From the NCBI GenBank assembly GCA_028683385.1, contig JAQUIJ010000001.1, positions 620,001 to 684,000 on the forward strand: DNA of 64,000 nt, written 5' to 3'. The DNA is from Prolixibacteraceae bacterium (GTDB lineage: Bacteria > Bacteroidota > Bacteroidia > Bacteroidales > Prolixibacteraceae). Each line of letters begins with the position of its first letter. The first letter of the stretch is position 1. This document shows positions 1 through 64,000 of the stretch, one piece after another. Position numbers and translations under genes: made by a program. The notes under the pieces were generated by a model. The model did not search any database and was not told the origin of the DNA. It worked only from the letters and a program-made list of their open reading frames with translations.

Positions 1-361
1 TCTGAAAAAGTTTTTCGGCATTTTCGGGGTTGAGTCTAAGGTCAAAAGTTTGAATTTCCAGTTCAGGATAAAGTGCCTTCAATTTTTGAGCTGCAATTTT
101 TACTTTTTTGAGCCCCACTTCGGCAGTTGTGTATAAAACTTGTCGTTGCAAATTTGACAGACTTACAATATCATCGTCAACAATACCAATTGTACCCACT
201 CCCGCAGCTCCCAGGTAAATCAGCAACGGACTTCCCAAACCTCCGGCACCAATTACCAAAACCCTTGCATTTTTTAGTTTCTCCTGACCTCCGCTCCCAA
301 TTTCAGGAAGCGAAAAATGTCGGGTAAATCTCGATAAATCTTCCTTACTCAGCTTTCTCAT
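1..361 (-). CDS. ThiF/MoeB/HesA-family adenylyltransferase, C-terminal part outside the window
   Basis: Reading the minus strand from the ATG at 361 gives an uninterrupted frame to the window edge (about 120 residues). It shows the family signature: an N-terminal RFTRHFSLPEIG stretch, the nucleotide-binding GAGGLGSP loop at about residue 41-48, an acidic D-D-D segment after the second strand and the N-LQRQ motif that contacts ATP. Such proteins adenylate the C-terminal Gly-Gly of MoaD or ThiS. Position at the end of moaA-moaD-moaE and an overlap of 17 bases with moaE argue for the MoaD-activating (MoeB) role, although a thiamin role cannot be excluded because the C-terminal half, with the zinc and catalytic cysteines, is not visible. 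Confidence 0.85.
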   Translation of the reverse strand, partial: MRKLSKEDLSRFTRHFSLPEIGSGGQEKLKNARVLVIGAGGLGSPLLIYLGAAGVGTIGIVDDDIVSLSNLQRQVLYTTAEVGLKKVKIAAQKLKALYPELEIQTFDLRLNPENAEKLFQ

Positions 362-812
362 GATGGTGATCATGTTCGTGTTCGCCCGTGCCAATAACAC
401 AATCGCAATTTTGTCCCCATTCACTGGTGCCGTCAGTAAAAAACTCGTGTTTCCAGATGGGCACTTCATTTTTTACCTTGTCGATGATAAATTGATTCGC
501 GTCATAAGCCTCCTTTCGGTGCCCAGCGCCGGTGATGACCACCACCGCACAACCGCTAATCTCAACCCGGCCTAACCGGTGAACACAAACAGCCTGATTC
601 AAGTTGAACCTGGAAACGGCTTCCAACAAAATCTCATCAATCATTTTATTCGCCATGGGCTCGTAAGCTTCATATTCCAAATGTGTAACTTCCCTGCCCT
701 TATTATTGTCACGAACTTCGCCACTGAAAAGCACCACTGCCCCACTATTCGGATTTCGGAATTCGTCAAAAAGTTCGCTGTAATTCAGGTCGGTATATTG
801 TAAATGTTTCAT
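345..812 (-). CDS. moaE: molybdopterin synthase catalytic subunit MoaE
   Basis: At 155 residues this is the normal MoaE length. Seen directly: the GAVVLFSGEVRDNNKG segment, LEYEAYEPMA, the HRLGRVEISG strand and the AYDANQFIIDKVKNEVPIWKHE segment with the lysines used in catalysis. MoaE transfers sulfur from thiocarboxylated MoaD to precursor Z (cPMP) to make the dithiolene of molybdopterin. The C-terminus is histidine-rich (HEHDHHHE), an unusual but harmless-looking tail. It lies 12 bases after moaD and overlaps the following ThiF/MoeB gene, so translation is probably coupled. Confidence 0.95.
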   Translation of the reverse strand: MKHLQYTDLNYSELFDEFRNPNSGAVVLFSGEVRDNNKGREVTHLEYEAYEPMANKMIDEILLEAVSRFNLNQAVCVHRLGRVEISGCAVVVITGAGHRKEAYDANQFIIDKVKNEVPIWKHEFFTDGTSEWGQNCDCVIGTGEHEHDHHHEKAE

Positions 813-824
813 CGTTTTAATTTA

Positions 825-1076
825 TTAACCCCCGCTTGAAGGTGGAATCAGAAAGATTGTATTTTCGTTTTTTATTGGCTCATTTAACGCAACAAATGCT
901 TCATTGACCGCAATCCGGCAACTCGGTAAAACTTCAGTTGCTTCAGGATTTAGCGCTTTCAAGGCATCGATAACTCCGGAATAGCTTGCCCCGTCTTCCA
1001 CAAAAACACTTGTTTCGCTCCCGAAATATTTTCGAAGCCCTGCAAAGCAGACAATTTTGATCAGTTTTTTATCCAT
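825..1076 (-). CDS. moaD: molybdopterin synthase sulfur-carrier subunit MoaD
   Basis: This is a small beta-grasp protein of 83 residues ending in ...PPSSGG, the Gly-Gly tail that is adenylated and thiocarboxylated. A longer frame begins with TTG at 1088, but that start would overlap moaA; the ATG at 1076 lies just after the moaA stop codon and is preceded by GGAGGA, so it is preferred. That purine run also encodes the C-terminal Gly-Gly of MoaA, so its value as a ribosome-binding site is uncertain in this phylum. The partner is MoaE immediately downstream. Confidence 0.92.
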   Translation of the reverse strand: MDKKLIKIVCFAGLRKYFGSETSVFVEDGASYSGVIDALKALNPEATEVLPSCRIAVNEAFVALNEPIKNENTIFLIPPSSGG

Positions 1077-1077
1077 T

Positions 1078-2052
1078 TTATCCTCCAATATTTCTCATTG
1101 ATAATTCGCTTCCATGAAATTTGACCGGTTGTTTCAGACGCAGCAATCCTCTCAGTTTCTCAGTCAGCAGAACATCGTCGTGAATATAAGGTGAAAGTTT
1201 TTCGCCGTGCGCATTGCTCAAACATCCGTAGAAAATACCGTTGCTGTCCATTCGCAGCCGGTTACAATCGTGGCAAAACGGAGTCGATTCGTTGGCAATA
1301 ATCCCGAAAGTTCCGCCACCCGAAGTCCGCCAGTAATTGGAAGTTTCAGCGTGTTCCCTTTTCACCGGTTCAATCGTATACTTTTCCTGAATGACGGCAA
1401 GCATTTCCTTTTCCGAAAAAAACAGCCCGCTCTCCGAATGGTACAAATGTCCCATTTTCATTAATTCCAGAAAGCGGATTTTAACGCCCAACCCAGCAGC
1501 GTAATCGAGCAATGGGATAATCTGAGAATCATTCTTTCCCCGCATGATTACTGCGTTTAATTTCACATTCATTCCTGCTTTTACGGCAGCTTCAATTCCC
1601 TGAAAAACCTTTGCTGTATTTGGATGACGCGAAATCTCACTGAAAATATCCTGATCGATCGCATCGACGGAAATGTTAATTGATTTAACCCCTGCATCAA
1701 AAAGTCTCGAAGCTCTTTCTTTCAGGAAATACGCATTGGTGGTGAGTCGAATATCTGAAATCCCGATTTTTTGAATGTGCTTGATCAAATAAAAAAGATT
1801 GCTGTGTAACAGCGGTTCGCCTCCGGTCAATCGAACGCTTTTCAATCCGGTCAAACGATGCACTGCCTCAATTAGTTTAATAAATTCATCCGGAGCGAGA
1901 GGTTGGTCTGCAGTTGGTTTTTGGATTGACTTTGGAGAAATGCTTCCGAAATCTTCGCTGACACAATACACGCATGAAAAGTTACACTCATTCAATAAAC
2001 TTATCCTGAGTTTTTCGAATCGTCTCCCCAGATTGTCTTCAAGCTTTATCAT
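1078..2052 (-). CDS. moaA: GTP 3',8-cyclase MoaA (radical SAM)
   Basis: MoaA carries out the first step of molybdenum cofactor synthesis, turning GTP into 3',8-cyclo-GTP. The N-terminal radical SAM cluster motif CNFSCVYC is at residues 23-30 (C23, C27, C30), followed by the TGGEPLLH segment. The second cluster motif C-x2-C-x13-C is at residues 260, 263 and 277, and the protein ends in Gly-Gly, which the family needs for activity. Length 324 is typical. It is the first gene of the minus-strand Moco operon. MoaC is not in the window. Confidence 0.96.
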   Translation of the reverse strand: MIKLEDNLGRRFEKLRISLLNECNFSCVYCVSEDFGSISPKSIQKPTADQPLAPDEFIKLIEAVHRLTGLKSVRLTGGEPLLHSNLFYLIKHIQKIGISDIRLTTNAYFLKERASRLFDAGVKSINISVDAIDQDIFSEISRHPNTAKVFQGIEAAVKAGMNVKLNAVIMRGKNDSQIIPLLDYAAGLGVKIRFLELMKMGHLYHSESGLFFSEKEMLAVIQEKYTIEPVKREHAETSNYWRTSGGGTFGIIANESTPFCHDCNRLRMDSNGIFYGCLSNAHGEKLSPYIHDDVLLTEKLRGLLRLKQPVKFHGSELSMRNIGG

Positions 2053-2352
2053 GATTTAATTTAACCAATTATGTACTTATTTGTTCAGTCGTGCCGATCA
2101 CTCGTTGACCCTATTTCTGTATTTCTTGCATGGATAATAAAAAGTATAGTTCAACGTCATCCCTATGTTCGCCCGAATTGGTTAATCCATTATTAATCAT
2201 GAAGAATCAAGTATTTAGGCAGATCGTACCAAAAGAAAACAGTTGGGTGAACTAAATGGATTTTTTCTTTGTTATGCTATTGACTTAAAAAATCTTAACT
2301 CATTTCATTCAGACTAATTCGCTAAATTGAAAGATCCTAAATTTGAAATACT
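2053..2352. other. divergent intergenic region between moaA and the molybdenum hydroxylase
   Basis: Three hundred AT-rich bases hold the start points of two divergent units. No tRNA, riboswitch or long repeat could be recognised; in particular no convincing Moco riboswitch fold was found by eye. A TAAATTTG string at 2338-2345 resembles a -7 element but lies only eight bases before the ATG at 2353. Confidence 0.5.
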
Positions 2353-2808
2353 ATGGCAATTTTTAAATTGAAAGTTAACAGAAAAGAATACCAGGTGGAT
2401 GTTGATCCTTCGACGCCAATGCTTTGGGTCCTCCGTGATCATCTCAATCTGGTAGGTACCAAGTTTGGCTGTGGAATGGCACAATGCGGCGCCTGCACTA
2501 TTCATCTTGATGGTATTGCAGTGCGTTCCTGTATAACCTTTGTCGATTCAGTAGGAGACAAAGAAATAACAACCATTGAAGGACTTTCTGAAAATGGGGA
2601 TCATCCGCTTCAACAGGCCTGGATTGAACATGATGTTCCGCAATGCGGTTATTGCCAGAGTGGACAAATCATGAACGCTGCTGCGCTATTAAAAGCGAAT
2701 CCACATCCAACCGATGAAGAAATTGAATCGGCGATGAATGGCAATATTTGCCGCTGTGGAACCTACACCCGAATCAAAGCAGCCATAAAAACTGCGGCCA
2801 ATTCTTAA
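2353..2808 (+). CDS. (2Fe-2S)-binding small subunit of a molybdenum hydroxylase (IorA/CoxS type)
   Basis: The 151-residue protein carries two [2Fe-2S] domains. The plant-ferredoxin-like one has C40, C45, C48 and C60 (CGMAQCGAC...C); the C-terminal helical one has C98, C101, C133 and C135 (CGYCQSGQ...CRC). It passes electrons from the molybdenum site to an external acceptor. The closest familiar relatives are IorA of isoquinoline 1-oxidoreductase and small subunits of aldehyde oxidases. It has no signal peptide, whereas the large subunit next door does, so it is probably carried across the membrane bound to its partner. Confidence 0.93.
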
Positions 2809-2866
2809 TGGACCTTACATTTCAGGTCTGCTATTAATTTTCTTTGTTGACAGATGAAACGAGCCA

Positions 2867-2882
2867 TCCCGAGTACTCGGGA
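2867..2882. repeat. perfect 16-base palindrome between the two hydroxylase subunit genes
   Basis: The sequence TCCCGAGTACTCGGGA is its own reverse complement. A second hairpin follows, with CCCGCC at 2925-2930 and GGCGGG at 2944-2949. Both lie in the 192-base gap between the small and large subunit genes. Confidence 0.7.
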
Positions 2883-3000
2883 CACACAAGGATAACAAAT
2901 TGGCGAGTTCCCTCCCCGCCAAAAGGCTTGTCAGGCGGGCATATGGCAATTAAGAAGCAAATTATAGACATATGAAATAGTTAACCTAAAATCACGAAAC

Positions 3001-5250
3001 ATGACAATTGTAAAAACAGAACTAAATAGACGTTCATTTATAAAAAGTTCGTTGTTAACCGGTGGAGGTCTGCTGATTGGTTTTAACTGGCTGGCAGCAG
3101 CCTGCAGTACATCTGCATCTAAAGGACAGTCCATTCCTGACGAATGGTTTGAAATCAACGGTTATTTAAAGATCGGTGAAAATGGGGTGGTTACCATCAT
3201 GTCGCCAAATCCTGAAATTGGCCAGAATGTAAAAACATCAATGCCCATGATTGTCGCGGAAGAACTGGATGTTGACTGGAAAAATGTGTTGGTTGAACAA
3301 GCTCCGTTAAACACAGCTATTTTTAACAGACAACTTGCTGGTGGAAGTGATTCCATAAAGCAAAGCTGGCCCGGTCTTCGAATGGCGGGGGCTTCAGCTC
3401 GAAAAATGCTGATGGATGCTGCTGCAAAAAAATGGAATGTACCGGTTGAAGAAATCACAACAGAACTTGGCATATTATATCATAAAAATAGTGGTAAAAA
3501 GGCTGGTTATGGCGAAGTCGCTTCTGCAGCAGCCCAACTACCTGTCCCCAAAGAGGTCGAATTAAAAGACCTGAAAGATTTTAAAATCATTGGAACTTCT
3601 AAAAAAAATGTGGATGGGCATAAAATAGTAACTGGCCAACCCTTGTTTGGCCTCGATTACAAAAAAGAAGGAATGCTTATTGCCATGATCGTCCATCCGC
3701 CGGCTTTTGGGATGAAACTGAAATCTTTCGATGCAACGGATGTAAAGACCAAACCTGGAATCAAAGATGTTTTTCAAATCAAAATATTTAACGACGACTA
3801 TAAACCACAGTGGTGCGACACAACTTCGTTCACTGAACTGGTTGCCATTGTTGGCAATTCAACCTGGGAAGTAATGAGCGCCAAGGCGTATTTAAAAGTT
3901 GAATGGGAGCCCTTTGCCGATTATAAAATCGCCATGGCAGGCTGGGGAGGAGATCAGCTTGTTAATGTTCCAGCCGGGCTTGAAAGTACAGCCGAACACA
4001 ACGCAAAAATGACAGCAGCTTCGGCCAAACCAGGTAAGATTGAGCGAAGAGATGGCAATCCGGAAGAAGCTTTTAAAGAAGCAGCCAAGGTGATTGAACG
4101 TACCTATACCGCACCATTTCTGGCACATACACCAATGGAGCCTATGAACTTTTTTGCTGATGTAACTGCCGATAATGCAGTATTAATTGGCCCTATTCAG
4201 TCTCCGGAATATATGGAAAAGACCTTGGCAGCAAGGCTCGGTTTGCCACTTGAAAAAATTGACATTCAGATGACGCGCATGGGAGGTGGATTCGGACGAC
4301 GCTTGTACGGACACTTTATGGTTGAAGCCGCATTGATTTCGCAAAAAGTAAAAGCGCCGGTTAAACTGATTTATACACGCGAAGATGAAATCACATTTGG
4401 AATTTATCGTCCGGCATATCACGCTTTGTATCGTGCAGCGCTTGATGACAAAAATAACCTCATTGCCTTTCATGTCAAGATGGGTGGTGTTCCTGAAAAT
4501 GCACTCCATGCAAACCGTTTTCCTGCCGGAGCAGTCGATAATTACCTGGCCGAAAGTTGGGCCATTGAATCGAACATTAGCGTTGGGGCGATGAGGGCAC
4601 CCGGCTCCAACTTCAATGCTGTGGCCGAGCAATCGTTCCTTGACGAAGTGGCTGAAGCCATGGGCAAAGATCCTATTCAGTTTCGTCTCGATCTTTTGAA
4701 ACGGGCAAAGGAAAATCCGGTGGGCGAGAAAAATGATTACGATGCAGCCCGTTATGCTGGAGTAATTGAATTGGTGCGCGACAAATCAGGCTGGGAAAAA
4801 GATTCTGCCGGCAAAAATCGCGGAGTTGCGGCTTATTTCTGTCATAGTTCGTATGTGGCAAATGTGGTCGATCTCACCGGAGATAAAGATAATCCTGTCA
4901 TTCAAAAAGTGTATGCTGCCATCGATTGTGGAATTGTTGTAAATCCTGATGCCGCAATTAACATGACTGAAGGTGCCATTGTGGATGGAATTGGCCAGTC
5001 TATGTATGGACAGCTCACATTTAGTAAAGGTCAACCCGATCAGGATAATTTCGATTCGTATCGTTTGATCCGGCATACCGAAGCTCCCAAAGAGATTGAA
5101 GTTCACTTTGTTCAGAATGAAATTCATCCAACCGGCCTTGGCGAACCTCCTTATCCACCTGTGATGGGCGCGTTGGCAAATGCTTTATATAAAGCAACCG
5201 GAGATAGATACCGTCATCAACCATTCATTAAAAACAGCTTCGAATCATAG
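3001..5250 (+). CDS. molybdopterin-binding large subunit of a periplasmic aldehyde/xanthine-type dehydrogenase (IorB-like)
   Basis: This 749-residue protein belongs to the xanthine oxidase superfamily. The N-terminus has a twin-arginine motif (NRRSFIK, residues 9-15), a hydrophobic stretch and a lipobox ending at C35 (LAAAC), so export by Tat and lipid anchoring are likely. The cofactor-binding GGGFGRR motif is at 428-434, the MRAPG loop follows, and the catalytic glutamate is expected at E715 in GLGEPPYPPV. Length and the absence of an FAD subunit match the two-subunit IorAB class, which uses a cytidine dinucleotide cofactor. Substrate cannot be told from sequence. XdhC and a MocA-like gene follow in the same operon. 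Confidence 0.93.
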   Translation: MTIVKTELNRRSFIKSSLLTGGGLLIGFNWLAAACSTSASKGQSIPDEWFEINGYLKIGENGVVTIMSPNPEIGQNVKTSMPMIVAEELDVDWKNVLVEQAPLNTAIFNRQLAGGSDSIKQSWPGLRMAGASARKMLMDAAAKKWNVPVEEITTELGILYHKNSGKKAGYGEVASAAAQLPVPKEVELKDLKDFKIIGTSKKNVDGHKIVTGQPLFGLDYKKEGMLIAMIVHPPAFGMKLKSFDATDVKTKPGIKDVFQIKIFNDDYKPQWCDTTSFTELVAIVGNSTWEVMSAKAYLKVEWEPFADYKIAMAGWGGDQLVNVPAGLESTAEHNAKMTAASAKPGKIERRDGNPEEAFKEAAKVIERTYTAPFLAHTPMEPMNFFADVTADNAVLIGPIQSPEYMEKTLAARLGLPLEKIDIQMTRMGGGFGRRLYGHFMVEAALISQKVKAPVKLIYTREDEITFGIYRPAYHALYRAALDDKNNLIAFHVKMGGVPENALHANRFPAGAVDNYLAESWAIESNISVGAMRAPGSNFNAVAEQSFLDEVAEAMGKDPIQFRLDLLKRAKENPVGEKNDYDAARYAGVIELVRDKSGWEKDSAGKNRGVAAYFCHSSYVANVVDLTGDKDNPVIQKVYAAIDCGIVVNPDAAINMTEGAIVDGIGQSMYGQLTFSKGQPDQDNFDSYRLIRHTEAPKEIEVHFVQNEIHPTGLGEPPYPPVMGALANALYKATGDRYRHQPFIKNSFES

Positions 5251-5279
5251 AGAAACCCTGACATTTTTAATCGAATGCA

Positions 5280-6296
5280 ATGACACACGAAATAAAACTT
5301 TTATTTCAAACATTAAAGACCTGGCAACAACTCGGTAAAAAATCTGTTCTGGTTACTGTGGTCGATTTGGAAGGTTCGTCCTATAGGCGTCCCGGTGTTC
5401 GCATGGCATTTAACGAAGATGGTGATTCGGTAGGAGCTGTTAGCGGTGGTTGCGTTGAAACTGAAATAGAACGTCAGGCACAAAGTGTATTTCGCAGTGG
5501 AAAAGCAAAATTAATGACTTACGATGGTCGGTTGCGAATCGGTTGCGAAGGGATTCTTCATATTTTAATCGAACCTGTTTTTCTTTCTGAAGAACTTTTA
5601 AAAAACTTTGAATCCGTATTAAAACACAGACAAAATTTCAGGATGGATGCTTATTACTATCCTGAAGTAGGCGAATATAAAAATGCGGGAACAGTGATTA
5701 CCTTGAATGGGAAAACATATTCCTTAAATCCATTTTTTGAATCCGGTCAGATCGATGATCAGGAATGCTTTTCTCAGAAATTTAATCCCTTGTTTCAATT
5801 GTATATTTTTGGAGCCGAACACGATGCTGTTCAATTGTGCCAGGCCGCCAAATTACTGGGCTGGGAAGTAACAATTGTGGCTTCCGCCGATGAATCAAAA
5901 TCCTGTGATTATTTCCCGGGTGCTGATGCTTTAATTTCTCCATTTTTCGAAAACATCGACACCTCGGATGTGGATGAGCAAACGGCAGTGGCAATTATGA
6001 CACACAGTTATAATAAAGATGTGCAATATCTGATGGCGCTGAAAGATATCAAACCTGCTTACCTTGGCATTGTCGGTTCAATAAACCGAAGGGAACGATT
6101 GTTATCAACTTTGCTCGACTATTTTCCCGATATTTCAACTGAATTCCTGGAACAAATTCACAGCCCGGCAGGAATCAACATTGGCGCAGAGACTGCTTCC
6201 GAAATTGCCGTTTCCATTCTGGCAGAAATTCTGGGTACAATTCGAAATACAAAGCCCGAAGCATTACGAAATAAAGTAGGTTCAATCCATGGCTGA
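5280..6296 (+). CDS. XdhC/CoxI-family molybdenum hydroxylase maturation factor
   Basis: XdhC proteins bind the molybdenum cofactor, promote its sulfuration and hand it to the hydroxylase. Visible family features are the N-terminal GSSYRRPGVRM and GAVSGGCVE segments, a central Rossmann-like strand (LYIFGAEHDAV), AIMTHSYNKD and the C-terminal AGINIGAETASEIAVSILAE helix. Length 338 is normal. It begins 29 bases after the large subunit gene and overlaps the next gene by eight bases. Confidence 0.93.
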   Translation: MTHEIKLLFQTLKTWQQLGKKSVLVTVVDLEGSSYRRPGVRMAFNEDGDSVGAVSGGCVETEIERQAQSVFRSGKAKLMTYDGRLRIGCEGILHILIEPVFLSEELLKNFESVLKHRQNFRMDAYYYPEVGEYKNAGTVITLNGKTYSLNPFFESGQIDDQECFSQKFNPLFQLYIFGAEHDAVQLCQAAKLLGWEVTIVASADESKSCDYFPGADALISPFFENIDTSDVDEQTAVAIMTHSYNKDVQYLMALKDIKPAYLGIVGSINRRERLLSTLLDYFPDISTEFLEQIHSPAGINIGAETASEIAVSILAEILGTIRNTKPEALRNKVGSIHG

Positions 6297-6900
6297 AATT
6301 CCGATTTTACTGATGGCTGCAGGTGGTTCAAGCCGGATGGGACAACCCAAACAGTTGTTGCCCTGGGGAAACCGAACTCTGATCGAACATCAAATCCTGA
6401 CATTGCTAGAGACCGACAATCCGATTAATGTCGTTCTCGGTTCAAATTCGGATCTTGTCATTCCCGTTATTGAAAAATACTCCGTAAATATCTTTACAAA
6501 TACTGACTGGAAAAGCGGAATGGGTAGTTCTATTTCATTCGGGATCAGCCAGACTAAAGATCGATTTACCGATGTTTCCGGAGTTTTGATCACGCTTCTG
6601 GACCAACCCCTGATTACCACTGCCTACATTGAAAAAATGCTGGCCAGCTTTCAACCCGGTTCGCAACAAATCCTGGTTTCACACTCCGATTCCGGATGGA
6701 CTGGTGTTCCCGTGCTTTTTGATGCATGCTATTTCAACGAACTTACCGAATTGAGAGATGACGAAGGCGCTAAAAAAATCATTAAACGCCACGACGAAAA
6801 TTTAATACTTGTGGATGGTGGTGAACTTTTGGAAGACATGGATACAATGGAAACCTATCAGCAATTATTGAAAAAATACATGATTAGCAGTTCTAATTAA
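6289..6900 (+). CDS. MobA/MocA-like molybdenum cofactor nucleotidyltransferase
   Basis: The N-terminus ILLMAAGGSSRMGQPKQLLP (residues 5-24) is the GT-A type nucleotide-binding signature, with the G-x-S-x-R-M-G-x-x-K pattern. The later LLDQPLIT segment supplies the metal-binding aspartate. In this context the enzyme most likely adds CMP to molybdopterin (MocA) to give the dinucleotide form used by xanthine-oxidase-family enzymes. It is 203 residues long and translationally coupled to xdhC. Confidence 0.9.
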   Translation: MAEIPILLMAAGGSSRMGQPKQLLPWGNRTLIEHQILTLLETDNPINVVLGSNSDLVIPVIEKYSVNIFTNTDWKSGMGSSISFGISQTKDRFTDVSGVLITLLDQPLITTAYIEKMLASFQPGSQQILVSHSDSGWTGVPVLFDACYFNELTELRDDEGAKKIIKRHDENLILVDGGELLEDMDTMETYQQLLKKYMISSSN

Positions 6901-6930
6901 TTCAGCGACCTATATTTATTAGGCGATAAT

Positions 6931-9345
6931 CTATTCAACCATAATCTCTTTGCTCAACCGAATATCTCTGGAAGAGGAACTGGCGTGCACGATATATTGC
7001 CCTTTTTCTAATGTCCATTTTGAATCCTGTTCATTCCAATAAGTCAATTCATTAAGTAGTATTTTAAACGTCAGATTTACTGCTTCTCCGGGATTCAGGA
7101 TTGGTGTTTTTGCAAATGCTTTTAACTCCTGAACCGGTCTGTCAATTTTCGAATTCGGTATTGACGAATAGATCTGTACAACTTCTTTTCCTTTAATCTC
7201 ACCTGTATTTGTGATGGTTAAATCAACCCTCATCGTATCATTCAACACGGCAACAGCCATATCAGAATATTTAAATTGGGTATACGATAAGCCATAGCCA
7301 AACGGATAAGATACTTCAATCTTGGCTTTGTCGAAATGCCGGTATCCCACATAAATACCTTCTTCGTATATTGTATAGTCGTGATTCCGAACTTGGTCTT
7401 TCTCTGGTTTTGTTCCCGTAGGGCCAATCATGTCGAACATTCCCATGGGTTTGCTATCTAACGGGAAATTTGCAGTCGAGGCATGATCGTTCAGATGAAT
7501 TGGGAAAGTCATTGGAAGTTTACCGCTCGGATTGATTTCTCCACTTAAAATTTTAGCAACCGAGTTTCCTCCTTCCTGACCACCTTGCCATGCAAGTACA
7601 ATGGCATCGGGCAGGCTTTTCCATGAAGCAGTTTCAATCACTCCTCCAATATTCAATACGACAACAACTTTCTTGCCAGCCTCATGAAATGCCTTGCAGG
7701 TCGTTTCAATTAATTGCTGTTCCATCGAAGTCAGTAAAAAGTCATCTTTTTCTTTTCTGTCCGCGCCTTCTCCACTGTTTCTTCCGATGGTTATAATTCC
7801 AATATTGGCTGAACTTAAGCTTTGAGCGATCTCTTCGGATGAAGGAATCCATTGCGGTGGATTGTACTTTATAAACATGGCAGTTCCGCCTTCAGGTTTT
7901 ACAAAGGCTTTTGCGTTTGCAGCTTTATGCGCTTCAAAACTGTTTTCGATCACTTTGTTTATTTCATATCCCTTATTTTTCAAGCCTTCTCCAAGCGAAA
8001 CGGTATAGGCTTCATTTACATCTCCTGAACCGGTTCCTCCAGCTATAAAATCGTATGAAGTAACTCCAAACAATGCTACATTTTTATTATTCTGAAGAGG
8101 CAGGGTATTTTCATTTTTAAGGAGTACGATACCTTCTGAGGCCGACTGCTGTGCAGTCTCTGCATGTGCTTTCAAATCAGGATTGTTTTGGTAGGAATAC
8201 TGCTGCATTTTTCTGGATGCCAGAATCATCTTTAGTATTCTTTTTACCGAAGTATCAACAAATGTCATTGGAAGATCCCCATTCTTGACGGCCTTTTTCA
8301 AAGCATCCCATTGAAACTTGGTACCCGGTTCCAACAGGTCATTACCTGCCTTTATTTGCGCCGGAGCATTTTGCCCTCCAAACCAGTCTGACATAACAAG
8401 TCCTTTAAATCCCCAATCATCTCGCAAAACATCAGTTAACAAGTATTTGCTTTCTGAAGTATAAGTTCCATTTAACTTGTTATATGACGACATGATGGTC
8501 CATGGCTGCGATTTTTTCACTATAATTTCGAACCCTTTCAGGTATATTTCGCGAAGTGCACGTTCTGAAATCCTTGCATCATTCATGGTTCGTTCTGTTT
8601 CCTGATTGTTGGCTGCAAAATGCTTCACAGAAGTACCCACTCCATTCGATTGAATTCCATTTACACAGGCAGCTCCGATCCATCCGGTAAGAACCGGATC
8701 TTCTGAATAATATTCAAAATTACGTCCGCAAAGCGGGTTTCGGTGAATGTTAGCTCCTGGCCCGAGGATGACATCCAGACCATACTCAAGAGCCTCATTA
8801 CCCATCGCATTCCCAACTTCTTTCACAAGTTCGGGATTCCATGTTGATGCAAGCATGGTTCCGATCGGGAAAGCCGTACAGTAATAAGTTCTGTCTTCAT
8901 TCTTGCGTTTTGGTTCTATCCGCAATCCCGCAGGTCCATCTGATAAATAAACAGTTGGAATACCAAGCCGTGGTGTAGGAACAATTGTTCCGACGGCACC
9001 TGCAATACCAGTTTTAGGATCACCACTGCCCATTGCCGAAGCAAGACCCGATCCCTTTAAGATATGGATTTTTTCCTCAGTTGTCATCTGGGAGAGCAAA
9101 TCCTGGGCACGTTCCTCGATTGATTTTCGGTCGTCTTCATAAACATCAAGCTTGCCGTTCCCATTTCTGTCGAGAAATTTATAACCATCAACAGTAAGTT
9201 CTTTGAGGTCGTGATTTTCAGCATAATCATTTTCAAACTTGAGAAACTTAGAACTCAGGTACAACCATCCAACAAGTCCTGCAATAACCAAAACCGACAC
9301 TACTGATCCAATACTTATTAATGTAACTTTTACACCCTTTTTCAT
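6931..9345 (-). CDS. GH3-family glycoside hydrolase (beta-glucosidase-like), membrane-anchored
   Basis: An N-terminal hydrophobic segment (residues 8-30) without a clear cleavage site suggests an anchored, exported enzyme. Residues 58-71 (FLDRNGNGKLDVYE) form an EF-hand-like calcium loop before the catalytic domain. The GH3 N-domain follows, with the KHFAANNQE substrate-binding motif at 241-249 and the nucleophile expected at D320 in VMSDWFGG. The GH3 C-domain (with GIITIGRNSGEG) and a C-terminal fibronectin-III-like domain complete the 804 residues. Likely activity is beta-glucoside hydrolysis, but GH3 specificity cannot be fixed by eye. Confidence 0.93.
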   Translation of the reverse strand: MKKGVKVTLISIGSVVSVLVIAGLVGWLYLSSKFLKFENDYAENHDLKELTVDGYKFLDRNGNGKLDVYEDDRKSIEERAQDLLSQMTTEEKIHILKGSGLASAMGSGDPKTGIAGAVGTIVPTPRLGIPTVYLSDGPAGLRIEPKRKNEDRTYYCTAFPIGTMLASTWNPELVKEVGNAMGNEALEYGLDVILGPGANIHRNPLCGRNFEYYSEDPVLTGWIGAACVNGIQSNGVGTSVKHFAANNQETERTMNDARISERALREIYLKGFEIIVKKSQPWTIMSSYNKLNGTYTSESKYLLTDVLRDDWGFKGLVMSDWFGGQNAPAQIKAGNDLLEPGTKFQWDALKKAVKNGDLPMTFVDTSVKRILKMILASRKMQQYSYQNNPDLKAHAETAQQSASEGIVLLKNENTLPLQNNKNVALFGVTSYDFIAGGTGSGDVNEAYTVSLGEGLKNKGYEINKVIENSFEAHKAANAKAFVKPEGGTAMFIKYNPPQWIPSSEEIAQSLSSANIGIITIGRNSGEGADRKEKDDFLLTSMEQQLIETTCKAFHEAGKKVVVVLNIGGVIETASWKSLPDAIVLAWQGGQEGGNSVAKILSGEINPSGKLPMTFPIHLNDHASTANFPLDSKPMGMFDMIGPTGTKPEKDQVRNHDYTIYEEGIYVGYRHFDKAKIEVSYPFGYGLSYTQFKYSDMAVAVLNDTMRVDLTITNTGEIKGKEVVQIYSSIPNSKIDRPVQELKAFAKTPILNPGEAVNLTFKILLNELTYWNEQDSKWTLEKGQYIVHASSSSRDIRLSKEIMVE

Positions 9346-9504
9346 ATTTGTGATTCGTTAGGTTCTTAAATAATCTCCATCAACAAATTCATACCCACCA
9401 AAGTAAGAATATTTTCTGAGTATCTGGATATTAGTTAATTTTGAAATTTATACCTGATCAGCATTTTGGATAAGCAGATTGAATAACTCAACGCAATTGT
9501 TTGA

Positions 9505-10587
<1,083 letters not shown>

Positions 10588-10630
10588 TTAACTTAAACTC
10601 CACAGGAAAACGGTTGTATGACTTTTACTT

Positions 10631-10638
10631 TATTTTTG
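10631..10638 (+). promoter_or_regulatory. -7 promoter element for the gene at 10731
   Basis: TATTTTTG matches the Bacteroidota -7 consensus TAnnTTTG, about 90 bases before the chosen ATG. The nearest upstream TTG (10614-10616) is closer than the usual 19-21 bases. Confidence 0.35.
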
Positions 10639-10730
10639 TGTTGTATTAGAAGTCGTTACATGCCCATTCATTTTGTAAGTACGAAAACGACAGCATTACT
10701 TTTGAGCACTAAACCTTGCAGCACAACCTT

Positions 10731-11507
10731 ATGATTAAAGTGATTCAATGCCGGCTTTCATTTTTACTTTTTATTTTTTTAATTATTCCTGTGACTACTT
10801 TTTCACAAAAGACAGATACCACAAAGAATCCAATCAATTTTGGAGGTTTTGTCACGGTAACAAATAAAGGAATTTCATCCATTCCTAATTTAACTTTGGG
10901 CAAACCTGCAGCAATTGTTTTTATGTCGGTTGGAAACAGGCTCCGGTTTGAACCCGAATTTCGTCTTGCACTGGATGGTAAACCCTGGATGTTCATTTTT
11001 TGGTGGCGCTATGATATGCTAAAAACGGATAAGTTTCTTTTTAAAGTCAGAGCGAATCCGACGGTTGTTTTTAAAACCATATCTGTAACCAACAACAATG
11101 TTACTGACAACATTATAAGGACTAGCCGTACATTGACCGGAGATCTGACTGCAAGTTATTTCGCAACAAAAAACATTAGTATTATTCCTTACTACATGTA
11201 TGTATATGGCGTTGAAAAAGATGCCATCAAAAACACACATTATCTCGCTTTAAAAACTGCATTTTCGAACATAAAGCTGACAGAACAATTTTATATGGGC
11301 TTTAACCCATCGGTGTATTACCTGAAAATGGACGAAAATCACGGATTTTATGTAAACGCTAGCTTGAGTCTGGGCAAGCGAAATTTTCCACTATCAGTCT
11401 CAACACTTGTAAACAAGACCATACATACAGAAATTCCTGTTGGTGAGGATTTTCTTTGGAATGTAAGCCTGGTTTATACGTTCAATAATAAATACATGAA
11501 ACAATAA
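10731..11507 (+). CDS. exported protein of unknown function, outer-membrane beta-barrel-like
   Basis: The protein has 258 residues from the ATG at 10731; the open frame reaches a TTG at 10716, but the ATG is followed directly by a signal peptide (hydrophobic LSFLLFIFLIIPV, cleavage likely after TFS). The mature part alternates hydrophobic and polar residues in short strands, contains many aromatic residues and ends in a strand (FLWNVSLVYTFNNKYMKQ), consistent with a small beta-barrel. No family name could be assigned. It may be co-expressed with the aldo/keto reductase, but a separate promoter is possible. Confidence 0.7.
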   Translation: MIKVIQCRLSFLLFIFLIIPVTTFSQKTDTTKNPINFGGFVTVTNKGISSIPNLTLGKPAAIVFMSVGNRLRFEPEFRLALDGKPWMFIFWWRYDMLKTDKFLFKVRANPTVVFKTISVTNNNVTDNIIRTSRTLTGDLTASYFATKNISIIPYYMYVYGVEKDAIKNTHYLALKTAFSNIKLTEQFYMGFNPSVYYLKMDENHGFYVNASLSLGKRNFPLSVSTLVNKTIHTEIPVGEDFLWNVSLVYTFNNKYMKQ

Positions 11508-11517
11508 GCATCAGTGA

Positions 11518-11667
11518 AACAAAAGCCAAACCCACGAAGAACTTTGGCCGAATTACCAATTTAAAGCAGGAGCAACCGATCCTGAATTAATAGTGGTATT
11601 CGATAACTTTGCATTCGACATTGGTTATCAGGATGTTTCCTATGCAGGACCTAATTCTTTGTTTTAG
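11518..11667 (+). pseudogene. decayed fragment of a carboxymuconolactone decarboxylase-family gene
   Basis: An open frame of 49 codons without a start codon, bounded by stops at 11515 and 11665, translates to a protein-like sequence: THEELWPNYQF, then TDPELIVVFDNFAFD and a short tail. From memory this closely resembles the N-terminal region of AhpD/carboxymuconolactone decarboxylase-family proteins (HEELWPNY...DPEL...FDNFAFDEV). Neither the start nor the helical CxxC-type core that should follow is present. A frame-disrupted relic is the best explanation; a chance similarity remains possible. Confidence 0.45.
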
Positions 11668-11799
11668 AATAATACCACAACGGCCTCTGGGTTTAGCATT
11701 AAATACATCGTTTGTACCAAATCTAAATACATGCACAACCAAACTTGACACGTCGTTGTTACAAGAAATTGCAATAAATAACAATAACACGTTAAGAAA

Positions 11800-12363
11800 A
11801 TGGAAATTACGAAAGAGCTATCGTCCGGACAACGTGAAGAACTAATCAAAACATTAAAAGTCCGTTTTGAGAAAAACGTGAACCGCCACGCAGGTCTTGA
11901 ATGGGTTAATGTATATTCCAGATTGGAAGCAAACGGGGAAAAACTTTGGTCGCTCCATGAAATGGAAAGAACTGGTGGCGAACCGGATGTGGTTGGATAT
12001 GATGAAAAGACCGGCGAATACATTTTTCAGGATTGTTCTGCAGAAAGTCCGAAAGGTCGTCGAAGCCTTTGTTACGACCGCGAAGCGCTGGATTCGAGGA
12101 AAGAACATAAACCGGAAAATAGCGCGATTGAACTGGCTGCTTTCATGGGCATAGAGCTTTTAACAGAAGAACAATATCGGCAATTGCAAAAACTTGAAAA
12201 TTTCGATACAAAAACATCGAGCTGGGTGAAAACACCTGCTGAAATTCGAAAACTTGGTGGCGCACTTTTTTGTGATCGTCGTTACAATCAGGTATTTTTG
12301 TATCACAACGGAGCAGATTCATACTATGCCGCCAGAGGTTTCCGTGGCTCACTAAAAGTCTAA
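11800..12363 (+). CDS. DUF4256-family protein
   Basis: A 187-residue cytosolic protein with features recognised from DUF4256: KVRFEKNVNRHAGLEW, the LHEMERTGGEPDVVG segment, FQDCSAESPKGRRSLCYDREAL and the C-terminal YHNGADSYYAARGFRGSL. No catalytic role is known for the family. There is no signal peptide. It stands alone between the decayed fragment and a membrane methyltransferase gene. Confidence 0.85.
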   Translation: MEITKELSSGQREELIKTLKVRFEKNVNRHAGLEWVNVYSRLEANGEKLWSLHEMERTGGEPDVVGYDEKTGEYIFQDCSAESPKGRRSLCYDREALDSRKEHKPENSAIELAAFMGIELLTEEQYRQLQKLENFDTKTSSWVKTPAEIRKLGGALFCDRRYNQVFLYHNGADSYYAARGFRGSLKV

Positions 12364-12509
12364 ATTTTGTCAGTCCGCTAAATCTGAATTTGAGATCGAA
12401 TCACCTGAAAATGGATTTGCCGGAAGAATATGGAGGTACGAGTGAATAGACAAAGCTTGGCTACCTCAAGCGCAATCAGAAAATAAGACATTGATAAAAT
12501 ATAAAACTT

Positions 12510-13181
12510 ATGAAGGCAAGTTATTTAATCAAACACGTCATCGGCACATTTATATTTTTCTCAATCCTGTTTATCAGTGCTGGTAAAATCGATTATTGGC
12601 AAGGGCTTATTTATGTGTCAATTGGGTTTCTGATGGTAGTTTTAAACTATACTGTTCTGCGGATAGATCCGGATTTGTCAAAAGAGCGTTCAAAGCCTGC
12701 TGAAGATACCAAGAGATGGGATAAGGTGCTATTGGGAATCTCTTTCCTTGCCACCATTTCAATGTATGTTATTGCCGGACTTGATTCGGGTCGTTACCAT
12801 TGGTCGCCCGATTTTCACTGGAGCATCTATCTGATTGGGGCAATTCTAACTGCATTGGGACAACTCTTATTTCTCATTGCTCAAAAGCAGAATCGATTTT
12901 TCTCAAGCACTGTCCGGATTCAAACAGATAGAGATCATACGGTTTGCGATACCGGATTATACAAAATCGTCAGGCATCCGGCTTATCTGGGTTCGATTAT
13001 CCAGTCTATAGGATTTCCATTCATCTTTGGATCGTTGTGGAGCACCATACCGGTATGTGCGATGATTATTCTACTGATCATACGGACTAATCTTGAGGAT
13101 AAAACTTTGAGAAATGAATTGAAAGGTTATCCCGAATATTCCGGGAAAACCCGATACAAAATTATTCCATATGTTTGGTAA
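12510..13181 (+). CDS. isoprenylcysteine carboxyl methyltransferase-like membrane protein
   Basis: The 223-residue protein has about five hydrophobic segments and the C-terminal signature of the ICMT/phospholipid methyltransferase superfamily: LYKIVRHPAYLGSI (S-adenosylmethionine-binding RHPxYxG) and R-TNLEDKTLRNELKGYPEY. The substrate in bacteria is usually unknown; a small hydrophobic thiol or lipid is likely. It has no obvious operon partner. Confidence 0.85.
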   Translation: MKASYLIKHVIGTFIFFSILFISAGKIDYWQGLIYVSIGFLMVVLNYTVLRIDPDLSKERSKPAEDTKRWDKVLLGISFLATISMYVIAGLDSGRYHWSPDFHWSIYLIGAILTALGQLLFLIAQKQNRFFSSTVRIQTDRDHTVCDTGLYKIVRHPAYLGSIIQSIGFPFIFGSLWSTIPVCAMIILLIIRTNLEDKTLRNELKGYPEYSGKTRYKIIPYVW

Positions 13182-13239
13182 TGATTTGAAAATTGGAAAA
13201 ATAACGAGAAAATAGACTCGTATCAGCAGAATCGGCTTT

Positions 13240-14184
13240 CTAAAACGGTAATCGCCCTAAATCCACATTTCCTCCGCTCAGGATAATTCCAACCTTTTTA
13301 CCTTTTGCATCCACTTTATTTTCGAGGATGGCAGCCAATGGAACAGCCGACGAGGGTTCGATGATGATTTTCATCCGTTCCCAAATCATGCGCATGGCCG
13401 CTACAATGCTTTCTTCAGAAACGGTTGCAATCTGATCCACGTCATTCAGTATAATCGGGAACGTGAGGCTTCCGAGTGAGGTTAGCAAGCCGTCGGCAAT
13501 GGTTTTGGGTGACACTGAAGGTTGGAGTGTTTTGGAATAAAACGACCGGAAAGCATCGTCGGCACCGGCAGGTTCGGCAGCAATAACTTTCGCTCCCGGA
13601 AGCAATGCTTTAACTGAAAGAGCTGTTCCACTTAACAATCCGCCCCCACCAACAGGAGCCATCACCACATCCAGCAACCCAATTTCTTCGATCAGTTCTT
13701 TGGCAGCCGTTCCCTGTCCGCAAATCACGTTGAAATAATTGTACGGATGTATTTCGGTGGCACCGGTTTCAGCAGCGACTTTTTTTAGCGTCGATTCTCT
13801 TGCTTCCAGTGTTGGCGTGCAAAAAGTAATTTGGGCACCATAACCGGCCACGGCTATTTTTTTGATTTCCGGAGCATTTTCGGGCATCACAATGTACGCT
13901 GGAATACCGCGCATTCGGGCAGCCAAAGCCAATGCCGCAGCATGGTTTCCGGAGGAATGAGTACAAACCCCGTTTTTAGCTTCTTCTTCTGAAAGAGAAA
14001 ATACAGAATTACAGGCACCACGAAACTTGAAAGCACCAACTTTTTGCAAGTTTTCGCACTTAAAAAACAGTTCGGCACCAACAATTTCGTTGATACTTTT
14101 TGAGCTTAAAACCGGTGTATGGTGAATGTACGGACGAATGCGGTCGTGAGCCGATTTGATGTCTTCAAAAGTGGGTAAATTCAT
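13240..14184 (-). CDS. PLP-dependent threonine/serine dehydratase or serine racemase (fold type II)
   Basis: The PLP lysine is K53 in VGAFKFRGA, the substrate loop is SSGNHAAALA (77-86) and the phosphate-binding loop is GGGGLLSG (179-186). At 314 residues it lacks the C-terminal regulatory domain of biosynthetic IlvA, so it resembles catabolic threonine dehydratase or serine racemase/hydroxyaspartate dehydratase. It starts two bases after the GNAT gene stop, as the last gene of the lpxK operon. The exact substrate is open. Confidence 0.9.
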   Translation of the reverse strand: MNLPTFEDIKSAHDRIRPYIHHTPVLSSKSINEIVGAELFFKCENLQKVGAFKFRGACNSVFSLSEEEAKNGVCTHSSGNHAAALALAARMRGIPAYIVMPENAPEIKKIAVAGYGAQITFCTPTLEARESTLKKVAAETGATEIHPYNYFNVICGQGTAAKELIEEIGLLDVVMAPVGGGGLLSGTALSVKALLPGAKVIAAEPAGADDAFRSFYSKTLQPSVSPKTIADGLLTSLGSLTFPIILNDVDQIATVSEESIVAAMRMIWERMKIIIEPSSAVPLAAILENKVDAKGKKVGIILSGGNVDLGRLPF

Positions 14185-14186
14185 GA

Positions 14187-14708
14187 TTATGCAGGATAAT
14201 ATTCTAATGAAATAAGTTCCTTCTCAATTTTAAAACCAGCTTTTTGGTAAGCCATTAATGCAGATTCGTGGTCTCTTTCACAAGTATGCAACCACACTTT
14301 CTCTCCGTTCTGACCTGCCACATAAACCGATACCTGAATTAATTTCTGGCCCAGTCCCTTCCCTATCCATTCGGGTTTAAGTCCCAGGTAAACGAGTTCA
14401 GTTTCTCCTTCTGCACGAACGAGTTCAAAAAAACCAGCCACTTCATTCTCTATCCGGAATAGCCAGACTTCGTTGTTTGCCGAATTCAGTATTTCAGTCA
14501 GTTCTTCAGAAGTCTTCAACAAACGACCTGTCCAGCCCCAAACACTTCCAACGGCTTTGTAAATTTCGAGGTATTCGGCTGCCGATGGTTTTTCCCATTG
14601 TTCCATTCGAACCGAATCGCCAAAAGAGGAAATATCGGGCAAGCTTCCTTCAAAAATCAGGAACCAGGTTTTGACAGGAATTTGTTTGTATCCGGCGGGT
14701 AAAGTCAT
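14187..14708 (-). CDS. GNAT-family N-acetyltransferase
   Basis: The C-terminal half has the acetyl-CoA-binding pattern of GNAT enzymes: VYLGLKPEWIGKGLGQKLIQ (motif A with the x-x-G-x-G-x-G/A loop) and a final HESALMAYQKAGF. Length 173 is normal. The substrate is unknown. It lies eight bases downstream of the PNP gene and three before the dehydratase gene, which suggests shared transcription rather than shared function. Confidence 0.88.
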   Translation of the reverse strand: MTLPAGYKQIPVKTWFLIFEGSLPDISSFGDSVRMEQWEKPSAAEYLEIYKAVGSVWGWTGRLLKTSEELTEILNSANNEVWLFRIENEVAGFFELVRAEGETELVYLGLKPEWIGKGLGQKLIQVSVYVAGQNGEKVWLHTCERDHESALMAYQKAGFKIEKELISLEYYPA

Positions 14709-14716
14709 GAAATTAA

Positions 14717-15529
14717 TTATAATCCGGCAACCAGTTCTCTCAAAATCAGTGTCATGTTGGGTTCGGCTTTCATGGCCACTTCCTGCACTTCTTCGTGCGA
14801 AATTTCAACGATTTGCCCGGGAACGCCGCTGTCGGTCACAATCGAGATCCCGAAAACAGTCATTTCCATGTGCCGGGCAACAATCACTTCAGGAACAGTT
14901 GACATGCCAACGATATCGGCGCCTAAATGACGGAACATCAGGTACTCGGCAGGGGTTTCGAAAGTTGGTCCGGAGACACCCACATAAACACCTTCACGCA
15001 CAGCAATACTGTTTTTCAGGGCAATCGCTTTCGCCCTGTTGCGCAAATGCGGATCGTACGATTTACTCATATCCGGGAACCGGGTTCCGAGTTCATTGAT
15101 ATTCTTGCCGCGCAACGGATGTTCAGGGAAAAAATTAATGTGATCGGAAATAATAATCACATCACCCACTTTATAATCAGGATTCAATCCGCCGGAAGCA
15201 TTAGACACGAACAAGGTATTAATACCCAGCATTTTCATTACACGGACAGGAAAAGTAACTTCCTTCATGGAATAGCCTTCGTAGTAATGAAAACGGCCTT
15301 GCATGGCAAGCACATTTTTACCACCAAGCTGACCAAAAATCAGTTGTCCGGAATGCCCGTCAACAGTTGAAACCGGGAAATCGGGAATTTGGCTATACGG
15401 AATGGTCAGTTCAACTGTTATTTCATTTACCAGTCCGCCCAAACCCGAACCCAGGATGATTCCAGCATCAATTGGCTTTTTTATTCTTTCGCTTATGAAG
15501 GTCGCGGTTGCTTTTATTTTCTCTAACAT
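14717..15529 (-). CDS. purine-nucleoside phosphorylase
   Basis: This 270-residue protein is the trimeric PNP type, which splits inosine and guanosine with phosphate. Seen directly: GIILGSGLGGL (phosphate loop), the ISDHINFFPEHPLRG segment, SGPTFETPAEY and MSTVPEVIVARHM with the base-specificity region VSNASGG. Its ATG at 15529 is inside the end of lpxK, giving a 62-base overlap in different frames. A later start would cut off the conserved first strand, so the overlap appears genuine. Confidence 0.94.
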   Translation of the reverse strand: MLEKIKATATFISERIKKPIDAGIILGSGLGGLVNEITVELTIPYSQIPDFPVSTVDGHSGQLIFGQLGGKNVLAMQGRFHYYEGYSMKEVTFPVRVMKMLGINTLFVSNASGGLNPDYKVGDVIIISDHINFFPEHPLRGKNINELGTRFPDMSKSYDPHLRNRAKAIALKNSIAVREGVYVGVSGPTFETPAEYLMFRHLGADIVGMSTVPEVIVARHMEMTVFGISIVTDSGVPGQIVEISHEEVQEVAMKAEPNMTLILRELVAGL

Positions 15530-16571
15530 AGGTTACAATTTTTTCGTCGAAATTTTTTCCTTCGCTGTCTAGGAACTTAATTTTCAGCGGAATATAGAAT
15601 AAATGTGATTTTACTAAAGGCGACAAATTCATGTCTTTCAATCGCATCGAGTCTTTCTCGGTAGTAATGATGATCTTATTTTCAGCATCAATTCCAATAA
15701 ATTTTTGCTCGATTTGCTGAATGTTTGAAGCATTAAAGTTATGATGATCAGGATATTTTAAATCGGCAATGCTTTCGGTGAACGTACTCAGGTATTTGCG
15801 CAAATGTTCCGGATTAGCAATTCCGGTAATCAATAAAACACTCACCTTATCTGATGCCAGTTTTGGCGTAGCGATAGCCTCGTCAGGAAAAACCGGAGTA
15901 AGTGGTTGATAAACCATTGTCGTAAAAAACAGGTTCTGATAAGGCCGCAGATTCACATCTTTCATGATAATCCGGCGAGTGATTGGCGAAATCTCTTGCG
16001 GACATTTGGTGTAAATAATGACGTTGGCGCGACGCATCTGCCATTTCGACTCGCGTAATCGTCCTACCGGCATCAACTGGTCTTTATCAATCGGACGGTT
16101 GAAGTCGATCAGTAAGATGTTAACTCCGGCACTCACACTCCGGTGTTGAAAAGCGTCGTCGAGCAAAATAATATCCGGTAATTGACTGGGTTCCTGTACC
16201 TGAATTTTCTTGATCGCATGAACACGCTTTTCGTCGACTACAACTTGAATATCTTTAAATTTCCGTTTAATCTGGAGAGGTTCGTCGCCTACTGCTGTTG
16301 CAAGTGAATCAAAAGCCACTTCCTGATAACCGCTTGTTTTGCGCTTATATCCTCTGCTGATTGTTGTTACCGTAAATTGTTTACTCAATAAGTCAACCAA
16401 ATATTCGGTATGAGGAGTCTTCCCGGTTCCGCCAACGGTAATGTTTCCGATTGATATAACCGGGATCTCGAACTCAGTTGATTTGAATACTTTATAGTCG
16501 TACAGAAAATTCCGCAAGGAAATAATCAACCAATAAATAGCAGAAATAGGATAAAGAAGAAATTTGAACAT
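15468..16571 (-). CDS. lpxK: tetraacyldisaccharide 4'-kinase LpxK
   Basis: LpxK phosphorylates the 4' position of the lipid A disaccharide at the inner membrane. The N-terminus has a membrane-anchoring hydrophobic segment (residues 3-24) followed by the Walker A loop GNITVGGTGKT at 42-52. Later DDAFQHR carries the catalytic aspartate/histidine region. Length 367 is standard. The basic C-terminus (SNRDLHKRKNKKAN) lies in the region shared with the PNP gene and is less conserved in the family. It is the first gene of a four-gene minus-strand operon. Confidence 0.95.
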   Translation of the reverse strand: MFKFLLYPISAIYWLIISLRNFLYDYKVFKSTEFEIPVISIGNITVGGTGKTPHTEYLVDLLSKQFTVTTISRGYKRKTSGYQEVAFDSLATAVGDEPLQIKRKFKDIQVVVDEKRVHAIKKIQVQEPSQLPDIILLDDAFQHRSVSAGVNILLIDFNRPIDKDQLMPVGRLRESKWQMRRANVIIYTKCPQEISPITRRIIMKDVNLRPYQNLFFTTMVYQPLTPVFPDEAIATPKLASDKVSVLLITGIANPEHLRKYLSTFTESIADLKYPDHHNFNASNIQQIEQKFIGIDAENKIIITTEKDSMRLKDMNLSPLVKSHLFYIPLKIKFLDSEGKNFDEKIVTYVRENKSNRDLHKRKNKKAN

Positions 16572-16704
16572 GTTGACCCTTCAGAATAAATTGAATTGCG
16601 AAAATACGAAAAATTGAAGAGCGAACCGAATTATAATGTTTAATAAGCAGTTTGTTCAGGTTTCATTTTCTTGCCAGAATCCATAAAGGGAAATTCGATA
16701 TTTG

Positions 16705-17538
16705 TTAAAGCAAATTCAACGCATTTTTAAGGTAGGCATTGACCAATAGATAACTTTTTTTCGTACCGGAAATGCGGTAACGCTTTTTGAGAATCTCTTC
16801 CGGACGGGCTTTTTTGATCTCCTTCAACAAATGAATGTAATAGCTGAAAGCCAGATAAACACCTAAGCGCACCTGCTTTTTTAACTGGCGGATTCCTTCC
16901 ATCGACTCCTGAAAATCCTGATCAATCTCGGCTTCCAATTGCTTTTTAGTTTCTTCGGAAAAGTTTGTAAAATCGATGTCTTTAAAATAAATCCGTCCCT
17001 TTTCACTGTAATCTTCATGGACGTCGCGTAAGAAATTTACTTTTTGGAAAGCCTCGCCCAGCTTGCGTGCAGGAATTACCAGTTGATCGTACTTTTCGGG
17101 TTCGTCGAAGTAGAAAACCCGGAGGCACATCAAGCCTACCACTTCGGCCGATCCATAAATGTATTTTTTCAAAAGTTCCGATGAATAAACCTCCTGACTC
17201 AGATCCATTTCCATACTCAGCAAAAAAGCATCAATCAATTCGCGGTCAATTTTGTATTTCCTGACAGCCATCTGGAAGCTGTCAATGATCGGGTTTATGC
17301 TGAATCCACGATCAATCCCTTTGAACGTTTCCTGCCTGAACTCCTCAAAAATCGTTCGCTGATCCTGATCAAAAAAGGTATCTACAATTTCATCGGCGTA
17401 GCGCACAAAACCATAAATACTGTAAATTCCTTCACGGTATTTCGCATTCAATACACGCACGCCCAACGAAAATGAAGTGCTGTAATTACGAGTCGTAATT
17501 TTGCTGCAATCGAGGTTATTTTTTCGGTACAAATCCAT
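16705..17538 (-). CDS. crtB: phytoene synthase CrtB
   Basis: The protein of 277 residues condenses two geranylgeranyl diphosphates to phytoene. Both Asp-rich motifs are present: DEIVD at 49-53 and DVHED at 172-176. The YSTSFSLGVRVL opening and the C-terminal RISGTKKSYLLVNAYLKN are typical of the squalene/phytoene synthase family. It overlaps the upstream crtI gene by 23 bases, so the two are translationally coupled. Squalene synthase is less likely in view of the crt neighbours. Confidence 0.93.
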   Translation of the reverse strand: MDLYRKNNLDCSKITTRNYSTSFSLGVRVLNAKYREGIYSIYGFVRYADEIVDTFFDQDQRTIFEEFRQETFKGIDRGFSINPIIDSFQMAVRKYKIDRELIDAFLLSMEMDLSQEVYSSELLKKYIYGSAEVVGLMCLRVFYFDEPEKYDQLVIPARKLGEAFQKVNFLRDVHEDYSEKGRIYFKDIDFTNFSEETKKQLEAEIDQDFQESMEGIRQLKKQVRLGVYLAFSYYIHLLKEIKKARPEEILKKRYRISGTKKSYLLVNAYLKNALNLL

Positions 17539-19006
17539 GGTCGTTCTGTATTCTTTCGGTTACCAAACGCGAACTTATGACGGTCATCGGCAGTCCGGTT
17601 CCCGGAACAGTTGATGCACCCACGTAATAGAGGTTATTGAATTTTTCATCTTTGTTTTTGGGCCTGAAACCGCCAACCTGATTGAGATCGTGTGCCAAAC
17701 CAAGCCCACTCCCGCGGTACAAACCAAACATTTCCTCCCAATGTTCAGGAGTTAAAACAACCTTCACTTCGGTGTGTGCATGAAAATCAAAACCGGTCCG
17801 GTCGCTCAAATCCTGAATAATACCGTCGGCAATTTCATGATCGTCGCTCCAATCCGATTTATATCGTAAATCGGGCACCGGACAAAGTATAAAGATACAC
17901 TCTTTACCTTCAGGTGCATAGTCCGGGTTGTGCATCGACTGAATGTTGACGTAATAATAGGGTTTGTCAAGCTTTATTTTGTTCTTAAAGATTTTTCCGG
18001 CATACTCTTCAAAATTCCGTCTCAGGAAATAATTGTGGTGATACATGTTCGGAACTTTGGCGTCCAAACCCAGATAAATCGTCAAAGGAGCCAAAGTCCA
18101 TTTCTTGGCATCCAGTTTTTTTGCTGAAAATGCGGACCGTTTCAAAATCGCCCCACGAAACCAGGCAGCATCGGCATTCACCACAAACAGATCAGCCTTC
18201 CATTCTTTTTCTGAACTGTCAATGAACGAAGTTACCGCACCATTCTTACTCGAAAAACTTGTAATTTCAGTATTGTAATGAATCTGAACTCCCCGGTTTC
18301 CCAATTCCTGAAGGATTCCTTCCACGATCTTGTACATTCCACCTTTCACATTGTAATAGCCGTCATGAACTAATTCGGTGTAATTCAGCAAAGTATATAC
18401 GGCTGGAGTATCGAAAGGAGTCGCTCCAAGAAAGAATCCTACGAGCGAGAAAATCACTTTTACCTCGAACGAGTCAAAATTTCGCTCCATTTCACGCCAC
18501 ATCGAATAGAACATTTTTGGAGCGTGTTTGATCGGAACAGTGGTCAGTTTCAGCAAATATTGCGTCAAAGAATCAAAATTCCGCTGAATCACAATGTTCT
18601 CGGTATCGTGAAATAGTTGTCCGGCAGCCTTCAGGAAACGAGTGATTTTCTTTTCAAAGTCAGGTTCAATATCCTGAAACTCGACAGCAAGCTTTTTTAA
18701 GTTTTTGTATATTAAATAATTTCGCTGGTCGCCCTCAAAATGGACCGAATAAAGCGGATCGAGCTCAACAAATTCAAAAGGCATGGCCATGTTGCAATCT
18801 TTCGCCAGCTCCTGGAACTCATAACTCATGCTAAAAAAAGTTGGTGCCATGTCGAATTTAAACCCACCTTTTTCAAGTAGATTTAACCGGCCTCCTGCAC
18901 GATGGTACTTTTCGACCATCTCAACTTCGTACCCTCTGGTTGAAAGCCGCAGTGCAGTTGTTAGTCCACCTAAACCAGTTCCTATGATAATTACCTTTTT
19001 TTGCAT
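17516..19006 (-). CDS. crtI: phytoene desaturase CrtI
   Basis: CrtI desaturates phytoene stepwise to lycopene. The N-terminal FAD-binding motif GTGLGGLTTALRLS is at residues 8-21, the MVEKYHRAGGRLN second half follows, and the C-terminal NNLYYVGASTVPGTGLPMT region is the conserved FAD contact of carotenoid desaturases. Length 496 is typical. It is the first gene of the crtI-crtB pair and is read away from the crtD operon. Confidence 0.94.
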   Translation of the reverse strand: MQKKVIIIGTGLGGLTTALRLSTRGYEVEMVEKYHRAGGRLNLLEKGGFKFDMAPTFFSMSYEFQELAKDCNMAMPFEFVELDPLYSVHFEGDQRNYLIYKNLKKLAVEFQDIEPDFEKKITRFLKAAGQLFHDTENIVIQRNFDSLTQYLLKLTTVPIKHAPKMFYSMWREMERNFDSFEVKVIFSLVGFFLGATPFDTPAVYTLLNYTELVHDGYYNVKGGMYKIVEGILQELGNRGVQIHYNTEITSFSSKNGAVTSFIDSSEKEWKADLFVVNADAAWFRGAILKRSAFSAKKLDAKKWTLAPLTIYLGLDAKVPNMYHHNYFLRRNFEEYAGKIFKNKIKLDKPYYYVNIQSMHNPDYAPEGKECIFILCPVPDLRYKSDWSDDHEIADGIIQDLSDRTGFDFHAHTEVKVVLTPEHWEEMFGLYRGSGLGLAHDLNQVGGFRPKNKDEKFNNLYYVGASTVPGTGLPMTVISSRLVTERIQNDHGFVPKK

Positions 19007-19141
19007 CTGTTTAATTAATTCATCAAATACTTAAACAAACAAAACGTAAAATGTTTCAGTAATTTACGAATTTATTTTTGGAGTATGTCTTGCTTTTCAT
19101 CTTGACAGAAAAATTATTATTCAAAAGTAACTTTTGAATTT

Positions 19142-19283
19142 AGAAACTGTTTAAAATTTGAAAAGATACCCAAAATCAAAAGAATTACCCCTACCCTAAA
19201 GGGTGATTTTTTGATTTTTCGGGCTCCCTTCAGGGTTCGGGGTAATCCGAAAAATCAAAATGAACTAAATTTAAACAGTTTCT
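19142..19283. repeat. 142-base palindromic element A with terminal inverted repeats
   Basis: The ends AGAAACTGTTTAAA (19142-19155) and TTTAAACAGTTTCT (19270-19283) are perfect 14-base inverted repeats. Nested inside are GATTTTTCGG (19213-19222) and CCGAAAAATC (19247-19256), also perfect. There is no open reading frame. The structure resembles a MITE or a long REP-like hairpin. Confidence 0.65.
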
Positions 19284-19350
19284 TACTTTTTTGCCCTTTT
19301 TACCGTATCTTCCGGTTGAAACTCGCATGTAATGTCATACTGCTAAAATT

Positions 19351-19492
19351 GAGTCCACTCCGAAAAGTCCGAGTTTATTGATTTTCAACTTCGCCACCCC
19401 TGACCCGTAAAGGGGAACTCGTTGAAAATAAATAAACTCTTCAAAGTCCCCTTCAGGGGATTTAGGGGTTTTTGACTTTTCGCAGCAGACTC
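19351..19492. repeat. 142-base palindromic element B, nested inverted repeats
   Basis: Outer arms at 19351-19369 and 19474-19492 match at 16 of 19 positions. Inner arms at 19371-19389 and 19421-19439 match at 18 of 19. The inside holds further C/G-rich pairs such as CCCCTTCAGGGG. It lies in the same non-coding gap as element A and may affect both carotenoid operons, for instance as a transcription block between them. Confidence 0.65.
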
Positions 19493-19540
19493 AAAATTAC
19501 ATTTTAACAAACATGCTCGTTTCATAAAATTTAGTGAATT

Positions 19541-21010
19541 ATGACCCAAGCTATCATCATCGGATCTGGAATTGGCGGGCTTGCTGCTGCCATTCGGCTT
19601 GCCCGTCAGGGGATTAATGTAGCGGTGTACGAATCGGCTGACAAAGCCGGCGGCAAGGTGTCGCAGCTTAATTTCGATGGATTTCGGTTCGATGCCGGGC
19701 CTTCGCTGCTTACTTTACCCGAATTGGTGCATGAACTGCTCGATGATGACCTCCGCTTCCCGATCCGCAGGCTCGAAGTAATTACCAAATATTTCTATCC
19801 GGATGGAACTCATGTTTTGGCTTACAGCGATGTCGAAAAGTTTTCTGCTGAGGTCGGACAAAAGTTAGATATCCCATCGTCAAAGGTGGTCAATTATCTT
19901 AAAAAGGCAGCTAAAGTTTATGAACTCACTTCCGACCTTTTCATTTTCGGCTCCTTCCATCGTATTAAAAACCTGATGAACTTTAAATCGCTCAAAACGC
20001 TGATTCAATTTCGGCATCTTCAGGCTTTGAATACTTTACACGAATACAATCGGCAGGAATTGAGCAACGGTCACTTGGTTCAATTATTCGATCGATACGC
20101 CACATACAACGGTAGCAATCCATACCAAACACCCGCAACTCTGAGTGTAATTTCGCATTTGGAACACAACCTGGGTGCCTTTATTCCCGAAGGTGGCATG
20201 TTTCAAATTACCGATTCGCTTTATCAGCAAGCGATACGACTTGGGGTTAAATTTCATTTCAACCAACCTGTCCTGAAAGTAGAAACGGCTAAGAATCAGG
20301 TATCCGGAGTTATAATCGACACAGGATTTGCCACGGCTGATATTGTGGTTAGCGACATTGATATTCATCGGTTTTACTCGTCGCTGTTGCCAGATAAAAA
20401 ACGACTTGCAAGAATTACAAAAGAAGAACGATCATCGTCAGCCCTTATTTTTTACTGGGGAATGAAAGGCATCTTTCCTGAATTGGACATCCACAATATC
20501 TTTTTCAGTTCTGATTATCAGGACGAATTTGAACACTTGTTCAGGCAAAAGGATTTATTCAACGATCCAACTGTTTACATTTATATCAGCAGTAAATACA
20601 ACCCAACGGATGCACCCGAAGGTTGCGAAAACTGGTTCGTGATGATTAATGCGCCTGCGGATGTCGGGCAAAACTGGCATGAACTGATTGCACAATCGCG
20701 ACAACGCATTCTGGAAAAACTGGAGCGAATGTCGGGCAAAAAATTGTCGGGTAGCATTGTCAGCGAACAAATTCTGTCGCCTCCTGATATTTTTAAACAA
20801 ACCGGCTCAGTCAACGGTTCACTGTATGGAAGCAGTTCCAATAGCCGTTATGCCTCGTTTAACCGACATGCCAACTTCCGAAGCGACATCAACGGGTTGT
20901 ATTTTGTGGGAGGAAGTGTGCATCCGGGCGGAGGAATTCCGTTGTGCTTGTCGTCGGCGAACATTGTTGCAAAATTGGTAAACGAACAATTGCAAAAACA
21001 AAAAAAATGA
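19541..21010 (+). CDS. crtD: carotenoid desaturase of the CrtI/CrtD family, probably a 3,4-desaturase
   Basis: A second CrtI-type flavoprotein (489 residues) with the FAD motif GSGIGGLAAAIRLARQG at residues 8-24 and the C-terminal GLYFVGGSVHPGGGIPLCL contact region. The segment FRFDAGPSLLTLP is typical of the CrtD branch that introduces the 3,4 double bond next to a 1-hydroxy group. Because a CruF-like hydratase gene overlaps it by four bases (ATGA), the CrtD role is favoured over a second phytoene desaturase. Confidence 0.85.
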   Translation: MTQAIIIGSGIGGLAAAIRLARQGINVAVYESADKAGGKVSQLNFDGFRFDAGPSLLTLPELVHELLDDDLRFPIRRLEVITKYFYPDGTHVLAYSDVEKFSAEVGQKLDIPSSKVVNYLKKAAKVYELTSDLFIFGSFHRIKNLMNFKSLKTLIQFRHLQALNTLHEYNRQELSNGHLVQLFDRYATYNGSNPYQTPATLSVISHLEHNLGAFIPEGGMFQITDSLYQQAIRLGVKFHFNQPVLKVETAKNQVSGVIIDTGFATADIVVSDIDIHRFYSSLLPDKKRLARITKEERSSSALIFYWGMKGIFPELDIHNIFFSSDYQDEFEHLFRQKDLFNDPTVYIYISSKYNPTDAPEGCENWFVMINAPADVGQNWHELIAQSRQRILEKLERMSGKKLSGSIVSEQILSPPDIFKQTGSVNGSLYGSSSNSRYASFNRHANFRSDINGLYFVGGSVHPGGGIPLCLSSANIVAKLVNEQLQKQKK

Positions 21011-21645
21011 AAACGCTCACAAAAGATCAGATTGCAAAAATCGCAATCTGGTTATGGTATATGGTTGGGATAATCGGATTTATGATTCGCCCGTTGCAGC
21101 CTCTTTTTCAACAGCTCACACCTTTCGGGATGGTTATGGCTGCTGCCTTGCTGATGTTTTTTCACGAACCAAAAAACCTGAAAAACGGACTTGTTTTTTC
21201 AGGGATTGCGTTGTTTGGTTTTGTTGTTGAGCTGATTGGCGTAAATACACAAGCCATTTTTGGATTCTACATTTATGGAAATTCGTTGGGGCCAAAACTA
21301 TGGAATACACCGTTTATCATCGGGCTCAACTGGTTGGTGCTAATTTACTGCATTACGTCGCTGGCCAAACCCATTCGCAACACCTGGTATTTCCCGTTAA
21401 TTGGCGCCGCAACAATGGTTGGCTTCGACTGGCTGATGGAACCCGTTGCCATTGCCAACGACATGTGGTATTGGGCATGCCCGGGTATTCCGGGTAAAAA
21501 TTACATCGACTGGTTTCTGGTCTCCGGATTCCTGTTCCTGATGATCCGCATTCTGAAAGTTAAAATCAACAACCGGATTGCCGGTTTTCTATTTGCCATG
21601 CAAGTGGTGTTTTTCCTGGCTTTGAACATTTTGAGTCGCACCTGA
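21007..21645 (+). CDS. CruF-like carotenoid 1,2-hydratase (DUF422-type membrane protein)
   Basis: From the ATG at 21007 (overlapping the crtD stop as ATGA) the protein has 212 residues; the longer frame starting with GTG at 20944 would add a non-conserved stretch inside crtD. It has about six hydrophobic segments and the carotenoid-biosynthesis family features FVVELIGVNTQAIFGFYIYG, FIIGLNWLVLIY and GFDWLMEPVA. CruF hydrates the psi end of an acyclic or monocyclic carotene to a tertiary alcohol, the site later glycosylated. Confidence 0.85.
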   Translation: MKTLTKDQIAKIAIWLWYMVGIIGFMIRPLQPLFQQLTPFGMVMAAALLMFFHEPKNLKNGLVFSGIALFGFVVELIGVNTQAIFGFYIYGNSLGPKLWNTPFIIGLNWLVLIYCITSLAKPIRNTWYFPLIGAATMVGFDWLMEPVAIANDMWYWACPGIPGKNYIDWFLVSGFLFLMIRILKVKINNRIAGFLFAMQVVFFLALNILSRT

Positions 21646-21647
21646 TT

Positions 21648-22325
21648 ATGGGAATACTGATCGCCTTACTCATTCTTTCGCTGTGGTTCGCACATCTGGT
21701 TTATTTGCTGGTATTTGTCGAAGTATCATTTGCACCAATTATGCTGATTCACATCGCCATTCAAACCTATTTATATACCGGGCTTTTCATCACGGCTCAC
21801 GATGCCATGCACGGTCTGGTTTCGTCGAACCGCACGATAAACACGATAGTCGGACAATCGGCCACCTGGCTTTTTGCGGCACTCTCCTATTCGCGGCTCA
21901 ATCAGAAACACCAGTTGCATCACCGTTTCCCGGGCGAAGAAGCTGATCCGGACTATTATACCGGTTCGCAAAATTTCTGGCGCTGGTGGTTTTCGTTCCT
22001 GAAAAATTACATAAGCTGGTGGCAAATCATCACCATGGCTGTAGTTTTTAATGTTTTGCAAATTTGGGTCAATCAACTAAACCTGATTGTGTTCTGGGTT
22101 CTGCCATCGATTCTGGCAACATTCCAACTGTTTTATTTCGGAACTTATCGGCCTCACAGATTGCCGCATACCAAATCGATGCTGCCACACAATGCCCGAA
22201 GTCAAAATGGTTCTCACTTTTGGGCCATGCTTTCGTGCTATTTCTTCGGATATCATTACGAACACCACGAATCGCCGCAAACGCCCTGGTGGAAATTGTA
22301 TCAGATTAAAAACCTGAACCGATGA
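21648..22325 (+). CDS. CrtW-like carotenoid ketolase (membrane di-iron oxygenase)
   Basis: The 225-residue membrane protein has the three histidine motifs of CrtW/fatty-acid-desaturase-type oxygenases: HDAMH at 51-55, HQLHH at 88-92 and HYEHH at 203-207, plus PHNARSQN and the SPQTPWWKL tail that are characteristic of beta-carotene 4-ketolase. CrtW normally adds a keto group to a beta-ionone ring, but no lycopene cyclase gene is in the window, so either a cyclase lies elsewhere or the enzyme acts on another end group. Confidence 0.85.
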   Translation: MGILIALLILSLWFAHLVYLLVFVEVSFAPIMLIHIAIQTYLYTGLFITAHDAMHGLVSSNRTINTIVGQSATWLFAALSYSRLNQKHQLHHRFPGEEADPDYYTGSQNFWRWWFSFLKNYISWWQIITMAVVFNVLQIWVNQLNLIVFWVLPSILATFQLFYFGTYRPHRLPHTKSMLPHNARSQNGSHFWAMLSCYFFGYHYEHHESPQTPWWKLYQIKNLNR

Positions 22326-22933
22326 TTAAAGCGCGACACAATAACTTATATATCTGGTTTTTCCGGAATTACTTCGGATTGTTAAGCCTCATCCATTTTC
22401 GGAAGATGAGCGTTGTTACCGATGTTGTTATTCCTGAAGACCGGTCGGTGCTTTTATTTCAAAACCATTTTAGCTGGTGGGACGGATATTGGTCGTACGG
22501 ATTGAGCCGAAAAATATTCAAGCGAAAATTTCATGTCATGATGCTCGAAGAACAACTTCGAAAACGCATGTTTTTGAATCGCTGCGGAGTATTCTCGATC
22601 AAAAAGAGCAACCGCGATTTTTTGAATTCACTTCAGTATGCCACCGGAATTTTAAGCAACCCCAAAAATTTAGTGGCCATCTATCCAACCGGCGAAATGC
22701 TGACACAACATCAGCAAATCATGCACTTTCAAAAAGGAATCGATCGAATTATTACCGGAAAAACTGATCATTTCGAGATTGTATTGGCTGTCTTCTTGGT
22801 CGATTACTTTGGATTTGCACGTCCCGAAATCCGAATTTACCTCCAAAACTATTCTGGTGATCGAACTGTTGAAGCTATCGAAAAAGCTTATCATTCGTTT
22901 TATCAAACTTGCATAACCAAACAAACCGAATAA
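22322..22933 (+). CDS. PlsC-like acyltransferase, probably acylating a carotenoid glycoside
   Basis: The 203-residue protein starts in an ATGA overlap with the ketolase gene. It has the acyltransferase block I motif NHFSWWDG (H49-x4-D54) and a later YPTGEML segment replacing the common FPEGTR. Length is short for a glycerolipid PlsC. Its place between ketolase and glycosyltransferase genes suggests that it attaches a fatty acid to the sugar of the carotenoid, as known for staphyloxanthin-like end products. Confidence 0.82.
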   Translation: MIKARHNNLYIWFFRNYFGLLSLIHFRKMSVVTDVVIPEDRSVLLFQNHFSWWDGYWSYGLSRKIFKRKFHVMMLEEQLRKRMFLNRCGVFSIKKSNRDFLNSLQYATGILSNPKNLVAIYPTGEMLTQHQQIMHFQKGIDRIITGKTDHFEIVLAVFLVDYFGFARPEIRIYLQNYSGDRTVEAIEKAYHSFYQTCITKQTE

Positions 22934-24027
22934 TGGAAGTATTGGCCATTTTTACATTGGTTTTTCTTGCTCTCCGGATGCTTATTTCGCTGGTAAACCT
23001 GGTATCGCGATTGCACCTTCCGGATAAAAAGCCCACAAGTTTTCCAAAGGTATCGGTATTGATTCCGGCGCGAAACGAAGAGGCAGTACTCGGACGTTTA
23101 TTGGACAGCCTTGAAAAACAAGATTATCCTGATTTTGAAGTTATTGTTTGCGATGATCATTCGTCGGACAACACCGAAGAAATTCTCAACTGGATTGCCG
23201 GCGAAGATGAGCGTTTTCACTGGTTTTTGGGAGAAAAACTTCCGGAAGATTGGTTAGGGAAAAATTTTGCCTGTCACCAACTGGCGCAAAAGGCTTCAGG
23301 AAAATACCTGATTTTTTTGGATGCCGATGTAGAATTGAGTACGAATGCAATCACCAAAGCTGTCGCCTTTTTTCAGAAAAACAGATTGGCACTGTTATCG
23401 GTTTTTCCGCAACAAAAAATGGAATCGTTTGCTGAGCGTGTAACCGTTCCGGTGATGAATTGGATTTTGCAAAGCTTATTGCCGATGGTTTTGGTTCAGA
23501 AAAGCAAGTTCCCGTCTCTTTCGGCGGCCAACGGGCAACTGATGATGTTCGATGCTGAAAATTACCGCACTCACCAATGGCATTCACGAGTCAGGAACCA
23601 AAATGTGGAAGATATCCGACTGGCACGAATGATCAAATCAGAAGAATTTAAAATAGCTGTATTACTTGGGAATAACGATGTATTTTGCCGAATGTACCGA
23701 AGTTTTGACGAGGCGATTGTAGGTTTTTCCCGGAATATTCACGAGTATTTTGGTGGCCGAAGAATAGTTATGCTTGCCTTCTGGCTCATCGTTTGTTTTG
23801 GGCCATTCATCGTGTTTTTTCCGTTTGGGTGGTGTTTTTTGGGTTTATTTGTACTCTTGGTTTTGTCCAATCGGGTTTGTATATCCTTAGCCTGCCGTCA
23901 AAATGTTTTTTTGTCAGTTTTGCTGCATCCGTTGCAGATCATTAGTTTTACGTTCATCGTTTTTTACAATATTTTCAGGAGAATAAAAAAAGAGACGACA
24001 TGGAAGGGACGAAAAATCAGGATTTAA
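22933..24027 (+). CDS. family 2 glycosyltransferase, probably CruG-like carotenoid glycosyltransferase
   Basis: The ATG at 22933 overlaps the preceding stop by one base (TAATG); the TTG at 22909 lies inside the previous gene and is rejected. The 364-residue protein has an N-terminal membrane anchor, the GT2 opening VSVLIPARNEEAVLG (40-54), the metal-binding DAD at 130-132, an ED acceptor motif in QNVEDIRLAR and two or three C-terminal membrane segments. In cyanobacteria cruF is often next to cruG, a GT2 enzyme that glycosylates the tertiary hydroxyl; the same pairing is seen here. Confidence 0.85.
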   Translation: MEVLAIFTLVFLALRMLISLVNLVSRLHLPDKKPTSFPKVSVLIPARNEEAVLGRLLDSLEKQDYPDFEVIVCDDHSSDNTEEILNWIAGEDERFHWFLGEKLPEDWLGKNFACHQLAQKASGKYLIFLDADVELSTNAITKAVAFFQKNRLALLSVFPQQKMESFAERVTVPVMNWILQSLLPMVLVQKSKFPSLSAANGQLMMFDAENYRTHQWHSRVRNQNVEDIRLARMIKSEEFKIAVLLGNNDVFCRMYRSFDEAIVGFSRNIHEYFGGRRIVMLAFWLIVCFGPFIVFFPFGWCFLGLFVLLVLSNRVCISLACRQNVFLSVLLHPLQIISFTFIVFYNIFRRIKKETTWKGRKIRI

Positions 24028-24079
24028 TTTGATTATTTGTTCTTTTGTTTGCGAAACGCATGAAAATCAGAATATAAAT

Positions 24080-24820
24080 ATGAAATACAACCTATTGCTC
24101 CTTACCCTAATGATATTACCGGTTCTGGTGGCTACCGCTCAAAAGAAAGATCTGGCTTATTATCAATGCGCTTTTTTTGAAAGTTACCGTGCCGGAAACA
24201 TGTCGCCATGGCCAGCTTTGATTGATGAAATGGAAAAAGAAAAATCGGCAGATGTCGTCTGGCAAACCGAGATTTTAAAAGCGATGTACGGACTAGTTGG
24301 CTATGAATTTGGCCTACACGACAAAGAAATGGCACGAACCTATGTTGATAAGGCGGACGTTTATTTGGACAACCTTTTGGAGAAATATCCCCGTAATGCA
24401 CAACTCCATAGCCTGGCAGGCGCTTTTTACGGGTATAAAATTGCACTTGCGTTTTACAAAGCGCCATTTCTGGGACCCAAAAGCATGTATCACATGGATA
24501 AAGCAATTGAACTTGATCCGTCGGAGCCAATGGGTTACATCGAAAAAGGCAACTCCTTGCAATACCGCCCAGTTGTTTTTGGTGGCGACAAAATAGAGGC
24601 TTTGAAATTTTATCGCAAAGCATTGGCGTTGATTGAGGCAAAGAATGATTCGAAATGCGATTGGCAGCAAATGTTACTTCGCGCTTTTATCCTGAAGAAT
24701 CTATACGAAACCAATCAGACAGCCGAAGCTGAAGCTTTCCTTGCCGCCATGCAAAAAGATTACGGTTCGATGGTTTGGATCAAAAAGTTTGTAGGAGCTG
24801 AGTTTATGAGTGGGAAATAG
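24080..24820 (+). CDS. exported TPR-like protein at the end of the carotenoid operon
   Basis: The frame extends upstream to a TTG, but the ATG at 24080 begins a clear signal peptide (MKYNLLLLTLMILPVLVATAQ). The mature protein is helical with two or three weak TPR-like repeats (for example PRNAQLHSLAGAFYGYKIA, DKAIELDPSEPMGYIEKGNS, ALKFYRKALALIEA). No enzymatic motif is seen. It follows the glycosyltransferase by about 50 bases, so a periplasmic role in pigment placement or membrane organisation is a guess from position only. Confidence 0.75.
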   Translation: MKYNLLLLTLMILPVLVATAQKKDLAYYQCAFFESYRAGNMSPWPALIDEMEKEKSADVVWQTEILKAMYGLVGYEFGLHDKEMARTYVDKADVYLDNLLEKYPRNAQLHSLAGAFYGYKIALAFYKAPFLGPKSMYHMDKAIELDPSEPMGYIEKGNSLQYRPVVFGGDKIEALKFYRKALALIEAKNDSKCDWQQMLLRAFILKNLYETNQTAEAEAFLAAMQKDYGSMVWIKKFVGAEFMSGK

Positions 24821-24831
24821 AAAAAAAGAAT

Positions 24832-25590
24832 TTATACCGATGCCGTTCTAATTTCCTGCCCCAATTCCTTCCGGATCATATTTTCAATTTTTAGAGTCAG
24901 TTCGGTCATGTCCATACCCTTTGGTTCAATCGGATCGAAAACGGTTAGTTTCAGGTGAACACCAAAGGTCATCGGGAAATAACCATGTTTCATCAGTTCA
25001 TAATTTCCGTCAATGGCAAACGGAACAATGAGTGCTGAAGGCGCTGTTTTGTATAGCGACGCAATACCAGCAGGCATAAAGGATTTGAGTTTCCCATCTT
25101 TGGCACGAGTTCCTTCGGGGAAAATACAGGCAGCATAATTATTGGCTTCGATGTGTTTGCCAAGCTCTAAAATATCCTTTACTGCTTGTCTCGGATTTTT
25201 ACGGTCGATCAGCACCGAACCGCCATGACGCAGATTATACGAAATGCTGGGAATCCATTTACCCAGTTCGATTTTTGAAATAAATTTCGGATGGTTTTTC
25301 CTGAACCCAACAATTACTGCCGGAATATCGAGGGTTGTTTGATGATTTGCCACAATAATCAATGGGCGACCCTGCGGAATTTTTTCCAATCCACGAAAGG
25401 TAATTTTGGTTCCCAAAATCCTTAGACTATAGAGCAATCCGTAATTCAGCACATCAACTGCCTTTTTACGAACCGGATAACCCCAAATCCATCGGGTGAT
25501 CATCTGGATCGGATGGAAAATAACAAGCAGAAGACCAAAACAGATCAAATAGATGGGAGTCAGAAGATAGGAAAGCAATTTTTTGATCAT
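24832..25590 (-). CDS. plsC: 1-acyl-sn-glycerol-3-phosphate acyltransferase (PlsC family)
   Basis: The 252-residue enzyme starts at the ATG at 25590; the longer frame begins with TTG. It carries the four blocks of lysophosphatidic acid acyltransferases: NHQTTLD (H-x4-D), an arginine-containing RKNPRQAV segment, FPEGTRAKDGKL and a VPFAIDGNYE strand. An N-terminal hydrophobic segment anchors it to the inner membrane, where it makes phosphatidic acid. It is convergent with the carotenoid operon and only 11 bases separate the two stop codons. Confidence 0.93.
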   Translation of the reverse strand: MIKKLLSYLLTPIYLICFGLLLVIFHPIQMITRWIWGYPVRKKAVDVLNYGLLYSLRILGTKITFRGLEKIPQGRPLIIVANHQTTLDIPAVIVGFRKNHPKFISKIELGKWIPSISYNLRHGGSVLIDRKNPRQAVKDILELGKHIEANNYAACIFPEGTRAKDGKLKSFMPAGIASLYKTAPSALIVPFAIDGNYELMKHGYFPMTFGVHLKLTVFDPIEPKGMDMTELTLKIENMIRKELGQEIRTASV

Positions 25591-25777
25591 AGCAAAACCA
25601 GTTTTAAACGATTGCAAAATAACCAAAAAAATCAAGCTTCTGAAAAAAGTATTTTGAAGTTTATGTATCTGGATTCATGAAACTAACGAAAGAATCAATT
25701 GCCCTTCTGAAAGATCAAATTCAAAAATAATTGGTACTTTTAAAAGCTGCTTATCAAAACTTAAACACGTACCAACT

Positions 25778-26713
25778 ATGAAAATCATTATTGCTCTTGC
25801 TCTGCTCTCCGTCCTTTGCTTCCCGGCATTCTCGCAGAATAATCAAAATCTGGCGGAAAAACTGGGTTTCGACCGAAATGCAAAATTACTCATCATTCAT
25901 GCCGACGACATGGGATTGTCGCAGGCAACGAACAATGCGGTTATTCAGGCATTTCAGAAAGGTGGAATCACTTCCGGAAGCATTATGGTTCCTTGTCCGT
26001 GGTTCCCTGACATTGCAGAATTTGCAAAAAACAACTCGCAATTCGATATTGGCATTCATCTCACTTTAACTTCGGAGTGGGATAACTATTTCTTTGGAGG
26101 AGTTTCTCCGGCATCAGCCATTCCAAATCTATTGAATCAAAAAGGATATTTTTATCCGTCGGTTGAAGAATTTGCCAAACACGCCAACGGCGCTGAAGTG
26201 GAAAAAGAAATCAGGGCACAAATTGAACGTGCGCTGGCATTTGGAATCAAGCCAACACATTTGGACAACCACATGGGAACCATTCTTGCTTCTCCCGAAT
26301 ATTACCAGATTTTGCTGAAAATAGGACACGAGTATAAGCTGCCGGTTTTGGTTCCGGGTGATATGATCGCCAGAATTTCGCCACAATTGCTCGAAATGCT
26401 GAGCCGCGACAATGTAGTAGTGGATCATCTTTTCATGCTTAATCAGGCAAGCCCAGCGAAACAGTGGGGCGAACCTTACCTGAAATTCATTGAAAACATG
26501 AAACCCGGATTAAATGAAATCATTGTTCATCTGGCTATCGACAATGACGAAACCCGCGCCATTATGGTTAATCATCCCGATTTTGGAGCCGAATGGCGGC
26601 AGCACGACCTGGATTTTGTACTGAGTTCCGAGTTCAAAAAAGCGCTCAAAGAACACAACATCCAACTGGTTACATGGCGGCAAATTGGCAAGGTGCAATA
26701 TCCTAAAGAATAA
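25778..26713 (+). CDS. ChbG/HpnK-family (YdjC-type) carbohydrate deacetylase, exported
   Basis: A signal peptide (MKIIIALALLSVLCFPAFSQ) precedes a YdjC fold of about 290 residues. Metal and catalytic motifs are visible: HADDMG at 41-46, FDIGIHLTLTSEW and PTHLDNHMG. Family members remove N-acetyl groups from chitobiose-like or other acetylated sugars. The signal peptide places this one in the periplasm or outside the cell, so it probably acts on imported oligosaccharides. Confidence 0.9.
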   Translation: MKIIIALALLSVLCFPAFSQNNQNLAEKLGFDRNAKLLIIHADDMGLSQATNNAVIQAFQKGGITSGSIMVPCPWFPDIAEFAKNNSQFDIGIHLTLTSEWDNYFFGGVSPASAIPNLLNQKGYFYPSVEEFAKHANGAEVEKEIRAQIERALAFGIKPTHLDNHMGTILASPEYYQILLKIGHEYKLPVLVPGDMIARISPQLLEMLSRDNVVVDHLFMLNQASPAKQWGEPYLKFIENMKPGLNEIIVHLAIDNDETRAIMVNHPDFGAEWRQHDLDFVLSSEFKKALKEHNIQLVTWRQIGKVQYPKE

Positions 26714-26744
26714 CTATCAAGGCTTCACAAAAAGGGAAACCCTT

Positions 26745-26775
26745 ACGTCAAAAGTTTTTTGTTCCTTTGACGTCA
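26745..26775. repeat. small inverted repeat between ChbG-like and DUF1456 genes
   Basis: ACGTCAAA and TTTGACGT form an 8-base stem around a T-rich loop. It could end transcription of the deacetylase gene or be a binding site; nothing further supports either. Confidence 0.35.
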
Positions 26776-26799
26776 TCTTTTCATACAAACAGTACTGAT

Positions 26800-27111
26800 A
26801 TGACAAACAACGATATTCTGAAAAAACTAAGAGTTGCACTTAAGCTTCGTGACGAAGATATTATTGAAATTTTAAAATTGGTTGACTTTGAGGTTTCCAA
26901 AAGTGAACTTAGCGCGCTTTTTCGTGCTGAAGATCACCCGAACTACAAGGAATGTGGCGATCAATTGCTCCGGAATTTCCTGAACGGACTGATCATTTAC
27001 GAGCGTGGACCAATTGCAGAGACAAAAAAAACACTTCCGGAGAAAAAAGTTGAAAGACGGCAAAAGCCTGTAGTTATTATCAAGCGATCGAAAAGGCCAA
27101 GAATTGAATAA
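26800..27111 (+). CDS. DUF1456-family protein (YehS-like)
   Basis: A 103-residue protein from the ATG at 26800; the frame opens at a TTG 33 bases upstream. The pattern MTNNDILKKLRVALKLRDED...VSKSELSALFRAEDHPNYKECGDQLLRNFLNGLI is one complete DUF1456 domain pair. The function of the family is not known. The basic C-terminus (KPVVIIKRSKRPRIE) could bind nucleic acid, which is a guess. Confidence 0.88.
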   Translation: MTNNDILKKLRVALKLRDEDIIEILKLVDFEVSKSELSALFRAEDHPNYKECGDQLLRNFLNGLIIYERGPIAETKKTLPEKKVERRQKPVVIIKRSKRPRIE

Positions 27112-27121
27112 TTATTCCCTT

Positions 27122-27958
27122 CTAATTTCCCAGACCTGCGGGGATTTTCGGCTTCCCCGCTTCTAACCAGGCAGTGTAAATTAATCCCGCCAATGTTTTA
27201 GACGATTCTTCCAAAAGCTGGATTGTAAACGAACCTGATTCCATCCAAAGACTTTCATAATAACGATCACTGTATTGATCTCCAGCCTCAATATAAGCTT
27301 GATTATCAGCCTTTAACAATAAACTTACGTAGGAGTGATTGGCATACAGATAGCCGAAAATACTTGACTTAACACCATTTATTTTCTTACATGTGAAAGG
27401 CTTAAACTGAACCTTATCAATATTTCGGTCGATCATTGTTTCTTCGTAACGGCGATGGATTCCGGTTTGAGTACTCAACTGTCCGTCATAATTGGCTGTA
27501 ATGTGAAGCGGCATAAAACCATCGCCAACGTAATGCCCCAAATCGGCCGCAGTTAAAACGGCCTGATCCCAATTCTCCGATTTAAAGTTCTGAACCAATG
27601 CGTTGTAGGTTGAATCTGTGGTCCAAGGCAAAGTTCCTTCTTTTTTGATCTTCTCATTACCATACTTTAGGGTTGCCGTTTCAAAATCTTCTTCAATCCG
27701 ATGTGTGCGGTTGAAATCGTCGTAACTGTCGATATCAGTAAAATGCTTCACAAATTCAGTTTTGTCATCTTTCTTCCTGAAGTCGGCATCAGAACCGTGA
27801 TCGGCGAGTATAGGAGCCCAAACTTTCAATTGATTCAATTCCTTTGGAAAGAATTCGACGCATGATGAATTGATTTTGCGGTGAGCTTTTTCACCCCAAC
27901 TGCAAAGACAAACAAAAAGAGCAAAAAGAATTGAATATCGAACCAGAAATGAATTCAT
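27122..27958 (-). CDS. S1/P1 nuclease or zinc phospholipase C-family exported protein
   Basis: The signal peptide ends near residue 20 and the mature chain begins WGEKAHRKI, matching the family rule that the N-terminal tryptophan itself binds zinc, with H26 next. Other zinc ligands lie in ADHGSDADF, HFTDID, DLGHYVGDGFMPLH and GIHRRYEE. Members are zinc-dependent nucleases or phospholipases acting outside the cytoplasm. The 278-residue length is in the usual range. The choice between nuclease and phospholipase cannot be made by eye. Confidence 0.88.
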   Translation of the reverse strand: MNSFLVRYSILFALFVCLCSWGEKAHRKINSSCVEFFPKELNQLKVWAPILADHGSDADFRKKDDKTEFVKHFTDIDSYDDFNRTHRIEEDFETATLKYGNEKIKKEGTLPWTTDSTYNALVQNFKSENWDQAVLTAADLGHYVGDGFMPLHITANYDGQLSTQTGIHRRYEETMIDRNIDKVQFKPFTCKKINGVKSSIFGYLYANHSYVSLLLKADNQAYIEAGDQYSDRYYESLWMESGSFTIQLLEESSKTLAGLIYTAWLEAGKPKIPAGLGN

Positions 27959-28052
27959 AGAAAAATATATTGCGATTTAGGTATGAGAAAAATCAAAAAA
28001 TTCAAACAAAAAAGGCATTCAATTTCTTGAATACCTTTTCATCTTTTGGTTG

Positions 28053-28123
28053 AGGTCAGTGGCGGATTCGAACCGCCGTACACGGTTTTGCAGACCGCTG
28101 CCTAACCACTCGGCCAACCGACC
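28053..28123 (-). tRNA. tRNA-Cys (GCA)
   Basis: The minus strand folds into a full cloverleaf of 71 bases: acceptor arm GGTCGGT paired with ACTGACC (one G-U pair), D arm, anticodon loop CTGCAAA with anticodon GCA, and a TTCGAAT T-loop. The discriminator base is U73, as expected for cysteine tRNA. CCA is not encoded. Confidence 0.96.
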
Positions 28124-28152
28124 AATACCGGTTATTTCCCGTTTTGGGTGGG

Positions 28153-28184
28153 CAAAGATAACAAAAAAATCTTCCAACATACAA
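28153..28184 (-). promoter_or_regulatory. promoter of tRNA-Cys
   Basis: On the minus strand TATCTTTG (28160-28153) matches TAnnTTTG perfectly, with TTG 21 bases upstream (28184-28182). Start of transcription is expected about 20 bases before the tRNA. Confidence 0.65.
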
Positions 28185-28214
28185 GGAAAATTAAGCTTGA
28201 AGAAAAAAATACAC

Positions 28215-28640
28215 CTACTGAAGTTTGCTGTCGTAATCCATTCTTGCTTTCACAATTTCGTCCATACTGTTGGCAGCCCATTGTGCAAGTTCCATAATTT
28301 GCTGAAGCAATCCTTTCCCAAGCGGAGTTAATTCGTATTCAACGCGTGGCGGAACCTCGGCGTAAATCGTCCTGGTTATCAAACCATCCCGCTCAAGCGA
28401 TCGAAGGGTTACGGTCAACATCCGTTGAGAAATTCCTTCAATTTTACCCTTTAATTCGTTAAACCTAGTTTTACCCGAATTGCCCAAATTAAGAATGGCC
28501 AGTAACGACCATTTATCGCCAAACCGATCCATAATATCTCGAACCGGACAAAATTCGTGGTTCTCTTCTTTTACATGAAAAAATATTTCCAATTTTTTAT
28601 GAAGGTCAATCGCCTGATCTTCTGCAATAGTTACTTCCAT
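28215..28640 (-). CDS. HxlR-family transcriptional regulator
   Basis: A 141-residue winged-helix protein with the HxlR signature: CPVRDIMDRFGDKWSLLAILNL, then RFNELKGKIEGISQRMLTVTLRSLERDGLI and the wing PPRVEYELTPLGKGL. The cysteine at the start of the domain is the redox- or electrophile-sensing residue in several HxlR relatives. It is divergent from a nitroreductase gene, a common pairing, and an inverted repeat in the shared gap is a likely operator. Confidence 0.93.
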   Translation of the reverse strand: MEVTIAEDQAIDLHKKLEIFFHVKEENHEFCPVRDIMDRFGDKWSLLAILNLGNSGKTRFNELKGKIEGISQRMLTVTLRSLERDGLITRTIYAEVPPRVEYELTPLGKGLLQQIMELAQWAANSMDEIVKARMDYDSKLQ

Positions 28641-28667
28641 GTTCCCAAGGTTTAAAAAAATGCGCTA

Positions 28668-28698
28668 TTGTTTATTCAAAAGTTACTTTGTACTATTG
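28668..28698 (+). promoter_or_regulatory. putative promoter of the nitroreductase gene
   Basis: TTG at 28668-28670 and TACTATTG at 28691-28698 are separated by 20 bases; the -7 element differs from TAnnTTTG at one position. The operator-like inverted repeat overlaps it. Confidence 0.5.
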
Positions 28699-28719
28699 AG
28701 GCACTAAAAGTAACTATTG
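28677..28719. promoter_or_regulatory. putative HxlR operator, inverted repeat
   Basis: CAAAAGTTACTTT (28677-28689) and AAAGTAACTATTG (28707-28719) are inverted repeats matching at 12 of 13 positions, with a perfect 9-base core AGTTACTTT. The 17-base spacer places the half-sites about 2.5 to 3 turns apart. Overlap with the promoter would allow repression of the nitroreductase gene and self-control of the regulator. Confidence 0.6.
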
Positions 28720-28771
28720 TATTTTTAATAAGCAAATTTCGAATTTATAGATTCATTAAAACAATTATAAA

Positions 28772-29401
28772 ATGAGCACATTAAACAACTTGAAATGGCG
28801 TTATGCCACAAAAAGAATGAACGGGCAAAAAGTTCCGGCAGAAAAATTGGAGAATATTCTGGATGCCATACAACTGGCTCCATCATCAATGGGGATGCAA
28901 CCTTTCACCATTCTGGTTATTGAAGATCCTAAATTAAAGGCAAAAATAGCTCCGGCAATTTACAATCAACCTCAAATAACCGAAGGTTCACATGTCTTGG
29001 TTTTTGCTGCATGGAAGGACTACAGCAACGAAAAAGTTGACAAATACATTAACCACATTGCCTCGCTTCGTGGAATTCAGGTTGAGTCGCTCGATGGAAT
29101 GCGTAACATGGTCAGCGGCAGTATTGCCGGGAAGACTCCGGAACAGTTGTTGAACTGGAATATGCGTCAGGCGTACATCGCATTAGGATTTGGACTGGTT
29201 GCCGCAGCAAACGAACAAGTTGATGCGACTCCGATGGAAGGTTTCAACCCGGAAGCACTTGATACCGCGCTTGGTCTCGCTGAAAAAGGACTGCACAGTA
29301 CCGTAATTTTAACACTGGGCTATCGTGATGCAGAAAAAGATCACCTGAGCTCGGCCGCAAAAGTGAGAAGAAACAAAGAAGAATTGTTCATCAGGCTTTA
29401 A
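28772..29401 (+). CDS. NAD(P)H-dependent nitroreductase-family oxidoreductase
   Basis: The 209-residue protein has the FMN-binding features of NfsB-like nitroreductases: RYATKRMNG near the N-terminus, LAPSSMGMQPFTILV, and a C-terminal GLAEKGLHSTVILTLGYRDAEKD segment. It reduces nitro compounds or quinones with NAD(P)H. Regulation by the divergent HxlR gene is likely. A strong terminator follows. Confidence 0.92.
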   Translation: MSTLNNLKWRYATKRMNGQKVPAEKLENILDAIQLAPSSMGMQPFTILVIEDPKLKAKIAPAIYNQPQITEGSHVLVFAAWKDYSNEKVDKYINHIASLRGIQVESLDGMRNMVSGSIAGKTPEQLLNWNMRQAYIALGFGLVAAANEQVDATPMEGFNPEALDTALGLAEKGLHSTVILTLGYRDAEKDHLSSAAKVRRNKEELFIRL

Positions 29402-29431
29402 TTAAAAGGCTTTAGGCGGTTTAATTGTCTT

Positions 29432-29473
29432 AAAAGAATAAAAGCTACCGTTTCCGGCAGCTTTTATTCTTTT
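29432..29473. terminator. rho-independent terminator after the nitroreductase gene
   Basis: AAAAGAATAAAAGCT (29432-29446) and AGCTTTTATTCTTTT (29459-29473) form a perfect 15-base stem around a 12-base loop, with A and T runs on both sides, so it can act in both directions. Confidence 0.8.
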
Positions 29474-29477
29474 ATCT

Positions 29478-29744
29478 CTAGTGTTGTGTTAGCTTGGCTT
29501 TGTCAAGCACCAGTCGAGGCTGTATCAAAAGTCATTGACCCCCGTCATCCTGAACTTGTTTCAGGATCCTAAAACATTGTATATTAGATCCCGAAATAAA
29601 TTCGGGATGACCCGATCAGCGAGCATTTTGACTTTTGATACAACCTCCTCATGATATTAAGTGATGCCGAAACAAGCCTTCAACGTGAGCTCAGTCGAAC
29701 GTTCGGCATGACGATCTGTCATAAGCTCGTTAACACAACACTAG
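29478..29744. repeat. 267-base nested palindromic element with terminal inverted repeats
   Basis: The ends CTAGTGTTGTGTTA (29478-29491) and TAACACAACACTAG (29731-29744) are perfect 14-base inverted repeats. A second pair at 29516-29534 and 29629-29647 matches at 18 of 19 positions (GTATCAAAAGTCA core). Inside are small hairpins ATCCTGAA/TTCAGGAT and ATCCCGAA/TTCGGGAT, and to the right a GATGCCGAA...TTCGGCAT pair. It fills the gap between two genes and its right end contains the stop codon of the next gene. No open frame is present, so it is a non-autonomous element or composite of REP-like repeats. Confidence 0.7.
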
Positions 29745-30718
29745 TTGAGCGTTATTTTAGCCAGGAACCCGTTGTTGCCTATGACAAATCCTGAGCGAGA
29801 ATCAATAAATCTCATGTTAGTTAGTTGGCCTGTGGTATCTGTCAAGGTATAGTCTTTCACCCAGGTAATTCCGCCATCTACCGAATGATAAATCGCGTTG
29901 GATGTACGAAGTATTATTTTCGACTCATTCACAAAATAACAATCCGGATATTTTTCAGGTATTGAAGAACTAACTTTTGTCCAAGTCGTTCCGCCATCCG
30001 TTGTTTTCCACAATTCCTGATTGAAGTTAAAAACAAAGCCATTGTTTGCATCCAAAAAATGGAATGCCGTAATCTGACTCATCTTCATTTTCAGACTAGT
30101 CCAGGTTTCGCCGCCGTTGGTGGTTTTTACCATGTTGCCAACTGTGCTTCCATCGTAGGTTTTTCCGCCAGCGCAGAATCCAACAGTCGCATTCAAAAAC
30201 TGCAACCGATTGTAATTTAAGGCATAATACTCTTCATCGGCACCGGCATCAAATTTCAGAGTCCATGTTTTTCCTGAATCGGTTGATTTCATCACGCCAT
30301 CTTTCGCTATAAATCCGGTTGCAGGACTCGTAAAATATAAATCAAAAATACCAGAGCCCACATTCTCCAATCCGGCAGTTTCCCAGGTTGTACCACCATC
30401 TTTTGTATGATAAAGCTCATTTCTTGCAGTAAAAACATTCTTGTCATCAAGCGCCTGAATGCAATTCAAACTTGGCTTTATATCCGATTGAACCTTAGTC
30501 CAGGTCTTCCCGGTATCGGTTGTCTTTATTAAAGTTCCCATCGAGCCACAGATATAACCTACCTGACTGGTACCGAAAGAAATATCCGTAAATATTTCAG
30601 AACTCACTGTTGCAACAGGAGTAACGGTAATTGTTTGTAAAGTTGGCTCCTTCACCTCGTCATCGTTCTCGCAAGCCACCAAGCCGATCAGTAAAAGCAA
30701 ATAAAATAATCGTTTCAT
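29741..30718 (-). CDS. YCF48/BNR-repeat lipoprotein (beta-propeller)
   Basis: A lipobox ending at C16 (LIGLVAC) marks an exported lipoprotein of 325 residues. Six Asp-box repeats of the form S/T-x-D-x-G-x-T-W are visible, for example TTDTGKTW, TKDGGTTW, STDSGKTW, TTNGGETW, TTDGGTTW and SVDGGITW, spaced about 45-50 residues apart, so a six- or seven-bladed propeller is expected. YCF48 relatives help assemble photosystem II in phototrophs, which does not apply here; the function in this organism is unknown. The TAG stop lies inside the neighbouring palindromic element. Confidence 0.85.
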   Translation of the reverse strand: MKRLFYLLLLIGLVACENDDEVKEPTLQTITVTPVATVSSEIFTDISFGTSQVGYICGSMGTLIKTTDTGKTWTKVQSDIKPSLNCIQALDDKNVFTARNELYHTKDGGTTWETAGLENVGSGIFDLYFTSPATGFIAKDGVMKSTDSGKTWTLKFDAGADEEYYALNYNRLQFLNATVGFCAGGKTYDGSTVGNMVKTTNGGETWTSLKMKMSQITAFHFLDANNGFVFNFNQELWKTTDGGTTWTKVSSSIPEKYPDCYFVNESKIILRTSNAIYHSVDGGITWVKDYTLTDTTGQLTNMRFIDSRSGFVIGNNGFLAKITLN

Positions 30719-30917
30719 TTTCGTTTTCGTTTAAGATTTATTTTCATGGATAAAAATCTAAGATTTATTCTCTCCTGAAAAGGTTGCGTGGCTAATCTCA
30801 GAGAACCATCCTGTTGTAAAATATTCTTTAACCTTGAGTTTTCCCGATCTTTTTATAAATGTTATATTTACACTTTAAACGATAAACCTGAATTACACAA
30901 CTTATTTATTTCCACAC

Positions 30918-32297
30918 ATGAAAAACAGAACCAATCTATTTCTATTCGTCGTTGCAGCGTTTTTGATTGCATCTTGTGCCGGCAAACAAGCAAAACCAGT
31001 TACCGAAAATCAGGACAAACAGTTCTGGCAATACGCCAAAACCCCACCAATGGGTTGGAATAGCTGGGATTGCTACGGGCCAACCGTTACCGAGTCTGAA
31101 GTAAAAGCAAATGCCGACTATATGGCTGCAAACCTGAAACAACATGGTTGGGAATACATTGTGGTTGACATTCGCTGGTTTGTAGCAAACGACAAAGCGG
31201 GCGGCTACAATGAAAAGGATCCGGTTTACACTCTGGATGAATACGGTCGTCTATTGCCAGCCGTGGAAAAATTCCCTTCAGCAGCCGATGGCAAAGGATT
31301 TAAACCTTTAGCTGACTATGTTCATTCAAAAGGACTGAAATTTGGGATTCACCTGATGCGCGGAATTCCGGTTGAAGCGGTAAAGAAGAACCTACCGGTG
31401 ATGGGAACGAATGTAAAAGCTGCCGATATTTATTCCGATTCGCTTCAGTGTGGATGGCTTCACGATATGTACACTGTTGATACGCTGAAAACGGGCGCTC
31501 AGGAATACTACAATTCTATTTTCAACCTGTATGCCTCGTGGGGTGTCGACTATGTGAAAGTTGACGATTTGTCGAGGCCCTATCATCACGGCGAAATCTC
31601 GATGATTCGGAAAGCCATTGACCAAAGTGGCCGTCCGATGGTCTTCTCAACTTCGCCCGGCGCGACTCCGCTAAAATGGGCCAATCATGTGGTGAATCAC
31701 GCCAACATGTGGCGCATTTGCGACGACTTCTGGGACAACTGGAAAATGCTTGAACCTCAGTTTAAACGCTGTGCCGACTGGGCTCCTTACATTGGCGAAG
31801 GTCACTGGCCTGATGCCGACATGCTTCCTCTCGGGCACATTGCTTTACGCGCTGAACGTGGTACCGATCGCATGACAGGCTTTACCAAAACAGAGCAATA
31901 TACTCTGATGAATCTTTGGGCAATGTTCCGCTCGCCGCTGATGTTTGGCGGCGATTTGCCTACGAACGATGAGTTTACGCTTTCACTTTTGACGAACGAC
32001 GAAGTGTTGGCGGTAAATCAGAACAGTGCTAAAAACAAGCAGTTAAAAGCTGAAAATGGATTGATTGTCTGGACTGCAGACGTTCCCGGAACTGAAGATA
32101 AATACGTGGCCTTTTTTAACATCAACGACTCTGGGATTTCAGAAATTTCAGTAACTCTCGCTGAACTTGGTGCTACCGCGAATTACACTGTAAAAGACTT
32201 GTGGAGCAAGGAAGATAAAGGTTCAGTTGCTGATAAATTCACTGTTTCAGTTGAGCCACATGCCTCGGTTTTGGTAAGGTTTTCGAAAGTGAAATAG
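30918..32297 (+). CDS. GH27 alpha-galactosidase-like lipoprotein
   Basis: The signal peptide ends in a lipobox (IASC, C20). The catalytic domain opens with TPPMGWNSWDCYGP, includes YIVVDIRW, and carries the nucleophile at D216 in YVKVDDL; the acid/base is expected in RICDDFWDNW. A C-terminal beta-sandwich follows (459 residues total). GH27 removes alpha-galactose or alpha-N-acetylgalactosamine; the longer linker segment with GGYNEKDPVYTLDEYGRL is seen in Bacteroidota members. It stands alone, without a SusC/D pair. Confidence 0.92.
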   Translation: MKNRTNLFLFVVAAFLIASCAGKQAKPVTENQDKQFWQYAKTPPMGWNSWDCYGPTVTESEVKANADYMAANLKQHGWEYIVVDIRWFVANDKAGGYNEKDPVYTLDEYGRLLPAVEKFPSAADGKGFKPLADYVHSKGLKFGIHLMRGIPVEAVKKNLPVMGTNVKAADIYSDSLQCGWLHDMYTVDTLKTGAQEYYNSIFNLYASWGVDYVKVDDLSRPYHHGEISMIRKAIDQSGRPMVFSTSPGATPLKWANHVVNHANMWRICDDFWDNWKMLEPQFKRCADWAPYIGEGHWPDADMLPLGHIALRAERGTDRMTGFTKTEQYTLMNLWAMFRSPLMFGGDLPTNDEFTLSLLTNDEVLAVNQNSAKNKQLKAENGLIVWTADVPGTEDKYVAFFNINDSGISEISVTLAELGATANYTVKDLWSKEDKGSVADKFTVSVEPHASVLVRFSKVK

Positions 32298-32302
32298 ATT
32301 AT

Positions 32303-32341
32303 TTTAGTCAGGGCTTCACTTAAAGTGAAACCCTGACTAAA
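32303..32341. terminator. bidirectional terminator between GH27 and folB
   Basis: Arms 32303-32319 and 32325-32341 match at 16 of 17 positions (TTTAGTCAGGG...CCCTGACTAAA) around a five-base loop, with T and A runs outside. It serves both convergent genes. Confidence 0.85.
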
Positions 32342-32344
32342 AAC

Positions 32345-32695
32345 TTATCCTTCCATCGTCAGGCTTACTTTTTCGATCTGGCCACCCATCGGCGGGTTCA
32401 TTTTCGAAACTTTTACCGATACTTTTTGAGCCTCCGGAAATTCAGATTTAATCCGGTTGATGATCCGCTGACAAACATGCTCAAGCAAATCAGAAGGAAT
32501 TGCCATTTCTTCTTTCACTGCCAGATAAGCTTTCTGGTAATCGAGCGTGTCCTCTAATCGATCCGACTGTCCGGCTTTGCCTAAGTCTGCTTCAATTCTC
32601 ATGTTCACCAGAAATCGATTTCCAGCAACTTTTTCCACCTCGAAATGCCCATGAAAAGCATAAAACTCCATTCCTTCAATTTCAATCAGTGCCAT
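32345..32695 (-). CDS. folB: dihydroneopterin aldolase FolB
   Basis: The 116-residue protein matches FolB: IEIEGMEFYAFHGHFEVEK with the active-site glutamate, the LEDTLDYQKAYLAVKEEM segment and the final VSVKVSKMNPPMGG. It splits 7,8-dihydroneopterin to 6-hydroxymethyl-dihydropterin in folate synthesis. A short leader and a well-formed promoter lie just upstream. Confidence 0.94.
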   Translation of the reverse strand: MALIEIEGMEFYAFHGHFEVEKVAGNRFLVNMRIEADLGKAGQSDRLEDTLDYQKAYLAVKEEMAIPSDLLEHVCQRIINRIKSEFPEAQKVSVKVSKMNPPMGGQIEKVSLTMEG

Positions 32696-32714
32696 ATAAT
32701 CCGTTTTAGAAAAG

Positions 32715-32744
32715 CAAAATTAATTTTATTGTTCCGCAATTCAA
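32715..32744 (-). promoter_or_regulatory. promoter of folB
   Basis: On the minus strand TAATTTTG (32722-32715) fits TAnnTTTG and TTG (32744-32742) is exactly 19 bases upstream. Confidence 0.65.
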
Positions 32745-32784
32745 TTTTCAAACGCCTAAATATCTGATAGCTGAAATCATTTTA

Positions 32785-32792
32785 TACTTTTG
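32785..32792 (+). promoter_or_regulatory. -7 promoter element of glnS
   Basis: TACTTTTG fits the consensus TAnnTTTG, 43 bases before the ATG at 32836. No TTG is found at the usual upstream spacing. Confidence 0.55.
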
Positions 32793-32835
32793 CAGTTAAT
32801 GCCATTCAGAAAAAGAGATTTTAAAATTGAATAAA

Positions 32836-34533
32836 ATGAGCGAAAATGTGATTGAAAATGACAATGCGGTGAAATCGAATAATTTTATTCACCAAATTGT
32901 TGAAGAAGAGATTAGTGCCGGGAAAAACAGTGGTCGTGTCCATACCAGGTTTCCTCCGGAACCCAATGGATATCTGCACATTGGCCACGCTAAATCCATT
33001 TGCCTGAATTTTGGAACCGCTCAGAAATACAAAGGGTTAACCAACCTGCGTTTCGACGACACCAACCCTTCGAGAGAAGAAACCGAATATGTAGATTCCA
33101 TCATGGAAGATGTCCGTTGGTTAGGTTTCAACTGGGATGACCGACTATATTATGCCTCCGATTATTTCGACAGGCTTTTTGATTTTGCGGTTAAACTGAT
33201 CAAAGAAGGAAAAGCATACATCGACGATCAGGATGCTGAAACCATCAGCGCACAAAAAGGAACTCCAACCCGTCCGGGAACTGAAAGTCCGTTTAAAAGT
33301 CGCACTATAGAAGAAAACCTCGATTTGTTTATGCGCATGAAAGCCGGTGAATTCAACGAAGGCGACTGTGTTTTGCGTGCGAACATCGACATGGCTTCGC
33401 CAAACATGCACATGCGCGATCCGATTCTTTACCGGATTATGAAAGCGCCACATCACCGTACCGGCGACAAATGGTGCATTTACCCGATGTACGATTTTGC
33501 TCACGGACAATGCGATTACTGGGAAGGTATCACTCATTCAATTTGTACCCTCGAATTTGAAGTTCACCGTCCACTGTACGATTGGTTCGTCGATCAACTG
33601 AAAGATTCGGATTATCGTCCACGACAAATCGAATTTTCGCGATTGAACCTCAACTATACCGTAATGAGTAAACGTAAATTACTCGAACTGGTAAAAGACA
33701 ATCATGTAACCGGGTGGGACGACCCGCGCATGCCTACCATTTGTGGCTTGCGTCGCCGCGGTTATACTCCGGAATCGCTCCGGAATTTTGCCGAACGTAT
33801 TGGCGTTACCAAAACTGACGGAATTACTGATGTGGCACTTTTAGAATATTCTGTTCGTGAAGACCTGAATAAACGTGCACAGCGTGTAATGGGCGTTCTG
33901 AATCCGTTGAAAGTGGTAATTACCAACTGCCCTGAAGGAACTGTGGATCAAATGGAAGCTGTGAATAATCCGGAAGATGCCACAATGGGAACCCGCCTGG
34001 TGCCATTTACCCGCGAATTATACATCGAGCGCGACGACTTTATGGAAGAACCACCCAAGAAATTCTTCCGTCTTTCACCCGGAACTGAAGTTCGCCTGCG
34101 TTACGCTTATTTCATTACCTGTACCGATGTGATTAAAGATGCCAATGGCGAAATCACCGAAATACATTGTACTTACGATCCGGCTTCGCGCGGTGGAAAT
34201 TCGCCTGACGGACGCAAGGTGAAATCAACCATTCACTGGGTTTCAGCCACTGAAAATGTAGAGGCCGAAGTTCGCCTGTACGATCGTTTATTCTCAGACG
34301 AAGAACCCGATGGACACAAAGACATTGACTTCAAGGAATTCATGAATCACGATTCGTTGCAGATCCTGCCTAAATGCTACATCGAACCATTTGTGAAAGA
34401 TGCCAAGGTTTTGGATCACTTCCAGTTCGAACGTTTGGGTTATTTCAATATCGATCAGGATTCAACTTCTGAAAAGCTGGTTTTCAACCGTACTGTTCAG
34501 TTGAAAGATACTTGGGCAAAACAATGTAAATAG
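32836..34533 (+). CDS. glnS: glutaminyl-tRNA synthetase
   Basis: From the ATG at 32836 (the frame opens nine bases earlier at TTG) the class I synthetase has 565 residues. HIGH is at 48-51 in [12 protein letters not shown], and the KMSKS equivalent is VMSKRK at 276-281. The [12 protein letters not shown] and [20 protein letters not shown] segments separate GlnRS from GltX. The C-terminal anticodon-binding beta-barrels are present ([16 protein letters not shown] onward). Confidence 0.97.
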
Positions 34534-34546
34534 AAAAGTAAGGTAG

Positions 34547-34576
34547 TCCGGAGACCGGAGACGGAAGACCGGAGCC
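34547..34576 (+). repeat. short degenerate tandem repeat after glnS
   Basis: Three or four copies of a GACCGGAGAC-like unit of about nine bases occur directly after the glnS stop. Simple repeats of this kind are seen in intergenic DNA of this phylum. Confidence 0.5.
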
Positions 34577-34587
34577 AAAAGACACAG

Positions 34588-34618
34588 AAAGGGTAGGATG
34601 CAAATTCTGCCCTTTTTT
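34588..34618 (+). terminator. rho-independent terminator of glnS
   Basis: AAAGGGTAG (34588-34596) pairs with CTGCCCTTT (34607-34615) with one G-U pair, followed by a T run. The remaining gap up to 34791 is AT-rich with no feature seen. Confidence 0.65.
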
Positions 34619-34791
34619 ATGACCAACAATTTCATTGATTTGGCCCCTGTTACAGCTCATCAATTTTAGATTCGGGTTTATAATCTCTCAATCTGTTAAT
34701 AATCAAGAGAGATACTTGATTCCCTTTTCCAATCAACCATTCTGATTCTCATCTGTTGTTAACAGTTGATTGAATTAAAATACTAAATGTC

Positions 34792-35811
34792 ATGGTACAA
34801 AAATCTATTCTCAAAATAAAACCACTCGGTTTCCCATGGGAAACCCTTGATCCATTTATTTTCTGTGTTCATCATCGCGACGAATATCCAAAAGGGAATG
34901 CCGAAATGGGTCCGGCGGCTTCGCTTAAAGATAGGAACATTGGTCAGGACTTTACGCTAAAAGACGGCTGGCGAATGTATCATGGTCAGAAAATTCCTGG
35001 TTTTCCGTATCACCCTCATCGTGGTTTTGAAACGGTTACAGTGGTAAAAGAAGGTCTGGTCGATCATACCGATTCGTTGGGTGCAGCAGGTCGTTTTGGT
35101 AAAGGCGATGTGCAGTGGATGACTGCCGGCAAAGGCGTGCAACATTCCGAGATGTTTCCGCTCATCCATCAGGATAAAGAAAACCCGATGGAACTTTTCC
35201 AGATTTGGCTGAACTTACCCAAGGCCAGCAAATTTGTTGAACCGTATTTTAAAATGTTATGGAAAGACAGCATTCCGGTTTTGAAACAAAGCGGTAAAAA
35301 TGGGAAATCTGTTGAAATAAACGTGATAGCCGGTTCAATTCAGAATACCAAGGCTCCTGCCCCAACCCCCGATTCCTGGGCGGCAAACCCGGATCACGAA
35401 GTCTCAATTTTAACCATTAAGCTTGAAGCGGGTGCTGAATGGATTTTTCCAAAAGCAAGTTTGGTCGCAAACCGAACACTCTATTTTTACAAAGGGAAAG
35501 GATTGCAAATCGAAGGCGAAATTATTCCGGAATATCATTCCGTTCAGGTGAACGCTGCCAACGAAATTAAACTTCATGCCGGAAATGAGGATTGTTTTTT
35601 GCTGATGTTGCAGGGGAAACCTATTAATGAGCCCGTTGTTCAATACGGACCTTTTGTCATGAATACAAAAGCAGAAATTCAGGAAGCATACCTGGATTAC
35701 CAGAAAACCCAGTTTGGTGGCTGGCCGTGGCCCAGGCAAGAACAAGTACACGATCGGAATAAAGGAAGATTTGCTTTATATGCCAATGGTACTGAAGAAT
35801 TAAAATCATAA
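34792..35811 (+). CDS. pirin-family protein
   Basis: A 339-residue bicupin with the pirin metal-binding signature PYHPHRGFETVTVVKEG and GDVQWMTAGKGVQHSE; the two histidines of HPHRG, a later histidine and a glutamate bind iron. Bacterial pirins can act as quercetin dioxygenases or regulators; no role is evident here. The next gene, cfa, starts 48 bases downstream on the same strand. Confidence 0.92.
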   Translation: MVQKSILKIKPLGFPWETLDPFIFCVHHRDEYPKGNAEMGPAASLKDRNIGQDFTLKDGWRMYHGQKIPGFPYHPHRGFETVTVVKEGLVDHTDSLGAAGRFGKGDVQWMTAGKGVQHSEMFPLIHQDKENPMELFQIWLNLPKASKFVEPYFKMLWKDSIPVLKQSGKNGKSVEINVIAGSIQNTKAPAPTPDSWAANPDHEVSILTIKLEAGAEWIFPKASLVANRTLYFYKGKGLQIEGEIIPEYHSVQVNAANEIKLHAGNEDCFLLMLQGKPINEPVVQYGPFVMNTKAEIQEAYLDYQKTQFGGWPWPRQEQVHDRNKGRFALYANGTEELKS

Positions 35812-35859
35812 ATCAAAGCTGGCCTCTATGCTGATTTTGATCTTAAATGTGACACTTTT

Positions 35860-36978
35860 ATGCAAAACAAGTATAGAAAATTTACAGAAGAGATTTTGGG
35901 AATCGCCGGTATTCAAATTAATGGAAACAATCCCTGGGATATCCAAATTCATAACGATAATTTCTACAAAAGAGCAATTACTGAAGGCTCTCTGGGTGTT
36001 GGCGAATCGTTTATGGATGGAGATTGGGATGTCGAAAATCTGGACGAATTTATTTATAAAGTTATACAAGCTCAACTTGATGAAAAAATTCAGGGGAAGC
36101 TTTCAACTTTATTTCGTTTGGCAACATTGAGGCTTTTCAATTTGCAATCGAAAAACAGGGCATTTATCGTTGGCGAAAAGCATTATGATTTAGGGAATGA
36201 TCTCTTCAGAAATATGCTCGACCCTCGTATGAATTACAGTTGCGGTTACTGGAAGAATGCCTCAAATCTGAAGGAGTCTCAGGAAAATAAATTGGACTTA
36301 ATTTGTCGGAAATTGTACCTTGAACCCGGTATGCGAGTACTTGATATTGGGTGTGGTTGGGGTGCATTCGGAAAATTTGCCGCAGAGAAGTACAAGGTTG
36401 AGGTAGTTGGTGTTACCGTTTCGAAAGAACAAATTGAATTGGGCAGAAATTTATGTGCCGGACTTCCGGTTGAATTCAGACTAATGGATTACCGTGACCT
36501 GAATGAAAAGTTCGATCGAATTGCGAGTGTCGGAATGTTTGAGCATGTAGGTGCGAAAAATTATAAGACTTATTTTGAAGTTGCAGACCGATGTCTGAAA
36601 GATGACGGCTTATTTCTGTTGCATACCATTGGCCGGATGAAAGCGCCAAAAGCAATTGATCCCTGGACCCATAAATACATTTTCCCAAACGGCATGTTAC
36701 CATCAGCCATTCAGATTAACAAAGCCATTGGGTCATGTTTTGTAATGGAAGATTGGCACAACTTTGGTCCCGACTACGACAAAACACTGATGGCGTGGTA
36801 CGCCAACTTTGTAAAGAATTGGGACAAAATAAAAGGAAACTACTCTGAACGCTTTTTCAGAATGTGGAAATATTATTTACTGTCTTCTGCTGGTTCATTT
36901 CGCGCCAGGCGAAATCAGTTGTGGCAAATTGTCCTGTCAAAAAATGGTGTTCCGGGTGGTTATCCATCAATTCGGTAA
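35860..36978 (+). CDS. cfa: cyclopropane-fatty-acyl-phospholipid synthase
   Basis: The 372-residue protein has an N-terminal lipid-binding region and a SAM-dependent methyltransferase core with LDIGCGWG at 161-168, preceded by MNYSCGYWKNA, the typical lead of CFA synthases. The segment SVGMFEHVGAKNY carries the active-site glutamate and histidine region. It converts unsaturated acyl chains of membrane lipids to cyclopropane forms. Confidence 0.95.
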   Translation: MQNKYRKFTEEILGIAGIQINGNNPWDIQIHNDNFYKRAITEGSLGVGESFMDGDWDVENLDEFIYKVIQAQLDEKIQGKLSTLFRLATLRLFNLQSKNRAFIVGEKHYDLGNDLFRNMLDPRMNYSCGYWKNASNLKESQENKLDLICRKLYLEPGMRVLDIGCGWGAFGKFAAEKYKVEVVGVTVSKEQIELGRNLCAGLPVEFRLMDYRDLNEKFDRIASVGMFEHVGAKNYKTYFEVADRCLKDDGLFLLHTIGRMKAPKAIDPWTHKYIFPNGMLPSAIQINKAIGSCFVMEDWHNFGPDYDKTLMAWYANFVKNWDKIKGNYSERFFRMWKYYLLSSAGSFRARRNQLWQIVLSKNGVPGGYPSIR

Positions 36979-37041
36979 ACAGAATCATCTTGGCAAAATG
37001 CAATATTGAATAATGTCTCTGAGGAAATAGTTTACTAAAAT

Positions 37042-37680
37042 CTAGCTTATAAATTGATTTTCAGTTTGCCCGACGGAAGCGGAACGTTTCCTTCTTAAAT
37101 ATTTAACCCTCAACATCAGCATCAACAAAACCAGAATACAAACGATCGCCCTCACCGAATAAATGGTTGCCAGCGTTCCCTTACTCGATAAAAGGGAAAT
37201 AGCAGGGGTAACAGCCATGGCGATCCAAATCAGAAACGACTCGGAATTTTCGCGGGTTTTCCAGAGTCGGCTGACGACAGGAAAATAGGCAATTACCAGA
37301 ATTCCCTGAGTTAAGGTATGAGTTACCACATGATTTCGGGTAACAAACCAAAACAGCAAAATAACAAATACTGCCACAAGGCAACCCTTATCGAAACGAC
37401 TAAAACGCGAAGTATGGTCGCCCCAAAGATAGATAGCGATTGTGACACTTAATGCAAGTACAAGGTCAGTCGTATTCAGGATATTATCGAGCAAACTAAA
37501 ATTGTCGGATTTTAAATAGGTTACCAAACTAATCGCAACTGCAATGGTGAAAAAAATCCACATAGCCAAAGCTGGTCTAATCTTCTGCTTATAAGTTAGC
37601 CAGCAATACCAGACCGTAATAAACAAATTAAGAAGAGACACACTTACAATGGATATCTGTTGAACCAGATTTTCAGACAT
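37042..37680 (-). CDS. multi-pass membrane protein of unknown function
   Basis: From the ATG at 37680 the protein has 212 residues and about six or seven hydrophobic helices; the frame extends to an ATG at 37746, but that start would run through promoter-like DNA (a near-consensus -7 string on the minus strand at 37721-37714) and add a stretch unlike the rest. There is no recognisable motif. The last residues are strongly basic (RVKYLRRKRS), indicating a cytoplasmic C-terminus. It is divergent from hydG. Confidence 0.7.
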   Translation of the reverse strand: MSENLVQQISIVSVSLLNLFITVWYCWLTYKQKIRPALAMWIFFTIAVAISLVTYLKSDNFSLLDNILNTTDLVLALSVTIAIYLWGDHTSRFSRFDKGCLVAVFVILLFWFVTRNHVVTHTLTQGILVIAYFPVVSRLWKTRENSESFLIWIAMAVTPAISLLSSKGTLATIYSVRAIVCILVLLMLMLRVKYLRRKRSASVGQTENQFIS

Positions 37681-37767
37681 AAATTCAGTTTTGAATAAGT
37701 TGAAAACAAGTTGCAAGTATATCACATTATTCGAAATTTTAATCATTCATTTTTGATGATTGAATAG

Positions 37768-37775
37768 TACCTTTG
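37768..37775 (+). promoter_or_regulatory. -7 promoter element of hydG
   Basis: TACCTTTG fits TAnnTTTG, 25 bases before the hydG ATG, giving a leader of about 20 bases. Confidence 0.5.
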
Positions 37776-37800
37776 AAGTATAATTTAGAATTCCACCATC

Positions 37801-39183
37801 ATGTCTGCTTTTATCAATGAAATAGAGATTGCCCAAATTCTGGAACGGAATCAAAATCCTGATCCTGGAAAAGTTAAAGAGGTACTGAACAAAGCCAAAG
37901 AAATGAAAGGCCTTGATTTGGAAGACGTGGCCGTACTCTCCAATATCACCGATCCGATGCAGTTGTTCGAGCTTTTCGAAGAAGCCAATCACATTAAGGA
38001 AAAGATTTATGGCATGCGGTTGGTCATTTTTGCCCCTTTATATATTTCCAATTTATGCGCGAACGAATGCAGCTACTGTGCCTTCAGAGCAAAAAACAAG
38101 GCTATTGTAAGGCGTTCGCTTAATCAGGACGAAATCAAACACGAAACCGAAATACTCATCAGTCAGGGGCACAAACGCATTTTAATGGTTGCCGGCGAAT
38201 CCTATCCCAAACAAGGATTTCAGTACGTCATTGATTCTATTGCATCAATTTATGAGGCCAAAGTTGGCAATGGAGAAATCCGGCGGGTAAATGTCAACAT
38301 CGCTCCTCTCGATCTTCCTGAATTTAAACTACTGAAAGAGGCCAAAATCGGAACCTTCCAGCTTTTTCAGGAAACCTACAATCGTCAAATATACAGCGAA
38401 GTGCATACCGGTGGCAAAAAGAAAGATTACGACTACCGGGTTACTGCATTGCATCGCGCCATGGAAGCCGGTATCGACGATGTTGGAATCGGGGTACTTT
38501 TTGGGTTGGCTGATTTCCATTTTGAATTGCTGGCCCTGATGCAACACATTCAGGAGCTTGAAAGGGTTTTTGGAGTTGGGCCACATACCATCAGCGTTCC
38601 TCGTATCGAACCGGCAACCGGATCTGACCTTTCAGCTCATCCGCCACACGCTGTTTCAGACCTTGATTTCCGCAAAATTGTAGCCATACTCCGACTGGCT
38701 GTACCTTATACCGGTATCATCATGTCGACCCGCGAAACGGCACATATGCGACGCGACACTTTCGCATTGGGCGTTTCACAGATTTCGGCCGGAAGCCGCA
38801 CCAATCCAGGTGGTTACAGCGATTCTTTACATGACGACAGCGGCCAGTTCTGTCTAGGCGACCATCGTCCGCTGGACGAAGTGATTCGCGATGTGGCCGA
38901 AATGGGTTACATTCCTTCGTTCTGTACAGGTTGTTACCGACTTGGCCGCACAGGACAGGATTTTATGGACCGCGCAAAACCCGGCGACATCAAGAACCAT
39001 TGTAACCCGAATGCTGTTTCTACTTTCATGGAATACCTGATGGACTATGCTTCGTACGAAACCCGACTGATTGGTGAAAACCTGATTGAAGATATAATCA
39101 GTTCGATGCACGGAGTTGCACGCGAAAGAGCAATCACCTTGCTCGAAAAGGTAAAAAATGGTAACCACGATATGTATTGCTAA
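37801..39183 (+). CDS. hydG: [FeFe]-hydrogenase maturase HydG (radical SAM tyrosine lyase)
   Basis: HydG splits tyrosine and makes the CO and CN ligands of the hydrogenase H-cluster. The radical SAM cysteines are C86, C90 and C93 (CANECSYC). The C-terminal auxiliary cluster motif C-x2-C-x22-C is at C375, C378 and C401, which separates HydG from the related thiamin enzyme ThiH. Length 460 is standard. HydE, HydF and the hydrogenase itself are not in the window. A MOSC-MoaB fusion and a RAM protein follow on the same strand. Confidence 0.95.
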   Translation: MSAFINEIEIAQILERNQNPDPGKVKEVLNKAKEMKGLDLEDVAVLSNITDPMQLFELFEEANHIKEKIYGMRLVIFAPLYISNLCANECSYCAFRAKNKAIVRRSLNQDEIKHETEILISQGHKRILMVAGESYPKQGFQYVIDSIASIYEAKVGNGEIRRVNVNIAPLDLPEFKLLKEAKIGTFQLFQETYNRQIYSEVHTGGKKKDYDYRVTALHRAMEAGIDDVGIGVLFGLADFHFELLALMQHIQELERVFGVGPHTISVPRIEPATGSDLSAHPPHAVSDLDFRKIVAILRLAVPYTGIIMSTRETAHMRRDTFALGVSQISAGSRTNPGGYSDSLHDDSGQFCLGDHRPLDEVIRDVAEMGYIPSFCTGCYRLGRTGQDFMDRAKPGDIKNHCNPNAVSTFMEYLMDYASYETRLIGENLIEDIISSMHGVARERAITLLEKVKNGNHDMYC

Positions 39184-39200
39184 TATTGAAACTTAGAAAA

Positions 39201-40130
39201 ATGAAAATAAAAGTCCTTTCAGTAAATACCTCAGAAAAAAAAGGAACTGTAAAAAAGCCAGTCGATGCCATTCGGTTAACTGATATTGGAGTCGTTGGCG
39301 ATGCGCATTCGGGCAAATGGCACCGTCAGGTTAGCCTGCTGGCAACCGAAAGCATTGCCAAATTCTCGGAAGAAGCTGGCCGTAACATTAAATTCGGCGA
39401 ATTTGCTGAAAACATTACTACGGAAGGACTTTTACTCCATGAATGCCGTCCGCTCGACCGTTTCCGAAATGATAATCTGGAATTGGAAGTCACCCAGATT
39501 GGCAAAAAATGCCACGGTGATAACTGTTCCATTTTTCGCGAAGTGGGCAATTGCGTGATGCCCAAAGAAGGTATCTTTGCACGAGTTATCCACAGCGGAA
39601 ACCTGAAGGCGGGAGACCAGCTGGAGTACCTGCCCAAAGTGATCAATATTCAGATTATCACCTTGAGCGACCGCGCAAGCGCTGGCGAATATGCCGACAA
39701 AAGTGGTCCGCAAATCAAAAATCTGGCCGAAACTTTTTTTTCAGGAATTAAACGACAAACTGCAGTTACGAATCATTTAATTTCTGATGATCCGGAACAA
39801 CTTGCCCAACTAATTGAGTTCGCCATTTCGCAGCAGGTTGATGTGGTATTTACAACTGGTGGTACTGGAATTGGACCAAGAGATATTACTCCGGAAACAG
39901 TTCGCCCTTTGCTCGATAAGGAAATTCCGGGAATCATGGAACTGATTCGGGTAAAATATGGGATGGATAAACCTGCGGCCTTGCTTAGTCGCAGTATTGC
40001 TGGTGTTTCAGGCAAAACATTGATTTACACCTTGCCCGGAAGCGTAAAAGCAGTAACCGAATATTGCAACGAAATCCTTCCAACCATCGAGCATTCGATG
40101 TATATGATTGAAGGGATTGACAGCCACTAA
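39201..40130 (+). CDS. MOSC domain fused to a MoaB/Mog domain
   Basis: The ATG at 39201 is 18 bases after hydG; the TTG at 39177 is rejected because it lies within hydG. Residues 1-145 are a MOSC domain (GVVGDAHSGKWHRQVSLLA, and C104 in GKKCHGDNCSIF). Residues 148-309 are a MoaB/Mog domain (IITLSDRASAGEYADKSG, TTGGTGIGPRDITPE, TLPGSVKAV). MoaB/Mog adenylates molybdopterin; MOSC domains bind sulfur or molybdenum cofactor. Both functions in one chain beside hydG are unexpected, since H-clusters contain no molybdenum. Confidence 0.92.
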   Translation: MKIKVLSVNTSEKKGTVKKPVDAIRLTDIGVVGDAHSGKWHRQVSLLATESIAKFSEEAGRNIKFGEFAENITTEGLLLHECRPLDRFRNDNLELEVTQIGKKCHGDNCSIFREVGNCVMPKEGIFARVIHSGNLKAGDQLEYLPKVINIQIITLSDRASAGEYADKSGPQIKNLAETFFSGIKRQTAVTNHLISDDPEQLAQLIEFAISQQVDVVFTTGGTGIGPRDITPETVRPLLDKEIPGIMELIRVKYGMDKPAALLSRSIAGVSGKTLIYTLPGSVKAVTEYCNEILPTIEHSMYMIEGIDSH

Positions 40131-40180
40131 TATTCGTAACCTTAATTCAGATTTTAATTTATTTTTAAGAGGATAAACAC

Positions 40181-40456
40181 ATGATAAACGCAATAATACT
40201 TATTAACGCAGAGCGCACCAAAATCAATTCGGTAGCAGAACAATTGGTCAGTTTGACTGGAATTACAGATGTTTACTCCGTTAGTGGAAGATTCGATTTG
40301 GTTGCAGTTATCCGACTTCCTCATGCCGACGATCTGGCTGAACTGATTACAGAGAAAGTAACCAAAGTGGAAGGGATAACTCAGACCGAGTCGATGGTAG
40401 CTTTCAAAACGCTTTCGAAAAGCGATATGGCCAGCATGTTTGAACTGGGTAATTAG
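40181..40456 (+). CDS. stand-alone Lrp/AsnC ligand-binding (RAM) domain protein
   Basis: The 91 residues form one RAM (ACT-like) domain: AIILINAERTKINSVAEQL, ITDVYSVSGRFDLVAVIR and a closing helix, with no DNA-binding helix-turn-helix. Such proteins bind amino acids or form mixed oligomers with full Lrp proteins. It follows the MOSC-MoaB gene by 50 bases and is probably in the hydG operon. A small ACT-like protein next to hydrogenase maturases is also known from other phyla (the TM1266 type), which may be an analogy rather than homology. Confidence 0.88.
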   Translation: MINAIILINAERTKINSVAEQLVSLTGITDVYSVSGRFDLVAVIRLPHADDLAELITEKVTKVEGITQTESMVAFKTLSKSDMASMFELGN

Positions 40457-40606
40457 TATGATTTTGTATGAAATTATGTAATACCCATTCATTTTCAACG
40501 GGATATTAACAAATGTATTTTTATGTAATTATTTCTAGTGCTTATTCCAGATATCAAAAATTGGTTGTATTTTGTCTACACCTAAAACCACAATTCCGAA
40601 TAAGCA

Positions 40607-40999
40607 ATGCCTGAAGAAAAAGACATTTTCTATAAGAACCTTTGTTTTAAAATCAGTTCGAAATTTGATTACCTCGAAGTTTTAATTGATGACATCAATT
40701 TTTCAGATCAAAAAACTTACATCGCTTCAGTCTCGGTCCTTCTTGAATATGCATTAGCCATTTATCCACGATACGTTATCATAAATAAACTAAATTCAAA
40801 ATTCAGGATTGTTCCAGAATTATATTCGTTTACTCAAAAAAATATAATTGCTCCGTTAAAATCAAACGGTGTCAGAAAAATTATTGTCCTGACCGATGAA
40901 GGCGGACAACGGTACAAAGACATCGAAAAAGAAGAACCTTTCATTAAAGCATTTGCGTCAAAAGCCGAGGTTATAAAATGGATTTCTGAAAATCCATAG
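40607..40999 (+). CDS. protein of unknown function, possibly STAS-like
   Basis: A 130-residue soluble protein. Its secondary-structure rhythm (strand LEVLIDDINF, helix, strand YVIINKLNSKFRIV, helix FTQKNIIAPLKSNGVRKIIVL, then helix FIKAFASKAEVIKWI) is like that of STAS/SpoIIAA-type domains, but no phosphorylatable serine motif was found. It stands about 150 bases from both neighbours and may have its own promoter. Confidence 0.7.
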   Translation: MPEEKDIFYKNLCFKISSKFDYLEVLIDDINFSDQKTYIASVSVLLEYALAIYPRYVIINKLNSKFRIVPELYSFTQKNIIAPLKSNGVRKIIVLTDEGGQRYKDIEKEEPFIKAFASKAEVIKWISENP

Positions 41000-41149
41000 A
41001 ATATTGTAAGCCCAGAGGTAACATTCGGGCAAACCAGAACCTGTTTCATATTTGATTCGAAGGGTATAAACAAAACTACCGATCCAACTGTTTCTAATTC
41101 TTACAATTAGTCATTTAAGAAAACAGTCGAACTTCAAAATTTAGAAATT

Positions 41150-41851
41150 ATGAAACGTAGAAATTTTATTGCCCTCGTCGGGACTTCATTAGTCGCCGCC
41201 CCAGTTTGGTCAAATGTTTATAACTCCAAAATACCTGTACAAAAGGCTATCGATGTTACCTTTCCTGAGTTACCATACGCTTACAATGCGTTGGAACCGG
41301 TCATCGATGCAAAAACAATGGAAATTCATTATACTAAACACCACAAAGGCTATTTCAACAATTTTCTGGCAGCCATCAAAGATTCACCAGCGGCCGAGAT
41401 GGATTTAACAGACTTATTTGCGGGAATCAGCAAACAGAGCGCAGCCATCCGGAATAATGGCGGAGGATATTACAACCATAAGCTTTTCTGGGAAAACATG
41501 TCACCAACAAAGTCGAATCCTTCGGTTGTTTTGAAAGGCGCCATCGACAAAAGTTTTGGAACAATGGATAAATTCAAAGAAGAATTCGCCAATGCCGCCA
41601 AGAAACACTTCGGAAGTGGATGGGCCTGGCTGGTTGCCGGAAAAGATGGCAATCTCTTCGTAAGTGACACCCTCAATCAGGATAATCCGTTAATGGATGT
41701 AGTTGATAAAAAAGGAACTCCACTCCTTTGCCTCGACGTCTGGGAGCACGCCTATTACCTTAAATATCAAAACAAAAGAGCCGAATACGTCGACAATTTC
41801 TGGGACATTGTGAACTGGGATGTCGTTAGCAAACGATACGAAAACCGATAG
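41150..41851 (+). CDS. Fe/Mn superoxide dismutase with an N-terminal export signal
   Basis: After a signal-like N-terminus (MKRRNFIALVGTSLVAAPVWS, with an Arg-Arg pair) comes the complete SOD fold: the first metal histidine in IHYTKHHKGY, the second in YYNHKLFWENM, and the C-terminal CLDVWEHAYYLKYQNKRAEY with the Asp and His ligands. Fe or Mn use cannot be told. The start looks like a Tat signal, unusual but known for SODs of this phylum, so the enzyme may be periplasmic. Confidence 0.93.
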   Translation: MKRRNFIALVGTSLVAAPVWSNVYNSKIPVQKAIDVTFPELPYAYNALEPVIDAKTMEIHYTKHHKGYFNNFLAAIKDSPAAEMDLTDLFAGISKQSAAIRNNGGGYYNHKLFWENMSPTKSNPSVVLKGAIDKSFGTMDKFKEEFANAAKKHFGSGWAWLVAGKDGNLFVSDTLNQDNPLMDVVDKKGTPLLCLDVWEHAYYLKYQNKRAEYVDNFWDIVNWDVVSKRYENR

Positions 41852-41867
41852 TTTGATTATCGGTGAT

Positions 41868-41904
41868 TTAGTGAGCGGGTGGCTTGAAGTCGCCCGCTCA
41901 CTAA
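41868..41904 (+). terminator. rho-independent terminator of the superoxide dismutase gene
   Basis: TTAGTGAGCGGG (41868-41879) and CCCGCTCACTAA (41893-41904) form a perfect 12-base stem followed by CTTTTA. Confidence 0.8.
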
Positions 41905-41964
41905 CTTTTAGACCAATTCATCCGCCGTATTTTTTGTATCTTTCCAAGCTTAAATATTGAAGCC

Positions 41965-42759
41965 ATGATTGAAAATGTTGTAATTATAGGTGCAGGAAAT
42001 CTGGCCACTCAATTGGCTCTTTCCCTTCACGAAAAAGGAATCCGGGTGAAACAAGTTTACAGCCGAAAAACAGAATCTGCATCGGAACTAGCCCAAAAAG
42101 TGAATGCAAGTTTTACCAATGATCTGTCTCAACTTCTTCCTGAAACCGATTTGTATATCATTGCGGTGAAAGACTCGGCCATTCAGGAAATATTGGAAAA
42201 TCTTCGGTTAAAAGCTGATCAACTGATTGTGCATACCGCCGGCAGCGTTCCAATGAATATTTTGGAAGGATTCAGCGCTAACTACGGCGTATTCTACCCT
42301 CTTCAAACCTTTTCAAAATCCAGAAGAATCGATTTTTCGGATATTCCGATTTGCATCGAAGCCAATCATCCGTTCAACATGTTGAAGCTGGAAAAGTTGG
42401 GAGAAATGCTATCCTCTTCGGTTAACCAAATTAATTCTGAGGAACGGAAAACACTTCACCTGGCTGCAGTTTTTGTCAATAACTTTGTCAATCACCTGTA
42501 TGCAGTTGGTGCGGATATTCTTCACGATAAAAAGCTCGATTTTGATCTTCTAAAACCACTCATTCGGGAAACCGCTGAGAAAATTGATTCACTGCATCCC
42601 ATTGATGCACAAACCGGACCTGCCAAACGAAATGACCAAAACACGATCAAGACCCAATTAAAAATGCTTCAGGACAAACCGGAGTTTCAGAAAATCTATA
42701 GCTTTGCCACCGAAAGTATTTTTCGGCTTCAACAAAAACATGACCATGACCTTCTTTAA
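41965..42759 (+). CDS. Rossmann-fold protein with DUF2520 (ProC/NADP oxidoreductase-like)
   Basis: The 264-residue protein opens with a dinucleotide-binding motif NVVIIGAGNLATQLALSL and has a C-terminal helical DUF2520 domain (FVNNFVNHLYAVGADILHDKKLDFDLLKPLI, HPIDAQTGPAKRND). The fold is like F420-dependent or pyrroline-5-carboxylate reductases, but the reaction is unknown. It overlaps the kdsC start, and the DUF2520-kdsC-maf order is familiar in Bacteroidota. Confidence 0.9.
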   Translation: MIENVVIIGAGNLATQLALSLHEKGIRVKQVYSRKTESASELAQKVNASFTNDLSQLLPETDLYIIAVKDSAIQEILENLRLKADQLIVHTAGSVPMNILEGFSANYGVFYPLQTFSKSRRIDFSDIPICIEANHPFNMLKLEKLGEMLSSSVNQINSEERKTLHLAAVFVNNFVNHLYAVGADILHDKKLDFDLLKPLIRETAEKIDSLHPIDAQTGPAKRNDQNTIKTQLKMLQDKPEFQKIYSFATESIFRLQQKHDHDLL

Positions 42760-43276
42760 AGAAAGATTAAAAAATATTAAAGCATTCATTTTCGATGTCG
42801 ATGGAGTTTTGTCCTACGACACCTCGCCTCTCGACGAAAGCGGGGATCCTGTTCGAACTGCAAATGTGAAAGATGGGTTTGCCATCCGTTACGCACTTCA
42901 AAATGGTTTTCAGATGGCTATCATTACAGGAGCAAATACACAGCGGGTTAAACTTCGGTATAAGAAACTCGGAGTTGAGCACATCTACCTGAACTCCTTT
43001 CAGAAAATGGAATGTCTCGATGACTTTATCACCAAAACATGTATTGCCAAAAATGAGATTTTGTACATGGGCGACGATCTGGTTGATTTCCCAATTATGA
43101 AAGAAATTGGTATTCCGACATGCCCGGTGGACGCAGTTCCCGAAGTCAAAGCTATTTCGCTGTATGTTTCAGACAAAAAGGGTGGCGAAGGCTGTGTTCG
43201 CGATGTGATTGAACAGGTGATGCGGTCGCAGCAAAAATGGTTTGGACAGGAAATTACAGGAATCAAAGCAGACTAA
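42740..43276 (+). CDS. kdsC: KDO-8-phosphate phosphatase KdsC (HAD superfamily)
   Basis: KdsC removes phosphate from 3-deoxy-manno-octulosonate 8-phosphate for lipopolysaccharide core synthesis. The HAD motif FIFDVDGVLSYD has its catalytic aspartates about residues 19 and 21; further motifs are IITGAN and YMGDDLVDFPIM. The start is either ATG 42740 or ATG 42746, both inside the end of the DUF2520 gene; a TTG farther upstream is rejected. At about 178 residues it has the C0-type length. Confidence 0.92.
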   Translation: MTMTFFKERLKNIKAFIFDVDGVLSYDTSPLDESGDPVRTANVKDGFAIRYALQNGFQMAIITGANTQRVKLRYKKLGVEHIYLNSFQKMECLDDFITKTCIAKNEILYMGDDLVDFPIMKEIGIPTCPVDAVPEVKAISLYVSDKKGGEGCVRDVIEQVMRSQQKWFGQEITGIKAD

Positions 43277-43285
43277 AAAAACGTA

Positions 43286-43317
43286 AGTTCGAAGTGCCAA
43301 AAGGTTAACTCCGAACT
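43286..43317. repeat. imperfect hairpin repeat between kdsC and maf
   Basis: AGTTCGAAGT (43286-43295) and ACTCCGAACT (43308-43317) pair at nine of ten positions, followed by two more CCGAAC copies. A very similar hairpin lies at 60894-60943. Confidence 0.5.
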
Positions 43318-43346
43318 TTCAACTCCGAACCCCGAACTTTCAACAT

Positions 43347-43928
43347 ATGTTTCTGAAGAATCTTGAACAATACGAAATCATACTGGCATCAAAATCTCCG
43401 CGCCGTCAACAGTTATTGACCGATTTGGGCCTGAAATTCAGCGTTCAGTCCATGGACATTCCGGAGGTTTTTCCTGATGATTTGGGAATGACCGAAGTGT
43501 CGGTTTATCTGGCTGAGCTGAAAGCAGAGGCATTTCGTCCGCAGCTAAAAAACAATCAATTGGTGATAACCGCCGACACTATTGTCTGGCTCGATGGTAA
43601 GGTTCTGAACAAACCAACCGATTATGCCGATGGATTCCGGATGCTGAAGAATTTATCGGGTAAAAAGCATCAGGTAATAACCGGGGTGTGCTTGTTTTCC
43701 ACGAAGAAGAAAGTGTCGTTTTATGCTTTAACTGATGTCTGGTTTAAGGAATTAAGCGATGACGAAATTGGCTATTACCTGGAGCGCTACCAACCATACG
43801 ACAAAGCCGGCGCATATGGCATTCAGGAGTGGATCGGCTATATTGGAATTTATAGACTTGAAGGCTCTTTTTTCAATGTTATGGGGTTGCCGATTCAGAG
43901 TGTTTATGAACATTTGAAAACCTTCTGA
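43347..43928 (+). CDS. maf: Maf-family nucleoside triphosphate pyrophosphatase
   Basis: The 193-residue protein has the Maf opening ILASKSPRRQQLLTDLGLKF and the later VITADTIVWLDGKVLNKP, YQPYDKAGAYGIQEWIG segments that carry the conserved Asp, Lys and Gln residues. Maf proteins hydrolyse dTTP/UTP or modified nucleotides and protect nucleotide pools. It is the third gene of the DUF2520-kdsC-maf set. Confidence 0.94.
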   Translation: MFLKNLEQYEIILASKSPRRQQLLTDLGLKFSVQSMDIPEVFPDDLGMTEVSVYLAELKAEAFRPQLKNNQLVITADTIVWLDGKVLNKPTDYADGFRMLKNLSGKKHQVITGVCLFSTKKKVSFYALTDVWFKELSDDEIGYYLERYQPYDKAGAYGIQEWIGYIGIYRLEGSFFNVMGLPIQSVYEHLKTF

Positions 43929-44042
43929 AAAATCCAGGGAAAGAATAGAGAGTCCTCGGTGCTTTAAAACAGGCATTTGCATTCGTAACAATCCAACGGA
44001 TAAATAGTAACTTGCCACAAACTCAATCAAAAAATCATTTCC

Positions 44043-45047
44043 ATGAAATCATATCGATTGTTGATTATTCTGATAGTCATTGGCTCCTTCATTCAACTGT
44101 CTGGATGCAAGCACCCAAAACCTAAGATTGGAATTTTAATGCATAGTTATGAAAATGCCCGATGGACAAAAGACAAAGATTATCTGGTTGATAATCTGAC
44201 GAAAGAAGGGGCTGATATTATGCTTGAAGTTGCTGACAATGATCAGCAAAAACAAATTACACAGGCTCAAACGATGATCACCGATGGCGCTCAGGTGTTG
44301 ATTGTAGTTCCGATCAACCAGGATGAAGCAGCTAAGATCGTTGAATTGGCGCACGAAGCCAATGTAAAAGTTATCGCTTACGACCGTCTGATCAATGGAT
44401 GTAAACTGGATTATTACGTTACCACAAATAGTACACATATCGGTGAACTTCAGACCTCGTACCTTACCTCACTAAAACCCAAAGGCAAATATGCCTTGAT
44501 TTGCGGTTCGAAATACGACGACAATTCGATGAAACTTTTCCTGGGGCAAATGAATATCTTGCAACCTTTCATGGAAAGCGGAGACATTCAGCTAGTTTAC
44601 AGCGAATTCACCGAAGACTGGTCTCCGGCAGAGGGAGTCTTACATACCAAACATATTCTTGAACAAAACAAGGATTCGGTTACCGCCATTATTACTGGAA
44701 GCGATGCCATTGCTGATGGCGTACTGGAAGTATTGAAAGAACGTGGTTTGGAAAGGAAAATAATGGTTTCAGGACAAGATTGTGAGTTAGACAATGTGAA
44801 AGCAATCATGAATGGAACACAAACTTGTGATATTCTAAAGCCCTTGAAAGAAATGGCTTCAATTACTGCAGAACTAGCCGTATCGCTTGCTCTTAAAAAA
44901 CCTTTAAAAATGAAGTTTACCTACGAAAGCAACGGAAAGGCGTTAGTGAAATCGATTTTGCTTGATGCTTCAATTGTTAACCGAAATAATATTGAAAATA
45001 CAGTTATCGCCTCCGGATTTCACACTTCGGCTGAATTAAACCAATAA
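44043..45047 (+). CDS. sugar-binding lipoprotein of the LacI/RbsB (periplasmic-binding) family
   Basis: A lipobox ends at C22 (QLSGC). The rest has the two-lobed type I periplasmic-binding fold: KIGILMHSYENARWTKDKD, QAQTMITDGAQVLIVVPIN, VKVIAYDRLI and TAIITGSDAIADGVLEVLKERG, closest to xylose-binding proteins such as XylF. No ABC transporter permease or ATPase gene is adjacent, so it may serve a sensor kinase or a transporter encoded elsewhere. Confidence 0.9.
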   Translation: MKSYRLLIILIVIGSFIQLSGCKHPKPKIGILMHSYENARWTKDKDYLVDNLTKEGADIMLEVADNDQQKQITQAQTMITDGAQVLIVVPINQDEAAKIVELAHEANVKVIAYDRLINGCKLDYYVTTNSTHIGELQTSYLTSLKPKGKYALICGSKYDDNSMKLFLGQMNILQPFMESGDIQLVYSEFTEDWSPAEGVLHTKHILEQNKDSVTAIITGSDAIADGVLEVLKERGLERKIMVSGQDCELDNVKAIMNGTQTCDILKPLKEMASITAELAVSLALKKPLKMKFTYESNGKALVKSILLDASIVNRNNIENTVIASGFHTSAELNQ

Positions 45048-45174
45048 TAGGATTTTGCACAAAACCGAGATACAATTCGGATCAAAACAGCTTTTTTTGG
45101 TTCATGATAAAAGCATAGATTTATATTTCCAATTGTTAATTACATTCGCGACTTAAAATAAAATCAGAATAAAA

Positions 45175-47325
45175 ATGTTCCGGAAAAACCTACTCGCAAT
45201 CGGACTTGTTATGCTTTCCCTTATGCCCGTAGTGGCAAAAGAGGGCATGTGGATTCCAACCCTGCTCAATAAATACAACATCGAAGAAATGAAGCAAATG
45301 GGCTTCAAACTTACCGCCGAAGATGTTTATAGCGTCAACAAAGCAAGCATGAAAGATGCCGTTGTCCTGTTTGGAACAGGTTGTACCGGCGAATTGATTT
45401 CAGGAGATGGACTTCTGATTACCAATCATCATTGTGGGTTTGACGCCATACAGAACCACAGTTCGCTCGAACACGATTATCTGACCAATGGATTTTGGGC
45501 AAAAAATCGTGAGGAAGAACTTCCAAATCCGGAATTAAGTGTTCGCTTTTTAAACCGGATGGAAGACGTCTCAGATCAGGTTTTAGCTGGTACTGAAGGC
45601 ATTCCAGGCGATTCAGTTTCAGTAGTAATCAACCGAAACACCAAACAAATTATAGTACAAGCTGCCGAAAAAGGGAAATATGAGGCCACGGTTCAGCCGC
45701 TCTTCTACGGAAACCAATATTTCCTTTACGTTTACGAAGTTTATACTGATGTGAGATTGGTTGGAGCGCCGCCAACCTCGATCGGAAAATTTGGAGGAGA
45801 CACCGACAACTGGATGTGGCCACGTCATACCGGCGATTTCTCTTACTTCCGTATTTACGCCGACAAAGACAATCAGCCGGCCAAATATTCGCCTGACAAC
45901 GTACCTTACAAGCCGAAGAAATTTTTCAAAATTTCAATCAAAGGTATCCAGCCAAACGATTTTACACTGGTGTTTGGTTATCCGGGAAAAACTCAGGAAT
46001 ACCTGCCATCACAAGCGATCCGGCAAATTATGGAACAGGGTGATCCAGATAAAATTAAAATCCGCGACCTAAAACTTAACCTGCTTGCAGCAGAGATGAA
46101 TAAAGATCCTGAAGTTCGGATTCAATACGCATCGAAATATGCGAACACCAGCAATGCCTGGAAAAAATGGCAAGGTGAAGTAAAAGGTTTGAGACGGCTG
46201 AATGCCATCGAAACCAAGCTGACTTTCGAAAGCGAATTCAAGAATTGGGCCGAAGCCAATCCGGAACGAAGAAGTAGATACGGCGAAGTATTGCCGAGCT
46301 TCGAGAAGCTTTACGGTGAAATTGCAGGCTACGCCAAAGCCAATGATTATTATTCGGAAATCGTTCTCCGTGGAACCGACATTTTCAACATCATTTCTTT
46401 CTTTGAAGCCATTGACAAGCGTTGGCCCTCCTTGTCACCAGCCGATCAGCAAAAAATACAAAAAGCTGTTCAACCTAAACTAAACGAGTATTTCAACGAA
46501 TACAAACGGGCTACCGACGAAAAAGTCTTTGCAGCTTTATTAAGCCTTTATGCCAAAGACATGGATCAGGCACTTCTTCCTGAAGATTTTAAATTACTGA
46601 TGAATAAAACATCGCAGGAAAATTTGATCAGCAAAATATATCAAAAATCCATATTTTCAGATCAGGAAAAACTAACTAAAATTACTTCAGACTTGAATGC
46701 CAAAAGTTTCAAAACGATCAATCAAGATCCGGTATTCAGAATTTTCAGGAGTCTGAAAAAGCAATTCGATTCGAAAGTTGAACCGTATTACACTTCACTC
46801 CAGAAACAAATTGATGGCACAATGAAAACCTACATGGCAGGGATCATGGAAATGAATCAGGGCAAATCCTTGTGGGCCGATGCCAACAAAACGCTTCGGG
46901 TATCTTACGGGAAAGTGGAAGGCTACAAACCTATGGACGGCGTAACCTACTTCTATTACACCACTCTGGAAGGCATTATGCAAAAAGATAATCCGGCCAT
47001 TTACGACTACAATGTTCCTCAGAGCCTGCGCAATTTGTTCCAATATAAAGACTACGGAAGGTACGGAAAAAATGGTCAGATGAACGTTTGTTTCACGGCC
47101 TCGAACCATACCACCGGAGGAAATTCAGGTAGCCCGGTTATTGATGCCAATGGAAACCTGATCGGGGTAAATTTCGACCGTTGCTGGGAAGGAACAATGA
47201 GCGACCTGATGTTTGATCCGGAACGTTGCCGTAACATTATTCTCGACATCCGGTATGCGCTTTTCATCACGGATAAGCTGTCTGGAGCCGGTTATTTACT
47301 AAACGAAATGGTGATTGAGGAATAA
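45175..47325 (+). CDS. S46-family dipeptidyl peptidase (DPP7/DPP11 type)
   Basis: A signal peptide precedes a 716-residue S46 peptidase that removes dipeptides from peptide N-termini in the periplasm. The catalytic triad regions are NHHCGFDAIQ (His85/86), DTDNWMWPRHTGDFS and GGNSGSPV with S651. The S1-subsite position reads Arg (R669 in VNFDRCWEGTMSD); from family knowledge arginine here goes with acidic P1 residues (DPP11) and glycine with hydrophobic ones (DPP7). Thus an Asp/Glu-preferring DPP11 is the better guess. Confidence 0.93.
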   Translation: MFRKNLLAIGLVMLSLMPVVAKEGMWIPTLLNKYNIEEMKQMGFKLTAEDVYSVNKASMKDAVVLFGTGCTGELISGDGLLITNHHCGFDAIQNHSSLEHDYLTNGFWAKNREEELPNPELSVRFLNRMEDVSDQVLAGTEGIPGDSVSVVINRNTKQIIVQAAEKGKYEATVQPLFYGNQYFLYVYEVYTDVRLVGAPPTSIGKFGGDTDNWMWPRHTGDFSYFRIYADKDNQPAKYSPDNVPYKPKKFFKISIKGIQPNDFTLVFGYPGKTQEYLPSQAIRQIMEQGDPDKIKIRDLKLNLLAAEMNKDPEVRIQYASKYANTSNAWKKWQGEVKGLRRLNAIETKLTFESEFKNWAEANPERRSRYGEVLPSFEKLYGEIAGYAKANDYYSEIVLRGTDIFNIISFFEAIDKRWPSLSPADQQKIQKAVQPKLNEYFNEYKRATDEKVFAALLSLYAKDMDQALLPEDFKLLMNKTSQENLISKIYQKSIFSDQEKLTKITSDLNAKSFKTINQDPVFRIFRSLKKQFDSKVEPYYTSLQKQIDGTMKTYMAGIMEMNQGKSLWADANKTLRVSYGKVEGYKPMDGVTYFYYTTLEGIMQKDNPAIYDYNVPQSLRNLFQYKDYGRYGKNGQMNVCFTASNHTTGGNSGSPVIDANGNLIGVNFDRCWEGTMSDLMFDPERCRNIILDIRYALFITDKLSGAGYLLNEMVIEE

Positions 47326-47736
47326 AGGCGTCCCCCACCCCCTCCCAAAGAGGGGGCTTTGAGAATCGCAATGCTTCATTATTTTTAATGAATATCCGAT
47401 AAAATACCTAAATGAATAAGCTTTGTGGGGCTTTGCCCCAAACCCCAATTCCTTTTTTGTCTTGACACAAAAAAGGAATCAAAAAAGGTCAAGGCTACGT
47501 CCACTTCGCACGAAAAACTTGCGTTCGATGGCTAAAATCTTTTAAACTCGCCTGCAGCTCAAACAGAAAAGATTTTTTAACGCCATCTTCACTTATTTTT
47601 CGGCTCACCGGACGAGGCCGGTCGCCGGCCAAACTCATTAGGTAAAGTTACGGTCATTCATAATTGATCTCTTGATAGGAGCTTTCGATTACGAAACTCC
47701 CTTCTCCTTTGGAGAAGGGTTGGGGATGAGGCTTCT
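47326..47736. repeat. composite intergenic repeat region after the S46 peptidase gene
   Basis: The 411-base gap has no gene. It contains a C-rich CCACCCCCTCCC...GAGGGGGC hairpin at the left, a perfect 13-base inverted repeat at 47448-47460 and 47467-47479 (ATTCCTTTTTTGT), a long element reading through TCAAGGCTACGTCC, GGCTAAAATCTTTT and AAAAGATTTTTTAACGCC, and at the right a CCCTTCTCC...GGAGAAGGG hairpin. From memory, closely similar sequences recur between genes across many Bacteroidota genomes. Confidence 0.7.
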
Positions 47737-48546
47737 TTAATCGCACAAAACACAAATGTCTTTTTGCGGGTTGATCATCAAAACGGGCAAGTTGCCAGCT
47801 TTTTTGATGATTTTTTTCTCCGGAAGTCCAATTAGCAAGTCTATCAGGGAAATGGCGCTGCTTCCTGAAAAAATCAGTACGTCGCCATTCAAGTCGTCTG
47901 CATTGGCAATTGCTTCATTACAAATTCCCCAGCTCGAAGTCTTTCCGGCAACCTCCTGGTGGCGGACATTCATACTGGAAAGAAATTTCTTGAAGAAATT
48001 CAGGTTCCGTATTAATTTTTCGGCCTGATCCCGTTCTGTTTCATGAGCATAAATTAACTGAACCTGCGACTTGTTGAACCGACCGAAATATGAAGCCCAG
48101 AGCGAAGTTTCCTTCGATGCTTTCCTGAAATCAATCGGGACCAGCACGTTTTTATAGCTTAAAAACCGAGGAATTTCGCCATTGACAAACAGAAAAGCGA
48201 TACTACTTTCCCGAAAGGCTTTTATCGCCCATTTGATGTCCAACTGATGAAGAACAACCAAAACAGCTTCATATTCATCAACCAACTTTTGCATGTTATC
48301 CAGCAACGACTTCTGGAGCAATAGCCATGAGATTTCCATGTCGGGCAGGTTTCCTTTCAGGCTATTCGATGTCTGAATTAATTTCTCCTGAAGTTGATTT
48401 TTTTGAACTTTATCTTTCCAAATAGCCGTCAAACAAAGCTCCTTTCTTAAAACACCAGCCATGCGAACTCCGTGAACAATAACCTCTTTCATCCGTTCGG
48501 AGAAATCGCAAATAACCACAATTTTTTGTCCTGAAGAATTTGACAT
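47737..48546 (-). CDS. two-domain universal stress protein (UspA family)
   Basis: From the ATG at 48546 the 269-residue protein has two Usp-like halves, the first opening with KIVVICDFSERMKEVI and the second with YKNVLVPIDFRKASKET. The frame extends farther to ATG 48609 and a TTG, but a TAnnTTTG-type element at 48610-48603 lies there, which favours 48546. Usp proteins bind ATP or nucleotides during stress. It is divergent from the acyl-CoA synthetase gene. Confidence 0.85.
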   Translation of the reverse strand: MSNSSGQKIVVICDFSERMKEVIVHGVRMAGVLRKELCLTAIWKDKVQKNQLQEKLIQTSNSLKGNLPDMEISWLLLQKSLLDNMQKLVDEYEAVLVVLHQLDIKWAIKAFRESSIAFLFVNGEIPRFLSYKNVLVPIDFRKASKETSLWASYFGRFNKSQVQLIYAHETERDQAEKLIRNLNFFKKFLSSMNVRHQEVAGKTSSWGICNEAIANADDLNGDVLIFSGSSAISLIDLLIGLPEKKIIKKAGNLPVLMINPQKDICVLCD

Positions 48547-48602
48547 GAGCTTTAATGATAGATTAAGGAAGCAAAAAAGAATCGCAACCTGAAATGCTTC
48601 AG

Positions 48603-48610
48603 CAAACATA
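48603..48610 (-). promoter_or_regulatory. -7 promoter element of the universal stress protein gene
   Basis: On the minus strand TATGTTTG fits TAnnTTTG, about 57 bases before the chosen ATG. The TTG element is not clear. Confidence 0.4.
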
Positions 48611-48682
48611 ACTGATTTTTGGGAACGATGAACATCCTGCAAATGCAGGCAAAAGTCAGTTCCTTCCCAGATTGCTTTTGCT

Positions 48683-48690
48683 AACTTTGT
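48683..48690 (+). promoter_or_regulatory. -7 promoter element of the acyl-CoA synthetase gene
   Basis: TAACTTTG fits TAnnTTTG, 21 bases before the ATG; the leader would be about 15 bases. Confidence 0.45.
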
Positions 48691-48711
48691 TTCAAAACAA
48701 AAAGCTTGTCA

Positions 48712-50772
48712 ATGATAACAAAAGAACTGATTGCTCCACAAAGTATTGTAGTTGTAGGCGCTTCGAATAATACGACGAAGCCGGGAGGAAAACTTCTGAA
48801 AAATTTGCTTGACAATAATTTCAAGGGCGACCTGTACGTTGTCAATCCAGGTTCGAATGATGTTCAGGGAGTAAAATCCTATCCATCTGTCAGCGAATTG
48901 CCTCCGGTTGAAATGGCCGTTTTGGCTATTCCTGCCGCAGCTTGCGTGGAAGCAGTTGAAATTTTGGCCACACAAAAAGGCACGAAAGGATTTATCATTA
49001 TTTCAGCAGGTTTTAGCGAGGAAAGTGAAGAAGGCCGGATTCTGGAACAGAGAATTGTAAAAATAATTGAAGAAAATAATGCTTGCCTGATTGGCCCAAA
49101 TTGCATTGGTGTCATCACATACGCACACACCAGCGTGTTCACAACTCCTATTCCCAAGCTCGAACAAATGAGTTGTGACCTCATTTCCAGTTCGGGAGCA
49201 ACCGCTGTTTTCATCATGGAATCAGGCATTCCGAAAGGGCTCCATTTTGCCAGTGTATTCTCGGTAGGAAATTCAGCCCAAAACGGCGTTGAAGAAATTC
49301 TCGAATTCATGGACGACGTGTTTAATCCGGAAACCAGTACACGAGTGAAACTACTTTATGTCGAAAGCATTAAAAATCCTGATAAATTATTGAAACACGC
49401 CTCTTCATTGATCCGAAAAGGATGCAAAATAGCGGCCATTAAAGCCGGGAGCAGCGAGGCCGGAAGCCGTGCGGCAGCATCCCACACTGGAGCAATGGCG
49501 AATTCGGATCTGGCTGTTGAGGCCTTATTTCGCAAAGCGGGCATCGTTCGTTGTTATGGCCGCGAGGAATTGACAACCGTAGCCAACATTTTTCACTGCA
49601 AACCAATGAAAGGCAAACGGTTGGCCATCATTACCCACGCCGGAGGACCGGCAGTTATGCTTACCGACGCACTTGAAGATGGAGGACTAAAAATTCCGCA
49701 CATCGAAGATTGCGAAGCAAAAACCAGACTCAAGAACCAGCTTTTTGCAGGTTCGTCGGTCGAAAACCCCATTGATTTTCTGGCAACCGGAAATGCAGAA
49801 CAATTGGCAGCCATTATTGATGCCTGCGAAAATGACTTCGATAAAATTGATGGGATGGCTGTTATCTTTGGTAGTCCGGGACTATCTCCTGTTCGGGATG
49901 TCTACCAGGTTCTTAACGAAAAAATGCGCACCTGTAAAAAACCTATATTTCCAATTCTTCCTTCCCTGATCAATGTGAAGGACGATATGGCTTATTTTAT
50001 TTCTGAAGGGAACGTAATCTTTCCGGATGAAGTTTTGCTTGGAAAAGCGTTGACGAGTATTTTGAAGACCGCCAAACCTTCCGAAGAAAAAATATTCCTT
50101 GATGATATAGATATTCCTGAAATCCGACGGATTGTCGATCGGGCTGAAGATGGATTTCAATCGCCTGAAACAATCCATCGGTTGTTTGCTGCTGCAGGAA
50201 TTCCAATGGTTCACGAAATCACCGTTACAACGGAAGATACAGCTATTGAAGCAGCAAAAAAACTGAGATTCCCACTCGTAATGAAAGTAGTTGGCCCCAT
50301 ACATAAAACTGATGTTGGCGGAGTTGTCCTGAATGTTCAGGATATGGAAACTGTTCAGCGCGAATTCAAACGGCTGATTCAGATCAAAGATACGACTGCA
50401 GTTTTGATGGCTGAAATGGCTTCAGGAATTGAACTTTTTCTGGGGGCTAAATATGAGGACAAGTTTGGACACATTATTTTGTGCGGCATCGGTGGTATTT
50501 TTGTTGAGGTATTCAAGGATGTTACTTCCGGCCTTGCACCACTAACCATGTGCGAAGCTGCTGCCATGATCAAAAACCTACGTGCATACCGCATTATTAA
50601 AGGCTACCGTGGAAAAAATGGGGTGAAGGAACGTAAGTTTGCCGAAATTATGGTACGCTTATCAACGCTTCTTCGCTTTGCTGTCGAAATCAAAGAACTG
50701 GACATCAATCCACTTCTTGGCGATGGGGACAAAATTATCGCTGTTGATGCCCGGATTAGGATTGAGAAATAA
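48712..50772 (+). CDS. ADP-forming acetyl/acyl-CoA synthetase (fused alpha-beta)
   Basis: This 686-residue enzyme joins the two subunits of ADP-forming acyl-CoA synthetase: an N-terminal CoA-binding Rossmann domain (SIVVVGASNNTTKPGGKL), a succinyl-CoA-ligase-like domain with the phosphohistidine at H258 (AAASHTGAMANSD), and a C-terminal ATP-grasp domain (KLRFPLVMKVVGPIHKTDVGGV). It makes ATP while releasing an acid from its CoA ester, the energy step of amino acid fermentation. ATG 48712 is preferred to the TTG two codons earlier. Its place near the paaK/Vor locus suggests aryl- or branched-acyl-CoA substrates as well as acetyl-CoA. Confidence 0.92.
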   Translation: MITKELIAPQSIVVVGASNNTTKPGGKLLKNLLDNNFKGDLYVVNPGSNDVQGVKSYPSVSELPPVEMAVLAIPAAACVEAVEILATQKGTKGFIIISAGFSEESEEGRILEQRIVKIIEENNACLIGPNCIGVITYAHTSVFTTPIPKLEQMSCDLISSSGATAVFIMESGIPKGLHFASVFSVGNSAQNGVEEILEFMDDVFNPETSTRVKLLYVESIKNPDKLLKHASSLIRKGCKIAAIKAGSSEAGSRAAASHTGAMANSDLAVEALFRKAGIVRCYGREELTTVANIFHCKPMKGKRLAIITHAGGPAVMLTDALEDGGLKIPHIEDCEAKTRLKNQLFAGSSVENPIDFLATGNAEQLAAIIDACENDFDKIDGMAVIFGSPGLSPVRDVYQVLNEKMRTCKKPIFPILPSLINVKDDMAYFISEGNVIFPDEVLLGKALTSILKTAKPSEEKIFLDDIDIPEIRRIVDRAEDGFQSPETIHRLFAAAGIPMVHEITVTTEDTAIEAAKKLRFPLVMKVVGPIHKTDVGGVVLNVQDMETVQREFKRLIQIKDTTAVLMAEMASGIELFLGAKYEDKFGHIILCGIGGIFVEVFKDVTSGLAPLTMCEAAAMIKNLRAYRIIKGYRGKNGVKERKFAEIMVRLSTLLRFAVEIKELDINPLLGDGDKIIAVDARIRIEK

Positions 50773-50831
50773 AAGTATTCAGTCTCAGTAAACAGTTTTC
50801 AAGGAATATCCTGAAATATTGGGCAAAAAAG

Positions 50832-50874
50832 AAGGCTAATAAACTGTGGTGAAACACCTTTGTTTATTAGCCTT
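50832..50874. terminator. bidirectional terminator between acyl-CoA synthetase and RRM genes
   Basis: AAGGCTAATAAAC (50832-50844) and GTTTATTAGCCTT (50862-50874) make a perfect 13-base stem with a 17-base loop between convergent genes. Confidence 0.8.
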
Positions 50875-50940
50875 TATGTAGTAGTAAAAATTAAATGAAT
50901 TAATTTTTACATAAATAGCACATTAAAAACAGGAAATAGT

Positions 50941-51426
50941 CTAGTATTCAGATCTTCTGTTGCCACCAGCGCTTGAGCCACCACCACGGTTGAAACCACC
51001 GCCTGAGTTGCCTCCACGATCGCCACCGCGGAAACCGCCGCCGCCACCAGCACTACCACCACGGAAACCACCGCCGCCAGCGCCACCGCTACCGCCACGG
51101 AAACCACCGCCACCTGAATTGCCTCCGCGGAAACCACCGCCTGAGTTGCCACCACGGAAACCACCACTAGGACGGCTACCTTCTTTTTTCTCTTCAGCTT
51201 TATTTACAACAATTGTCCGGCCTTCAATCTCAGCGTTGTTCAATTCTTCAATTGCTTTTTTAGCTTCTTCTTCATTTGTCATTTCTACAAAACCAAATCC
51301 CTTTGATCTTCCTGTAGCTCTGTCAGTAATAATTTTTACGGATGTTACTTCTCCGTATTCTTCAAAAATTTCCTGTAATTCGCTTTCCTCAATTTTAAAG
51401 GGAAGGCTGCCAACAAAAATGTTCAT
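50941..51426 (-). CDS. RNA-binding protein with RRM domain and glycine-rich tail
   Basis: Residues 1-80 are a single RRM: RNP2 is IFVGSL (3-8) and RNP1 is KGFGFVEM (42-49). Residues 92-155 are a low-complexity tail of GGFRGG-type repeats with arginine and serine, ending in NRRSEY. Such RRM proteins are common in Bacteroidota, where cold-shock-like or mRNA-binding roles are assumed. The opposite strand holds a long proline-rich frame that is only a shadow of this tail. Confidence 0.92.
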   Translation of the reverse strand: MNIFVGSLPFKIEESELQEIFEEYGEVTSVKIITDRATGRSKGFGFVEMTNEEEAKKAIEELNNAEIEGRTIVVNKAEEKKEGSRPSGGFRGGNSGGGFRGGNSGGGGFRGGSGGAGGGGFRGGSAGGGGGFRGGDRGGNSGGGFNRGGGSSAGGNRRSEY

Positions 51427-51461
51427 AAATAACTGTTTAAATAATGGATAAATATATTTTC

Positions 51462-51469
51462 CAAAAGTA
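51462..51469 (-). promoter_or_regulatory. -7 promoter element of the RRM gene
   Basis: On the minus strand TACTTTTG fits TAnnTTTG, with a leader of about 30 bases before the ATG at 51426. Confidence 0.5.
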
Positions 51470-51921
51470 GTTATATTTTAATTCAAAATACGTTTGGGAA
51501 AAGATTTTATTCGGCAACGCATTTTTTTTTGACTTTTTTATCAACCTAAGCTTTAATTGGTTACAGCGAATCATGTTTGACTTTCCATTCACGACCAGCG
51601 CATGATTGCAATTGAGTATGGCCAAAATGCCGCGCATTAGAACCCATGCTCAATATTTGCAACCTCAAATACACCATTATTTTAAATAAGAATTTAGCTA
51701 AAATACTATTCCGTTACCATTAAAGTGATCAGAGTTTATGATTTTTCAGCTTGCCAATCTCCTTTCAAAAGCTTTCATTATTCAAACTGAGTCTAAATTA
51801 CCTCATTTTTACTTTTTTATATAAATCAAACCATATCTTATAATTGCTTTATTTTAACACATTTCAACTTCGATAATGAAAGCACAAGACTCCAATTGCT
51901 TACAGTTACACTATTGCCTCA

Positions 51922-51952
51922 TTTGTAGTATTAGATAAAACTTATACTTTTG
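51922..51952 (+). promoter_or_regulatory. promoter of the porin-paaK operon
   Basis: TTTG at 51922-51925 and TACTTTTG at 51945-51952 are spaced by 19 bases, a complete match to the Bacteroidota sigma factor consensus. Transcription would start near 51959. Confidence 0.65.
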
Positions 51953-52114
51953 GATTCGATTCAGAGTGCTGTGGCTTAGTCTATTGTATTTCACATCATT
52001 CGGAGCTAAAAAACATTAAGAACCAAAAATTAATTAACCGAGTTCCTCGCCGGAGCCTGAGTTTGCTGTATTATGATTTTAATTCAGCCAATGATCAGAA
52101 GAACCAAACATCAC

Positions 52115-53401
52115 ATGAAAAAACTATTTTTCTTACTCCTCCTAATTAGTACCCAAATCTCTTATAGTCAGGAAACCAAACCCAAAGAAACATCACTCGA
52201 ATTTTATGGCTTCGTTCGATTTGAATCCTTTTTCGATTCATACAAAGGATTAAACGCTGGCAATGATTTATTTTTTATTGCTCCGCTATACGCAGGAACT
52301 GATGCCAATGGGAAGCACATTAACCAGACTCCAACCTATAATTTTGCATCGATGGCAACCCGTTTTGGTGTTCGCGTTACTGGTCCTGAGATTTTCAAAG
52401 CGAAAACATCAGTCAACATTGAGGCCGATTTTGCAGGCGACCTTGGAAACAATCCGGCTCTATTTCGGGTAAGACAGGCAAATGCTGTTTTCACCTGGAA
52501 GAAATCGTCGTTGCTGGTTGGCCAAACCTGGCATCCATTCTGGGGTGGAAAAGTCTTCCCAACGGTTGCTGGGTTGAATACCGGCTCTCCATTTCAGCCG
52601 TTTAACCGAAGTCCACAGGTCAGGTTCGACTATAAACCCAGCACAAAACTGATCCTTTCGGCCGCCATGGTTGGCGAATTTCAATATAAATCGTATGGGT
52701 TCTCGAAGATTGAGACCATGACCATTGAGAAATTAGATATTTTTAACCGCAATGCAGGAATTCCTGAAATGGTTGGCAATATCGAAATGAACAATGGAGG
52801 ATGCACTTTAGGCGCTGGGGTTAGCCTGAAATACATTTTACCAACGCTCTATACCGTTGGTAGTTCCGGCAAATATGTGTCAAACGAAATGGTTCAGGCG
52901 ACATCGTTTGTCGGATATGGTCAGTATGTAAAAAAGATGTTCACCATCAGGGCTAAAGCGGTGTTGGGCCAGAATATGACACACTTATGTATTCCCGGCG
53001 GATATGGCGTAAAAACACTAGACAAAGCGACAGGAGCATTGACTTACACTCCTTACAATTCGTTCACCAGTTTTATAAATGCGGTATACGGTAAAAAATA
53101 TCAGGTTGGCCTTTTCGGTGGTTATTTGAAAAACCTGGGAACTGCTGATGCTCTGTATAATTTTGGAAGTTCAACGGCTCCAACTGTTGTTACTCCGGGA
53201 TTACTCCCCAATGTAGCTTCAATTTACCGTGTTGCCCCTCACTTCGCGCTGAATATTTCAAAAATACGCTTCGTAGCTGAATATGAATTAACTTCAGCAG
53301 AATATGGAACCGGCAACATTGATTTGAATGATGGATTATATGCAACAGGTGTTAATGCAACGAATCACCGGATTTTGCTCATGTTAATGTATTCTTTCTA
53401 A
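52115..53401 (+). CDS. outer-membrane porin, DcaP-like
   Basis: The ATG at 52115 starts a typical signal peptide (MKKLFFLLLLISTQISYSQ); two earlier in-frame ATGs (52073, 52091) would put extra residues before it. The 428-residue protein reads as a beta-barrel: LEFYGFVRFESFFDSYKGL, the ASMATRFGVRVTGPE strand pair and a final aromatic strand NHRILLMLMYSF. DcaP-type porins take up small anionic or aromatic acids. It is 11 bases before paaK, so uptake of the ligase substrate is the likely role. Confidence 0.82.
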   Translation: MKKLFFLLLLISTQISYSQETKPKETSLEFYGFVRFESFFDSYKGLNAGNDLFFIAPLYAGTDANGKHINQTPTYNFASMATRFGVRVTGPEIFKAKTSVNIEADFAGDLGNNPALFRVRQANAVFTWKKSSLLVGQTWHPFWGGKVFPTVAGLNTGSPFQPFNRSPQVRFDYKPSTKLILSAAMVGEFQYKSYGFSKIETMTIEKLDIFNRNAGIPEMVGNIEMNNGGCTLGAGVSLKYILPTLYTVGSSGKYVSNEMVQATSFVGYGQYVKKMFTIRAKAVLGQNMTHLCIPGGYGVKTLDKATGALTYTPYNSFTSFINAVYGKKYQVGLFGGYLKNLGTADALYNFGSSTAPTVVTPGLLPNVASIYRVAPHFALNISKIRFVAEYELTSAEYGTGNIDLNDGLYATGVNATNHRILLMLMYSF

Positions 53402-53412
53402 ACCGAACTATC

Positions 53413-54720
53413 ATGTATTGGGAAAATGAACTTGAAACTCTGAAGCGGAACGATCTCGAAAAACTTCAGGTAAAAAGGCTGAAAAATACCATTCAGTCGG
53501 CCATGAATTCGCCGTATTACGGAAATCTGTACAAGCAAATGGGTTTGTCGTCTGATTCAGTAAAATCGGTTTCCGACATTCAAAAACTACCCTTTACCAC
53601 CAAACAAAACCTGCGCGAGAATTTCCCATACGGATTTTTAGGTTTACCAACGAAAGAATTGATTCGACTGCACAGTACCAGCGGAACCACCGGCAACCCG
53701 ACTGTAATTTTTCATAACCGCCACGACATTGATTCATGGGCAAACTTAATGGCACGTTCGCTTTATTGCGCCGGAGTGCGCGATACTGACGTTTTTCAAA
53801 ACATATGCGGATATGGGCTATTCACCGGAGGACTTGGGTTTCAATACGGAGTTGAACGACTTGGCTGCCTGAGTATCCCGGCCGGAGCGGGTAATAGTTC
53901 GCGCCAGATTAAATTGATGCAGGACTACGGAACAACTGCCATACATGCCATCCCGAGTTATTTGAACCGTTTGTATGAAGTTTTTCTGGAAGAGGGACTC
54001 GACCCACGAAAAGATACCAAACTGCATACCTTTGTGATTGGTGCCGAACCACATACCGAAGAACAACGCCAGCGTATTGAAGAAATGTATGGCGTAAAAG
54101 CATACAATTCTTTTGGCCTGACTGAAATGAATGGCCCGGGTGTTGCTTTCGAATGCACCTACCAAAATGGCTTGCACATTTGGGAAGATGCCTATTTGGT
54201 CGAAATTATTAATCCTGAAACGCTGGAACCTATTGTTGACGGCGAAATTGGCGAATTGGTTCTGACTACACTCGATCGTCAGGCCATGCCACTAATCCGA
54301 TACCGCACCCGCGATTTGACACGAATTTTGCCAGGAACATGTGCTTGTGGCCGAACCCACATTCGCCTCGACCGTATTACTGGACGAAGTGACGATATGT
54401 TTATCGTAAAAGGATGCAACATTTTCCCGATGCAGATTGAAGGCGTTCTGATGAAAATTCCGGAAGTAGGTGCCGATTATCTGATAACTTTAAAAACGAT
54501 TGACGGAAACGATGAAATGATCATCGAAGTAGAAGTGAAAAAAGATTGGTTCAATGGCGACATCTCCCGGCTGGACAAATTGACGAAACAGTTAACCGCT
54601 TTAATTCGCGACGAAGTTTTGGTTAAGCCAATCATCAAGCTCGTTGAGCCCAATTCGCTACCGAAGCCGGAAGGAAAAGCTGTTCGGGTCAAGGAACTCC
54701 GCGTAGCACTTAATTCATAA
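53413..54720 (+). CDS. paaK: phenylacetate-CoA ligase, copy 1
   Basis: A 435-residue member of the PaaK branch of adenylate-forming enzymes. The phosphate-binding loop is STSGTTGNPT at 88-97, and the family features [25 protein letters not shown] and CACGRTHIRLDRITGRSDDM are all present. It activates phenylacetate or a similar aryl acid with ATP and CoA. It is directly followed by a two-domain ACT protein, an arrangement repeated downstream. Confidence 0.93.
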   Translation: MYWENELETLKRNDLEKLQVKRLKNTIQSAMNSPYYGNLYKQMGLSSDSVKSVSDIQKLPFTTKQNLRENFPYGFLGLPTKELIRLHSTSGTTGNPTVIFHNRHDIDSWANLMARSLYCAGVRDTDVFQNICGYGLFTGGLGFQYGVERLGCLSIPAGAGNSSRQIKLMQDYGTTAIHAIPSYLNRLYEVFLEEGLDPRKDTKLHTFVIGAEPHTEEQRQRIEEMYGVKAYNSFGLTEMNGPGVAFECTYQNGLHIWEDAYLVEIINPETLEPIVDGEIGELVLTTLDRQAMPLIRYRTRDLTRILPGTCACGRTHIRLDRITGRSDDMFIVKGCNIFPMQIEGVLMKIPEVGADYLITLKTIDGNDEMIIEVEVKKDWFNGDISRLDKLTKQLTALIRDEVLVKPIIKLVEPNSLPKPEGKAVRVKELRVALNS

Positions 54721-54746
54721 CTCATCATATCTAATTCATAACTCCC

Positions 54747-55181
54747 ATGGCATATCAGGTCTCCATATTTCTGGAAAATAAAATCGGCCACCTTGAACGG
54801 GTTACTGCCGTATTAAAAGCTGCCAAAATCGACATCCGCACCATGAACCTGAACCATACCGCCAATGGTTGGGGAATCTTGAACCTTGTTGTTTCAAATC
54901 CTGAACTTGCGCATAGCCTGTTGCTTGAGAAAGGTCTGTCGGCGGCCTTGCGCGAAATTGTGGTTATCGAAATGATCGACCAACCCGGAGGATTGGATGA
55001 TCTGCTTAAAGAAATTGTGAACGCAGGTGTCAATTTCACCAATGCATACGGACGATCGGGCTATGAAAATAAAAATGCCTACTTTGTTATCGATCCTGAG
55101 GATGTGACTCAGGCGAAAAAAAAGCTGCTGGATGCCGGACTAAATATCATGTCCGATCAGTCCATTTATGGAACCAACTGA
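54747..55181 (+). CDS. tandem ACT-domain protein, copy 1
   Basis: The 144 residues hold two ACT domains (about 1-70 and 71-144): SIFLENKIGHLERVTAVLKAAKIDIRTMNL and IDQPGGLDDLLKEIVNAGVNFTNAYG. ACT pairs bind amino acids and control enzymes. It lies between two paaK genes, starting 26 bases after the first. Feedback by phenylalanine is a natural guess. Confidence 0.9.
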   Translation: MAYQVSIFLENKIGHLERVTAVLKAAKIDIRTMNLNHTANGWGILNLVVSNPELAHSLLLEKGLSAALREIVVIEMIDQPGGLDDLLKEIVNAGVNFTNAYGRSGYENKNAYFVIDPEDVTQAKKKLLDAGLNIMSDQSIYGTN

Positions 55182-55219
55182 TACATTATCATGTATCACA
55201 ACAATAAAAACTCAATACA

Positions 55220-56518
55220 ATGATCTGGAACGAAAAAATAGAATGTGCGAGCCGCGACGAAATGCGCGACATTCAATCGGAACGACTAAAAGAAACAGTC
55301 ACAAGAATTTACCACAATGTGCCCAGCTACAGGCAAAAAATGCAAGCAGTTGGCCTTGTTCCCGATGATATAAAATCGGTCGACGATCTGAGTAAACTGC
55401 CATTCACCCTCAAAACCGACTTACGCGACAACTATCCGTTTGGGTTATTTACCGTACCCATGAGCGAGATTGTGCGTATCCATGCGTCTTCAGGAACAAC
55501 CGGGAAACCAACTGTTGTTGGATACACCCGAAAAGATCTGAACAATTGGGCCGAAATGATAACCCGTGGACTTTGCATGGCAGGTGTCCATCGTGATGAT
55601 ATTGTTCAGGTAGCTTATGGCTACGGACTATTTACCGGCGGTCTTGGAATGCACTACGGTTGCGAAAATCTGGGCGCATCGGTTATCCCGATTTCAGGAG
55701 GAAATACCGACAAACAGCTTCAACTGATGCAAGATTTTGGCACCACGGTATTGGCTTGTACGCCATCGTATTCGCTCCATTTGGGTGAAGAATTGGCGGC
55801 AAAAGGTATTAAAAAGGAAGACCTGAAATTGCGTATCGGCATTTTTGGTGCCGAACCCTGGACCGAAAATATGCGCAAGGAAATTGAAGCAAGTCTTGGA
55901 ATCAAGGCCATCGATATATACGGGTTAAGTGAGATTATGGGCCCAGGCGTTTCGTGCGAGTGCGAACATCAGGCCGGAATGCACATCATGGAAGATCATT
56001 TTATTCCTGAAATTATTGATCCGATTACCTTACAACCATTACCTGCCGGTGAAGTTGGCGAACTGGTTTTTACCACCATCACCAAAGAAGGTATTCCGCT
56101 AATCCGTTACCGCACGCGCGATCTCACCCGCCTGAACTACGAAAAATGTGCCTGCGGACGTACCTTGGTGCGCATGGAAAAATGCAAAGGCCGCAGCGAC
56201 GACATGCTGATTATCCGCGGTGTAAATGTATTCCCATCGCAAATTGAAAGCGTGTTACTGGAAATGAGCGAAACGGCTCCGCATTATTTGCTTATTGTTG
56301 AACGTGAAGGTAACTTAGACACGCTGAAACTGATGGTTGAAGTTCAGGAACAGTTCTTCTCCGACGAAATCAGGCAATTGGAAGCTTTGCGCAAAAAAAT
56401 TAAGAACAAACTCCAAAGCACACTTGGAATCTCGGTAGATGTAAAACTGGTCGAGCCGAAAACTATTGAACGCACCGCTGGAAAAGCAAAACGTGTAATT
56501 GACAACCGTAACTTGTAG
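55220..56518 (+). CDS. paaK: phenylacetate-CoA ligase, copy 2
   Basis: A second PaaK of 432 residues with the loop [10 protein letters not shown] at 89-98, [39 protein letters not shown] and [13 protein letters not shown]. It is clearly a paralogue of the first ligase but differs at many positions, so it may prefer another aryl acid such as 4-hydroxyphenylacetate or indoleacetate. The gene begins 38 bases after the first ACT gene. Confidence 0.93.
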
Positions 56519-56530
56519 GAGGACCTAATC

Positions 56531-56959
56531 ATGATTATCAAACAACTATCTGTATTTCTCGAAAATAAAACAGGAAGACTGAATGAAGTAACTCAACTTC
56601 TTGGCAATGCCGGTATCAACATGTCGGCAATGAGCCTGGCCGACACTTCCGAATTCGGAATTTTGCGCATGATCGCATCTGAACCTGAAAAAGCACTTTC
56701 AATCCTGAAAGAGTCCGAATTTTCAGTCAGGCTGACCGATGTGGTTTGCCTGAACAGCCCGAATGAGCCAGGTGCACTTGCCAGAGCATTGAACATTCTT
56801 TCCGGAGAAGGTGTATTTATTGAATATTTATATGCTTATTCGATGGATAATAAGACAGCCAATATTGTGCTGAAGCCCGATAACATTCAGAAATGTATTG
56901 AAGTCCTTCAGGCTCACAAACTGGAATTGGTGAGTGCAAGTGATATGTACAAAATATAA
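56531..56959 (+). CDS. tandem ACT-domain protein, copy 2
   Basis: A 142-residue two-domain ACT protein (SVFLENKTGRLNEVTQLLGNAGINMSAMSL; NSPNEPGALARALNILSGEGVFIEYLYAY). An AGGAGG sequence lies nine bases before the ATG, one of few such sites here. It is related to, but not identical with, the first ACT protein, so each paaK has its own ACT partner. Confidence 0.9.
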   Translation: MIIKQLSVFLENKTGRLNEVTQLLGNAGINMSAMSLADTSEFGILRMIASEPEKALSILKESEFSVRLTDVVCLNSPNEPGALARALNILSGEGVFIEYLYAYSMDNKTANIVLKPDNIQKCIEVLQAHKLELVSASDMYKI

Positions 56960-57000
56960 ATTCCTTCCCGGTTACGAAACAGTCCTGTCGGTTCGTTTGT

Positions 57001-57008
57001 TATCTTTG
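57001..57008 (+). promoter_or_regulatory. -7 promoter element upstream of pheA
   Basis: TATCTTTG fits TAnnTTTG perfectly. The -33 position has TTA rather than TTG. A hairpin lies between it and the gene. Confidence 0.5.
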
Positions 57009-57050
57009 CTGATGGTTTTCCGGAAGGATGTAAGGATTTTTACCTAAATT

Positions 57051-57070
57051 GTCCCGGCTTTTACCGGGAC
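57051..57070 (+). terminator. GC hairpin followed by T-rich DNA before pheA
   Basis: GTCCCGG (57051-57057) and CCGGGAC (57064-57070) form a 7-base stem followed by TTTTACT. It may end the porin-paaK operon or, lying downstream of the putative promoter at 57001, act as a leader attenuator of pheA. Confidence 0.5.
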
Positions 57071-57089
57071 TTTTACTAATATATAGAAG

Positions 57090-57926
57090 ATGAAGAAAAT
57101 AGCTATCCAGGGAATTGCAGGTTCTTTCCACGAAGATGCAGCAAGAAGATATTTTGAGGATGAAATTGAAGTGGTCGAATGCAAATCCTTTACCAGCGTT
57201 TGCAATTTAATTGATACCGATCAGGTTAATATTGCCGTAATGGCCATCGAAAACTCGATCGCCGGCAGCTTATTGCAAAATTACGCCCTGATTCGCGACT
57301 ATCATCTGAAAATTATCGGTGAGATTTATATCCACATCCAAATGCACCTGATGGCCAATCCGGGTGTAGCGAAAGAAGACATCAAAACCATTTATTCGCA
57401 CCCAATCGCGATTAAACAGTGTGCCGAATACCTCGAAAGTCAATTTCCAAATGTTCACATCATCGAAAATCAGGACACTGCAGCTTCAGGCAAACTAGTT
57501 CACGACCAAAAGCTAACGGATGCCGCCGCAATTGGAAATCAACGCACTGCAGAGCTTTACGAACTGGATATACTTGATTCGGGCCTCGAAACAAACAGGC
57601 AAAATTATACCCGGTTCCTGATTTTATCGAAACATGCCAGGCACAACGACTTGGCCAATAAGGCCTCTGTATGCTTCGAAGTAGGTCACTATTACGGTGC
57701 ATTGGCCAATGTCTTGAATACTTTTGCCGAGAATAAAATTAACCTGACGAAAATACAATCGGTTCCAATCATTGGGAAACCAAACGAGTACACTTTCCAC
57801 ATTGACGTGGAATGGGATTCATTAGAAAATTACGAAAAAGCTCTCCATGCCATCTTGAAAAATGTATCGAGCTTATCAGTTTTAGGAGAATATGAGCGAG
57901 GAGAATTAGCTATTCACAATCAGTAA
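57090..57926 (+). CDS. pheA: prephenate dehydratase with C-terminal ACT domain
   Basis: The monofunctional enzyme (278 residues) turns prephenate into phenylpyruvate. Residues 1-180 are the catalytic domain, with IQGIAGSFHEDAA, ENSIAGSLLQNY and the NYTRFLIL motif whose TRF (174-176) is essential. Residues 190-275 are an ACT domain; the usual ESRP becomes QSVP here, so feedback by phenylalanine may be altered. There is no chorismate mutase domain. Flavodoxin and an aminotransferase follow. Confidence 0.94.
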   Translation: MKKIAIQGIAGSFHEDAARRYFEDEIEVVECKSFTSVCNLIDTDQVNIAVMAIENSIAGSLLQNYALIRDYHLKIIGEIYIHIQMHLMANPGVAKEDIKTIYSHPIAIKQCAEYLESQFPNVHIIENQDTAASGKLVHDQKLTDAAAIGNQRTAELYELDILDSGLETNRQNYTRFLILSKHARHNDLANKASVCFEVGHYYGALANVLNTFAENKINLTKIQSVPIIGKPNEYTFHIDVEWDSLENYEKALHAILKNVSSLSVLGEYERGELAIHNQ

Positions 57927-57937
57927 AATAAAATATT

Positions 57938-58462
57938 ATGAGCAAAATTGGATTATTTTTTGGTCCTGAAAAAGGTTCAGTTCACCGTGTTGCCGAAAAA
58001 GTAAAAGCAGCTTTGGGCGAACAGAATGTAGAAATGATATCGGTAAATGATGCTGTATTTTCTGATCTGGAAAAGTTCGATCGCATCATTTTTGGAATTT
58101 CTACCGTTGGAAAAGAAACCTGGGATTCAAACTATTCAAATACCGATTGGAGTAAATTCTTCCCCAACATCAGCAAAGTAGATTTCTCGGGCAAAACAGT
58201 TGCAATCTTCGGATTGGGCGACCACATTACTTATGCAAGCTATTTCGTCAATGCGATGGGCATGTTGGCCAAAGATCTTCAGAAAAACGGTGCAACCATT
58301 GTTGGCAAGGTCGATCCTTCAGGCTATGAATTTGATGAGTCGGAGGCTATTTTCGATGGTATGTTTATTGGGCTTCCGATTGATGAAGATTTTGAACCGG
58401 AACTAACCGACGAACGTGTTGCAAACTGGATTTCCGGCATAAAACCAGCGTTCGGGCTATAA
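57938..58462 (+). CDS. flavodoxin
   Basis: A 174-residue flavodoxin of the long-chain type, 11 bases after pheA. The aromatic loop (STVGKETWDSNYSNTDW) and the later GLGDHITYASYFVNAMG are clear FMN-binding segments. The phosphate-binding P-loop reads GPEKGSVHRVA rather than the usual G-x-x-T-G-N-T, a marked change. As a low-potential carrier it could feed or drain the ferredoxin-linked oxidoreductase encoded 2 kb downstream. Confidence 0.92.
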   Translation: MSKIGLFFGPEKGSVHRVAEKVKAALGEQNVEMISVNDAVFSDLEKFDRIIFGISTVGKETWDSNYSNTDWSKFFPNISKVDFSGKTVAIFGLGDHITYASYFVNAMGMLAKDLQKNGATIVGKVDPSGYEFDESEAIFDGMFIGLPIDEDFEPELTDERVANWISGIKPAFGL

Positions 58463-58667
58463 AAACCCGAAACATGATAAAATACAGGTTCACCTTTTAA
58501 CCTGATTTTCTGTCAAATCAAAACCTGAAGCTATTGCCAGCTTTCAATTTAAAATCCGGAGGCTCTTGGTTTTTCCGAATTGAGAAAGCTGTTTTGCAAT
58601 ACCTTGGGTACATTTGATTTATAGCAAATACTTTGCTTATTTTTACTCAACATTTTCAGCATTTTAG

Positions 58668-59981
58668 ATGAATAATACACCTGTACAACAAGAAATCGTA
58701 AAAAAATACATCGATCAGCTTCAGATTAAAGATCTTGGTAAAGCTTCGATTCGTGAAATTGTAGCGTTAATCAATTTCATTGAAGAAGAAAGCAAAACAA
58801 AGTTTATCCGCATGGAAATGGGCGTTCCCGGACTGCCGCCTGCAAAGGTTGGTGTTGCAGCCGAAATTAAAGCACTCGAATCGGGAGTTGCTTCCATTTA
58901 TCCGATGATGGATGGCATTAAACCGCTCAAGTACGAAGCTTCCCGTTTCATCAAACTATTTATGGATGTTGATGTTGAGCCCGCAAGTTGTATTCCAACC
59001 TGCGGATCGATGCAGGGAACTTTTGCCGCTCTTTTGGTTGCCGGAAATGTTGACCAGAAAAAAGATACCACCTTATTTATCGACCCGGGCTTCCCTGTGC
59101 AAAAACAACAAATGACTGTGATGGGTCATAAATATGAATCGTTCGATGTGTTCGACTTCCGTGGCGAAAAACTTCGTGCGAAACTCGAATCCTATTTATC
59201 TCAGGGAAATATTAATTCAATCGTCTATTCGAACCCAAACAATCCAAGCTGGATTTGTATGACGGAAGAAGAACTTCAGATTATTGGCGAACTTGCTACC
59301 AAATACGATGTAATTGTGATGGAAGATCTGGCCTACTTCGGAATGGATTTCAGAAAAGATTTGTATTCTCCCGGAAAACCACCTTATCAACCAAGTGTAG
59401 CCAAATACACCGATCATTACGTGCTGTTCATTTCAGCTTCAAAAATATTTTCATATGCCGGTCAGCGAGGCGCCATCATGGCTATTTCGAATGCGCTGTG
59501 GAATCGTCAGTATGAAAACCTCCAGATTCGTTTTGGAAGCAAACCGTTCGGGTTCACCATTGTGATGCAGGTTTTGTATGCTCTTTCTTCCGGAATTACG
59601 CATTCAACCCAACATGCTTTGGCAGCTATGCTTAAGGCAGCCAGTGATGGTGAATTCAATTTCGTTGAAGACGTAAAAGAATATGGCCGAAAAGCCAAAA
59701 TCATGAAAGATTTGTTTGTGAGCAACGGGTTTCAGGTTGTTTACGAAAAAGATGGGGACGAACCGATTGCCGATGGATTCTATTTCACCATTGGCTATCC
59801 GGGGATGACCGGAGGTAAACTTCTGGAAAATCTGCTGTATTATGGAATCAGTGCGATTACGCTAAAAAATACAGGCAGCGAAAAAGAAGGACTGCGTGCA
59901 TGTGTATCGCATGTTAAACGCGATCAATTTGACGATTTGGAAAAACGACTGAGACTTTTCAACGAAAACTTTGGACATTAA
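58668..59981 (+). CDS. class I/II PLP-dependent aminotransferase
   Basis: The 437-residue enzyme has the PLP lysine at K259 in ISASKIFSYAGQRG, the SNPNNPSW loop and DLAYFGMDF before it. In Bacteroidota this type sits beside pheA and is thought to transaminate phenylpyruvate and related 2-oxo acids to aromatic amino acids. Its gene follows a 205-base gap containing weak hairpins, and the next gene starts one base after its stop. Confidence 0.9.
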   Translation: MNNTPVQQEIVKKYIDQLQIKDLGKASIREIVALINFIEEESKTKFIRMEMGVPGLPPAKVGVAAEIKALESGVASIYPMMDGIKPLKYEASRFIKLFMDVDVEPASCIPTCGSMQGTFAALLVAGNVDQKKDTTLFIDPGFPVQKQQMTVMGHKYESFDVFDFRGEKLRAKLESYLSQGNINSIVYSNPNNPSWICMTEEELQIIGELATKYDVIVMEDLAYFGMDFRKDLYSPGKPPYQPSVAKYTDHYVLFISASKIFSYAGQRGAIMAISNALWNRQYENLQIRFGSKPFGFTIVMQVLYALSSGITHSTQHALAAMLKAASDGEFNFVEDVKEYGRKAKIMKDLFVSNGFQVVYEKDGDEPIADGFYFTIGYPGMTGGKLLENLLYYGISAITLKNTGSEKEGLRACVSHVKRDQFDDLEKRLRLFNENFGH

Positions 59982-59982
59982 A

Positions 59983-60552
59983 ATGACTTCCATCGACTAT
60001 CTCCTTCCTGAATATAGAAGAACCTTGGTTCAGTTAAAAAAATTCTTCGCCACGAAGAGTCCTGAAAAACTGAAAAAAGGTGAGCATTTTCTGGATTATG
60101 GCGACCAGTCACAAAAATTAGGAATCGTTTTAGACGGAATATTATATTCCACCTACTTATCAGAAACAGGGCAGGAATGGATTTCCAACTTTTTTTATCC
60201 GCCCAACCATGCCATCATTACCAGCCACGAGAGTTTTATGCTCGAAAGCAAATCGACTGAATCAATCAGGGCTTACGAAGATTCGACCATTATTTACATT
60301 ACAAAAACGGAGTACGACGATTTAACAAAGCAAAATCCGCAATTGGAACATATGGTCAGGGTTTTGGCCGAAGCAAGTTATGTCCAAGCGCTCAAAAGAG
60401 TCTATGATTTTCAGTCGTTAACCGCGGCTCAACGTGTCAAGAAGTTTGTAGCAGAAAATAATACACTTGTACAAAAAGTACAAAGACAACACATTGCATC
60501 ATATTTGGGAATTCATCGGAATATATTCACCAGAGTGTTGCATAAAATCTGA
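59983..60552 (+). CDS. CRP/FNR-family transcriptional regulator
   Basis: From the ATG at 59983 (the TTG at 59971 lies within the aminotransferase gene) the protein has 189 residues: a cyclic-nucleotide-binding-like beta-roll with GEHFLDYGDQSQKLGIVLDGILYS, a dimer helix and a C-terminal helix-turn-helix (QHIASYLGIHRNIFTRVL). No FNR-type cysteines are seen. A palindrome 5 bases after its stop is a candidate binding site for it in front of the oxidoreductase operon. Confidence 0.9.
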   Translation: MTSIDYLLPEYRRTLVQLKKFFATKSPEKLKKGEHFLDYGDQSQKLGIVLDGILYSTYLSETGQEWISNFFYPPNHAIITSHESFMLESKSTESIRAYEDSTIIYITKTEYDDLTKQNPQLEHMVRVLAEASYVQALKRVYDFQSLTAAQRVKKFVAENNTLVQKVQRQHIASYLGIHRNIFTRVLHKI

Positions 60553-60556
60553 TTTC

Positions 60557-60570
60557 GCAACATTTGTTGC
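60557..60570. promoter_or_regulatory. palindrome upstream of the oxidoreductase operon
   Basis: GCAACATTTGTTGC has two 6-base arms around two bases. It lies 23 bases upstream of the -7 element at 60593 and overlaps the TTG position, as expected for a regulator site. Confidence 0.45.
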
Positions 60571-60592
60571 GTAGTCAAAAAATAAGATCATC

Positions 60593-60600
60593 TAGTTTTG
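60593..60600 (+). promoter_or_regulatory. -7 promoter element of the oxidoreductase operon
   Basis: TAGTTTTG fits TAnnTTTG, with TTG 23 bases upstream and a leader of about 53 bases. Confidence 0.5.
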
Positions 60601-60659
60601 TAATAACAAGCTCAGTTCGAAGGATTACAATAATCTTTTAAAAATATAAAAATCTAATT

Positions 60660-60884
60660 ATGGCAAAAGTTATTGGAGCGGTAGTGGTTGACAACGAAGA
60701 GTGCAAAGGATGTGGTCTTTGCGTCGTTGCGTGTCCTCAGGACGTCCTGAGTCAAAACAAGCAGGTTAACAGCCGTGGATATCATTATTCGTTTATGAAA
60801 AACCCTGAAGCCTGCATCGGTTGTTCAAATTGTGCCACCGTTTGTCCCGACACTTGCATTACGGTTTACCGGGTAAAGTTATAA
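60660..60884 (+). CDS. 2[4Fe-4S] ferredoxin-type delta subunit of 2-oxoacid:ferredoxin oxidoreductase
   Basis: The 74-residue protein has two complete cluster motifs: C15, C18, C21, C25 and C52, C55, C58, C62. It wires electrons from the thiamine site to soluble ferredoxin or flavodoxin. A separate delta subunit is typical of VorB-type enzymes. The next gene follows after a gap with a hairpin repeat. Confidence 0.94.
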
Positions 60885-60893
60885 GAAGTTTGA

Positions 60894-60943
60894 AGTGCCT
60901 AAAGTTCGAAGTTTAACTCTATACACTCCGAACTATAGGCACT
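60894..60943. repeat. imperfect hairpin repeat inside the oxidoreductase operon
   Basis: Arms 60894-60912 and 60925-60943 match at 16 of 19 positions (AGTGCCTAAAGTTCGAAGT on the left). The same AGTTCGAAGTGCC-type sequence occurs at 43286-43317. It separates the delta and alpha subunit genes. Confidence 0.6.
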
Positions 60944-60985
60944 CTAGTCACTTGTTAAAATAAGCAACAAACAAATTCAAAGAAT

Positions 60986-62071
60986 ATGGGTGAATTAAGA
61001 TTAATGAAGGGAAATGAAGTCATTGCCGAAGCAGCTATTCGTTGCGGTTGTGACGGTTATTTCGGATACCCCATAACTCCCCAATCGGAAGTAATGGAAA
61101 CCCTGATGGATCGCGAACCCTGGAACGAAACCGGAATGGTTGTTCTTCAGGCCGAAAGTGAGATTGCCTCCATCCACATGGTTCACGGAGCAGCCGGCTC
61201 CGGAAAAAAAGTAATGACATCTTCTTCAAGCCCTGGAATTAGCTTAATGGCTGAAGGAATATCATACCTCGCGGGAGCCGAATTACCCTGCCTGATTGTA
61301 AATGTTCAGCGTGGAGGTCCAGGCCTGGGAACTATCCAGCCATCGCAGGCCGACTATTGGCAATCGACCAAAGGCGGCGGACACGGCGATTACCGCCTGA
61401 TTGTACTCGCGCCATCTTCGGTTCAGGAAATGAACGACTTCGTTGAATTGGGCTTTAAACTGGCTTTCAAATACCGAAATCCGGCCATGATCCTCACTGA
61501 TGGTGTAATTGGTCAGATGATGGAAAAAGTGGTTCTGGCTGATTATATTCCAAGATTGACCGACGAAGAAATCAATGAAAAATATGGTTCATGGGTAACC
61601 AACGGACGCAAGCATAACCGGCAACGTAACATCATTACTTCTCTTGAAATGGATTCAGTAAGAATGGAGAACAACAACCTCCGCTTGCAGGAAAAATATG
61701 CCAGAATGGAAGAAGAAGATGTGCTTTTTGAAGAAATACAGTGTGAAGATGCAGAATACTTATTGGTAGCTTTTGGTTCTTCGTCGCGTATTTGCCAGAA
61801 AGCTGTAGATCAGGCACGTGAGAAAGGTATTAAAGTTGGCCTTCTTCGCCCGATTAGCTTATTCCCATTTCCAAAGAAACCAATTGCAGTGCTTGCCAAA
61901 CAAGTAAAAGGCATGTTGGTTGTGGAAATGAATGCCGGACAAATGATTGAAGATGTTCAGCTTGCCGCTGGATGTTCTATTCCGGTAAAACATTTTGGTC
62001 GTATGGGCGGTATCATTCCAAGCCCGGGAGAAGTGGTTGAGGCCCTTGAACAAAAACTGATAGGAGGATAA
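60986..62071 (+). CDS. vorB: 2-oxoacid:ferredoxin oxidoreductase alpha subunit (VorB-like)
   Basis: The 361-residue protein opens with LMKGNEVIAEAAIRCGCDGYFGYPITPQSE, the conserved pyrimidine-binding domain of the alpha subunit, and continues with GAAGSGKKVMTSSSSPGISLM and NVQRGGPGLGTIQPSQAD. The C-terminal third is the transketolase-like domain II. Length and subunit order match the enzymes usually called VorB (branched-chain 2-oxo acids); aryl pyruvates are possible in view of the neighbours. Confidence 0.92.
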   Translation: MGELRLMKGNEVIAEAAIRCGCDGYFGYPITPQSEVMETLMDREPWNETGMVVLQAESEIASIHMVHGAAGSGKKVMTSSSSPGISLMAEGISYLAGAELPCLIVNVQRGGPGLGTIQPSQADYWQSTKGGGHGDYRLIVLAPSSVQEMNDFVELGFKLAFKYRNPAMILTDGVIGQMMEKVVLADYIPRLTDEEINEKYGSWVTNGRKHNRQRNIITSLEMDSVRMENNNLRLQEKYARMEEEDVLFEEIQCEDAEYLLVAFGSSSRICQKAVDQAREKGIKVGLLRPISLFPFPKKPIAVLAKQVKGMLVVEMNAGQMIEDVQLAAGCSIPVKHFGRMGGIIPSPGEVVEALEQKLIGG

Positions 62072-62074
62072 TTT

Positions 62075-62875
62075 ATGGAACTGAAAGATATAATCAACCC
62101 CAATAACCTGGTTTACGAAAAACCAAAATTACTGACCGAAAATACAATGCATTATTGCCCGGGCTGTAGTCACGGAGTAATACATCGGCTGTTGGCTGAA
62201 GTAATCGAAGACATGGGCATTCAGGATAAAACCATTGGTGTTTCGCCAGTTGGGTGCGCTGTTTTTGCATACAATTACATCGAAATCGATTGGCAGGAAG
62301 CCGCTCACGGAAGAGCTCCGGCAGTTGCAACCGGTATTGTCCGCACGAATCCTGACAAGGTTGTTTTCACCTATCAGGGCGATGGCGATTTGGCATCAAT
62401 TGGAACAGCTGAAATTATGCATGCCTGCAACCGCGGCGAAAACATGGTTGTCATCTTCGTAAACAATGGTATCTATGGTATGACCGGCGGACAAATGGCT
62501 CCAACTACTTTGCTTGGGCAAATTACTGCCACAACTCCAAACGGCCGCGATGCCGGACGAAACGGATACCCGTTAAGAATTACTGAATTGATCGCTCAAT
62601 TGCCCGGAACATCCTACGTAACACGTCAGTCGGTACACACTCCGGCAACAATTCGTAAATGCAAAAAAGCAATTACCAAGGCGTTTCAGGCGGCAATCGA
62701 TAAAAAAGGAACCTCCTTCGTTGAGATTGTTTCGACCTGCAACATGAACTGGAAAATGACACCGGTAAAAGCCAACGAATGGATGGTCGAAAACATGTTC
62801 CCCTTCTACGTTCCCGGCGATTTGAAGGACAGTTCGAAGAATGATCCTGAAAGTTATACACCACTTAAAAACTAA
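62075..62875 (+). CDS. 2-oxoacid:ferredoxin oxidoreductase beta subunit (thiamine pyrophosphate-binding)
   Basis: The 266-residue subunit carries the thiamine motif GDGDLASIG (102-110) to VNNGIYGMTGGQ (129-140) and cluster-binding cysteines in HYCPGCSHG and PVGCAVF. It starts three bases after the alpha gene stop. With the alpha, gamma and delta subunits it converts a 2-oxo acid and CoA to an acyl-CoA, CO2 and reduced ferredoxin, or the reverse. Confidence 0.94.
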   Translation: MELKDIINPNNLVYEKPKLLTENTMHYCPGCSHGVIHRLLAEVIEDMGIQDKTIGVSPVGCAVFAYNYIEIDWQEAAHGRAPAVATGIVRTNPDKVVFTYQGDGDLASIGTAEIMHACNRGENMVVIFVNNGIYGMTGGQMAPTTLLGQITATTPNGRDAGRNGYPLRITELIAQLPGTSYVTRQSVHTPATIRKCKKAITKAFQAAIDKKGTSFVEIVSTCNMNWKMTPVKANEWMVENMFPFYVPGDLKDSSKNDPESYTPLKN

Positions 62876-62879
62876 GACG

Positions 62880-63431
62880 ATGACCGAAGAAATCATTATA
62901 GCCGGATTTGGCGGACAAGGCGTACTTTCAATGGGGAAAATATTAGCCTATTCGGGCGTGATGGCCGATCAGGAAGTGGCCTGGTTCCCATCGTACGGAC
63001 CGGAAATGCGCGGAGGAACAGCCAATGTAACCGTGATCCTGAGCGAAAGCCGCATCAGCTCGCCCGTTCTGAACGAATACGATACAGCCATTATCCTGAA
63101 TCAGCAATCCATGGATAAATTTGAGGCGATGGTAAAACCTGGTGGTGTATTAATTTACGATCCAAACGGAATCATCCATCCACCCAAACGCACCGACATA
63201 AACATCTACAAAATTGAAGGAACATTGATCGCTGCCGAACTGGGCAATGTGAAAACCTTCAACATGGTGGTTTTGGGCGCTTATCTGAAAGCTAAACCAG
63301 TGGTTAAAATGGAAAGCGTTGAAAAGGGATTGCAGAAATCGCTTCCAACACGACACCACTACCTGATTCCGATGAACCTAGAAGCCGTACAAAAAGGGTT
63401 CGAAAGTCTGGAATTGGTGCAGGCTGTTTAA
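62880..63431 (+). CDS. 2-oxoacid:ferredoxin oxidoreductase gamma subunit
   Basis: From the ATG at 62880 the subunit has 183 residues; an ATG at 62841 lies inside the beta gene and is rejected because the conserved domain starts at IIIAGFGGQGVLSMGK. PSYGPEMRGGTANVTVILS is the other hallmark of the gamma domain, which shields the CoA site. It is the last gene of the operon and is followed by a terminator. Confidence 0.94.
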   Translation: MTEEIIIAGFGGQGVLSMGKILAYSGVMADQEVAWFPSYGPEMRGGTANVTVILSESRISSPVLNEYDTAIILNQQSMDKFEAMVKPGGVLIYDPNGIIHPPKRTDINIYKIEGTLIAAELGNVKTFNMVVLGAYLKAKPVVKMESVEKGLQKSLPTRHHYLIPMNLEAVQKGFESLELVQAV

Positions 63432-63456
63432 TCCTGAATAATTTTACCTGAAATAG

Positions 63457-63489
63457 AAATACCCGTCGGAGTGAATCTGGCGGGTATTT
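63457..63489 (+). terminator. rho-independent terminator of the oxidoreductase operon
   Basis: AAATACCCG (63457-63465) pairs perfectly with CGGGTATTT (63481-63489) and is followed by T-rich DNA. Confidence 0.8.
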
Positions 63490-63511
63490 TTGTGTTTAGT
63501 TCAAGTATTTT

Positions 63512-63633
63512 CAAACCCAGAGGGTTTGTATGTTTATAGAAATTATAATGAAGTGCACAATGTGCGACCCCACCGGGGTCGAATATCTCTTTGTTCAACA
63601 TTTTCTATAAACATATAATGCCTCTGGCATCTT
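63512..63633. repeat. REP-like hairpin repeat, copy 1
   Basis: The 122-base unit contains a CAAACCC...GGGTTTG hairpin, a CGACCCCACCGGGGTCG hairpin, a TATAGAAA/TTTCTATA pair and a final TGCCTCTGGCA hairpin. It repeats 143 bases downstream with the same length. Confidence 0.85.
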
Positions 63634-63654
63634 CTTGCTTCCATTATTCGTCCT

Positions 63655-63776
63655 CAAACCCAACGGGTTTGTATGTGTATAGAAACAACAACGAAGGAAA
63701 GAGCATACGACCCCGGCGGGGTCGAATATCTATTTGCTCAATATTTTCTATAAACATGCGATGCCTCCGGCATCTT
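63655..63776. repeat. REP-like hairpin repeat, copy 2
   Basis: Same order as copy 1 with changes that keep pairing: CAAACCC...GGGTTTG, CGACCCCGGCGGGGTCG and TGCCTCCGGCA. Compensating changes in the loops and stems show that the folded form matters. It lies 19 bases from the 3' end of a transposase gene. Confidence 0.85.
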
Positions 63777-63795
63777 GAATCGTATCTGCAATTAA

Positions 63796-64000
63796 TCAAT
63801 CGTCAATCCATTCAAACAAATATTCATCCTTGAATTCGATTTCAAAAGCTCTTAAGAAAGCGAGATATTCCTCTTTAAACGTCTTCTTTTTATGATGTTC
63901 CTTTTGCTTTTCAATGTATTGAATCACATCTGTTAATTGTGAATGGCTATATGAAAAGGCTCCAAACCCTTCCTGCCACTGAAAACGATAGGGCGTTAAA
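63796..64000 (-). CDS. REP-associated IS200-like transposase (RAYT, Y1 family), C-terminal fragment at the window edge
   Basis: The minus strand is open from the window end to a TGA at 63796-63798 (67 codons). The sequence TPYRFQWQEGFGAFSYSHSQL, then YIEKQKEHHKKKTFKEEYLAFL and YLFEWIDD matches the C-terminal part of REP-associated tyrosine transposases. The catalytic HUH motif lies outside. Two REP-like repeats immediately downstream support the call. Confidence 0.9.
   Translation of the reverse strand, partial: LTPYRFQWQEGFGAFSYSHSQLTDVIQYIEKQKEHHKKKTFKEEYLAFLRAFEIEFKDEYLFEWIDD

Follow-up and report, generated by a model that had tools for sequence, protein, structure and literature searches.

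Introduction

The pairing of an AMP-forming ligase with a 2-oxoacid:ferredoxin oxidoreductase is already known in Bacteroides, where an indolepyruvate oxidoreductase (IOR) co-localizes with a ligase assayed as an arylacetate-CoA ligase, an arrangement for which aromatic amino acid biosynthesis has been suggested (2026, PMC13285125). Among single mutants of B. thetaiotaomicron in the 2-oxoacid oxidoreductase clusters BT0332-329, BT0430-0429 and BT2836-2837, only the BT0430 mutant, one of three, had less 4-hydroxyphenylacetate, which indicates oxidative flux at that locus (PMC10746243). The term 'ACT domain' does not occur in the main text of PMC13285125. The literature searched yielded no account of an ACT partner for such ligases.

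Acetolactate synthase is controlled by the ACT regulatory subunits IlvH/IlvN, of which IlvH binds valine. The locus described here resembles this system in having a separately encoded ACT protein for a catalytic enzyme, but the target would be an acyl-CoA ligase and not a TPP enzyme, and its ACT proteins belong to a different family, ACT_8. AcuB, which combines Bateman and ACT domains and controls AcuC, and hence acetyl-CoA synthetase, is likewise an ACT-bearing regulator within an AMP-forming acyl-CoA synthetase system; it works, however, via a deacetylase and senses adenine nucleotides, whereas the proteins considered here are ACT pairs only and directly adjoin the ligase (PMC13121692). ACT-GNAT proteins are amino-acid-regulated acetyltransferases and offer a further parallel, the control of an enzyme by amino acids through ACT domains, but with the ACT domain fused to the acetyltransferase (PMC6434083), an enzyme absent from the 13 cluster genes.

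Here we analyse a 64,000-nucleotide stretch of a Prolixibacteraceae genome (the window). As in the Bacteroides IOR locus, an AMP-forming ligase adjoins a 2-oxoacid:ferredoxin oxidoreductase, but here there is a second ligase, the oxidoreductase is of the Vor type, and genes for PheA and a flavodoxin are present (compare PMC13285125). Our general finding is the linkage of PaaK-type ligases to stand-alone ACT proteins.

Results

The cluster comprises 13 genes in the order porin-PaaK1-ACT1-PaaK2-ACT2-PheA-flavodoxin-aminotransferase-CRP-ferredoxin-VorABG (Table 1). All lie on one strand, as the preliminary description held, but its count of twelve omits the separate ferredoxin gene.

Table 1. Features of the cluster and its surroundings (positions in the window)
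Feature	Position	Strand	Basis and remarks
ADP-forming acyl-CoA synthetase	48706..50772	+	PF13607, PF13549 and PF13380 above cut-off; outside the span first described
Porin-like outer-membrane protein	52115..53401	+	ORF open from 52073; no Pfam match; function from resemblance alone
PaaK1, type 1 AMP-forming aryl-acid-CoA-ligase-like enzyme	53413..54720	+	PF14535 84.4 bits, PF00501 52.6 bits
ACT1, stand-alone tandem ACT protein	54747..55181	+	PF19571 61.8 bits
PaaK2, type 2 AMP-forming aryl-acid-CoA-ligase-like enzyme	55220..56518	+	PF14535 122.1 bits; TIGR02155 618 bits
ACT2, stand-alone tandem ACT protein	56531..56959	+	PF19571 118.2 bits
Terminator-like hairpin and T-run, pheA leader	57051..57074 (stem 57051-57070)	+	Stem to start codon 19 nt
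PheA, prephenate dehydratase with ACT domain	57090..57926	+	PF00800 191.2 bits (cut-off 25.2)
Long-chain flavodoxin	57938..58462	+	TIGR01752 164 bits (cut-off 146.75)
Class I/II PLP aminotransferase	58668..59981	+	PF00155; best solved relative 3g0t
CRP/FNR-like regulator	59983..60552	+	Weak: PF00027 26.0 bits, below cut-off 27.5
2x[4Fe-4S] ferredoxin / oxidoreductase delta subunit	60660..60884	+	PF00037, PF13237
VorA (name used here), 2-oxoacid:ferredoxin oxidoreductase subunit	60986..62071	+	NF005507 531.7 bits (cut-off 399); NCBIfam name is VorB family
VorB (name used here), TPP-binding subunit of the oxidoreductase	62075..62875	+	PF02775 72.9 bits
VorG (name used here), gamma subunit of the oxidoreductase	62880..63431	+	PF01558 124.8 bits; start at the methionine of MTEEIIIAG, chosen by comparison with L039

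The genes probably form more than one operon, as a terminator-like hairpin separates ACT2 from PheA and a weaker site of this kind lies in the 205-bp gap between the flavodoxin and aminotransferase genes. The pheA-leader hairpin and its T-run are kept in all ten aligned sequences (the window and nine relatives), and a CCCG-type stem was seen in 16 of the 28 pheA leaders inspected.

Whether the gene order is conserved in relatives had been named beforehand as a check, and it is conserved far beyond chance. An ACT1 alignment recovered 46 loci, 33 of them with at least 7 kb of downstream sequence. PaaK1 lies immediately 5' of ACT1 in 45/46 and is preceded by a porin homologue in 34/46, and PaaK2 occurs in 23 of the 33 longer loci. 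All 23 follow the order of the window as far as their genes are present, and contig or stretch ends cut some loci; they contain PheA (22), the aminotransferase (22), flavodoxin (21), ferredoxin (21), VorA (21) and the CRP-like gene (12). Many of these loci have an additional membrane-protein gene between ACT1 and PaaK2. A sodium:solute symporter (SSF) adjoins PaaK1-ACT1 in 18 of the 46, which fits the uptake of acids.

Both ligases exceed the cut-offs of PF00501 and PF14535 and are thus AMP-binding enzymes with an AMP-binding_C_2 domain. Against the TIGR02155 phenylacetate-CoA ligase equivalog, however, PaaK1 scores 439.8 and PaaK2 618.0 bits (cut-off 646.3), and we therefore call them aryl-acid-ligase-like without assigning them to the PaaK equivalog. 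The best solved relative of PaaK1 is 4r1l, whose sequence entry also contains 4rvn, which is BT_0428 of B. thetaiotaomicron (PMC9516798). To call the PaaK-ACT pairs 'duplicated', as was first done, is misleading: PaaK1 of a close relative (L117) and PaaK2 of the window's genome are 46% identical, and types 1 and 2, as assigned via best match, form separate clades spanning several phyla, so that the 'duplication' is an old one. This divergence suggests that the two ligases differ in substrate.

The preliminary description also noted that each ligase has its own ACT protein, and this is borne out by an ACT gene beside both ligase types and by ACT partners in both clades. PaaK adjoins ACT_8 in 115 of 120 loci (85/90 and 30/30; 1.5-kb flanks), these loci being best matches and not independent. 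Where PaaK comes first (160 pairs) the median gap is 18 bp, and it is at most 60 bp in 125. A survey of 395 genomes in the phylum found PaaK together with ACT in 76, PaaK alone in eight and ACT alone in four. Several observations, however, count against our preferred reading: 68 of the 76 belong to one family group, genome G540 has two PaaK genes and one ACT gene, and hence a ligase without an ACT protein, and several genomes of family f135 combine a second, divergent PaaK with a single ACT. On the same side, no sufficiently long open frame for a PaaK-ACT fusion was found among the ACT_8 matches listed, and in nine loci with both pairs the distances of cognate PaaK and ACT proteins were not consistently better correlated than those of non-cognate ones.

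The aerobic paa operon also contains a PaaK-type ligase, but one without an ACT partner in our sample. PaaA/PaaC was found in none of the 76 genomes with PaaK and ACT, as against seven of the eight with PaaK only, which supports the view that ACT-linked ligases differ from the aerobic catabolic kind. The window's genome has no PaaA/PaaC match (PF05138) at E<=1e-10.

It could be argued that the ACT proteins sense amino acids on behalf of another target, such as the oxidoreductase, the symporter or a transcription factor, and that their link to PaaK reflects a shared transcription unit only. The broken linkage in genome G096 would agree with this (that G096 nevertheless retains both genes, in two copies each, speaks for our preferred reading), as would a lone ACT1-like gene 3' of a gene reading as chorismate synthase (L040 and L153) and a third ACT protein in Draconibacterium/Maribellus loci, in which Thr replaces a glycine that is invariant in partner ACTs. 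The constant neighbour is PaaK, however, whereas Vor- or Ior-like genes occur in 12 of 33 order loci and the symporter in fewer than half of the ACT1 loci; we consider this explanation unlikely. An aminotransferase homologue is present in 10 of the 33 order loci, mostly near Vor- or Ior-like genes.

ACT1 and ACT2 belong to PF19571 (ACT_8, 'ACT domain pair'), passing its 23.5-bit cut-off over both ACT units (residues 3-139 and 1-140, respectively), and ACT2 has a solved relative, 2f06 (E 1.6e-48). Towards the IlvH/IlvN models ACT2 reaches 25.6 of 119 bits (NF008864) and 21.1 of 56.9 bits (TIGR00119), and ACT1 gives no match to either. A motif, S-x-F-x-E-N-x-x-G, is nearly invariant in the ACT proteins and close to that of E. 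coli IlvH, with which they have the N-terminal S-x-x-L-E-N-x-x-G in common. Its residues in the first ACT unit (N in 119/120, G in 120/120, second N in 108/120) align with N11, G14 and N29 of E. coli IlvH, positions that presumably bind ligand there. At the second N the window's ACT1 has D, which counts against our preferred reading, and in the nine swapped partners this residue is replaced by Q or R.

The likeness to IlvH raises the possibility that, instead of aryl acids, branched-chain acids or other short ones serve as substrates (isovalerate, 2-methylbutyrate or isobutyrate, leading to Leu, Ile and Val). The name of the family to which VorA belongs, 3-methyl-2-oxobutanoate dehydrogenase VorB (NF005507), points to branched-chain 2-oxo acids, although a name is no test, and the genome has a separate IorA-like gene elsewhere. 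We nevertheless hold this to be quite improbable, as the cluster itself contains PaaK-type ligases and PheA, the Bacteroides ligase beside IOR had aryl specificity when assayed, the VOR-related HpdDEFG acts on hydroxyphenylpyruvate, and a methanogen VOR with some phenylpyruvate activity is cited (PMC13285125). PheA gives the genome's single PF00800 match, no second prephenate dehydratase having been found; it falls below the stricter NF008865 model (205.8 of 219 bits).

The ADP-forming synthetase is probably associated with the cluster. Although an opposite-strand gene separates the two in the window, in L044, L054 and L055, three genomes of the order, the synthetase immediately adjoins ACT-PaaK-AT-Fd-Vor. 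In L116-L121 and L132 it lies 5' of porin-PaaK1, and it is also found at the edge of L155. Its presence makes a fermentative direction possible. The cluster might then be mainly an oxidative module, in which transamination and Vor-type oxidation give an acyl-CoA that the synthetase converts to acid and ATP, with PaaK only salvaging excreted acids and ACT preventing a futile cycle. The reported occurrence of ADP-forming ligases near such oxidoreductases, together with reversible steps (PMC13285125), and the BT0430 phenotype (PMC10746243) are consistent with this, but fermentation needs neither two AMP-forming ligases, nor the importer-type symporter of the relatives, nor the sole PheA, and in the window the synthetase stands apart; we regard a mainly oxidative role as rather unlikely. 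The flavodoxin and the ADP-forming synthetase fit the oxidative direction too.

Discussion

We favour, at a probability of roughly 0.5, a reversible organic-acid/amino-acid module that is mainly assimilative and whose ligases are gated by stand-alone ACT subunits. An aryl (or branched) acid would be imported and converted to its CoA thioester by one of the AMP-forming ligases, PaaK1 or PaaK2. The Vor-type oxidoreductase, which would depend on ferredoxin/flavodoxin, would carboxylate the thioester to the 2-oxo acid, from which the aminotransferase would form the amino acid. PheA would supply phenylpyruvate de novo, so that both routes would converge on the 2-oxo acid. The tandem-ACT partner of each ligase would contact it, most likely bind the end-product amino acid and switch the ligase off (or on), in the manner of IlvH/IlvN. 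The first interpretation of the locus thus stands in part: the conserved order, the ACT gene beside each ligase type, the distinction of ACT-linked ligases from the aerobic catabolic kind, the symporter, the sole PheA and the ligase beside Bacteroides IOR (PMC13285125) agree with it, but its purely assimilative form has to contend with the ADP-forming synthetase and with the oxidative flux at BT0430 (PMC10746243).

More tentatively, and at somewhat short of even odds, ACT_8 proteins may be widespread stand-alone allosteric subunits dedicated to the AMP-forming aryl-acid-CoA ligases of anaerobes in several phyla, marking assimilative and not aerobic catabolic ligases. Carboxylic acid activation would be under direct control in trans by the end-product amino acid, each paralogue having its own sensor, with a change of sensor in one lineage. 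If true, this would explain how bacteria capable of both choose between making aromatic amino acids and taking up aryl acids, and would provide a function for a domain-pair family whose Pfam description gives the fold alone. As PaaK and ACT genes are both present in the Bacteroides ihuae control genome (presence only), and as f135, which makes up most of the sampled phylum, often has the two together, the PaaK-ACT pair may also bear on who produces or consumes phenylacetate and hydroxyphenylacetate.

Composition of the cluster

The window contains a cluster of 13 same-strand genes in which two ligase-ACT pairs, PaaK1-ACT1 and PaaK2-ACT2, precede pheA and the genes of a 2-oxoacid:ferredoxin oxidoreductase (Vor). 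The gene identities given in the preliminary description were correct, while its count of 12 was one short. The porin-like protein had no Pfam match, the CRP-like regulator is a weak match, the flavodoxin is of the long-chain type, the aminotransferase belongs to class I/II and the ferredoxin is of the 2x[4Fe-4S] type. In the source genome (5.9 Mb, 100% complete by the computed figure, with the window on contig C23), the cluster PheA is the sole prephenate dehydratase found, and the AMP-binding_C_2 domain (PF14535) was found in no gene other than PaaK1 and PaaK2. PF01855 occurs in three further genes elsewhere in the genome, which by length and sequence we read as pyruvate, 2-oxoglutarate and IorA-like oxidoreductases. 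An ACT match at C23:161506 was considered as a second PheA and rejected, as the gene there reads as PurU.

Features of the window and, by locus, aerobic phenylacetate (paa) genes adjoining ACT-less PaaK genes in other genomes
Feature	Location	Remarks
ADP-forming acyl-CoA synthetase	48706-50772	upstream of the cluster
Gene cluster	52073/52115 to 63431 (+)	order: porin-like, PaaK1, ACT1, PaaK2, ACT2, PheA, flavodoxin, aminotransferase, CRP-like, ferredoxin, three Vor-type subunits
Box like TTCGTTTGTTATCTTTGC	near 56990-57010	above the hairpin; kept in most of 10 aligned sequences, not L118
Terminator-like hairpin	57051-57074	19 nt before pheA start; kept in 10/10 aligned sequences
PaaA, B, C, E homologues beside PaaK	L217, L219, L220, L221, L223	Pfam names for L217
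PaaE alone beside PaaK	L222	close to contig end

Conservation of gene order

Searching with an alignment of ACT1 yielded 46 loci, mostly from Prolixibacteraceae or other Bacteroidota (including Sunxiuqinia, Draconibacterium, Mariniphaga, Maribellus, Puteibacter and Gaoshiqia), together with Propionivibrio, Accumulibacter, deltaproteobacterial, chloroflexal and spirochaetal records. PaaK1 lies immediately 5' of ACT1 in 45 of the 46, and PaaK2 is found downstream in 23 of the 33 loci that extend at least 7 kb 3' of ACT1. The preliminary description had proposed a search for its gene order across Bacteroidota, and in all 23 PaaK2-bearing loci the genes present follow the order of the window; PheA and the aminotransferase each occur in 22 of these, flavodoxin, ferredoxin and VorA each in 21, and the CRP-like regulator in 12. 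The other ten loci comprise nine with PaaK1-ACT1, one of which (L126) carries a PaaK2-ACT2 pair on the opposite strand, and L153, which has ACT1 alone. ACT1 identity is 85-91% in the five nearest loci. Within the window's family group an ACT1 match was present in 59 of 80 genomes, and in 34 of 80 at an identity of at least 40%; the cluster is thus common yet dispensable in this group.

PaaK-ACT as the gene unit

The unit is the PaaK-ACT pair. In a sample composed of the best 30 matches from each of four ACT searches, in which some loci overlap or represent the same genome twice, PaaK was found inside the 1.5-kb flanks of ACT in 85 of 90 loci and in 30/30 of the remaining set. The five ACT loci that lacked a flanking PaaK were two in genome G096, L170, which begins at a contig end, L107, in which PaaK is about 4 kb upstream, and L174, with no PaaK nearby. 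Unique assignment gave 165 distinct pairs, of which 160 have PaaK first (median gap 18 bp; 60 bp or less in 125) and five have ACT first. In G096 the linkage is broken, but two ACT_8 (PF19571) and two PaaK genes are retained, on four contigs, and one of the ACT genes lies downstream of a chorismate-synthase-like gene. The genome of L153 has an orphan ACT1-like gene (L040, 8771-9202) located 270 nt past a chorismate-synthase-like gene, its two PaaK genes being elsewhere. The numbers of ACT_8 and PaaK genes were equal in 12 of the 19 genomes compared; among the unequal genomes, three had a third ACT and four had extra, partly weak, PF14535 matches. In G540, PaaK1 has no nearby ACT and the genome contains a single ACT. 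No natural PaaK-ACT fusion was seen among the ACT matches listed; 312-aa frames in L093 and L097 were rejected as fusions, being open frames upstream of ACT.

The distribution of the two genes was explored in 395 genomes of the phylum, with PaaK defined by TIGR02155 at E<=1e-60 and ACT by ACT_8. Both were present in 76 genomes, PaaK only in 8 (ACT-less PaaK genes may be under-counted, because only a few candidates were scored per genome), ACT only in 4 and neither in 307. The four ACT-only genomes comprise two with weak matches and two that are incomplete, with ACT near contig ends. PaaA/PaaC of the aerobic epoxidase (PF05138) occurred in 131 genomes, of which 124 had no PaaK at the threshold used; it was present in 7 of the 8 PaaK-only genomes, in none of the 76 with both genes and, in this sample, in no genome with ACT_8. 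A single family group contributes 68 of the 76, and the co-occurrence table thus overstates independence. Of the eight ACT-less loci, six have aerobic paa genes next to PaaK (see table); the stretch examined at L218 and L224 showed none. The ACT-less ligases, except that of L224, share 45-49% identity with the window PaaK2 and are mutual nearest neighbours in the tree. Within the limits of this sample, therefore, the aerobic ligase is without an ACT partner. Among 14 control genomes PF14535 was found in eight, two of which, Bacteroides ihuae and Methanosarcina acetivorans, also contain ACT_8.

Two ligase types and their partners

When ligases are assigned to PaaK1 or PaaK2 by their best match among the window proteins, they fall into two fully supported clades that each extend across several phyla, and the view that the pairs were 'duplicated', in the sense of a recent tandem duplication, was rejected on this ground. 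In the ACT tree, which has few columns and in which long branches meet, 34 PaaK1 partners form one clade and nine, all from the window's order, nest within the PaaK2 partners. The simplest reading of this tree would be a single partner change, after which PaaK1 still had an adjoining ACT gene. The nine nested proteins lack the second asparagine of the ACT motif, which is replaced by Q in seven and R in two.

Coevolution of each ligase with its own partner was examined by a mirror-tree comparison. Within clades, PaaK and ACT distances are highly correlated (0.82 for 43 PaaK1 pairs and 0.80 for 75 PaaK2 pairs), values that are confounded by species descent. Where a locus has both pairs (nine loci), cognate correlations were 0.21 and 0.29 and the cross values 0.435 and -0.033; as the cognate values are not consistently above the cross values, the mirror-tree analysis gives no support for pair-specific coevolution. 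Mutual information over the 165 pairs (effective number 67) gave a mean top-five z of 5.31, compared with 4.53-5.29 in ten within-clade permutations.

A motif in the first ACT unit is nearly invariant. In 120 sequences, made up of 118 partners plus both ACT proteins of the window, with one repeat among them, S was found in 119, F in 120, E in 119, N in 119, G in 120 and the second N in 108. In an alignment, S6, L9, E10, N11 and G14 of Escherichia coli IlvH coincide with this motif, and the counterparts of N29 are N30 in ACT2 and D29 in the window ACT1; in IlvH, N11, G14 and N29 bind valine. The profile search ranked 2f06 first, followed by YdjB and aspartokinases, with IlvH (2f1f) a weak match (E 9e-4). 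A third ACT gene precedes PaaK2 in Draconibacterium and Maribellus loci, and in the four examined (L138, L139, L141 and L144) threonine replaces the glycine that is invariant in partner ACT proteins, pointing to a sensor that may no longer bind its ligand. Genome G542 also has a third ACT gene.

The pheA leader and PheA

The interval between ACT2 and pheA is 130 bp long and includes a hairpin and a conserved box (see table). A CCCG-type stem was present in 16 of 28 pheA leaders, and the leader had no Rfam match. The hairpin is a possible attenuator of pheA, and the cluster may consist of several transcription units, with read-through into pheA separately controlled. The pheA gene spans 57090-57926. 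In the ACT domain of PheA, the ESRP of the solved protein 2qmx is QSVP in the window and in five of six relatives searched, the search pattern for this stretch being unmatched in L149. Feedback by phenylalanine on the cluster PheA may differ.

Direction and substrate

A sodium:solute symporter is located near PaaK1-ACT1 in 18 of the 46 loci, two from Propionivibrio included and a 26% match in L137 excluded; three were identified by PF00474 and the remainder by similarity. In seven loci (L123, L125, L127, L128, L132, L137 and L146) the position of the symporter beside ACT1 is occupied by a 230-aa membrane protein without clear family membership. L066 and L071 have a related symporter after PaaK1-ACT. 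The window contains neither protein. The symporter fits acid uptake, and the ADP-forming synthetase fits the opposite direction. In L044, L054 and L055, such a synthetase is joined to ACT-PaaK-aminotransferase-ferredoxin-Vor. In Mariniphaga anaerophila (L136, ~13500-19400), CRISPR-like repeats lie 3' of PaaK1-ACT1-symporter, and behind them come frames that we interpret as Cas2-, Cas1- and Cas4-like.

In one report, the indolepyruvate oxidoreductase of Bacteroides is co-localised with an AMP-forming ligase that has arylacetate-CoA ligase activity, and biosynthesis was proposed (PMC13285125); its main text makes no mention of ACT domains. A second report shows that, among three single mutants, 4-hydroxyphenylacetate was reduced only in the BT0430 mutant, mutants of the other two oxidoreductase clusters showing no decrease (PMC10746243). 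The nearest solved relative of PaaK1 is a single sequence entry comprising 4RVN and 4R1L. In PMC9516798, 4RVN is BT_0428 and 4R1L is cited from the same species; a PaaK1-type ligase of Bacteroides thetaiotaomicron is therefore adjacent in locus number to the BT0430-0429 oxidoreductase. Both directions are possible, and we favour assimilation with modest confidence.

Discussion

The pathway kind encoded here is already known. No account of an ACT partner of a PaaK-type ligase was found in the literature searched, which left out most subscription journals; one search for such a partner yielded papers on protein acetylation, AcuB, acetyl-CoA synthetase or general amino acid metabolism, and the term 'ACT domain' does not occur in the accessible part of PMC9012536. 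The cluster noted in the preliminary description is real, and the interpretation offered there, with putative control of the ligases by ACT as its key point, is right in outline. This study shows that the ACT partner occurs widely and is an almost constant neighbour of ligases of this type.
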